Assembly (NCBI GenBank): GCA_022449845.1
Contig: JAKUOE010000005.1
Coordinates: forward strand, 1 to 34,055
Length of the DNA: 34,055 nt
Direction of reading: 5' to 3'
Origin: Candidatus Thalassarchaeum sp.
GTDB taxonomy: Archaea; Thermoplasmatota; Poseidoniia; Poseidoniales; Thalassarchaeaceae
Under the pieces are notes generated by a model that was not told the origin of the DNA, made no database searches, and saw nothing but the letters and a program-made list of their open reading frames with translations. Position 1 is the first letter of the stretch. The number at the start of each line of letters is the position of its first letter. The translations under genes and the position numbers were made by a program. Shown one piece after another: positions 1-34,055 of the stretch.

Positions 1-116
1 GCGGGGATGGTGGGGTCATACAATTTCTTGGGCCCATAATCCCCAGGTTTTGCACCCAAATGTATTCGGTCACGAGGGTGTCCAGGCAAGTGTTGAAAAC
101 TGCGTATGTAAGGCAT
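1..116 (-). CDS. Partial CDS (N-terminus only), unknown function
   Basis: An open frame on the minus strand starts at an ATG and runs off the left edge of the window, giving 38 complete codons (starts MPYIRSFQHL, followed by a Gly/Pro/Lys-rich stretch). No family could be recognised from so short a piece. A TATA-like element lies about 35-40 nt upstream and a perfect inverted repeat sits directly in front of the start codon, which supports this being a genuine gene start. The frame stays open a little further upstream, so an alternative earlier start is possible. Confidence 0.5.
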   Translation of the reverse strand, partial: MPYIRSFQHLPGHPRDRIHLGAKPGDYGPKKLYDPTIP

Positions 117-117
117 A

Positions 118-134
118 CAACCCAGAATGGGTTG
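118..134. repeat. Perfect inverted repeat (7-bp arms, 3-nt spacer)
   Basis: CAACCCA-GAA-TGGGTTG lies immediately upstream of the ATG of the truncated minus-strand gene and about where transcription would start if the TATA-like element is real. It could be an operator or a 5' leader hairpin. It belongs to a recurring set of such repeats at gene borders in this window. Confidence 0.55.
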
Positions 135-148
135 ACTTATCGCCCTTG

Positions 149-157
149 AATATATTG
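149..157 (-). promoter_or_regulatory. Putative TATA box for the truncated left-end gene
   Basis: The minus strand reads AATATATTC, an AT-rich archaeal TATA-like element 33-41 nt upstream of the ATG of the left-edge gene. That spacing would give a very short leader. It also lies just beyond the aquaporin stop codon. There is no experimental support, so this is inferred from composition and spacing only. Confidence 0.35.
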
Positions 158-161
158 GGAT

Positions 162-830
162 TCAATCTTCAGTTTCCCCTGGTGTCATTTTGTCCCAAAG
201 GAGTACACCGAGCAAGGCACCCATGATTGGACCCACGGTGTAGATGATGAGATCGATATTGTTCTCCATGTCACCAAAGACCCACACGCCAGCCCAGCGA
301 GCTGGATTCATTGCCGCACCGGTGAGTGGACCACCCATCAGGATGTCCGCCATGACCACCAGACCAATGCCGAAGCCGGCAATGCCTGCTGGGGCGCGGT
401 CATCCACAGCAGTCCCCATGATGACGGTCATCAACAGGAATGTCAGGACGGCTTCAATGAGAATGGCTGGCTGAGTACTAACTTCGATAATCGTGTCACC
501 TGGGGCAGGAGTTCCGACACCCCCTGCGCCGATGGAATAGAGAATGCCACCTGCGATGAAGGCACCAGCCAATTGTGCTGCGATGTACTTTGCACCGAGT
601 TTGGAATCGATTCGATTGGTCGCCATGAAGCCGATTGTGACGGCCGGATTGATGTGTGCTCCTGAGATGTTCATCGTCGCAGTGACCATGACAGAGAGGA
701 TGATACCGTGAGCAGCAGCGACGGCGAGAAGATCACCACCGACGACCCAGATTGAGCCCGCGCCAATGAACGTCAAGGCGAACGTGGCGATTCCTTCAGC
801 ATACAACTTGGCTTGTGTTTCTTTGCACAT
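162..830 (-). CDS. Aquaporin / glycerol facilitator (MIP family)
   Basis: This is a channel for water or small neutral solutes in the cytoplasmic membrane. With the ATG at 830 the protein has 222 residues, which fits the family. It has about six hydrophobic helices and both pore motifs: SGAHINPAVT (NPA at about residues 61-63) and TGAAMNPAR (about 175-178), with the selectivity-filter arginine directly after the second NPA. An in-frame ATG at 887 would add 19 residues, but these do not resemble a MIP N-terminus and overlap an inverted repeat, so the inner start is preferred. A second, motif-less paralogue lies about 3.5 kb away. Water versus glycerol selectivity cannot be settled by eye. Confidence 0.93.
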   Translation of the reverse strand: MCKETQAKLYAEGIATFALTFIGAGSIWVVGGDLLAVAAAHGIILSVMVTATMNISGAHINPAVTIGFMATNRIDSKLGAKYIAAQLAGAFIAGGILYSIGAGGVGTPAPGDTIIEVSTQPAILIEAVLTFLLMTVIMGTAVDDRAPAGIAGFGIGLVVMADILMGGPLTGAAMNPARWAGVWVFGDMENNIDLIIYTVGPIMGALLGVLLWDKMTPGETED

Positions 831-838
831 ATGATCAC

Positions 839-857
839 TCTGAATCTTAGATTCAGA
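839..857. repeat. Perfect inverted repeat (8-bp arms, 3-nt spacer) upstream of the aquaporin
   Basis: TCTGAATC-TTA-GATTCAGA lies 9-27 nt upstream of the preferred aquaporin start and about 70 nt beyond the stop of the preceding minus-strand gene. It could be an operator, a leader hairpin that controls access to the start codon, or a 3'-end hairpin of the upstream gene. If the longer aquaporin start at 887 were used, it would be coding. Confidence 0.55.
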
Positions 858-926
858 CAGGACCCATCGAAATGCGTCTAAGAACAATGCGGGTCGACAA
901 AGGGGTCGTCGATGGAAAATGCAGAA

Positions 927-2009
927 TCAGTGTACACCCGAGAGGGCCATGATACAACCGAATAAACCGATGATTGGATACGAGGCAAGCGCCACCGTTG
1001 CGCCAATTCCCATCGCTTTTCCACCGCTCGCAGCAAAACCATAGATGATCATTGCGATGGCGGCGAGAGGTGCGGCCATGCACATCAACGACGAGATTAC
1101 TTGCAATGCTTCTAATATGGCCCAGTTGGCATCCGCTTCCTCCATTGCTTCCCGATCATAGGTCTCGACACTGATGTCGAAGGTGTTTCCATGATCTTCC
1201 CCGTCATCATAATGGATGATTCCCGATTGCTGAGTCCAACCTCCGACCGTTTCGCGAATATTGTATTCCATTTCAAATTCTGAGTCGTGGTCTTCACCAT
1301 CATCGAAGTGCAGAACACCCTCGGAGGCATTCCAATGGCCCACTTGTTCTCTATTGTCGTCACCATTGTTCCAAGTCTCCTTGATGATTATGAGTCCACC
1401 ATCTGATTGGGTTTGACAGTCATACCAAGCATCCTCGGAATGCCAATATGGCAACTCACACCAGCCAACTGATTCGTTCTCGTCAAGAGTGAGGTTGGCG
1501 GAGTATGCTGTGCCATTCACGAGAACCAAATCAATCTCATGATCTGTAACTACATAGAGGGTCAAACTAGATTCGTCCGATTCACACTCATACCATTCAT
1601 TTTGCCCTTCATTCTCCTTCACCCAGCAACCCTCAAGGTGTCGGTCTTCAGATATACTGTAATTCGCTGTGTAGGACGTTCCATCGCCCCTTTCCATATC
1701 GATGTTGTCGTATTCATAAACGTCATCGTTCCACGGATCCATGGTGTCTGCAATCATCATTAGAATAATAGGGAGAAGCATGAGGAATAGGGGGACGCCG
1801 AGACCGATGAAGAATTTCTTCCAGATGAAGGGTTCCTTCTGAACCGCATACATTTGACCATCGGGGCCCGTGACATAGTTGTACTCGGCAGAAGCGTCGG
1901 GGGGATTCCCCGATAATGCCTCTACACCGGATAGGGCGCTAGGGGAACCAGTCAAACTAGAGGTGTCCGCAGAAATAATCGGGGAGTCGGGTGCGGACGC
2001 ATCACTCAT
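927..2009 (-). CDS. Membrane-anchored protein with duplicated disulfide-type ectodomain
   Basis: No named family was recognised. The N-terminal 65 residues are Ser/Pro/Ala/Asp-rich and probably disordered. A transmembrane helix follows (about 66-89), then an acidic domain (about 90-295) and two C-terminal helices (about 303-325 and 332-356). The acidic domain contains two kinds of internal repeat. TSYTAN...WYEC (111-142) recurs as TAYSAN...WYDC (167-198), and each copy carries two Cys 14 residues apart (C128/C142, C184/C198), suggesting one disulfide per copy. HFDDGEDH (234) recurs as HYDDGEDH (266). The start overlaps the end of the Tes-like gene by 8 bases, so the two are very probably cotranscribed. 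A surface location is inferred from acidity and paired cysteines. Confidence 0.82.
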   Translation of the reverse strand: MSDASAPDSPIISADTSSLTGSPSALSGVEALSGNPPDASAEYNYVTGPDGQMYAVQKEPFIWKKFFIGLGVPLFLMLLPIILMMIADTMDPWNDDVYEYDNIDMERGDGTSYTANYSISEDRHLEGCWVKENEGQNEWYECESDESSLTLYVVTDHEIDLVLVNGTAYSANLTLDENESVGWCELPYWHSEDAWYDCQTQSDGGLIIIKETWNNGDDNREQVGHWNASEGVLHFDDGEDHDSEFEMEYNIRETVGGWTQQSGIIHYDDGEDHGNTFDISVETYDREAMEEADANWAILEALQVISSLMCMAAPLAAIAMIIYGFAASGGKAMGIGATVALASYPIIGLFGCIMALSGVH

Positions 2010-3504
2010 CGGCGACCTCTCCTTGTGCCATGGGTAAACTGCCCAGTAAATTGCGCTTCTCCTCTGGTGTCAACAGTGCCATGCCTGCCAATGCAAGTTC
2101 ACGACGAATCGGTTCTAGGACCGTTTCTTCCAAATCTCCACGGTAAAACATGTTGAACGTGTCGAATGGAATCAGGCGCAAATCGGGACTGACGATGTGG
2201 ACACAGGTCTTCTTGACGCTGCGGAGATCGAAGGAATGGGCATCGATGAAATCCATGATGATGATGCGGAAGACATTGTCATACGAGAATTCGGTCGGCA
2301 TCTCGAGTTCTGGTAGACAGCACAGCAATTGGGCGAGAGAATGCCCGGCTGAATCGGGGCTGTGCGCAGTGGAAAGCAAATCCAGAATCTTGGCTTTCAA
2401 TTCCTGATCACGCTCAAACTGGATGGTCGAACGAGGTCCTGCGAGCAATGTCTCATCGTCGATATGGCGCGTGAGTGGAACGACGGTCTGACCCATGCGA
2501 AGCCCGTATGCCATGGCAATGGAATCTGGATGACAGGGAACTGGAAGCATGTCCTCAATCTCGAAGGAATCGGATTGTTCGCCAATCATTCGACGGACTT
2601 CGGAAAGTGTCAAGCGATCTTTGGCCATATCGTAATCTTCGTGTCTGCCCGCCTCCTGAATGGGTTGGAAAGTGACACCACGAACACATGTCCAAGACTG
2701 AGCATGCTCAATGATGGTACCAATCTCATGATCGTTGAGTCCCTTCTGTAGCGTCACGACCAGCGTTGTCGATACATTGTGGGCTTCTAGGTTCTCCAAT
2801 GCCCTCTGGCGTACGTCCCGAAGATCTGCACCTCGCAGCCGCATCAACGGTTCTCGCTCAAGACTGTCGAACTGAAGATAGAGTTCGAACCCAGGATTGT
2901 AATCGGCCAATCTAGCGGCGAATTCGGGTTCGTTGGCGATTCGGAGACCGTTGGTGTTGACCATCAGATGCTTGACAGGGCGTTCACGAACTGCATCGAG
3001 AATTTCAAAGAAATTCGGATGAAGGGTGGGCTCGCCACCCGAGATTTGGATGACGTCAGGTTCGAGTTCATTCTCGACGACGGCGTCGAGCATCTCGATG
3101 ATGTGCTCGAGTGTTCGGTAGTCTTCCTTGCGCTCTGGTCCGCTGTCCGCATAGCAAATTGGACACTTGAGGTTGCAATGATCTGTGACCTCGATGAGTG
3201 TCAGGCACGAGTGTTGCTCATGCGAGGGGCAGAGGCCACAATCGTAGGGGCAGCCGTACTTCATCGGCGTGTTCCAGCGTTCGGGCATCTCGCTCGGCTT
3301 GACGTAGACCTCACGGCAGCGACGATAGTAATCCGCATCGTCCGAGATGAGGACCTTTTCGCGCTTCGCACATGAATAGCAGAGTTTGTCCATGTAGACA
3401 TTGTTCTCCTGAATAATGATCTTGCCCTCTGCACGACGCAGACAGTCAGAGCACACGCTGGTGGCAGAATCGTAGAACAGGTAGTCCCGAATCTTGCCGC
3501 TCAT
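2002..3504 (-). CDS. Radical SAM protein of the tetraether synthase (Tes/GDGT-MAS, MJ0619-like) family
   Basis: This is a 500-residue radical SAM enzyme. The canonical CxxxCxxC is C110-C114-C117, with a GGEP motif at about 156-159. Upstream are a rubredoxin- or zinc-type set of four cysteines (C18/C21 and C42/C45) and a GCPYDCGLC segment (C85, C89, C92) followed by C100. This N-terminal layout is characteristic of the family of Methanocaldococcus MJ0619, first described as a pterin methyltransferase and later as tetraether synthase, which joins the phytanyl tails of two archaeol lipids. Its gene overlaps that of an Lgt-like membrane protein by four bases (ATGA), suggesting work on lipids. Function in tail-to-tail coupling is inferred from family resemblance; another lipid or pterin methylating role is possible. 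Confidence 0.8.
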   Translation of the reverse strand: MSGKIRDYLFYDSATSVCSDCLRRAEGKIIIQENNVYMDKLCYSCAKREKVLISDDADYYRRCREVYVKPSEMPERWNTPMKYGCPYDCGLCPSHEQHSCLTLIEVTDHCNLKCPICYADSGPERKEDYRTLEHIIEMLDAVVENELEPDVIQISGGEPTLHPNFFEILDAVRERPVKHLMVNTNGLRIANEPEFAARLADYNPGFELYLQFDSLEREPLMRLRGADLRDVRQRALENLEAHNVSTTLVVTLQKGLNDHEIGTIIEHAQSWTCVRGVTFQPIQEAGRHEDYDMAKDRLTLSEVRRMIGEQSDSFEIEDMLPVPCHPDSIAMAYGLRMGQTVVPLTRHIDDETLLAGPRSTIQFERDQELKAKILDLLSTAHSPDSAGHSLAQLLCCLPELEMPTEFSYDNVFRIIIMDFIDAHSFDLRSVKKTCVHIVSPDLRLIPFDTFNMFYRGDLEETVLEPIRRELALAGMALLTPEEKRNLLGSLPMAQGEVADE

Positions 3505-4259
3505 GCATTCGTCTGAGGGACATCTTCTATTGAACGTTCACCCGGCTTGCCGTAGGTGAAGAACCACAGCAATCCGAGAACACAGGCCCATTGAATGGGA
3601 GTGAGACCCAGTAATTCGACCGGAGTCGTGTCCTTGATTGAATCCACGATGATGCGCCAGATGAGATACAGCACCATGAACATCTGGAAGCGTTGACCGA
3701 TGAGTGGAGTCTCCCATTTCTCAAGGAATGCCCAGATCGCCCCCAATGCTAGAATTCCATACAATTGAGTCGGATGTCGAGGGCCATCACCGAAATCAAC
3801 ACCCCATGGTAGATCTGTGTGGTATCCATAGGTTGCATCGGGTAGACCTGTCAAGAAGCAACCAATTCGACCGATGGCCATTGAGATGATGAGAGGGGTC
3901 ACGTAGACGTCCCCGGTTCGCACCGTGATTCCGAGGATCTTCTTGGTAATCTCAATCCCAATGGTGCCACCCAACAATCCGCCAACGATGGTCTTCCCAC
4001 CAACGAAAAGAATCGGGACATCAGAACCAATTTGATTTGAATGCTCGAGGAGAGCCAACAATCGAGCACCGAAGAGTGCACCCACCAAGGCAGCGAGAAT
4101 TAACCAGGCCCGATGTTCGCTGTCGACCGTGTCACCATGCAAGCGGCGCTCGCGCATCAGGAATGTGAAACCGGCCACATATCCCAGTAATTCGAAGACC
4201 AGATGGGCAGGAATACCCCAGAAGTCGACAGGGAAGTCCACGCCTATCGGTCGGACCAC
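3501..4259 (-). CDS. Prolipoprotein diacylglyceryl transferase (Lgt)-like membrane protein
   Basis: This is a polytopic membrane protein of 252 residues with about seven hydrophobic helices. It has the Lgt family signature regions: a GRIGCF segment where bacterial Lgt has GRIGNF, then GVDFGDGPRHPTQLY, matching the conserved RHP(S/T)QLYE box except that the Glu is Gly. Bacterial Lgt moves diacylglycerol from phosphatidylglycerol to lipobox cysteines. Here the Asn of the signature is Cys and no clear lipobox protein was noticed nearby, so substrate and donor are open; an archaeal lipid donor is a reasonable inference. Translation appears to start at GTG, because an in-frame stop lies 6 nt upstream. 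It is first in an overlapping operon with the Tes-like enzyme and the duplicated-ectodomain protein. Confidence 0.82.
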   Translation of the reverse strand: MVRPIGVDFPVDFWGIPAHLVFELLGYVAGFTFLMRERRLHGDTVDSEHRAWLILAALVGALFGARLLALLEHSNQIGSDVPILFVGGKTIVGGLLGGTIGIEITKKILGITVRTGDVYVTPLIISMAIGRIGCFLTGLPDATYGYHTDLPWGVDFGDGPRHPTQLYGILALGAIWAFLEKWETPLIGQRFQMFMVLYLIWRIIVDSIKDTTPVELLGLTPIQWACVLGLLWFFTYGKPGERSIEDVPQTNA

Positions 4260-4291
4260 CGGTCTTTAACGCTGAGCCGGCATGAATGTAG

Positions 4292-4325
4292 AAAAAGGCC
4301 CGCCAGAGGCACCGAAGCGCCTCTG
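4292..4325 (-). terminator. Hairpin with cUUCGg tetraloop followed by U-tract
   Basis: On the minus strand, CAGAGGCGC-TTCG-GTGCCTCTG forms a 9-bp stem (one G-U pair) closed by a C(UUCG)G tetraloop, followed about 7 nt later by TTTTT. It lies between the stop of the NPA-less aquaporin paralogue and the start of the Lgt-like gene, where a terminator is expected. The layout is like a bacterial intrinsic terminator, while archaeal termination generally depends more on the U-tract. Confidence 0.7.
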
Positions 4326-4366
4326 ACGTGCCTGTGTGTCATCGTGAGGGTTTGCCGAGGTTCGGC

Positions 4367-4963
4367 TCACTCTTCTTCGAATATCTGGTCGCCGAGCATC
4401 AATGCTGCAGCTGCGCCAATACCACCGACGATCATGGTCCCGAAGACCGTGACCATGTTCGCATCTGACCATGCAGATGTGACGATGATGCTGCCGATGC
4501 TGCTCGCTGTGGACAATTCCACGCCTGCGAGGATGAGGACGGCTGCGAAAGCAGCAGAACCCCATGCATCGAGTTTCGTCCAGACTGTCATCAGCAAGAA
4601 GCCGCCGACGAGGGCTGTAACCACATCGGGCATAGCCATGTCTGCTGCTCCACCGGTGGCCAATCCCGAGACATCCATGCCCCAGTACAGTACACCAGCA
4701 CCGATGAGGGCACCGAGAACCTGCATTGCAAAGTTCGATGCACCTGTTTCCCAGTCGGTTTCACCCGCAGCCATGCGGCCAATCGTGATTATTGGCAAAA
4801 TCTCGGATCCCTTGAAGGTCATCCACATGATTGCCAGAGTGACACCTGCGACTCCTGCAGCTGCTGCAGACCCGTGTTCACTTGTGCCTGCCCAATCTCC
4901 GAAAACCAGTAGCGTAACCGCCAAACTGCCGATGAGTTCACCCATCATTCCTTTTTCGTTCAT
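4367..4963 (-). CDS. Aquaporin-fold paralogue lacking both NPA motifs
   Basis: This is a 198-residue hydrophobic protein that aligns by eye with the intact aquaporin in this window over its whole length. The first pore loop, SGAHINPAVTIG in the aquaporin, is matched by KGSEILPIITIG (Leu-Pro-Ile at 56-58 in place of NPA). The second loop, TGAAMNPAR, is matched by TASSIGSII (about 152-160), losing Asn, Pro and the filter Arg. The shared GALIGAGVLYW-type helix 3 supports homology. It is therefore unlikely to be a conventional water channel; it could be a different pore or a structural or regulatory membrane protein. It seems to be a single gene with its own promoter and a downstream terminator hairpin. 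Confidence 0.75.
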   Translation of the reverse strand: MNEKGMMGELIGSLAVTLLVFGDWAGTSEHGSAAAAGVAGVTLAIMWMTFKGSEILPIITIGRMAAGETDWETGASNFAMQVLGALIGAGVLYWGMDVSGLATGGAADMAMPDVVTALVGGFLLMTVWTKLDAWGSAAFAAVLILAGVELSTASSIGSIIVTSAWSDANMVTVFGTMIVGGIGAAAALMLGDQIFEEE

Positions 4964-5014
4964 ATTTTTTCCATCCTACCCGATTGTATCGAGCGCTTGC
5001 GGCCTCTTTGACGA

Positions 5015-5023
5015 GTATTTAAA
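5015..5023 (-). promoter_or_regulatory. Putative TATA box for the NPA-less aquaporin paralogue
   Basis: The minus strand reads TTTAAATAC inside CCTCCTTTAAATACTCG, 52-60 nt upstream of the ATG. Transcription starting about 25 nt downstream would leave a leader of roughly 30 nt that includes AGGATGG before the start codon. A second AT-rich element (TTTTATAG) lies about 15 nt further upstream. Confidence 0.45.
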
Positions 5024-5099
5024 GGAGGGGCATCTATAAAATACGAAAATAGCGGTTTATCGGCACTTTTCTACACGCGGACACGGAAGGGAATTCGTT

Positions 5100-5117
5100 C
5101 AAATCGTATATGATTTG
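5100..5117 (-). terminator. Inverted repeat downstream of fpg, possible 3'-end hairpin
   Basis: CAAATC-GTATAT-GATTTG lies about 16 nt beyond the Fpg stop codon at the end of the Nop5-fibrillarin-Fpg operon. Arms are 6 bp and no long U-tract follows, so a role in termination is only a guess from position. Confidence 0.3.
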
Positions 5118-5133
5118 GCTCGCAGTCACACGT

Positions 5134-5943
5134 TTATCGCTGACAACTCCCACAATAGAAGGTGGAGCGACCCGATTGAACGACCCTTTGAATCCAATTT
5201 GAGCACCCAAGAGAGATGCATTCCTCACCTTCTCTGTCGTACACTGCGAATTCGTGTGGAAAATAACCCAATGTCCCGTCGACCTGGCGAAATTGGCCGT
5301 CTCGAAGCGTCGAACCGCCCGCTTCGATTGCTGTCAACAAGACGGTGCGCGTCTCATCGTGAATGGCGGTGGCCTGTTTCTTTGAGATGTTCTTCGCGAG
5401 CCGTCTTGGTGAGATGCCGGCTCTGAACAAAATTTCGCTTGCGTAAATGTTGCCGATGCCGACAATGATTTTCTGATCCAGCAATGCGGTCTTGATGGAG
5501 ATGTTTCGGGCTCGCAGAGATTCGTGAAGATACTGAGCATTCCATTCATCGCCAAGGGGTTCAGGGCCCAAGTGGTCAAGCAAGGGATGATTGCTGCCGC
5601 CCCGAATCAAATCCTTGATTCCGAATCGACGAGGGTCGGTATACACCAGTCGTGAACCATCGACGAAGTCGACCACGACGTGGTCGTGCTTTCCCTCTAA
5701 TGAGTGACCGAAACGTCCAGTCATCCCAAGATGGGCGAGCCAAGTCAAATCGTTTTCCAATCGAATCAACAGATACTTCGCTCGACGATCGATGCCGAGG
5801 ATTTTGTGACCGGCGATGGAATCCATATCTTCTGGAAATGGGAAACGAAGGTCTGGGCGATTGAGTTCCACAGAAAGGATTCGCTTGCCGACATGAATCA
5901 AGAGACCGCGGCGCACCGTCTCAACTTCGGGCAACTCCGGCAT
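5134..5943 (-). CDS. mutM: Formamidopyrimidine-DNA glycosylase (Fpg/MutM)
   Basis: A base-excision repair enzyme that removes oxidised purines and cleaves the abasic strand by beta/delta elimination. At 269 residues it is normal for the family. The mature N-terminus PELPEVE supplies the catalytic Pro2 and Glu3. Lys56 (RRAKYL) matches the conserved lysine. A helix-two-turn-helix with VGIGNIYASEILF is present. A C-terminal zinc finger uses C242, C247, C264 and C267, with a wider first pair (Cx4C) than the usual CxxC. The start codon overlaps the fibrillarin stop by one base (TGATG), so it is cotranscribed with snoRNP genes. Fpg is mainly bacterial, so transfer into this archaeal lineage is likely. 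Confidence 0.95.
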   Translation of the reverse strand: MPELPEVETVRRGLLIHVGKRILSVELNRPDLRFPFPEDMDSIAGHKILGIDRRAKYLLIRLENDLTWLAHLGMTGRFGHSLEGKHDHVVVDFVDGSRLVYTDPRRFGIKDLIRGGSNHPLLDHLGPEPLGDEWNAQYLHESLRARNISIKTALLDQKIIVGIGNIYASEILFRAGISPRRLAKNISKKQATAIHDETRTVLLTAIEAGGSTLRDGQFRQVDGTLGYFPHEFAVYDREGEECISLGCSNWIQRVVQSGRSTFYCGSCQR

Positions 5944-6610
5944 CAGTACACCACATGGAAAAGGACGTGTTGGTTTTCCCAGCCAGAGAGATCGATTCTC
6001 TCCACCAAGGTGAACCCTGAATCAATCAGGGATTGTTCTGCGTGATTGAACGCCCCGGCTGTATCACGCTCACTGGCGGATTTCAGAGAAAGTATTCCAG
6101 TTCCACCGGGAGCCAAGAATTGATGACAAGATTCGATGAACATCTCAACTTGACCTGATTGTGAGACATCTTGGAACAGCCATGGAACTTTGGTTGTGAC
6201 AAATGGAGAAATTTGAGTAGAATTGCGACAGTCCGCCAAAATCGGAAGGATGCCTGGGCGAGTCGAGGATAGACGAATGATATCACGAATGCATCGTGAA
6301 GAGATATCGACGGCAACAATCGACCCACCGAGGTGATTCTTGGACGCGCACACATGATCGTGCAGGTGACTGATGGTCGTCCCGTGCCTGAACCGAGATA
6401 CAGACATGTTGCGCCAGGTTCGGGGAGCAGGCCACGTTCGCTGGCTTTCAACAATCCAGCACCAAGTTTTGAGGCACGGGGATTCCATTGACGCCACTCC
6501 TTTCGTCCATCTCGCTTGAGACGCTCACCCCGGAGACTGGTGCCTTTCACGGCATTTCTAGACCACAAACTTCGGCCATCGATTCGGACTCGATCAGAGA
6601 AGGTTTTCAT
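5943..6610 (-). CDS. flpA: Fibrillarin-like rRNA/tRNA 2'-O-methyltransferase, interrupted by a one-base frameshift
   Basis: The catalytic subunit of the archaeal C/D box sRNP, which methylates ribose 2'-OH groups using SAM. The first part, from an ATG 4 nt after the Nop5 stop (MKTFSDRV), contains ERLKRDGRKEWRQWNP, KLGAGLLK and CLYLGSGTG. The family continuation TTISHLHDHV, IVAVDIS, GILPILADCRN, WLFQDVSQ and AGGTGILSLK lies in another frame. The switch is at about 6378-6383 in a run reading CACGGGACG on the coding strand. One missing G, or one -1 ribosomal slip, restores the product. The span is 668 nt, one short of a whole number of codons for 222 residues, the usual length. A sequencing error, a true mutation and programmed frameshifting are all possible. 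Confidence 0.87.
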
Positions 6611-6614
6611 TGAA

Positions 6615-7601
6615 TCACCGTCGACTTCTACGAGCCCGAATTTCACCCACTTTCTTCTCGACTTCGGCGACTTGTTTCGAAGTCCACGGTTCGCCCCCAA
6701 AGTGGTCCACTCGGGCGGCAATGGCTACCTTTGATGCAAGCATTCGGGCGATGGGACCGCGGGTCCATTTTGGGCTACGACTAATCCAATGATGTTGAAA
6801 GATGTGACCATGCTTGGGTGGATTGGTGCCTTGACGAAGGTGCATGAAGAAGGCCTTCTCTGCACCAAGAATCTGGATGGTACTGGCTGGAAGTCGGGCC
6901 AGACGAGCCCGCCCATGTGCGGTCGTACACAACTTGGCAGCCAATAGTGGTCCAATCAGAGCGGATAGTGAAGGTAAGTAAGCAAGCGATAATTCGCTAA
7001 CCGAATCCTCCAATTTCCCCACGATAGTGGTGAGATCCACTGCCGATTCAGCCAACGAATGGAGACCGGACCACTCCTTTGTGCCAACATCAACATCAGC
7101 CGATTTGACCTCTAGAAGTTCAGATAATTCCTGTAGATTCGATGAGGCGGCGATTGCGGAAACGATGGAAGGACGGTGTTCATCCAAATTCAAGGTTGGG
7201 AGAAAGAGACCGACCCATTCTACAAGGTTTGATTCAAGTGAGTTTTGGGATACACGAGCTTCATCCAACGCCCTTGAAAGATACTCTAGGCGGCGGTCAG
7301 GATCGGCGGCCGTCTCTGCAACACCCCGCTCTGCAAGTTTCAGTGATGCCTCCTGTAACAAAGCGGAGGAGGAGGCATCCAACTCTGGCCATGAATCGAA
7401 CGACACGGGTTGCGATGTCTTCGCGTCGGGAAAACGATCTGCAAGCGTTCGAGCCTCAGGGGTCATCCGACCTTCCATGAGCAAAGAGAGGCGCTCGACC
7501 AAGGCTGAAGTGCTTTGAACACCATCCCATATACACTCGTCAATGATACGTTCATCATCATCGTAAACGCGAGCCAATCGCCAATCCCACACCAGTTGCA
7601 C
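6615..7601 (-). CDS. Nop5 (Nop56/58-like) C/D box sRNP scaffold
   Basis: Nop5 bridges L7Ae-bound C/D box guide RNA and fibrillarin. The 328-residue protein has a divergent N-terminal fibrillarin-binding domain, a helical part with SLESNLVEWVGLFLPTL, and the highly conserved Nop domain: PSLSALIGPLLAAKL, then RLPASTIQILGAEKAFFMHL, PPKHGHIFQHHWI and RGPIARMLASKVAIAARVD. It ends with a basic tail. Translation appears to start at GTG, because an in-frame TGA lies 6 nt upstream. Fibrillarin follows after 4 nt, the usual archaeal Nop5-fibrillarin pair. The gene is divergent from TFS. Confidence 0.93.
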   Translation of the reverse strand: MQLVWDWRLARVYDDDERIIDECIWDGVQSTSALVERLSLLMEGRMTPEARTLADRFPDAKTSQPVSFDSWPELDASSSALLQEASLKLAERGVAETAADPDRRLEYLSRALDEARVSQNSLESNLVEWVGLFLPTLNLDEHRPSIVSAIAASSNLQELSELLEVKSADVDVGTKEWSGLHSLAESAVDLTTIVGKLEDSVSELSLAYLPSLSALIGPLLAAKLCTTAHGRARLARLPASTIQILGAEKAFFMHLRQGTNPPKHGHIFQHHWISRSPKWTRGPIARMLASKVAIAARVDHFGGEPWTSKQVAEVEKKVGEIRARRSRR

Positions 7602-7701
7602 GCTTCACGCAGACCCCTCTCCTTCAAAGTCCGTGCGGAACGATACATGGGCAATACTGAACATCGTATGTTTCAAGTGTGATTAGTTCACCGGTGCGCC
7701 C

Positions 7702-8055
7702 ATGTTCTGTCCCGAATGTGGAACACTAGCATTCCCAGACCCCTCTGGGAAAATCAAGTGCCCCAATTACGAATGTGGTTATCACGGTGGTTCGGAAAAC
7801 AAGATTACAATGGAAGATGGGACAGAAATTGACATCTCTAAAGCAGCCTCTAGCAGCAAGGCGGAAGCTCGGGACCGAAGGGTCATTGAAGATGCGGACC
7901 AGCAGCGGGGTGTTCTGACAACGAACACCTATGTCTGCCCCAAATGTGACACAGACAAGGTCTACGCAGAACTACAGCAAACCCGCTCCTCAGACGAGCC
8001 TGAAACACGCATCCTGACCTGTGGTGAGTGCGGGCATGGATGGCGCGAATACTGA
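7702..8055 (+). CDS. tfs: Transcription factor S (TFIIS/RPB9-like)
   Basis: A transcript-cleavage factor that rescues backtracked archaeal RNA polymerase. The 117-residue protein has two zinc ribbons: N-terminal C3/C6 with C20/C25, and C-terminal C79/C82 with C107/C110. The C-terminal ribbon contains QTRSSDEPET, whose acidic pair D98-E99 is the catalytic tip that enters the polymerase active site. Length and layout match archaeal TFS. The ATG follows a roughly 100-nt spacer divergent from Nop5. PCNA follows downstream on the same strand, separated by a structured 84-nt spacer. Confidence 0.95.
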   Translation: MFCPECGTLAFPDPSGKIKCPNYECGYHGGSENKITMEDGTEIDISKAASSSKAEARDRRVIEDADQQRGVLTTNTYVCPKCDTDKVYAELQQTRSSDEPETRILTCGECGHGWREY

Positions 8056-8121
8056 GTTCTGCGCTTGAACACCGTAGGTGTTCTGAAGTGAACCCTTTTG
8101 AGCCCCCTCTGCTCAGAACTC
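8054..8121 (+). repeat. Nested inverted repeats between tfs and pcna
   Basis: Outer arms GAGTTCTG (8054-8061) and CAGAACTC (8114-8121) are perfect complements and overlap the TFS stop codon at one end. Inside is a perfect hairpin, GAACACC-GTA-GGTGTTC (8067-8083), followed by a CCCTTTTG stretch. A short TGAGC/GCTCA pair (8099-8115) shares bases with the outer right arm and so competes with it. The whole could act as a TFS terminator, a PCNA leader structure or a processing site. Confidence 0.5.
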
Positions 8122-8139
8122 GATGGATACGGTGGACGG

Positions 8140-8883
8140 ATGCTGAATATCACTGCCAAGCAAGACACCATGAGAACCATCGTGGAGATTCTCACGGTTC
8201 TCGTAGAAGATGCCAAATTCAAGTTTGAAGAAGGTCATATCGAGGTGCGTGCAGTCGATGCAATGCATGTTGCTATGGTCCGAATGGAAATCGATTCTGC
8301 AGCCTTTGAGGCATGGGAATGTGAACCCTGCACCATTGGGTTTGAATTGGTGAAACTTCGAGATTTGATTGGTTTGGCTGAACCCGGAGACCTCATTGAG
8401 ATGAACTACGATGAGAATGATGGGCGAGTCAACATCCAAGTCGGTGAGATCAATCGAACGATTCGCCCATTGGATCGGGCCACAATGCTTGAACCACGCG
8501 TTCCGGATGTAGAGTTGCACAGTTCTGTCAAACTCTCTGCAGTCAAGTTCAGTCGCGCTCTACGGGCAGCCAAACAGGTGGGTGACCTCGCAACAATCTC
8601 CCTCAACGCACAATCCTTTGGAGTCAACGTCAGTGGAGATACCGATACAGTCAACGTCTCTTACGATGCAGGGGAATTGGAAGATTTGGTCTGTGACGGC
8701 CCAGTCAAGAGCCAATACAGTCTCTCACTCCTCTATCCAATGGCCAAGCGAATGGAAGCAATCGTAGATAGTGTGACCCTGTTCTTCAACGAAAATCACC
8801 CGCTACGGTTGGAATTTGAATTTGCAGACGGAGCCGGACGCTGCGTCTACTTCCTCGCACCAAGAATTGAAGGCGATGCGTGA
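8140..8883 (+). CDS. pcn: DNA polymerase sliding clamp (PCNA)
   Basis: A ring-forming processivity factor for replicative DNA polymerase and a hub for repair enzymes. The chosen ATG gives 247 residues, the family length, starting MLNITAKQDTMRTIVEIL. GGTGG lies a few bases upstream as a possible ribosome binding site. An in-frame upstream ATG would add 14 residues with no counterpart in PCNA. Conserved features include KFKFEEGHIEVRAVDAMHVAMV in the first domain, the DLIEMNY interdomain connector region and the C-terminal YFLAPRIEG. The downstream glycosyltransferase starts inside the last codons. Confidence 0.95.
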   Translation: MLNITAKQDTMRTIVEILTVLVEDAKFKFEEGHIEVRAVDAMHVAMVRMEIDSAAFEAWECEPCTIGFELVKLRDLIGLAEPGDLIEMNYDENDGRVNIQVGEINRTIRPLDRATMLEPRVPDVELHSSVKLSAVKFSRALRAAKQVGDLATISLNAQSFGVNVSGDTDTVNVSYDAGELEDLVCDGPVKSQYSLSLLYPMAKRMEAIVDSVTLFFNENHPLRLEFEFADGAGRCVYFLAPRIEGDA

Positions 8884-9994
8884 ACCCGCGCAGACCATGG
8901 CTAGTCCGCGTGTATGTGTCATCATACCGACTTTGCGCAATGCCAAAGAGTTGGAAATGGCTCTCGATGGCCTGACCAATCAAACTTGGGAGGGAGCTCT
9001 AGAGATAGCCATCGTCGGCCCGACTGGGGATCCCGGTGAGGCTGTGGCTAGCGCCAAAGGCGCGACATGGATTGATGATGCAGGAAGTCGAACGAGAGCC
9101 GATGCCTGTAACGTTGCACTCGGAATCGTCGATTGCGATATTGTTCTGTTCACTGATGATGATGTTTGGGTCCCGGAAGATTGGGTGGCGAATCTAGTCC
9201 CATGGTTTGAGCGGGAGGATGTTGCGGGGGTCGGAGGGCCGAATTTCGCACCCTCTGATGAACGGTCGACTTTCTGGCAGCGAGTCATCGATGTGACATT
9301 CTGTTCAAAGTGGGTCACAGCCGGAACAAACTATGGAAATCGTGGTACTGAGAGGTTGACCAAGGCAGAACAATTGCCCGGTGTCAACGCTGCGTATCGA
9401 AAATCTGTACTCGACGAAGTTGGAGGATTCGACAAAGGTGCGATTGGATGTGAGGACGCGATGATGGATTATCGAATCGAGAAAGCAGGGTATCGACTGT
9501 GGCAAGATCGCGACGCAATCATGTGGCATCGACGAAGAGACCCCGGGCGTGTTCGAAAGCAGATTCGCAACTACGGCCTTGTTCGTATTCTGGCCAGCGA
9601 TTTGCATCCAGGTATGAAATCATGGAGTCACACAGCCGTGGGGATGTTCCCGATCTTGATGATAGCTGCATTGGCCTCTTTCTTGTGCGGTGCATTCAAC
9701 GGTGGTTTGGCATGGCCAAATGTATGGGACATCTCACTTGAAACGGTCCCCATGGGCACATCTAGAACGATGGTTCATCTTCCAGTGAGTCTCGCAGGTT
9801 TGTATGTGATTCTGTGTTGGTTGGGAGCCGGGTTCGGCACGTCGCCCTCTCGAAGTATGTCGACGATTCTAATGGCCCCACTGATGACATTCCTGATGCA
9901 TTGGTCGTATGGTATGGGGGGCCTGACCGCTGGGTGGAGACTCTACATCACCAAGAACGCGGGGCTGCAAATTGACGACAAGGACCGGACCTAG
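8876..9994 (+). CDS. Family 2 glycosyltransferase, membrane-anchored
   Basis: Transfers a sugar from a nucleotide-activated donor, probably at the cytoplasmic face of the membrane. The GT-A fold is seen in VCVIIPTLRNAKELEMALDG, the DAGSRTRADACNVAL segment, the metal-binding TDDDVW, and a GCEDAMMDYRIEKAGY acceptor-side motif followed by WHRRRD. The C-terminal third has three to four hydrophobic helices. The ATG at 8876 overlaps the PCNA stop and is preceded by GAAGG; an ATG at 8897 would remove 7 residues and also fits the fold. Likely substrates are polyprenyl-phosphate sugars or surface glycans, but this cannot be decided from the sequence. Confidence 0.9.
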   Translation: MREPAQTMASPRVCVIIPTLRNAKELEMALDGLTNQTWEGALEIAIVGPTGDPGEAVASAKGATWIDDAGSRTRADACNVALGIVDCDIVLFTDDDVWVPEDWVANLVPWFEREDVAGVGGPNFAPSDERSTFWQRVIDVTFCSKWVTAGTNYGNRGTERLTKAEQLPGVNAAYRKSVLDEVGGFDKGAIGCEDAMMDYRIEKAGYRLWQDRDAIMWHRRRDPGRVRKQIRNYGLVRILASDLHPGMKSWSHTAVGMFPILMIAALASFLCGAFNGGLAWPNVWDISLETVPMGTSRTMVHLPVSLAGLYVILCWLGAGFGTSPSRSMSTILMAPLMTFLMHWSYGMGGLTAGWRLYITKNAGLQIDDKDRT

Positions 9995-10791
9995 AGTCTG
10001 CGCATCTGTTCGTCTTGAATTGAATAGGATGGGGAATTTGGTCGCCAAATCAATGCGGTCATGAGAGAAAAGAAAATTCCACCCACCGCAATGTTCAGCC
10101 AACTCTCCGAAAGGTATCGAGAACTGGCGTTGAAGTATGCCCAAGTGAAACTTGGAATGATGCCAATGAGCATTGCAATCATCGATTCGCGAATGATGAG
10201 TTCATTTCGTGGGGGCGCGACTGGCATGAGTAATTCACCCTCTGGAAGAGGAGAGCGGACCAATCGGAAACCCATCTGTGGTCGAGAGACGCCCCGTGGT
10301 GTTGCGCCGCGTATCGTACCTGTATTGCGCCAGATTCGAGTCACATGGGGTGTATGATCTGAAATTCCACCCCCTCGCATTGGAGCAAGCCAGGGTCGTC
10401 CGTCACACGGCGCACCCCAGTAACCACTTCGAGGTGGGCGGTCGCTCAACACCTCAATCTGAATGTCACCTGGTGCTATGGCACCCTGTGCTGATGCGAG
10501 GGCCCATTCAGCCTCCGAAGGAGGACGAGGATTCCCTTCAACTCCAAGAAGTCCAGCCTCAATCATCAGAGGTGTTAACCGATTCAGAGGATTCTCTGAT
10601 GTGTCGCCCGCTGCTGGCTGTCCCGTCAAGGCAGTCCATTGAGCGAACGTGATGGGAGATGCACTAATCTCGAATTCCTGTTCGATACGAATCTCGTGTC
10701 GGGGACCGTTGGCCGCATGCATAAGAGCGCCACGATTGTCCCCCAGCCATGCTTTGCCGGGATTGATGAGAATCCAATCAATCTCTGTCAC
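9991..10791 (-). CDS. FGE/sulfatase-modifying-factor-fold protein with C-terminal membrane helices
   Basis: The N-terminal about 190 residues show the formylglycine-generating-enzyme fold in short form: INPGKAWLGDNRG, EISASPITFAQWTALTG, RPPSEAEWALASAQG (compare RLPTEAEWEYAARGG) and the terminal MGFRLVRS. The two catalytic cysteines of genuine FGE are not visible in the C-terminal region, so it is more likely a binding or scaffold member of the family. Two hydrophobic helices follow. The GTG at 10791 is preferred: it sits 4 nt after the ABC transporter stop and 9 nt after a GAGGAG stretch. The longer frame would overlap the transporter. Its stop codon overlaps that of the convergent glycosyltransferase. 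Confidence 0.72.
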   Translation of the reverse strand: MTEIDWILINPGKAWLGDNRGALMHAANGPRHEIRIEQEFEISASPITFAQWTALTGQPAAGDTSENPLNRLTPLMIEAGLLGVEGNPRPPSEAEWALASAQGAIAPGDIQIEVLSDRPPRSGYWGAPCDGRPWLAPMRGGGISDHTPHVTRIWRNTGTIRGATPRGVSRPQMGFRLVRSPLPEGELLMPVAPPRNELIIRESMIAMLIGIIPSFTWAYFNASSRYLSESWLNIAVGGIFFSLMTALIWRPNSPSYSIQDEQMRRL

Positions 10792-10795
10792 GGAG

Positions 10796-12664
10796 CTACT
10801 CCTCCTCAAGTGCTCCAGTTTGAATTGCCCATTGGCTGGAATAGACACCATTGTTGGCCACAAGGGTATCGTGTGTACCTCGTTCTACAACGGCGCCATC
10901 GACCATGGAGAGAATCTCGTCAGCATTCCGAATGGTGGACAAACGATGTGCGACAGCAATGGTGGTGCGGGATTCGCCTGTGCCTAGGAGATTGGATTGG
11001 ATCCGGCGCTCTGTCTCAGCATCCAATGCACTGGATGCCTCATCTAAAATCAACAAACTTGGCTTCATCAACATCGCACGAGCCAAGGAGATTCTGGCTC
11101 GCTGACCACCAGAGAGCATGACGCCTCGATCACCAACGAGGGTATCGATTCCTTGTTCCATATCGACAACGAATTCATCTGCACCGGCCAGATGGAGAGC
11201 CATCTCAATCTCATCCTCCGATGCTTCACGAGAATAGACGACATTGTCCCGGATACTGCCATAGAAGAGGAACGGGTCTTGACTGACGAAGCCCATCTGA
11301 TTACGAACGCTGTCCAAAGTAATGTCCTGTATGTTGCGGCCATTGACAAGAACTTCTCCAGAATCTGGCTCGTAATAGCGTAGAATCAATTTGAGAATTG
11401 TCGATTTACCTGCGCCAGTGTGACCCATCACACCGAGGAAACCACCGTGTCCAACCTTGAATGAGATGTCATTCAGTACAGGTGTATCTGTCCCTGGATA
11501 TGTGAACTGGACATGGGAAAACTCGATGCTTTCAATCGGTCCATCCAAAGCGGTTGCACCTTCTTTATCGACAATGCTCGGCTCCAAATCAACCATGGAG
11601 AAGACCCGGCGAGCAGCCGCCTCACCTCGTTGCAATTGATTGACCAGCATTCCAAAGATGAACAATGGCATCGACAGGCGTGTCATAATCAGTAGGAAGG
11701 TCACGAAGGCACCCGTCGAGATGTCACCGTCCTTCATCAGCCAACCACCGACTGAGACAAGCAGGCCATAGCAGATTCCAGCAACTGAATACAGACCGGG
11801 GATGAAGCGATTGCGATCCCGACTCGCGCCGATAGCCTGATCTCGGTAGCCCTCACTCTCATTCGAGACTCGGGTGGTCTCCCATTCCTGTGCATTGTAA
11901 GCCTGAACCACAGCAATGCCAGAGATGACATTCTCGAGAACAGCATTGATGCCACCTGTCGACTCTCGTTGTTTGCGATACTTGCGCTGCACACGGGTCG
12001 AAAAAAGATACACCATTGGGAAGATGACGACGAGCGGACCGAAGAGAACGGCTGTCAGTTTCCATGACATCATCATGAGAATGGCGAAGGCAGTGATGAA
12101 CGTGGTGAAAATTCGAATGATGGATGTGGAGGAGTCCGAGATGACATCTTCCAATTGATTGACATCTGAAGACAACACAGACATGAGAACGCCCGTTTGC
12201 CTCAAGTCGTAGTATGAAGCTTCCATGCGAATGAGATTGCGAGTCGCATCCATTCTTAGATCGTGCTGGACCTTGTAACCCAGTGTTTGCCAACAATACT
12301 CAGACAGACCTTGGAATATGGCGAGGCCGGCGAATCCAAGGAAAATCAGAACGCCATAAGAGAACGATTGATTATCGCTAATATGACCCAATAAGTGCTC
12401 ATCAAGGAAGGTTCGGAATTCACCTAGACGACCCTCGGAGGCGAGGCCGCTGTAGTAATCGACCGCGAAACCAATGAAGATGAATGGAACCAAATCGAAG
12501 ACTCGGGCGAGCATATTGGTTGCAATTCCGACCCCGGCACGACGGCGATAGGGGCGAACGTAAGGTAGAATTCGCCAAATCCTTCGACCTAGAATCTGAG
12601 TGTCATCCTCATCCCCTAGATTCGGCGAATTCCCAATCGAGACGCCATGGTGGCTTTGGGTCAT
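10796..12664 (-). CDS. ABC exporter, half-transporter (MsbA/MDR type)
   Basis: ATP-driven export of lipid-like or hydrophobic substrates, acting as a dimer. An N-terminal domain of six transmembrane helices is followed by a nucleotide-binding domain with Walker A GHTGAGKST, Q-loop GFVSQDPFLF, signature LSGGQRARISLARAM, Walker B LLILDEASSALD and H-loop AVAHRLST. The ATG start gives 622 residues. A TTG at 12694 preceded by GGGG would add 10. The gene lies only about 50 nt downstream of tRNA-Gly on the same strand and may be transcribed with it. The FGE-fold protein follows after 4 nt, so they are probably one operon. Confidence 0.93.
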   Translation of the reverse strand: MTQSHHGVSIGNSPNLGDEDDTQILGRRIWRILPYVRPYRRRAGVGIATNMLARVFDLVPFIFIGFAVDYYSGLASEGRLGEFRTFLDEHLLGHISDNQSFSYGVLIFLGFAGLAIFQGLSEYCWQTLGYKVQHDLRMDATRNLIRMEASYYDLRQTGVLMSVLSSDVNQLEDVISDSSTSIIRIFTTFITAFAILMMMSWKLTAVLFGPLVVIFPMVYLFSTRVQRKYRKQRESTGGINAVLENVISGIAVVQAYNAQEWETTRVSNESEGYRDQAIGASRDRNRFIPGLYSVAGICYGLLVSVGGWLMKDGDISTGAFVTFLLIMTRLSMPLFIFGMLVNQLQRGEAAARRVFSMVDLEPSIVDKEGATALDGPIESIEFSHVQFTYPGTDTPVLNDISFKVGHGGFLGVMGHTGAGKSTILKLILRYYEPDSGEVLVNGRNIQDITLDSVRNQMGFVSQDPFLFYGSIRDNVVYSREASEDEIEMALHLAGADEFVVDMEQGIDTLVGDRGVMLSGGQRARISLARAMLMKPSLLILDEASSALDAETERRIQSNLLGTGESRTTIAVAHRLSTIRNADEILSMVDGAVVERGTHDTLVANNGVYSSQWAIQTGALEEE

Positions 12665-12717
12665 CAGGGTGGGCTCATGTCGATGGTTTTTCAATTCGCC
12701 CCTGTCATTTTCAGAAG

Positions 12718-12789
12718 TGCGGACGACGGGATTTGAACCCGTGACATGAGGTTGGAAACCTCAGGTGATAACCCCTTCACTACATCCGC
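12718..12789 (-). tRNA. tRNA-Gly (anticodon UCC)
   Basis: A complete cloverleaf: acceptor GCGGATG/CGTCCGC with one T-G pair, D-stem GTGA/TCAC, anticodon stem TGAGG/CCTCA with loop TTTCCAA (anticodon TCC, reads GGA and probably other Gly codons), a 4-nt variable loop, and T-arm ACGGG-TTCAAAT-CCCGT. The discriminator base is A. CCA is not encoded and no intron is present. Confidence 0.96.
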
Positions 12790-12806
12790 GATAAATTGAC
12801 GGGGCG

Positions 12807-13061
12807 ATGCCTCGGTCTTATCCAATTCGGTCTGGCCGCTCCCGCAAATTCAAGGTGTATAGGCTCTGGGCGCACCACATGCACTGGCGGCGCAAACTCG
12901 GAATCGGCATGTGTTTCATTTTCATGCCTGCCGTCGCTCCCCTCTGGGCTCTCGCCTTCGATGTTGAGGTAGAAACAATGATTCGAGTGTTGACGGTGCT
13001 GTTTGTTCCCAGTTTGATTATCGCACTGGGCGGGAAATCATCTCAACCAGATGACGAATGA
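12807..13061 (+). CDS. Small two-helix membrane protein, hypothetical
   Basis: An 84-residue open frame divergent from tRNA-Gly. The N-terminal 35 residues are strongly basic (Arg/Lys-rich). Two hydrophobic helices follow (about residues 32-51 and 57-74) with a short acidic tail GKSSQPDDE. No family was recognised. The basic N-terminus with helices in series is a sensible membrane topology, and no gene on the other strand explains the stretch, but its start overlaps where the tRNA promoter would be expected. An inner ATG at 12879 is an alternative. It is convergent with the PPTase gene, 8 nt apart. Confidence 0.5.
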   Translation: MPRSYPIRSGRSRKFKVYRLWAHHMHWRRKLGIGMCFIFMPAVAPLWALAFDVEVETMIRVLTVLFVPSLIIALGGKSSQPDDE

Positions 13062-13069
13062 AAATCCAG

Positions 13070-13831
13070 TCATACGATTTCAATCAAACGAGAAAAACCG
13101 AAGGCGAAGGCGCGGCCATCCAACAATTCTCTCCAATAATGTGCTTCAAGGCGATAGCCATGACCATCATGTGACAGCACGATTTCATCACGATTCAAAA
13201 CAGAAAAAGACTGAGGGGCAATGTGCATTCCCAATCCAGATGCCTTCTGAACGGCCTCTTTGACCACCCATGTGCGGGTCGCTTCCTGAATCCCCACTCT
13301 TTGATCGATGTCCCACAATTGTTCAAGATACTGCAATTCTTCTCCAGATGTCATCATCGTCAAGAGATTTCGTGGACGAGGTGCATCCAAGGGTTCGGCA
13401 TCCAAACCAATCATTGAACCATTCAGAGATACTGCGGCAATCGAAATACCGTTGGAATGACCCAAAGTAATCTCGGACAACTTCGGACTCAGTGGACCAC
13501 CAGCACGCTCTCTGGCCTCCTGGTCTCTCCACATCAAAATGGGTTTTCGATGCTCATCCCGCACCACCCGTAGATCGAAAGGGTCGAAGCCGAGGTCCCG
13601 AAGAAGAGTGGCCAATGCATAACGAGCAGAGGCGTGTTCCATGGCTCGCTTAGCTGTGGCAAAAGTCGATGCTTCAAATGGGTCCACGAGCGGTAAATCT
13701 GACAATGTTGGTGCAGAATCCTCAGGATTGGGGTGGCCAACAGGCATCCAAACTGCGATGACGGTGTCGCCGCCACACGATTCAGGAAGGGGGAGAGGAG
13801 AAACAAGGCCTGATGGTCGCCATTTCACCAT
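13070..13831 (-). CDS. 4'-phosphopantetheinyl transferase (Sfp/PfaE-like)
   Basis: Converts apo- to holo-carrier protein by moving phosphopantetheine from CoA to the carrier. The 253-residue size fits Sfp-type enzymes made of two pseudo-repeats. The magnesium and CoA motif is IGLDAEP (compare GIDIE) and the second motif is WVVKEAVQKASG (compare WxxKEAxxK). Upstream, ITLGHSNGISIAAVS matches the conserved (S/T)xSHxxG-type segment. The gene lies 37 nt after the megasynthase, so activation of its carrier domain is the obvious role. Sfp-type PPTases are usual partners of type I megasynthases. Confidence 0.9.
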   Translation of the reverse strand: MVKWRPSGLVSPLPLPESCGGDTVIAVWMPVGHPNPEDSAPTLSDLPLVDPFEASTFATAKRAMEHASARYALATLLRDLGFDPFDLRVVRDEHRKPILMWRDQEARERAGGPLSPKLSEITLGHSNGISIAAVSLNGSMIGLDAEPLDAPRPRNLLTMMTSGEELQYLEQLWDIDQRVGIQEATRTWVVKEAVQKASGLGMHIAPQSFSVLNRDEIVLSHDGHGYRLEAHYWRELLDGRAFAFGFSRLIEIV

Positions 13832-13850
13832 AATAATTCACCAATTGGAA

Positions 13851-13870
13851 AATCAATTTTTCAATTGATT
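13851..13870 (-). repeat. AT-rich inverted repeat between megasynthase and PPTase
   Basis: AATCAATT-TTTC-AATTGATT has 8-bp arms and a 4-nt spacer, and begins at the megasynthase stop codon. On the minus strand it is followed by TTTTCC. It could attenuate transcription into the PPTase gene or simply be a 3'-end signal. The stem is AT-only apart from one pair, so it is weak. Confidence 0.4.
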
Positions 13871-16800
13871 ATTTCTCCTTTCTATTGAGGTTGAATCTCA
13901 ATTCCTCAGGGACCGGAGCCATACCTTTGAGACGGAGGCCTCGAAGTGACACCAGAGGTTTCTGATTTCGATCGAACACCATCGCATCATGAATCGTGAT
14001 TCCGTCGCTCTCCTGTCCACGACGGTAGCTTCGAACTCGCAAATCATCACGTAGAGAGGGAATCTTCAGAATCTCGCATTCCTCAATTCCAATTGGTAGG
14101 CTCGACAGATTGTCCACTTCCATTGCAACCAAACCTGCATTCTGGAAGCAAGCCTCAATGAGAAGTGGTAATGATTCCAGAAGCACAGGTTCTTCCTCAA
14201 ATAATTGTGAATTCGGGAGTTGACTGCGGAGCAGGGCAATTCCATCAGCACCCAAATTATCTCCGTCCGATACACCCTTGATGAGTGCACCATGGACCTG
14301 GAAGCGCGGTCCATGGAAGAAGCGGTCGTAAACGAAACTCGGTTGGAATGAGGCCTTGCCCTTTCCAGGTAGATCCGTGAAAGCCATCGGTGAATCTCTC
14401 TGAGCACCCTCCTTGAGTAAACGAACCATGGCCTGATGATGGACGAGAGGTTCCCCGAATATCTCTCCTTTCGAATTCACAAGATCACTTTCAAGATGGC
14501 ACTGGATGAACAGGGAATTGTGATCTTGTCCACTGAATTGAGCCCGGACACGAACACGGGCTTCCTCTTTCATCAATTTGATTGGAAGACCAAATTGAAC
14601 ATCGGAGAATCCCTCCAAATTGCACATCGGATAAAGCAACAGAGAACTCTGAGCAAACATTTCCATTGCCATCACACCAGGGTGGTAGGGGGTGCCTTCA
14701 ATCGAATGATCAATGAGGAAAGGGAATCTTTCAGAAGAGAGTGTGCACTCTGTGATAATCTCGGAATACGGTTCGTGTGTGATGATTCGATCGACGAAGG
14801 GGAAGCGCTCGGGTTCAGCGAGGGCTCCAGCGGTATCGGTCGGAAATTTCTGAGGCGGAGCGCGCTTGCAATTCTCATCATCTAGGATGCCTAAGGCACC
14901 TGCAACAACCACGCGACGTTTCCCTCCAGAAAGCATCTCTTGTACGAACAAATCGACTCCTGTTTCAACCGGAATCATCTCAATCCCGGCTTGCTCAAAC
15001 ACAGATTCGACCGAACCTCGAGTTGCCATGCCTACATCACTCCAACCCGACCACGCAATTGCAACCGCACGAGGGGCATCTTCGTGATGTGCAATGCGGC
15101 ACATTTCAGCATCGAGAATGTTGTTAGCAGCTGCATAATCGACTTGGCCGCCGTTTCCGAATCTGCCCGCGATTGAGGTGAAGGCACAGAGAACGCGTAA
15201 CTGGTCGATTTCATCGCCTAAAGCGTCCACTAAAGCCCTCCAACCATCAATTTTCACAGATATTACCGATGAGAATGTCTGCCATGATTTGTCTCCAACG
15301 AGTTTGGAATCTTCAAGGCCTGCACCGTGTACAAGTCCAGTGATTGTGCCGCATTCCTTCCCCACCGCTGTGATTACCTTGGAGACGGAGCGAGAATTCG
15401 TGACATCGCAGGCATCGTACAAAGCACGGTTGCCCGTCGCATGAATGTCCCGCATCGTTCGATGAATCTCCAGACTGCGCAGTTGTTTGTTCCACTCACG
15501 ATCCCATTCGACCATGGTGACTTTCCCCGAATCACTCTGAGAAATCATGTCCTCACGAAGTTCCATCTTACGTGCTTGCAAAGTGGATTCATCGTCTTCT
15601 AGCCATTCCTCGATAGAAGAATCAAGACGGGTGCGACCAAGAAGAATGAAGGTTGCACCGACGTTTTGACTCGCCTCTGCAACGCCAACGATACACCGTG
15701 CTGTGACACCTGAACCCCCTCCAGATATGACCCATACATCATCATTCTGAAGGGATTGAATTTCGTCGGTAAGATCTTCCTCATACAAACATAGAGTCCA
15801 GCGATTTCCGTCTCGTGACAAACCTACTTCTAGAGGTGAATTTCGGCCAAACGCCTCAGCCCATATCTGATGAGCGAGGGCGGTGGGGTCCGACAGGAGT
15901 TCGGGATCCACGTCGATGGCGCGGCAACGCAAATGTGGCTGTTCCTTGGCATATGACTTGACGATACCATGGGAACCGGCCGCGAGGGCGTTGAAACGGC
16001 TACCAGCATTGCCATGGCGACCATCCATTGCGCTGACAGACATGATTGTGCCGTCGGCAATTGAACTGAAGTGGGAATCCAGGGATTTCAGTAATCCAAA
16101 CAAACCATGTGTCGTCGATGTGAGGTGAGCCTGCTGTGTCTCACTTTCCCAACCCACACCTGCAAGACGGAGAGGGGCGAGGTGGAGAAGTGCGGCAACA
16201 TCACCAATTCTTGCGAGATGAGAACTGACTTCAGCCAATTGATCATGATTGCCGGGGTCGACACGAATGATGTCGACGGGACCGTCCTTCTCAATCTTGA
16301 TTTTGGAGACAATACTGGGGTCTAGCATGATTCGGACGGTGTCGATACCAGCAGCTTCCAGAATATGACACAATGTGTCTGCAACACCCCACGGGTCGTC
16401 GGTTACTGCGATAACCCTGCCATCGATATCAAGTGGAGTATTGGCTTCAGGAGGAATCGCCTCCGCCTCAACCTGCCACCGTCGGACGCCAAGAGATTCT
16501 GGTTGGATGGAAGGAGTTGGTGGATCAGGTTCAGAGATGATTGGTGGGGCTTCTATGGATTCAGGAGGGTCAGAATGTGATTCATCCTGACCCAAATATG
16601 CAATCATATGATTGAGAGTCGGGTGCTCACTCAAAACGAAAGATTCGTCCACCGGTAATCCGTAGAAATCACGGAGTTCAGCCATAATTTCGGCCTGCTT
16701 CACTGTGTCAATTCCGAGTTCACCCTCAAGATCCTGATCCAATTCGATGAAATCTTCAGGGTATCCAGTGTGTTTGACCACAACCTCGACCACTTTCGCA

Positions 16801-19800
16801 GCAACATCACCAGAGATTGGAGCCGTTGACAGTTGAACAACTTCCTCTTCCACAATGGGTTCAGGCTCGGGAAGAGGGATATCTTCTTGTTTTGAAGGAG
16901 AGGATTTAGGGGGAGAGAATGTGGACCAAGTAGTTCCCTGAACACCACCAATTATTTTCTCATCCGGATTGATATAAGCGACAAGTTGTCGGTTGAGAAT
17001 ACGCAGATCCACATCTCCATCACTCGCTTTACTCGCCCAGATGGCTACGTGTTCCCGATCCACGCGATCGAGGTTCGTAGCCATGCGCTTGACCATCGTG
17101 AACGCCATTTGCGAGCCAAATCCAGCGGCATGTCGAACGACGTACTCAACATCCACAGGACCTCCAGTTGACAGGCGGAGATGGCCCAATTCCGGATCGG
17201 GTTCCTTGAAATTCGCGATGGGGGGGAATTCACCCTGACACAGACCGCGAATCGAGACCGCATCTTCGATTCCAGTTCCCATCGGGTGACCTGTGAATCC
17301 CTTCGTGTTCGTGATGATAATCTCCGATGCGCTGTCACCAAAGGTTCTGCGAAGAGCCTGAATCTCCGCTGATGCCGAGCCCCCACGTGGTGGAGTGGCT
17401 GGTTCATGGGACATGAAGGAGGTTCGGGCGGCGATTGTATGACGATTCAGGCCCCAATTCTCTTCCATTTTCGCGATGAAGGTCTCCAACGAATCCGAGA
17501 CATGGTCAACATCTAGGCGGGTTGGGTGGAAGGCTGAATTGGCAAGATGTGTGCCGAGAAGTTCAGCATAGGGTGTAACCCCACGCTCCATTGCTAAACT
17601 GTGACGTTCGAGGACGAATGCGGCCGCACCCATCCCGAGGAGCATGCCATTTCGACGGGCATCGAAGGGGACACTGACTTCATCGACAACATTGCCCATT
17701 GCATGAGCGCCTGCGGCAGCGAAGCCAGCACCAATCCACGTCATCAATTCATCACTGGTTGAATCATCGGCACTGACGATGATGACTCGGTCGCAACGAC
17801 CTGTAGCCAACCAATCTTCTGCGATGGCGATTGCAGAGGGTGTCGAGGCGCAGGCATTGTTGACGGAAGCATTGGGTCCCCGTGCCCCAATCCATTGAGC
17901 AAATTGCGAATGACCCATGGTGAGAATCTGCAGTAGGAAGCGCCGGTCGAAATTGCCATCCTCATCCGCTCCATTGTTCTGCGCGTGCCGCATCGCTTGA
18001 TCGATTCCAGGGAAGCATGAGGCGAAGAGGACACCGGTACGGTCCCTCTCTGAGTCGGGCAAATGCCAATGTTGAATCAAACGCTTACCGGCTTTGTTAA
18101 TCTGTTCAACAGCCAGCAATGGTAAGCCTGCGTCCTTGAGTGCTTCAAGCCCAGCAGCCAGAGCGAGAGAGGTTGTGATATCCATCGCTTCGACAATCTT
18201 CGGATCCAAGCCATACTGTTCGGCCAAATCGAAGTGGCCCCGCCGCCCTGCTAGTTGAGGAATCAAGGTGAAATCATCACAAGGAACGAATTCGGCAGAA
18301 CCATCGGGGTGTTTGATAATTCGAACTAGATTTCGATCGAGGAGGCGTTGTTTGACGTCATCAGAAAGTTCGGAAATGAAATTCTCTCCACGGATTATCC
18401 GATCCAATGCATCGGGTGAGAATACCTCCTCCATTCCAGGCAATCCAAGGCTGAGTCCACTGAATACATAGGGGTCTCTGCGCCGAGCAGAAAGCGGATC
18501 TTCCGAGGTATGTATTCGCCGGTCGCTGAGGGTCTGAACTGAGATAGAATGGCCTTGTGGAACCTCAGCCAACCATTCGACGAGGCCTGGCAGTGTTGTT
18601 GCATTTGTACTGCCTTTGACTTGGTATTTGGACTGAATTTTCTGATGAATCTCTGATATCTGTACATCATTCAATCCGATTGTAAGCAAATCTGTCGAGC
18701 CGTGAATCATTCGTACAGGGAAGCCACTAACATCAGATACGATTCTTGCAATCGCAGACTCCTTGGACATCCGGTTGGCTTCATCCTGCTCCTCTTCAGT
18801 CATCACTGAAACCGGTGGAGGTGAGGAAGTGGGTGGTGCCGCTGGAATGACATGAGTCGGGGTAGATGTTCGGACACCGGCTCGGAAAGCCTCAGTGAGA
18901 ATGTCACTATTTGCATCCGGAATCTGCGGTATGCGGCCGGATAGCGCATGCAGTGCGAGAGCAGCATGGAAGGAGGCAATGCCGCCAACCTTGGGATGAT
19001 TGGTATTGGCGATAATCTTCGGTCGATCTTCAAATATCTGTTCGGCAAAGAGAGCTAGGGCTCGCTTGGGGCCAACTTCGATGAACATGCGAGCCCCGCC
19101 CTCGTACATCGTCTCCATCTGCTGTGTCCATTCGACGGCGGAAGCCATCTGTGGAGCGAGTTTGGCCAATATTGCTTGCTTGGCACTGCTGCCTGCTGGA
19201 GCGACATTCGGGTACCAACCGCCATCGAAATTCGAGGTGATTGGAATATTCGGCAATCGAATATCCAAACCCTCAAGGAAAGCGCGCAATGGTTCGTTCG
19301 CTGGGGCTACGATTCTGGAATGGAATGCATGACTGGTTTGTAGTTGTACACAGGAGACTCCGGCGTCATCGAAAGCCTTCATCACCCGCTTCATCGGTTC
19401 GGTCTCTCCGGCAATGACGGTCATTTTCGGACTGTTCTTGTTGGCGGCAATGACGTAACCATCTTCTGCTTCCAACACGGCTTCAATCTGTTCATAGGGA
19501 GCGGAGACTGAAGCCATGATTCCAGTGTCCTGGACCTCGACGTTGCCCATCTCAGTACCTCGTGCTGCGACGGCACGAAGAGCCGAGTCGAAATCGAGAA
19601 TGTCTGCAACCATCAGGGCCGCATACTCCCCCAGTGAATGGCCAGCAACCATGTCGGGTTCAAGTCCGTGCGCCTTGAGGAGACGATGGATGCCGAGGTC
19701 GGCCGTGAGCATCGCGGGTTGTGTGTACTCTGTTTGTTTGAGTTTGAATTCTGCATCTTTCTTCTCATCCTCAGTCAGATTCTCTCGAAGCACGAAGGAG

Positions 19801-19985
19801 GACAGAGTTTCACCTTCGAGAACTTCAATCATGGTCTGATCCGCTTCATCCCAAGTCTCTCCAATACAACGATACCGTTTGGAGAGGTCAAGGGTCATGC
19901 CGACATACTGGCTACCCTGCCCTGGATAGAGTTGAGCAACCTTGGCCTGTTCGGGCAATGGTGCAGTGTCGGTAATCATGACCAT
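13869..19985 (-). CDS. Type I fatty-acid/polyketide megasynthase: AT-ACP*-KS-ACP-KR-DH
   Basis: A 2038-residue multidomain enzyme for acyl-chain elongation and reduction. In order: a malonyl-type acyltransferase (about 15-350; GQGSQ, active GHSLGE with Ser117, HAFHS); an ACP-like domain (about 405-475) with Asp440 where the pantetheine Ser belongs; a ketosynthase (about 505-970; Cys712, His860, His900, with HGTGT replaced by HEPATPP); a second ACP (about 1055-1135) with LGIDTVKQAEI, Thr1094 at the Ser position; a ketoreductase (about 1410-1700; GGGSGV, Ser1604, Tyr1617, Asn1621); and a PUFA-synthase-type hot-dog dehydratase (about 1725-2030; His1760 in the FLIDHSIEG segment). The frame continues upstream without interruption to the TAA ending the separate KS gene. 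The start here is the first ATG after that stop. Overall it resembles bacterial PfaA-type synthases. Confidence 0.93.
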   Translation of the reverse strand: MVMITDTAPLPEQAKVAQLYPGQGSQYVGMTLDLSKRYRCIGETWDEADQTMIEVLEGETLSSFVLRENLTEDEKKDAEFKLKQTEYTQPAMLTADLGIHRLLKAHGLEPDMVAGHSLGEYAALMVADILDFDSALRAVAARGTEMGNVEVQDTGIMASVSAPYEQIEAVLEAEDGYVIAANKNSPKMTVIAGETEPMKRVMKAFDDAGVSCVQLQTSHAFHSRIVAPANEPLRAFLEGLDIRLPNIPITSNFDGGWYPNVAPAGSSAKQAILAKLAPQMASAVEWTQQMETMYEGGARMFIEVGPKRALALFAEQIFEDRPKIIANTNHPKVGGIASFHAALALHALSGRIPQIPDANSDILTEAFRAGVRTSTPTHVIPAAPPTSSPPPVSVMTEEEQDEANRMSKESAIARIVSDVSGFPVRMIHGSTDLLTIGLNDVQISEIHQKIQSKYQVKGSTNATTLPGLVEWLAEVPQGHSISVQTLSDRRIHTSEDPLSARRRDPYVFSGLSLGLPGMEEVFSPDALDRIIRGENFISELSDDVKQRLLDRNLVRIIKHPDGSAEFVPCDDFTLIPQLAGRRGHFDLAEQYGLDPKIVEAMDITTSLALAAGLEALKDAGLPLLAVEQINKAGKRLIQHWHLPDSERDRTGVLFASCFPGIDQAMRHAQNNGADEDGNFDRRFLLQILTMGHSQFAQWIGARGPNASVNNACASTPSAIAIAEDWLATGRCDRVIIVSADDSTSDELMTWIGAGFAAAGAHAMGNVVDEVSVPFDARRNGMLLGMGAAAFVLERHSLAMERGVTPYAELLGTHLANSAFHPTRLDVDHVSDSLETFIAKMEENWGLNRHTIAARTSFMSHEPATPPRGGSASAEIQALRRTFGDSASEIIITNTKGFTGHPMGTGIEDAVSIRGLCQGEFPPIANFKEPDPELGHLRLSTGGPVDVEYVVRHAAGFGSQMAFTMVKRMATNLDRVDREHVAIWASKASDGDVDLRILNRQLVAYINPDEKIIGGVQGTTWSTFSPPKSSPSKQEDIPLPEPEPIVEEEVVQLSTAPISGDVAAKVVEVVVKHTGYPEDFIELDQDLEGELGIDTVKQAEIMAELRDFYGLPVDESFVLSEHPTLNHMIAYLGQDESHSDPPESIEAPPIISEPDPPTPSIQPESLGVRRWQVEAEAIPPEANTPLDIDGRVIAVTDDPWGVADTLCHILEAAGIDTVRIMLDPSIVSKIKIEKDGPVDIIRVDPGNHDQLAEVSSHLARIGDVAALLHLAPLRLAGVGWESETQQAHLTSTTHGLFGLLKSLDSHFSSIADGTIMSVSAMDGRHGNAGSRFNALAAGSHGIVKSYAKEQPHLRCRAIDVDPELLSDPTALAHQIWAEAFGRNSPLEVGLSRDGNRWTLCLYEEDLTDEIQSLQNDDVWVISGGGSGVTARCIVGVAEASQNVGATFILLGRTRLDSSIEEWLEDDESTLQARKMELREDMISQSDSGKVTMVEWDREWNKQLRSLEIHRTMRDIHATGNRALYDACDVTNSRSVSKVITAVGKECGTITGLVHGAGLEDSKLVGDKSWQTFSSVISVKIDGWRALVDALGDEIDQLRVLCAFTSIAGRFGNGGQVDYAAANNILDAEMCRIAHHEDAPRAVAIAWSGWSDVGMATRGSVESVFEQAGIEMIPVETGVDLFVQEMLSGGKRRVVVAGALGILDDENCKRAPPQKFPTDTAGALAEPERFPFVDRIITHEPYSEIITECTLSSERFPFLIDHSIEGTPYHPGVMAMEMFAQSSLLLYPMCNLEGFSDVQFGLPIKLMKEEARVRVRAQFSGQDHNSLFIQCHLESDLVNSKGEIFGEPLVHHQAMVRLLKEGAQRDSPMAFTDLPGKGKASFQPSFVYDRFFHGPRFQVHGALIKGVSDGDNLGADGIALLRSQLPNSQLFEEEPVLLESLPLLIEACFQNAGLVAMEVDNLSSLPIGIEECEILKIPSLRDDLRVRSYRRGQESDGITIHDAMVFDRNQKPLVSLRGLRLKGMAPVPEELRFNLNRKEK

Positions 19986-20159
19986 CTGTTTGGCGAGAAA
20001 ATCCCATTTCGAACGATCGTCAATAGACTTCTCAAGTAGATCAAAACGCTTTGCGAGTTGAAACCAATCGCTGGCGACAATTGCGCATCTGACACCTTCA
20101 GCAATGTATCCTTTACTCGCCTGTGGAAGAACGATGGAGAGACGCTTTCCATGAGGGTC
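19986..20159 (-). other. In-frame coding-like linker between a TAA stop and the megasynthase start
   Basis: The frame of the megasynthase stays open for 58 codons upstream of its first ATG, up to the TAA that ends the KS gene. The KS gene is itself in exactly the same frame. The translation contains EGVRCAIVASDWFQLAKRF, which looks like the KS-AT linker of PfaA-type synthases (typically RxAIVAxxxxxLxxKL). It contains no ATG, GTG or TTG start before the ATG at 19991. The stretch therefore reads as former or hidden coding sequence of one KS-AT protein. Confidence 0.7.
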
Positions 20160-21812
20160 TTAATCGAAATTCGAACCACTGAAAAGTTCAGCCCTTATGG
20201 AGGAAAGTTTGGCGGTTAGTGCTTCCAAATCGGGAGCGTTGACCAACAGGACGCCGCCTTCAATCTCCTTCAATTCAGCGTGTGAGAAAGTGGCTGTTGA
20301 TGAGAGTGTAGTTTGCGCAGAAGTCCCCGGGTTCAACCAAGCATTGCGACGGGTGTCGAACTCGTTGGCGAGAAGGGAATGGAAATCTCGATCGTAAGCT
20401 TCCAGTGCACAATGGAAATTCGTCCCTCCAAAACCGAAGGAAGAGACGCCAGCGCGGCGAGGGTGTCCGTTTGGAGCCAACCACGATTTGGGTTCAGTGG
20501 GAACATAGAATGGATTCGTTTCCCAATCGATGTTCTCGTTCGGTGTGGAAAATCCGGCACTTGGAGGAATCGTGCCTGTTTCAACTGCCCGAATCGCCTT
20601 GACAAGGCCGGCAATTCCGGCGGCGGCCTTGAGATGACCGATTTGACTCTTGATTGAACCCACGGCGACGTTGTCGCCCGGAGGTGTGTTGGTAAATGCG
20701 GCAGAGAGACTGGTCAACTCTGTTGCATCACCGACGACTGTGGAGGTCCCATGAGCTTCGATTAATTCGACTGTCGAAGAATCGTAACCAGCCTGCATGT
20801 ATGCCCGACTTACCGCTTGAATCTGGCCGCGGGTGCTCGGTGCAGTGATGCCTTTACCGCGACCATCACTACTCGCACCCACTCCACGGATCACCGCTTG
20901 AATGGAGTCGCCATCACGAATCGCATCGGAGAGTCGTTTCAATGCGAGGGCGCCCGACCCCTCACCCATGACAAAACCGTTCGCCTGAGAATCGAAGGGT
21001 GTTGAATGCGTGGCTGAAAGTGCGCCAATGGCGCTGAATTTTGCAAATGTAGCTGGATCCATGGTTCGATCGCTAGCGCCTGCAATCATCATGTCCACTT
21101 GGCGTGTCTGTAGTAGCCTGCAAGCGTCTAGAATGGCAGCAAAGGTGGATGCACAAGCAGCATCCGTGGAATAATTCGGACCTTGAAGGTCGAGGAGGTT
21201 GGCGACCCTACCAGCCACAACATTCGCGAGTTCGCCTGGCATTGTATCCTCAGTGACAAGGGGGAGGCCGTCGAGAATCGCGTCCTTGAACGCCGCCTTT
21301 CCTTCACTCGGCATCCCTCCCGCCTCGACAGCGTGACGTGCGAACTGATCAGCCCACACACGATGATTGGTCAGATTTCGATTCTCTCCTCCTAGAGCAT
21401 TTGCGAAGATTACACCGGTCCGCTCCCGAGGTAATTCACGGGCTCCTTCACCCATGTATCCTGCATCTTCCAAAGCGGCTGCACTGACGGTGACTGCCCA
21501 CTGTTGTGTTGGATCAATTTGAGGAAGAGAACCAGGGGGGATTCGCCAGCGGCGCCAATCAAATTCAAAATTTTCAACCCATCCACCAATCTTTGAGTAG
21601 GTCTTGTTCTCATCGACATTCTTTGGTCCCCCCTCAACCCAGAAATCAGAAGATACCCATCTGTTTTCGGGAACCTCCTTGAGTGAGACATGAGCAGACA
21701 AGATATTCGCCCAGAATGTTTGAAGATTCGGTGCATCGGGCAACAGAGTCCCGACACCGATTACGGCAATCGGTTCAAACGGATCCTGTGGATGTTCGTC
21801 AGGGATTGTCAA
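20160..21812 (-). CDS. Beta-ketoacyl synthase (PfaA-like KS), in frame with the downstream megasynthase
   Basis: Catalyses decarboxylative condensation of acyl and malonyl units. The 550-residue protein has the complete triad: Cys220 in TDAACASTFAA, His354 in EAHGTST and His393 in GSIKSQIGHLKAAAG. GGTNFHCALE closes the fold. The C-terminal tail (about 500-550) is the beginning of a KS-AT linker and is cut by TAA. The start is 9 nt after FabI, which places it in the same operon. Because the next open frame is in phase, one KS-AT-ACP-KS-ACP-KR-DH polypeptide of about 2647 residues may have existed or may still be made. Confidence 0.93.
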   Translation of the reverse strand: MTIPDEHPQDPFEPIAVIGVGTLLPDAPNLQTFWANILSAHVSLKEVPENRWVSSDFWVEGGPKNVDENKTYSKIGGWVENFEFDWRRWRIPPGSLPQIDPTQQWAVTVSAAALEDAGYMGEGARELPRERTGVIFANALGGENRNLTNHRVWADQFARHAVEAGGMPSEGKAAFKDAILDGLPLVTEDTMPGELANVVAGRVANLLDLQGPNYSTDAACASTFAAILDACRLLQTRQVDMMIAGASDRTMDPATFAKFSAIGALSATHSTPFDSQANGFVMGEGSGALALKRLSDAIRDGDSIQAVIRGVGASSDGRGKGITAPSTRGQIQAVSRAYMQAGYDSSTVELIEAHGTSTVVGDATELTSLSAAFTNTPPGDNVAVGSIKSQIGHLKAAAGIAGLVKAIRAVETGTIPPSAGFSTPNENIDWETNPFYVPTEPKSWLAPNGHPRRAGVSSFGFGGTNFHCALEAYDRDFHSLLANEFDTRRNAWLNPGTSAQTTLSSTATFSHAELKEIEGGVLLVNAPDLEALTAKLSSIRAELFSGSNFD

Positions 21813-21821
21813 TATCTCGCC

Positions 21822-22613
21822 TCAGTCACTGATGCTATCTGGAACCATCGTGCTGGAGTATCCAGCATCGACGTGAATCACTTGTCCTGTCACGCCGGAA
21901 CCTAGCGGGCTTGAAAGCCAAACTGCACAACCGGCAACATCGTCTTGGTTGACATTGCGGCGCAGAGGAGAATTGCGTTCGACATGATCCAATATGTCGT
22001 CGAAACCAGGGATGCCGCTCGCAGCCAAGGTTCGAATCGGACCAGATGAAATGGCGTTGACACGATGGCCGTCCTCACCGACTCGCATCGCCAATTCTCG
22101 AACCCATGCCTCAAGGGCGGCCTTGGCGATGCTCATGACACCATAATTGGGGACATAACGAGTGCTCGCAGCATAGGTGAGGGTGATCGTCGATGAATTC
22201 TCTGCTAGATGGGGCAAGGCATGACGCATGACACGTTGAAGAGAATGGGCGGAAATCGTCATCGCGATATTGAGGGGTTCATCTTCAACGAATAGCATGT
22301 GTCGATCAAAACATTCGCTCGGTGCGAAACCAATCGCATGGATGATGATGTCTGCCTTTGAACCGGGCGCTGCCTTCTGCCATTCCTGGAAAAATTCCGC
22401 TGTTGTCTCTTCAGAACCGACATCGATAGGATAGAATGCCTCGATGGCCGAAAGTTTGTCTTTGAGTTGGAAAACACGGCTCATGAATCGCTTCTGATAT
22501 CCAAGGATGAGTTTGCATCCGGCTTGCGCCAATCGATTGCAAATTGCCCAGGCAATTGAATCCTCAGATGCAACACCAAACACCAGTGCAGTTTTTCCTT
22601 CAAGTTGCAACAT
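21822..22613 (-). CDS. fabI: Enoyl-[ACP] reductase (FabI type)
   Basis: An NADH-dependent reductase of the last step in each fatty-acid elongation cycle. The 263-residue short-chain dehydrogenase has the FabI-specific features: KTALVFGVASEDSIAWAI at the N-terminus, HAIGFAPSE, the catalytic Tyr-x6-Lys in YGVMSIAKAALEA, and SGPIRTLAASGI. Length is normal. It provides the activity missing from the megasynthase, which has no visible enoyl reductase domain. It lies 9 nt upstream of the KS gene. FabI is a bacterial enzyme and rare in archaea, so gene transfer is likely. Confidence 0.95.
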   Translation of the reverse strand: MLQLEGKTALVFGVASEDSIAWAICNRLAQAGCKLILGYQKRFMSRVFQLKDKLSAIEAFYPIDVGSEETTAEFFQEWQKAAPGSKADIIIHAIGFAPSECFDRHMLFVEDEPLNIAMTISAHSLQRVMRHALPHLAENSSTITLTYAASTRYVPNYGVMSIAKAALEAWVRELAMRVGEDGHRVNAISSGPIRTLAASGIPGFDDILDHVERNSPLRRNVNQDDVAGCAVWLSSPLGSGVTGQVIHVDAGYSSTMVPDSISD

Positions 22614-22624
22614 GAAACCACGTT

Positions 22625-22697
22625 CAGCCCTATGGGCTGTGGGCGTCGACAGCCGACGGGTTTTGAGGGTGCCCCTCAGAAGTGACCCTACGGGTCA
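22625..22697. repeat. Cluster of three perfect hairpins (6-bp arms, 3-nt spacer) upstream of fabI
   Basis: Within 73 nt the spacer holds CAGCCC-TAT-GGGCTG (22625-22639), TGAGGG-TGC-CCCTCA (22664-22678) and TGACCC-TAC-GGGTCA (22683-22697, overlapping the stop codon of the upstream TatD gene). A weaker GTCG/CGAC pair lies between. No TATA-like element is seen. The array separates the fatty-acid genes from the upstream genes and may be a terminator, RNA-processing or regulatory element. Confidence 0.6.
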
Positions 22698-23591
22698 AAT
22701 TCCACCATAGAGTGCGCTGGGCCAGATACGGTGTACATGATTCATCAATTCTTCAACTTCATCGGCCCCCTCAATGTCCAGAAGTGCAGAAACTAGGGCA
22801 TGGGTGCGTTTGGGGACTGTTTTGGGTCCAAGTACAGCACCTGGACGGGATGGGTCGTCAAGATAATCCGTCTCCATCGTCCACGTCGAAGTGCAATTTC
22901 GATAGGTCTCTAGAAGAGTGGATACACTGTGTTTGCCCATGCTGACAGAGGAAGAGAGGTCATGTGTGAAATCAACAGCAACGTTTGCAGGAGCATAATG
23001 ATGAATGGCGCGCTGGCGTTGTAATCCAGAACGATCGCAGAGGATGGACAATTCCTCATTGGTTTGGGCCCCAGCATCCTCAACGTGCAATTGTATGGGG
23101 AAACCCGCTTTGGAGGCCATGCGCATGACCGTCTCCAGTTGCTCATTGGCTGCAGACCAAACCTCCTCAGATACTGGATAATGTGGCCGACCAACCTCAC
23201 CCAAAGCAACCGCGTCCCCTTGAGCACAGTATTCCAATGCCAGTGCCACAGAATCGAGGTGAAGTTGTGTGGATGCCTCCATACCCAATGTGTGTATTTG
23301 TTTCTCCCAAACCACAGGGTGAGGACCGAGAATCACTCGGACATCGATGCCCACTTCACGACGGACCGCGGCCGCCATATCCAACGTACCGATGTAAGCT
23401 TGTTTTACTGCATCAAGAGACTCGGGAAGTTCATTTGGAAATCCCGGCTTGTGAACCAAGCAGAGGTGAGTCCCCCCTGCATTGGCAAAGTCCTGCGCTG
23501 CTGCCAGACCACGCCCTCTGCTGTCTAGATGCATGTGGGTATCCCAAATGGGGCCGGTCCAACGGCCCTCGACGATTGTCATGTTCCTCAT
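22695..23591 (-). CDS. TatD-family metal-dependent hydrolase
   Basis: An amidohydrolase-superfamily phosphoesterase or DNase-like enzyme with a TIM barrel. The 298-residue protein shows the metal ligands in order: DTHMHLD (D17, H19, H21), the ALGEVG glutamate, QLHVEDA histidine, RAIHHYAP histidine and METDYLDDPSRP aspartate. The start overlaps the stop of the TBP-like gene (ATGA). Archaeal TatD-like proteins are poorly characterised, and the substrate (DNA, RNA or a small molecule) is unknown. Confidence 0.88.
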   Translation of the reverse strand: MRNMTIVEGRWTGPIWDTHMHLDSRGRGLAAAQDFANAGGTHLCLVHKPGFPNELPESLDAVKQAYIGTLDMAAAVRREVGIDVRVILGPHPVVWEKQIHTLGMEASTQLHLDSVALALEYCAQGDAVALGEVGRPHYPVSEEVWSAANEQLETVMRMASKAGFPIQLHVEDAGAQTNEELSILCDRSGLQRQRAIHHYAPANVAVDFTHDLSSSVSMGKHSVSTLLETYRNCTSTWTMETDYLDDPSRPGAVLGPKTVPKRTHALVSALLDIEGADEVEELMNHVHRIWPSALYGGI

Positions 23592-24103
23592 CCCAGTAGA
23601 TTCTCATCGGAAAGTCGCTGCTTCCATCGACGAGCCGCCATTGAAACCAATTTTCCATGGCGGGCTTCAGTTGCAATACCTCGACCGTTGCGGAACAATA
23701 GCATCTGAATTTCATGGCGTGTGTCATTGATTCTAAGACAATCCAATTCTGCATCCATGACAGCTTCGGGATACAAATCTGGTACACCTTCGAGAGAAAT
23801 GGACGACTCAAAATCGAATGATGCGACCACAGGGCCGACCTCAAAGGACATCCCAGATTCATCCTCACCCATTCGCAAGAGAACCTCTTTTGCCGCAAGA
23901 TGAGCGAGGTCCTGTTTTCGACAACCGTGGACAATGATACGACCATCTTGATCGACCAAGAGGGTTGCACGTGGGGCGACCAGAGAGAGGGTGACATATC
24001 GGCCACTTCGCTTCCCTCCAATCTCATCGACAACCCGCTGTGGGTCGATGGGTGTAGCAGGGGTGAATCGGAACAATTGATTCTCAACGCGTGATTCCGT
24101 CAA
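23588..24103 (-). CDS. Divergent TATA-binding-protein-fold protein
   Basis: A 171-residue protein made of two TBP-like half-repeats. Repeat 1 (about 11-78) includes APRATLLVDQDGRIIVHGCR, compare RTTALIFSSGKMVCTGAK of TBP. Repeat 2 (about 91-163) includes VVASFDFESSISLEGV, compare NIVASCDVKFPIRLEGL, and MLLFRNGRGIATEAR, compare LLIFVSGKVVLTGAK. The DNA-kinking Phe of the strand in repeat 1 appears as Asp51, while Phe137 is kept in repeat 2. The acidic tail of archaeal TBP is missing. It is likely a TBP paralogue or a TBP-fold regulator; whether it binds TATA elements is open. It overlaps both neighbours by four bases. Alignment was by eye. Confidence 0.68.
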   Translation of the reverse strand: MTESRVENQLFRFTPATPIDPQRVVDEIGGKRSGRYVTLSLVAPRATLLVDQDGRIIVHGCRKQDLAHLAAKEVLLRMGEDESGMSFEVGPVVASFDFESSISLEGVPDLYPEAVMDAELDCLRINDTRHEIQMLLFRNGRGIATEARHGKLVSMAARRWKQRLSDENLLG

Positions 24104-24918
24104 CTTCTCTCCTCCTCAACATGTTCTGGTAATGGGGAACTCTCCAGTGCGGAATGGATGTCGGGCATCCAAGCCTGCATGACTGGCACGAGGAGCACAG
24201 GTGTGCCCGTATCATCAACCTGTCCCCCACAAAGTGTTCCCAATGCTCCTCGAAGGCGTGATGCAAGACGCTGGTCTCTTCGTAAACGAAGTTCCTCATT
24301 GAGTACGGATTCCGAACGATACCACCATGCTGCTGCAAGTGCACTGGCCTGAGCGAGACCATGCGCCTTGGCATCATCTCTCTCACAATCGGGTGGCCCC
24401 GTTTGGTGCATGGCCTCACGTAGTGTACGCTTCCAAGCCCGTCCACTGAAGATAGAGCGAGTCAGGTTTCGTAAACGCACCATCTCATCTGCACAATCTT
24501 CGACCCATTCAGTCCATTCTTCATCCTCGGGTTCGACAAAGAATACTGGACGAGTACCTTTGCCCGAGGGGCTCTCAGCTGCCTGCAACAGGCGACGAGG
24601 TTCTGGATCAGGGAAACGACAGGTTTGGATTGACTCGATAGCGGATTGACCCATCATCATTCTCGCCAGTGTTCCACCACTTGCTGAGATAGAATCTCGA
24701 TTAATTCCAGGGGATGCCTTCTCTTGTTCTGCTTGGTCATTCCAAACTTCGGGCTCGTCATCCGGAAGAAGGAAGGCGAGTCCATCCCACTTTCCAACTG
24801 ATCGACGAAGAGAATCCGTCAACACAACGTTGGGCAAGAACGGCCACAGGCGAATGACTCCGCCACAGGGATCCTCCCATTCGACTGGCGACCAACTCAA
24901 GGGCGCCGAATCGGTCAT
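24100..24918 (-). CDS. Hypothetical protein, possibly TraB-like
   Basis: A 272-residue soluble protein. The C-terminal region, with EELRLRRDQRLASRLRGAL then VPVMQAWMPDIHSALE, resembles the end of TraB/GumN-family proteins (ERDxxMAxxLR... VVGxGHxPGI), but the diagnostic His and Gly of that motif are changed. The N-terminal PFLPNVVLTDSLRRSVGKW could match the early strand-helix of the same fold. This is a weak resemblance. The middle (about 60-150) is polar and rich in acidic residues. It lies 9 nt after the giant surface protein gene and overlaps the TBP-like gene (ATGA), so all are probably cotranscribed. Confidence 0.7.
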   Translation of the reverse strand: MTDSAPLSWSPVEWEDPCGGVIRLWPFLPNVVLTDSLRRSVGKWDGLAFLLPDDEPEVWNDQAEQEKASPGINRDSISASGGTLARMMMGQSAIESIQTCRFPDPEPRRLLQAAESPSGKGTRPVFFVEPEDEEWTEWVEDCADEMVRLRNLTRSIFSGRAWKRTLREAMHQTGPPDCERDDAKAHGLAQASALAAAWWYRSESVLNEELRLRRDQRLASRLRGALGTLCGGQVDDTGTPVLLVPVMQAWMPDIHSALESSPLPEHVEEERS

Positions 24919-24927
24919 GGTTCAACC

Positions 24928-27900
24928 TCATTCTTGGCTGGCGAGCCACTCTTCGAGTTGCTCAACATTCCAGCCTTGATCGAAGTAGCCCTGAATCGTC
25001 GCCTCATCCCAGAACGGGAATTTCTCCTTGGCGATGTCCATCGGGCTCTTCGCAGCCGCAGGTGGGCCACGTGAAGCACCAGGTGGACCACGTCGGTCAC
25101 CGGCTCGGGTCGCGGGTGGACCCCGACTTCGCATCGGTTCAACGGCCTGGGCGGCTGGGAGGAAATCATCTTCCTCGATGTATTCGAGTTCATCGTCCTC
25201 AACGGTTCGGTTGAGAACGAGCAGTACGATGACGACAGCGACGATGAGGAGGGCAACGATGCCAGCAATACCAACGAGCAGCATGGTGTTCCCACCTTCA
25301 TCACTTTCAGCGAACTTCGCAACATTGAACGAATCGATAGAAGCGATTTCTTGATTATTCATGTCCAAAATAACGTAACTGACATTGATTGCCGCATTCG
25401 GGAATTGATCCATCGAAATTCGCCAACGTGTATCTTCTCCAGGTTGTACACTGAACGGACAAGTGTAAGTGACTGGGGAACTGGCTTCATCGCCAATCCA
25501 TGTCACGATTTGAATCTCCAGAACACCTTCCTTGTTGCCATCATTCTGGAAGTCAATCAACAGATCAAAGTCTGTCTGAGCCATGGGTTTGTCGACCGAC
25601 ATATCGACCCGACTGATGGTGAACTGTGCAGACTCATACGCCAACTCATAGGTACCTGCACCACTGTTGACTGAGGTTCCAAAGGAACCCGCGCCACCGA
25701 TGGTTTGTCCAGATGAATCATAACCAGTCAACCAGAATTTGACAATCACATTGTCCATGTCCTCAGGAATGGGTTGTGTTGAGGGCCATAGATCGAAACA
25801 AGTGGATGTCGCCCGAATCTGACCTTGTGACGATTCAAGGTACAGTGGAGTGCTTTCCCAACCTTCACCGTCTTCAAATGTGTTCAGATATTCAGTCCAG
25901 TTATACTCGAATCCACCGACTTCCTGTGTCTTATAGAACATCCAGTTCAATGAAACAGAATCCGTATCCATGCCTTGTAATTCGTCAATGAGAACCTCTG
26001 CATCGAGACAATTCATGACCGATGAAGAGATGCTCCCTTCTAACGTCTCACCCGTCACAGAATTCGAAAGATCCCACGACCCGAACACTGTGTCAGGCCT
26101 GTCACCATCGACCTTCACGATGAATGAACGCGATGGGGCAGGCGTATTGTCAACTGCACCATTGGGCAGACCGAGCAATTCCAATGTGTAACTGTACTCA
26201 TTGGTAGCATATGCTGCGGGCACCACCAATTGGAAAGAACCGTTCTCAAAGTCGTATTCGTTCACTTCGACCAGTGCGGGTGAATAACCACTGTCGGGCA
26301 AACCAGCTGGATAGAGAGGGGAGCGAGTGACCTGCAGACTGAGAGGAATCTCGGGGCTGACGAAGATCAAATCATTCATCCCTGCGCTGAACACATATCG
26401 GCCTTCAATGACCAAGATGTCGCCTTGATAGACGAAGCCACCAGATGCTGTGCCGACGCCGTCGGTCGGGAACCCGGAGGTGTCCTCAACAGAGAAAGTC
26501 GTTGTATCGAGTTCAATTCCACTCGAGTACGACCATCGCTGTGGATTTCGAGAGGCACTGATGTGGACCTCGTTGTTGTTCAAATCCTTGTCCTTCATTG
26601 CGATATCTGGTGTCTTCACACCACCGACGTAGCCAATGGGTATAGCCCACTCCATTCGAATTGGTACATCGAGGGTGAATTGCTGTTCGAAGGGTGAAAT
26701 CAAGATATTTCCTTCGCGCGTCAGCATGCGTGGTTTGATTCCTGTATTTTCATAATCATCTAGAATTTCAATCCAGGTGCTTTCAGTCCATGCCGTGTCA
26801 TTCTGTGGTGAATAGAACATCTGGATACAACCCTCTGGGTCGTAGGATGCTCCGGCTTCGTTGCAGATTTGTGGATTGAGGGTGATGGTAATCGTCTCAA
26901 CATCCTGCCAACCGTTGTCATCCTTTCCATCGACCAGCAAGTGATACACGTTGCCAGCGTAAAGGGACCGATTGTTTTCATTCAACATCGTGCCATGCGA
27001 ATCCGAGATTCGGAAGGCTTCGACAAGAGGTGTGCGGCTTTCCATCGCAATGTAGGTGACCGTGTCCGCGTTGATTCCAGGTCCACCGCCATCGATTTGA
27101 TTGCCACCGATGTCTGAACCGGAGACGAATAGACTGACCATCTGAGGTGGATCGATTCCACTGTTGGCATAATCACTGATACATTCACACGGATGATCAA
27201 TGAGGTAGTATGAGGTGTCCGCTTCAGTTTGACGTGCAAGGGTCATCTGCGAATACTCGTTCAGTTGTGCTTCTCGGTCCATCTCGCCCGTATCGGGCGC
27301 AACGTATGAGGGTACACCTGGACAGAGGCCGTCGAGTCCACAGTCATCCGATGCCTCGACCCAATAATTGAGGGTCAGAGTCTCGGGGGCGAGAGGTAGG
27401 TCCTGAGCAGCCACTCGGAATTTCTGGTTGTTACTCGCCTTCACCCAAGTGTCGTCAGTGAGTTCTCGCCAATCGCCCTGCACACTGTACACGGAGATAT
27501 TCATCAGATGAGGTGAGAAGGGGTCCAATGTGATTGTGAATCGAATCGCACAGTCACTGTCTGGATTGAAACTCTCAGGAGGACAGAGCAAATCGCCATC
27601 GGTGTAATTGTGAATCAACAATCGATACTGTTCCACACCAGCCTCTGATGCTGGAAGATTTGGTTGCCATGAATAATCGCCATCGATGGTCGCAGGTGTG
27701 GAATCCACAAACAACCAATCTTCAAACATGATTTCGGATTGGTTCCGCTTCTCCAACTTGACCGTGTAACTGTTCGGATTTGGAGCAACATCCAGATCTT
27801 CGTATCGAACATTGAAGTCCAGTGTAATCGTGTTGCTTGAGAAGGCATTGGTCAAATCAGTCTGTTCAACACCACCTTGGTTGAAGAGGGTGAAGTCGGT

Positions 27901-30807
27901 CATTCCTGCGTCATTCTCAACAGCATTGCCGTAATCGGGTTGGATTAGATTCCCCGCAGGCAGACCACTGACACCCGTGTTGGATATCGCGGATGCGTAC
28001 AGGCGCACGTTGGGAGTATCCTCCCATGTGGGGTTGACTCGGAAGCGCCAGTTGAGTTGCTTGGCACCATCATCTCCATCGGTCGCAAGAGATTGCATGT
28101 ACATGAAGTCTAGATTATCATGGACATCGCTCTCTTCCCAGAAGCTGCCGTTGGATGCATCCCATCGCAATTCCATGTTTCCGTTGGCCGTCTCAAACAG
28201 AAGGCTAGCCCCACCCAAGGTTTGACCTGTGGATGCAGCGACAGAGTGCGTGGTCACAATCTCAATGATGTCACCATTCGGGTACATTCCCGTGATTCCA
28301 CCGTCACCATAGGTTGAATCGTAACCACTCGTGGTCGAGATGGATAGAGAGGACAAGGAGATTGAACCACCCGAGCCACCGACGATTCGCATCGGGACAA
28401 TCACGTTTCCAGTGGCGCCTCCACTGCTTGCGAGTGCGACACCTTGATTCAGTTCACGTGCGATATTGTTGGAACCGCTGATTGCACGTTCCCAGTCGTA
28501 AATGATGTCGAGATCACGGAATGTGATACTCCCACCGCCCGAAGACGGTGCGTCGATACTCAAACGGAACAAACACCATTCATTGCCATATTGGTCAATC
28601 CAAGCCACCGGCACCAATGGGTTGTCGAGTAGGCTCTGGATGTTGTCCTGAATCGATGCTAGAGGGCTCTGGGGGTAGGGTATGAGTATAGGACCTTCGT
28701 CGATTGAACCCAGACTCACTTCCTCAGTACCACTGAGAAGAGACAAATCGAAGGCACCGATTCCATTATTCTCAAAATTCAATTCTGCATAATGTACAGT
28801 CGCGCCCTTGGGGAGGAGGAAGGGGGCACCTTGACCTTGATTATTGGTACCGAGACTGATTGTACGATTGGGTGAACCTTCATTCACACCATTGACAACC
28901 CCCGTTCGGAACATGTCCTGGCGACCGAAGCTACCGAACGCTGGATCGGTCATCCCCCATTCGATGTCGCTATCTGCCGCAACATCGAGTGTGATACCAC
29001 GCGAGTGGTGGGCAAAGCGGTATTCAACATGGAATGAGTAAACCTCACACATGGATGTGTAATTCGCCAAAACACCTACCATGAAACTCGGGGCTGAGAG
29101 TTCTGACCACGTATCGTTGGCCAGTTGGATGGAAGACTCATCAGCATTCAGACTCATTCCCATCAAGAAATTGGGACCGCCACAATTGTCCACGATGACG
29201 GGCTTCATGGCAACAACAGGCATTGAGAAATCAGTCCGAACCACAGGATCTGGGGATACGATAGAACCGTCGTGAATCGCCGATGAAATCATCACATACG
29301 AGCCTTCACTCATGGCTGATGTCCATTTATCACCACTGTACATCCCTCCATCCCAGAACACGCCATCCGTGTTGCGGAAATTGGTTCCAATGATTGTACC
29401 CAATTGGAATCCATACAATATCGGAGTCGACAGACGAGCCGAACCAGAACCGAAAGTGAACTTGAAATCAATCAGTGGGTAAGTATCTGCATTGATATCC
29501 CACAATTCGATGAGGCTCCCTTGGAGATTCGTCATCGCGTCACCATTTCGGTCGATGACAACATTCCCTGTTCCTGCCTCAAGCACATCAACACCGAAAT
29601 CAGCCGATGCGGATTTTTGGAGTTCAAGATTGAGGAGGCCGTATCCATCCGGGAACCCAACTTGACCAGAGGATTGAGGGGCAAAGGAACTCATGATGAC
29701 GTGGCCCTGAGCAGGGAGTGGGTCACCGACACGGACGCCATCGATATACCAACCAGCATTCATCATCTCCTCAGGGAATGCACCCTGTCGAGGATTAACT
29801 TCGTGGATGAAGAGCAATTTTACGAAGCGACCAGCATGTGTCGAAAGGTCGATGCGGATGTCAGACCATCCACTTGGAGAGTTGGAAGTGGTCGAACCAT
29901 TTCCTCCGAGGACATAAGCACCGGCGCCAGGGCCATTGGTCCCAAGGTAATCACATCGATTGGTGGGGACTTGGTTGACAGATGTACCCAATTGGTACAT
30001 GCCATCGCCTACAGAGACTCCGGTGGTGGCTCCGACATCGATGGGTGCGAAAACCGCATTCTGGAAATCGACATCGTTCGTAGAATTCTGTACGGCAACA
30101 TAGGCACAATCATCGTAGTAGTACGTTTGTGAACCCTCAGATGCCTCACGGTAGAACAGAGAATGGAAACTCTGGAAGGAAAGATCCGCCTTACCGGGGT
30201 GAACGAAGAAGGAGGCACTGGTGAGAACCATCTCAAATTGGCCATCGGGAAGACTTGCAGTGTAATCTGGATTTTCAAAATCCGTACCCCAACACCAATC
30301 ACCGACTCCACAACCCGTTGATAGAACGTTGTTGTCTTGGTGATCATGTGCCCAATTTGCAATCAGAGGCTGAATTCCTTGATCGGGGCCAGCAGACCAG
30401 CCCTCTGGATTCGCTTCAAAATCAGCGTTGAAACCTTGACTGGTCAGTTTCAGGTATTCTTGGTCTACAGTGAAATCGATTCCAGAAGAGAACTGAGTCA
30501 TCCCTCCATTGTAAAGTGGATTCCAAATCTCACCATTGGCGACCAGTGAACTGTCAATGACCTGAACGTCATCATGTTCAGCATAATCGGTGCCTACAAT
30601 GAAGCCGGCGGCATTGACCGTTTCACCGGCTGGCATACTGATGCCAGCCGTCAAGTCATCGCCCCAAGTTCCTTGATCACGGAGTTCAACATCCACTTCG
30701 GAATCGCCATTTGCAAATGTGCTAATCGTAGCCGCATGAACCAAGGTGGTAGAGAATACCATCAAGCAAATCATGGCCAACGATAGTGTGCGCGTTCGGG
30801 TTATCAT
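24928..30807 (-). CDS. Giant secreted, C-terminally anchored surface protein
   Basis: A 1959-residue protein with a Sec-type signal peptide (MITRTRTLSLAMICLMVF, cleavage probably after VHA). The long acidic ectodomain is rich in beta-type Asp/Asn/Gly/Ser/Thr sequence. One segment, SDIRIDLSTHAGRFVKLLF ending in GWYIDGVRVGD (about residue 320-360), resembles a carbohydrate-binding or MAM-like jelly roll. A single membrane helix at about 1842-1865 is followed by a cytoplasmic tail of 94 residues with an acidic stretch, three RGPP repeats and a compact helical end, FPFWDEATIQGYFDQGW...EEWL. It probably forms part of the cell envelope or binds particulate polymers. There is no catalytic motif that could be recognised. 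Length is extreme for an archaeal single-domain-anchored protein. Confidence 0.9.
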   Translation of the reverse strand: MITRTRTLSLAMICLMVFSTTLVHAATISTFANGDSEVDVELRDQGTWGDDLTAGISMPAGETVNAAGFIVGTDYAEHDDVQVIDSSLVANGEIWNPLYNGGMTQFSSGIDFTVDQEYLKLTSQGFNADFEANPEGWSAGPDQGIQPLIANWAHDHQDNNVLSTGCGVGDWCWGTDFENPDYTASLPDGQFEMVLTSASFFVHPGKADLSFQSFHSLFYREASEGSQTYYYDDCAYVAVQNSTNDVDFQNAVFAPIDVGATTGVSVGDGMYQLGTSVNQVPTNRCDYLGTNGPGAGAYVLGGNGSTTSNSPSGWSDIRIDLSTHAGRFVKLLFIHEVNPRQGAFPEEMMNAGWYIDGVRVGDPLPAQGHVIMSSFAPQSSGQVGFPDGYGLLNLELQKSASADFGVDVLEAGTGNVVIDRNGDAMTNLQGSLIELWDINADTYPLIDFKFTFGSGSARLSTPILYGFQLGTIIGTNFRNTDGVFWDGGMYSGDKWTSAMSEGSYVMISSAIHDGSIVSPDPVVRTDFSMPVVAMKPVIVDNCGGPNFLMGMSLNADESSIQLANDTWSELSAPSFMVGVLANYTSMCEVYSFHVEYRFAHHSRGITLDVAADSDIEWGMTDPAFGSFGRQDMFRTGVVNGVNEGSPNRTISLGTNNQGQGAPFLLPKGATVHYAELNFENNGIGAFDLSLLSGTEEVSLGSIDEGPILIPYPQSPLASIQDNIQSLLDNPLVPVAWIDQYGNEWCLFRLSIDAPSSGGGSITFRDLDIIYDWERAISGSNNIARELNQGVALASSGGATGNVIVPMRIVGGSGGSISLSSLSISTTSGYDSTYGDGGITGMYPNGDIIEIVTTHSVAASTGQTLGGASLLFETANGNMELRWDASNGSFWEESDVHDNLDFMYMQSLATDGDDGAKQLNWRFRVNPTWEDTPNVRLYASAISNTGVSGLPAGNLIQPDYGNAVENDAGMTDFTLFNQGGVEQTDLTNAFSSNTITLDFNVRYEDLDVAPNPNSYTVKLEKRNQSEIMFEDWLFVDSTPATIDGDYSWQPNLPASEAGVEQYRLLIHNYTDGDLLCPPESFNPDSDCAIRFTITLDPFSPHLMNISVYSVQGDWRELTDDTWVKASNNQKFRVAAQDLPLAPETLTLNYWVEASDDCGLDGLCPGVPSYVAPDTGEMDREAQLNEYSQMTLARQTEADTSYYLIDHPCECISDYANSGIDPPQMVSLFVSGSDIGGNQIDGGGPGINADTVTYIAMESRTPLVEAFRISDSHGTMLNENNRSLYAGNVYHLLVDGKDDNGWQDVETITITLNPQICNEAGASYDPEGCIQMFYSPQNDTAWTESTWIEILDDYENTGIKPRMLTREGNILISPFEQQFTLDVPIRMEWAIPIGYVGGVKTPDIAMKDKDLNNNEVHISASRNPQRWSYSSGIELDTTTFSVEDTSGFPTDGVGTASGGFVYQGDILVIEGRYVFSAGMNDLIFVSPEIPLSLQVTRSPLYPAGLPDSGYSPALVEVNEYDFENGSFQLVVPAAYATNEYSYTLELLGLPNGAVDNTPAPSRSFIVKVDGDRPDTVFGSWDLSNSVTGETLEGSISSSVMNCLDAEVLIDELQGMDTDSVSLNWMFYKTQEVGGFEYNWTEYLNTFEDGEGWESTPLYLESSQGQIRATSTCFDLWPSTQPIPEDMDNVIVKFWLTGYDSSGQTIGGAGSFGTSVNSGAGTYELAYESAQFTISRVDMSVDKPMAQTDFDLLIDFQNDGNKEGVLEIQIVTWIGDEASSPVTYTCPFSVQPGEDTRWRISMDQFPNAAINVSYVILDMNNQEIASIDSFNVAKFAESDEGGNTMLLVGIAGIVALLIVAVVIVLLVLNRTVEDDELEYIEEDDFLPAAQAVEPMRSRGPPATRAGDRRGPPGASRGPPAAAKSPMDIAKEKFPFWDEATIQGYFDQGWNVEQLEEWLASQE

Positions 30808-30826
30808 ATCATGTCACATCCAAGAC

Positions 30827-30843
30827 GAACCACATAGTGGTTC
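30827..30843. repeat. Perfect inverted repeat at the 5' leader of the giant surface gene
   Basis: GAACCAC-ATA-GTGGTTC (7-bp arms, 3-nt spacer) lies 20-36 nt upstream of the ATG of the surface protein gene. If the TATA-like element just upstream is real, the repeat falls at about +1 to +16 of the transcript and would form a 5'-end hairpin; it could also be an operator. Confidence 0.5.
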
Positions 30844-30864
30844 TACGCTGTCCACTCAAGGCCC

Positions 30865-30873
30865 GCATATAAC
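30865..30873 (-). promoter_or_regulatory. Putative TATA box of the giant surface protein gene
   Basis: The minus strand reads GTTATATGC, 58-66 nt upstream of the start codon, in an otherwise unoccupied 109-nt spacer after the ThiI-like gene on the same strand. Spacing would give a leader of about 30-35 nt that begins with the inverted repeat. Confidence 0.4.
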
Positions 30874-30889
30874 ACCCATCATTCGCTGG

Positions 30890-30909
30890 TTGGCCCCATA
30901 GGGGGCCAA
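30890..30909 (-). terminator. Strong GC hairpin after the ThiI-like gene
   Basis: TTGGCCCC-ATAG-GGGGCCAA has 8-bp perfect arms and a 4-nt spacer. It sits 7 nt downstream of the ThiI-like stop codon on the minus strand. No U-tract follows the hairpin (TTTT precedes it), so it may mark an RNA 3' end by another route. Confidence 0.45.
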
Positions 30910-30916
30910 AATAGAC

Positions 30917-31582
30917 TCAAACAGTGTTCAATGAACGGATTCTCAATGATTTGAGGCAATCTTCAACCAAGCCATCGAGTCCGCCTTGAGTGTTCTCATT
31001 GCGGCGTAGGCGATTCAAGTCTGCAACCGTCGTGGGGCGATCAGGACCGAGGGCGTCACACAGTTCTGGGCCCGCGGCAATGTCGTACGTACCAAGTTCA
31101 CGTGCTTCATCGATAATCTCTTGCTTGTCCAATCCAAGTAATGGGCGAAGGATTCGCAAGTGACTCGCTTCCTCAACTGCTCCGAGGTTTCCGAGAGTCT
31201 GACTGCTCACTTGACCAAGGTTTTCACCCGTAAGAATCGCAGTTGCACCGACTTCAGTGGCTAGGGCGCAGCCAATGGCATTGAACAGGCGTTTCATGTG
31301 AACAAAATAGTCGCGGTGTGCTTCCGGTTCTGTAAACTTGGCCAGCGTCTCCCCGACGGTGACGACACGGAGATTCGAATCGATGGAATCGGTCTCCTCA
31401 AGATGGGTAATCAAATGAGATAGGCTGGCCGCGGTCTTGTCCTCAGCCTCACTGCCGGTGATGGGTTCCTGAGAACAGTGTACAGGCACAATATGCCAAC
31501 CGGATCGGGCCATGCGTGCAACGGCAACTGGAGAATCGATGCCCCCGGAAACCAGAGCGATGCAGATCTGTGCATTGGCCAT
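30917..31582 (-). CDS. ThiI-like PP-loop sulfurtransferase/adenylase (short form)
   Basis: Resembles the adenylation domain of ThiI, which activates tRNA uridine-8 for 4-thiouridine synthesis. The PP-loop is SGGIDSPVA near the N-terminus. TGENLGQVSSQTLGNL and LRPLLGLDKQEIIDEARELGTYDI are ThiI signature segments. At 221 residues it lacks the N-terminal ferredoxin-like and THUMP domains that bind tRNA, and it also lacks a C-terminal rhodanese domain. A separate THUMP partner or a different substrate is possible. A Cys in GPELCDALG is at about the position of the ThiI active cysteine. It is divergent from the thioesterase gene, with 99 nt between in which no clear TATA element is seen. Confidence 0.82.
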   Translation of the reverse strand: MANAQICIALVSGGIDSPVAVARMARSGWHIVPVHCSQEPITGSEAEDKTAASLSHLITHLEETDSIDSNLRVVTVGETLAKFTEPEAHRDYFVHMKRLFNAIGCALATEVGATAILTGENLGQVSSQTLGNLGAVEEASHLRILRPLLGLDKQEIIDEARELGTYDIAAGPELCDALGPDRPTTVADLNRLRRNENTQGGLDGLVEDCLKSLRIRSLNTV

Positions 31583-31681
31583 GATGCTGCGTATGGCTTG
31601 ACCTCCATAATGGGATGGGTTGGAGGAAACAAGGTGACAGGCTCAAGAGGGAGGGGCGCAGCCCAATACTCGGAGAGAGAC

Positions 31682-32137
31682 ATGTCCGGCCCCTATTCAA
31701 CCGAACCTGTGACCAAGATTGACGAGGTTTTTCCCCAAGATACGAATGCCTACAACACACTCTTTGGTGGGCGATTGATGAGTATCATGGATACAGCCGC
31801 AGGAATGGTTTCCAGCAAATTTGCACACCGAGAATTCGTCACTGTTTCTGTGGACGCCTTGAAATTCAAGCGCCCGGCGTACCAAGGAGACCTCATCGAA
31901 ACCACGGCCCGCGTTGTTCACACGAGTACGCATACTGCAGGCGTACACGTGGTTGCAAAGAGACTGAATCGCAGTGAGTGGGTGACGGAGGAGATCTGCT
32001 CAGGATTCTTCTTCATGGTCGCCATCGATTCACAAATGCGACCAATCCCTATCCCTCAATTCACACCGGAAAGTGAGGAAGAGCAGAAGATGTGGGCTCG
32101 TGCTCAAGCAGCTAGAGACGCCATGAAGGCAGACTGA
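31682..32137 (+). CDS. Acyl-CoA thioesterase, hot-dog fold (YciA-like)
   Basis: Hydrolyses acyl-CoA to free acid and CoA. The 151-residue protein is of normal length. The hallmark is NAYNTLFGGRLMSIMDTAAGM, where the Asp is the expected catalytic residue of this branch, followed by FVTVSVDALKFKRPAYQGD and a central strand region ending in CSGFFFMVAID. The ATG is preceded by GGAGAG at suitable spacing; the frame is open further upstream but those residues do not match the family. Given the FAS-like cluster about 8 kb away, it may act on its products, though a general CoA-recycling role is equally possible. Confidence 0.9.
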   Translation: MSGPYSTEPVTKIDEVFPQDTNAYNTLFGGRLMSIMDTAAGMVSSKFAHREFVTVSVDALKFKRPAYQGDLIETTARVVHTSTHTAGVHVVAKRLNRSEWVTEEICSGFFFMVAIDSQMRPIPIPQFTPESEEEQKMWARAQAARDAMKAD

Positions 32138-32171
32138 ACGAAATCCACATTGAACAGTAGGCGGTCGGCAA

Positions 32172-33155
32172 ATGCCAGTATTGAACGTCGCCTTCGTTGG
32201 TTCAGAAGAGATGGCCAGAACATTGGCAAAGAAAGGGGATGTGCGAGATATCGAATCCTATGTTCACAAGGAAATCATTGATGGTCAAACACGAATCTTC
32301 TCGTTGTTGAGACCATTGCGACACCCTGAGAGGCTGCGACCTTTGTTGAGTGTACTCAATGTGGCCAAAGCGGGAATTGTCGAGATATCCAGGGTCGATG
32401 CGGCTCTTGGAGAAGTTTTGGTTGCTTTCGGGTCCGCGAATATTCAAGACGGGCACGCCATAATTTCTCCAGATGAAGGAGAATGGATTGACCCGCAACA
32501 GGTGAGAATGATTCTCGACCAAGCCGGACTTGAGAAATGGAATCTACACGAAGAGATTCCAGACGAGCATACCCTTCGTGATTCCTTGCTGTCAAATCTA
32601 CAGACAGGCGCGGAAAATGCACCACTCGTCATCCCAATCGATCAGCATTTCAATGTCAAAGGGGTTGGATTGGTGGCGATTGGGTACGTGCAAGCAGGAA
32701 CTGTGTCCAAACATGATGAGATTCACGTTCTCCCGGCTCAAGAAAATGGAATTGCACGAAGTCTCCAAGTCATGGATGACGATGTCGAACAGAGTATCGC
32801 GGGTGATCGGGTCGGTGTTGCACTCCGAAATCTGAGAGAAGAGGCCCTCCATCGTGGATGCATCCTGACCCATATTGATGCAGGGGCGCTCACTCGCCAC
32901 AATCACTCAACATTCATGCTTCAGAGGGCCCCGTTTCAAAAGCGTGAACTATCGAAAGGGGACATCGTTCATGCGGCTGTCGACCTGCAGTTCCAAGTCG
33001 GACGGATTGTCGGAATCGATGGAGGCAATTTCACAGTTGAATGGGAACAACCCCTCTGGATACAGAATCGTGACTCTGCGCCAGTAATCATCGCCCAATT
33101 GGATGCGGAGAATATGCGAATAATGGGTGTTGCCCACAGCATCGCGCCCGCGTGA
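32172..33155 (+). CDS. EF-Tu/SelB-like translation-factor paralogue without a P-loop
   Basis: A 327-residue protein laid out as G-like domain, EF-Tu domain II and domain III. The start, LNVAFVGSEEMARTLAKKGD, is where GTPases carry GxxxxGK(S/T), but no such motif is present. Later, DQHFNVKGVGLVAIGYVQAG with DEIHVLP and AGDRVGVALRN are typical of domain II (compare FxIxGxGTVxxGxVxxG). The C-terminal part matches a third barrel. Similar short EF-Tu-like proteins exist in methanogens. The loss of nucleotide-binding residues suggests an RNA- or ribosome-binding role without GTP hydrolysis. It follows the thioesterase gene by 34 nt. Confidence 0.78.
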   Translation: MPVLNVAFVGSEEMARTLAKKGDVRDIESYVHKEIIDGQTRIFSLLRPLRHPERLRPLLSVLNVAKAGIVEISRVDAALGEVLVAFGSANIQDGHAIISPDEGEWIDPQQVRMILDQAGLEKWNLHEEIPDEHTLRDSLLSNLQTGAENAPLVIPIDQHFNVKGVGLVAIGYVQAGTVSKHDEIHVLPAQENGIARSLQVMDDDVEQSIAGDRVGVALRNLREEALHRGCILTHIDAGALTRHNHSTFMLQRAPFQKRELSKGDIVHAAVDLQFQVGRIVGIDGGNFTVEWEQPLWIQNRDSAPVIIAQLDAENMRIMGVAHSIAPA

Positions 33156-33206
33156 GGAGATGGGCCCGAAACTGTGGGTCTAATGGTGAAGATTGGAGAT
33201 AAACTG

Positions 33207-33212
33207 TATAAG
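33207..33212 (+). promoter_or_regulatory. Putative TATA box of the right-edge gene
   Basis: GATAAACTGTATAAG contains TATAAG about 27 nt upstream of the next ATG, giving an essentially leaderless mRNA. A GCAGC/GCTGC inverted repeat (33212-33228, 7-nt spacer) lies between it and the start codon and may be an operator. Confidence 0.45.
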
Positions 33213-33238
33213 CAGCAGTTAGCGCTGCACTATTTGGG

Positions 33239-34055
33239 ATGCATCAACAGGAAGAACCCTTGGGGGTTCAGCCTGAGCAGCGTGGGCATGAAATCCTCGC
33301 TATGTTCAGGCTGGCCGGAGTCGGCGGTAGCGTCAAGGGCATATTAAGTGAGAAATCGTTCCTTCTGGAACGTCGTGACGGGAAGGGGCTTCGTGTCGAC
33401 ATCGATACGATTCGACGCGTTCGTCACCACCACATTCCGATTACCCCGCAAGGAGTAACTTGGATTGGATTCATCACACTCATTCTCGCAACAAGGGTTC
33501 TGTCTGGAACCATTCAGATCTACGCTCTTGCAGCCGGTGCAATCACGATTTTCACATGGTTAATGGGGCGAAGGCCAACACTTTGTATCGATACGAAGCA
33601 AGGAGATCGACATATTCTCCACGGACCTGACAGTCTTCTATTACGAACACAGATGATGGTGAATCGACTCTGTGAGGGGAAGACATTGGAGGAAGCACGA
33701 GAGGGCCTTGAAGAAATTCAACTTCATCCTAATTTCCCTTCAATCTCACCATTGGAGACGATTAAATTACAATCGGCTGCAATTCAAACTGAGCGTGTGG
33801 AAGATGCGGAAATTCTTCCTGAGATTGGAATCTTCGATGAAGCAGATCTCGAGCAGGCCCTCAAGGCGATGTATCACGGCAGCGCAGGAGAAATTCCAGA
33901 ACCGCAGCCAGCCGAGACTGTAGTTCCAACCAATGCTTTGCCTGCAACTGAAGCATTCGCCACCGACAGCCCCGCTGATCATGCAGGAAGGGGATTGTTG
34001 GATCGAGCGCGAGATTCATTGCAAACAGCTCGTTCCGAGAACGATGAATGGAATC
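33239..34055 (+). CDS. Partial CDS: membrane protein, unknown function (runs off the window)
   Basis: An open frame of 272 codons from the ATG at 33239 continues past the right edge. Residues 1-70 are soluble, with a basic region around VDIDTIRRVRHHH. Two hydrophobic helices (about 73-91 and 94-108) are followed by a cytoplasmic-type domain with a helical segment (LEEAREGLEEIQLH), and then an acidic, Pro/Ala-rich stretch. The layout (basic soluble start, paired helices, long polar tail) is that of a membrane-anchored cytosolic protein. No family was recognised. Confidence 0.75.
   Translation, partial: MHQQEEPLGVQPEQRGHEILAMFRLAGVGGSVKGILSEKSFLLERRDGKGLRVDIDTIRRVRHHHIPITPQGVTWIGFITLILATRVLSGTIQIYALAAGAITIFTWLMGRRPTLCIDTKQGDRHILHGPDSLLLRTQMMVNRLCEGKTLEEAREGLEEIQLHPNFPSISPLETIKLQSAAIQTERVEDAEILPEIGIFDEADLEQALKAMYHGSAGEIPEPQPAETVVPTNALPATEAFATDSPADHAGRGLLDRARDSLQTARSENDEWN

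What the first reader, a model, noticed from the sequence alone, without database searches (positions are those of the whole stretch)
23588..24103. Divergent TBP-fold protein in an operon with a TatD hydrolase
Both TBP half-repeats are recognisable, but a Phe important for DNA kinking is Asp in the first, the length is short and the usual acidic tail is missing. The genome probably carries a normal TBP elsewhere, so this may be a promoter-specific factor or a TBP-fold protein with another partner.
Basis: partly seen in the sequence, partly recalled or inferred. Interest (0 to 1): 0.7.

Follow-up and report, generated by a model that had tools for sequence, protein, structure and literature searches.

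The report
Second, divergent TBP in marine archaea
Marine Group II archaea carry, besides their normal TATA-binding protein, a second one that has lost most of the residues used to bend DNA and to hold the usual partner TFB, sits where relatives keep their normal TBP gene, and is always encoded next to the same unknown protein, so a core transcription factor seems to have been remodelled for another job.

Summary
Window 23588-24103 (-) encodes a 171-aa two-lobed TBP fold: Pfam TBP above its cut-off, AlphaFold pLDDT 93.6, TM 0.84 to human TBP. A canonical TBP lies elsewhere in the genome, so this is a paralogue ("TBPL"). It is single-copy in nearly all Marine Group II genomes (35 of 36 that are at least 90% complete), absent elsewhere in the phylum, and always flanked by the same two genes: UP272, an unknown protein with the same distribution, and a TatD-type hydrolase (56 of 56 loci). 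Both N-lobe kinking Phe are gone (to Gly34 and Asp/Glu51), one of two C-lobe Phe is gone, and the Glu that contacts TFB is lost. In at least 19 other Thermoplasmatota from nine families the canonical tbp sits directly upstream of the same tatD gene, so TBPL appears to occupy the ancestral tbp slot. TBPL evolves like UP272 (37% and 33% identity between MGII families; TBP 85%). Best reading: a TRF2/TLF-like TBP paralogue working through UP272 rather than TATA and TFB; the function itself is inferred. New variant of a known kind.

The parts
23588..24103 (-). TBPL: divergent two-lobed TBP paralogue, 171 aa, TTG start
23846..24103 (-). TBPL N-lobe (residues 1-86): FPG stirrup segment shortened, both kinking Phe lost, new conserved concave residues R12, T47, D/E51, H59
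23600..23845 (-). TBPL C-lobe (residues 87-168): Phe/Trp137 kept at the L5.1 position, F190 equivalent is Leu120
23951..23953 (-). Codon of Asp51, equivalent to yeast TBP Phe116 (N.L5.1); Asp/Glu in 55 of 56 orthologues
   Evidence: mapping from HMM alignment; numbering from PMC7221094
24002..24004 (-). Codon of Gly34, equivalent to yeast TBP Phe99; Gly/Ser in 56 of 56
23927..23929 (-). Codon of His59, invariant in 56 of 56; replaces the DNA-contacting Thr124 of yeast TBP
24068..24070 (-). Codon of Arg12, 53 of 56; replaces the DNA-contacting Thr73 of yeast TBP
23693..23695 (-). Codon of Phe137, equivalent to yeast Phe207 (C.L5.1); Phe or Trp in 56 of 56
23747..23758 (-). Residues 116-119 (MDAE), C-terminal stirrup where TBP has the EPEL that docks TFB; Glu not kept
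24100..24918 (-). UP272: 272-aa protein of unknown family, Marine Group II only, first gene of the conserved triad; TTGA overlap with TBPL
22695..23591 (-). TatD-type metal-dependent hydrolase with all six metal ligands (H19, H21, E132, H169, H198, D242); ATGA overlap with TBPL
24928..30807 (-). Large 1959-aa protein upstream; neighbour in many but not all MGII genomes, so probably not part of the unit

Best explanation
TBPL is an ancient paralogue of the general archaeal TATA-binding protein, fixed in the whole order of Marine Group II archaea (Poseidoniales). It sits in the ancestral tbp slot upstream of a TatD-type hydrolase gene, while the working canonical TBP is encoded elsewhere. SHOWN (by computation): two-lobed TBP saddle; loss of both N-lobe kinking Phe and of the F190 equivalent; loss of the TFB-docking Glu; a new conserved concave patch (R12, T47, D/E51, H59); one copy per genome; invariable linkage to UP272. 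INFERRED: it no longer kinks TATA boxes from both sides nor docks TFB in the standard way, and forms an obligate complex with UP272. MOST LIKELY MECHANISM (inferred, about 0.4): like metazoan TLF/TRF2, it acts through its protein partner rather than through TATA recognition. The UP272-TBPL complex contacts DNA weakly or non-canonically, through the C-lobe aromatic and the remodelled N-lobe, and tunes transcription of particular genes in parallel to the canonical TBP-TFB system. TatD is an inherited operon member that may or may not belong to the same process.
For: TBP fold and homology. Canonical TBP with all hallmark residues in own and related genomes. Order-wide single copy: 56 of 59 relatives; 35 of 36 MGII genomes at least 90% complete; scores of 179-266 bits in MGII against about 31 or less in any other Thermoplasmatota, where the hits are ordinary TBPs. 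UP272 has the same range and no match outside MGII. Triad intact in 56 of 56 loci while outer flanks change; gaps mostly -4 to +17 nt. Canonical tbp directly upstream of the same tatD in at least 19 non-MGII genomes of nine families, all same strand; in ten of them it is the only TBP. Rates: TBPL 37%, UP272 33%, TatD 44%, canonical TBP 85%, canonical TFB 91% identity between the two MGII families; TBPL-UP272 distances correlate after control for the other genes (0.58), TBPL-TFBL do not (0.08). Concave N-lobe is more conserved than average (entropy 1.28 against 1.75). TLF precedent: 40-45% identity among animals against 80% for TBP, acts through TFIIA (PMC3142196).
Against: No physical or functional data. 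Linked, similarly evolving genes in the same genomes give correlated distances without contact. UP272 has no known family, so a transcription role for the complex is not indicated by it; its invariant D, R, E, W residues could equally mark an enzyme. An Asp at the DNA face argues against tight minor-groove binding by the N-lobe. pTM 0.74 leaves the relative orientation of the lobes somewhat open. The positional-orthologue argument assumes no later reinsertion next to tatD; the tree cannot place TBPL because of its long branch.
Confidence: 0.5

Rival explanations
1. TBPL is the duplex-binding subunit of a nucleic-acid processing or repair complex with UP272 and the TatD hydrolase. The saddle holds DNA or an RNA/DNA hybrid, as the TBP-like domain of RNase H3 does, and TatD trims it.
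For: Three-gene unit with overlapping or closely spaced genes in all 54 measured loci; TatD keeps all metal ligands; RNase H3 uses a TBP-like domain to hold hybrid (PMC4132731 and PMC7221094); UP272 has enzyme-like invariant charged residues.
Against: tbp-tatD linkage is inherited: canonical TBPs sit next to the same tatD in other Thermoplasmatota, so the linkage alone says little. No DUF3378/RNase H3 match. TBPL-TatD distances show no partial correlation (-0.03).
Confidence: 0.25
2. TBPL pairs with the divergent second TFB of the same genomes (TFBL) to form an orthogonal initiation module for a subset of promoters.
For: Every examined MGII genome but one (G042) has a divergent TFB, with Zn-ribbon and both cyclin repeats, beside TBPL; its recognition helix is changed from EVTIRNRYKEL to EVTLRGLLRIL. 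Viral TBP/TFIIB pairs show that orthogonal pairs exist (PMC7221094).
Against: TFBL keeps the Arg that meets Glu C.L3.2 of canonical TBP, which TBPL lacks, so TFBL more likely uses canonical TBP. No partial distance correlation (0.08). TFBL is not linked to the TBPL locus. The sister family f3 has three TFBs without TBPL.
Confidence: 0.13
3. TBPL is a TBP antagonist: it dimerises with canonical TBP through the concave face, or competes for other initiation factors, and lowers general initiation.
For: TBPs can crystallise as dimers (PDB 1vok dimer is among the fold hits); the concave N-lobe is specifically conserved.
Against: No direct evidence; the invariable UP272 partner is left unexplained.
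Confidence: 0.07
4. TBPL is a decaying former TBP kept only because of its place in the operon.
For: Fast evolution and loss of the canonical contacts.
Against: Intact frames in essentially all genomes, invariant residues (P44, H59, L76, G79, G90, G140) over 30-91% identity, retained in streamlined 1.3-2.2 Mb genomes.
Confidence: 0.02

Closest known systems
Canonical archaeal TBP (PF00352), e.g. Pyrococcus woesei TBP, PDB 1ais
   Same: Two-lobed saddle, about 18% identity in structural alignment, E-N pair on the first strand, C-lobe aromatic at L5.1
   Different: Both N-lobe Phe and the F190 equivalent lost, FPG loop of N-lobe shortened, TFB-docking Glu lost, new R12/D51/H59 patch, much faster evolution
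Metazoan TBP-like factor TLF/TRF2/TBPL1 (PMC3142196, PMC7221094)
   Same: Paralogue beside a canonical TBP; evolves much faster than TBP; N.L5.1 Phe replaced; probably relies on a partner protein
   Different: TBPL1 has Trp at N.L5.1, here it is Asp/Glu; TLF binds TFIIA, for which no archaeal counterpart was sought here; TBPL has lost the TFB contact; independent origin
Additional TBPs of haloarchaea (PMC2121645, PMC7289017)
   Same: More than one TBP in an archaeon, proposed promoter specificity
   Different: Those are described as alternative TBPs that combine with several TFBs; TBPL has lost the residues for that. I did not align the haloarchaeal proteins here
TBP-like domain of RNase H3 (PMC4132731)
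   Same: TBP-related fold used outside transcription initiation
   Different: Single lobe fused to an RNase H domain; TBPL is two-lobed, stand-alone, with no DUF3378 match
TatD-related DNases (PF01026)
   Same: The downstream gene has the PF01026 domain and all six metal ligands
   Different: Only weak match to the bacterial TatD model TIGR00010; substrate unknown

Membership tests
General archaeal TBP | Two-lobed TBP saddle fold | tested here: met
   AlphaFold pLDDT 93.6, Foldseek TM 0.84 to human TBP
General archaeal TBP | Match to PF00352 above the curated cut-off | tested here: met
   31.4 bits against 22.9; 34 of 34 members hit
General archaeal TBP | Phe at N.L5.1 (yeast F116) and yeast F99 for the N-lobe kink | tested here: not met
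   D/E51 in 55 of 56, G/S34 in 56 of 56
General archaeal TBP | Phe pair of the C-lobe (yeast F190, F207) | tested here: not met
   F/W137 kept, F190 is Leu120 in 46 of 56; one of two
General archaeal TBP | Glu at C.L3.2 and C.L3.4 that dock TFB | tested here: not met
   Residue 116 is mostly hydrophobic; residue 118 is Glu in 22 of 56, Ala in the window
General archaeal TBP | Binds and bends TATA DNA, recruits TFB | not testable with these tools
   needs EMSA and in vitro transcription
TBP-related factor (TLF/TRF2-like paralogue, functional class) | Coexists with a canonical TBP | tested here: met
TBP-related factor (TLF/TRF2-like paralogue, functional class) | Evolves much faster than TBP of the same genomes | tested here: met
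   37% against 85% identity
TBP-related factor (TLF/TRF2-like paralogue, functional class) | Acts on transcription through a partner protein | not testable with these tools
   UP272 is the candidate partner, by linkage and rates only
RNase H3-type single-lobe TBP domain | Single TBP lobe, DUF3378 match, fused nuclease | tested here: not met
   Two lobes, no DUF3378 hit at E up to 10, stand-alone ORF
TatD-related DNase (downstream gene) | PF01026 domain with metal ligands HxH, E, H, H, D | tested here: met
   E=1.6e-22; H19, H21, E132, H169, H198, D242 invariant
TraB/PrgY family (UP272 considered) | TraB fold | tested here: inconclusive
   Best Foldseek hit 7w5z chain E, probability 0.98, E=0.009, TM 0.46, a Tetrahymena complex IV entry; that complex contains a TraB-family subunit (PMC10060162), but I could not confirm that it is this chain
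TraB/PrgY family (UP272 considered) | Profile similarity and GTxH/GxGH motifs | tested here: not met
   hhalign probability 2% or less; scores not better than shuffled sequences; motifs absent

The most novel reading that the evidence does not exclude
An entire archaeal order has converted the gene at its ancestral tbp locus into a TBP-fold protein with a wholly different, dedicated partner (UP272) and no TATA/TFB function, either as an archaeal TLF-like regulatory system independent of TFB or as a TBP-derived protein that has left transcription for nucleic-acid metabolism.
Probability: 0.45. Interest if true: 0.8.

Novelty: new variant of a known kind. Interest (0 to 1): 0.62.

Why it matters
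TBP is among the most conserved proteins of archaea and eukaryotes. The extra archaeal TBPs discussed in the papers read here are variants that combine with TFBs. An order-wide paralogue that has lost the DNA-kinking and TFB-docking residues, keeps the saddle, and has its own partner would show that archaea, like animals with TLF/TRF2, evolved TBP-fold factors outside the TBP-TFB scheme. Marine Group II is abundant in the surface ocean and essentially uncultured (general knowledge), so a core gene of unknown function there is also of ecological interest. The tbp-tatD linkage found on the way gives a testable history: the gene at the ancestral locus changed, and the working TBP sits elsewhere.

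Tried and rejected
(1) TBPL as the only TBP: rejected, canonical TBP at G000:C205. (2) Chance similarity or another fold: rejected. (3) TatD linkage as evidence of a new functional pair: weakened, because canonical tbp-tatD pairs exist in nine other families. (4) UP272 as a TraB relative: fold hint only, no profile support. (5) TFBL as the partner: considered, not favoured. (6) Viral, phage or defence origin: no relative in IMG/VR by exact-word scan with the window protein, none in phage records, no PADLOC or PHROGs hit; the viral scan reaches close relatives only. (7) Large upstream protein as part of the unit: it is absent next to the triad in several genera; it is not detectably homologous to the large protein near tatD in other lineages. 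(8) Phylogeny: TBPL and MGII TBP are each one group (100/100), but the long branch prevents placing the origin of TBPL. (11) Suspected intein in one canonical TBP (G017): no intein or other Pfam domain in the insert.

Full report
WHAT IS THERE. The ORF at 23588-24103 on the minus strand (171 aa, TTG start) is real and correctly placed. It matches Pfam TBP at 31.4 bits (cut-off 22.9, E=1.7e-7) in two stretches. Thirty-four orthologues all match TBP. A profile of the family finds only TBP chains in the PDB at E below 0.001 (best 9.7e-12). The AlphaFold model (pLDDT 93.6, pTM 0.74) is a complete two-lobed saddle, and Foldseek gives TBPs for its first 44 places, TM 0.84 to human TBP. I call it TBPL.

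CANONICAL TBP. The same genome has an ordinary TBP on another contig (G000:C205:4857-5441), and so do the related genomes. Those proteins keep FPG and LMF/LIF in both lobes and YEPEQFPG in the C-lobe.

DISTRIBUTION. Relatives in public records are named Candidatus Thalassarchaeaceae, Candidatus Poseidoniales and Marine Group II. TBPL is found once per genome in 56 of 59 relatives. Among MGII genomes at least 90% complete, 35 of 36 have it (counted; the exception, G258, has 6% contamination). MGII scores are 179-266 bits; nothing else in the phylum exceeds about 31 bits, and those hits are ordinary TBPs. The sister family f3 of the same class has only its ordinary TBP. UP272 has the same range: present through MGII, no match outside; in G055, which seems to lack TBPL, UP272 lies at a contig end, so the absence is probably an assembly gap.

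RESIDUES. Mapping by the HMM alignments and numbering of PMC7221094, with the yeast TBP sequence and its DNA-contact residues from general knowledge; counts over 56 orthologous loci (some close or duplicate genomes are included): yeast F99 is Gly/Ser34 (56 of 56); F116 is Asp/Glu51 (55); F190 is Leu120 (46); F207 is Phe/Trp137 (56). N69 is Asn8 (44), N159 is Pro91 (45), T73 is Arg12 (53), T124 is His59 (56). The TFB-docking Glu (yeast E186, E188; human E284, E286) correspond to residues 116 (mostly hydrophobic) and 118 (Glu in 22, Ala in the window). PMC7221094 reports Phe at L5.1 in over 90% of archaeal and eukaryotic sequences, Tyr or His in bacteria and Trp in TBPL1; an acidic residue there is not described in the passages I read. 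The concave N-lobe positions are better conserved than the average (entropy 1.28 against 1.75), the C-lobe concave positions are not (1.68). Net charge is -3 on average, against -15 for canonical MGII TBP.

OPERON. UP272 (24100-24918), TBPL and the TatD-type gene (22695-23591) overlap by four bases at both joints in the window (TTGA, ATGA; read). The three genes lie together, same strand and order, in all 56 loci; gaps are mostly -4 to +17 nt. Outer neighbours change between genera: the polyketide-type cluster and the 1959-aa protein are absent from several. The TatD protein keeps all metal ligands. UP272 has no family, a confident model (pLDDT 93.8), invariant D16-P17, P103-D104-P105, R217, R221, R223-G224 and E265, and a weak fold resemblance to one chain of Tetrahymena complex IV, which contains a TraB-family subunit. 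Profile comparison with MGII TraB proteins gave no support, so I leave UP272 unassigned.

ANCESTRAL LOCUS. Searching the same TatD family in the phylum and TBP showed that at least 19 of 78 non-MGII genomes with both genes listed have the canonical tbp within 3 kb upstream of this tatD, all on the same strand. They belong to nine families (f4, f6, f21, f23, f30, f37, f38, f42, f43). Ten of these genomes have only that TBP. The lists were truncated, so 19 is a lower bound. Two unlinked single-copy genes in a 2-Mb genome would be expected this close in well under 1% of genomes (my estimate). TBPL thus occupies the slot of the general TBP. The simplest history is a duplication with transfer of the working gene elsewhere and remodelling of the copy at the old place; the tree does not contradict or prove this, because the TBPL branch is long.

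RATES AND PARTNERS. Between the two MGII families mean identity is 85% for TBP, 91% for TFB, 51% for the divergent TFB, 44% for TatD, 37% for TBPL and 33% for UP272. TBPL distances follow UP272 distances after control for the other genes (0.58), not those of TatD (-0.03) or the divergent TFB (0.08). This is suggestive only: 91 non-independent pairs from 14 genomes. The divergent TFB keeps its Zn-ribbon, both repeats and the Arg that meets TBP, while Thr of the PRT motif varies and the recognition helix differs; it looks fit to work with the canonical TBP.

INTERPRETATION. TBPL fails the residue tests for a general TBP but keeps the fold, so 'it is a TBP-family paralogue' stands and 'it works as a general TBP' is unlikely. 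The best analogue is TLF/TRF2 of animals, which also evolves fast beside a slow TBP (40-45% against 80% identity) and acts through a partner (PMC3142196). I therefore propose an obligate UP272-TBPL complex (about 0.7) acting on transcription without TATA kinking or standard TFB docking (about 0.4 for the whole mechanism). The main rival is a nucleic-acid processing complex with TatD. The steps from 'partner' onward are inference.

LIMITS. The genomes are metagenome assemblies, the window's own 81% complete. No experiment or expression data were available. Phyla outside Thermoplasmatota were searched only by exact-word scan with the window protein, which reaches close relatives.

Noticed in passing
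Non-MGII Thermoplasmatota loci L175-L179, L189, L190: Canonical tbp directly upstream of a TatD-type hydrolase gene on the same strand in at least 19 genomes of nine families; one paper search showed no description of this linkage.
   Followed up: yes
L223 (G000:C198) and L224-L238: Divergent second TFB in nearly every examined MGII genome, with altered recognition helix (EVTLRGLLRIL) and variable Thr of the PRT motif.
   Followed up: partly
L056, L060 (G017:C152:1402-3069): Canonical TBP with about 370 residues inserted between the lobes in one open frame; no Pfam domain in the insert. Real insertion or misassembly not resolved.
   Followed up: partly
L184-L187 and canonical MGII TBPs: Canonical MGII TBP carries a lineage-specific insertion (YPEDYDG...PRK) after the first strand of the C-lobe, of very different length among genera.
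   Followed up: no
window 13070-22613 (-): Polyketide/polyunsaturated-fatty-acid-like cluster: AT-KS-ACP-KR protein (2038 aa), KS (550 aa), enoyl reductase-type SDR and phosphopantetheinyl transferase, next to the triad in many but not all MGII genera.
   Followed up: partly
window 24928-30807 (-): 1959-aa protein with signal peptide-like start, C-terminal transmembrane segment and Pro/Arg-rich tail; no Pfam domain.
   Followed up: no
window 2002-3504 (-): Radical SAM protein with the HMPTM-type N-terminal zinc ribbon (PF23545).
   Followed up: no
window 32172-33155 (+): EF-Tu domain 2-like protein without a detected GTPase domain.
   Followed up: no
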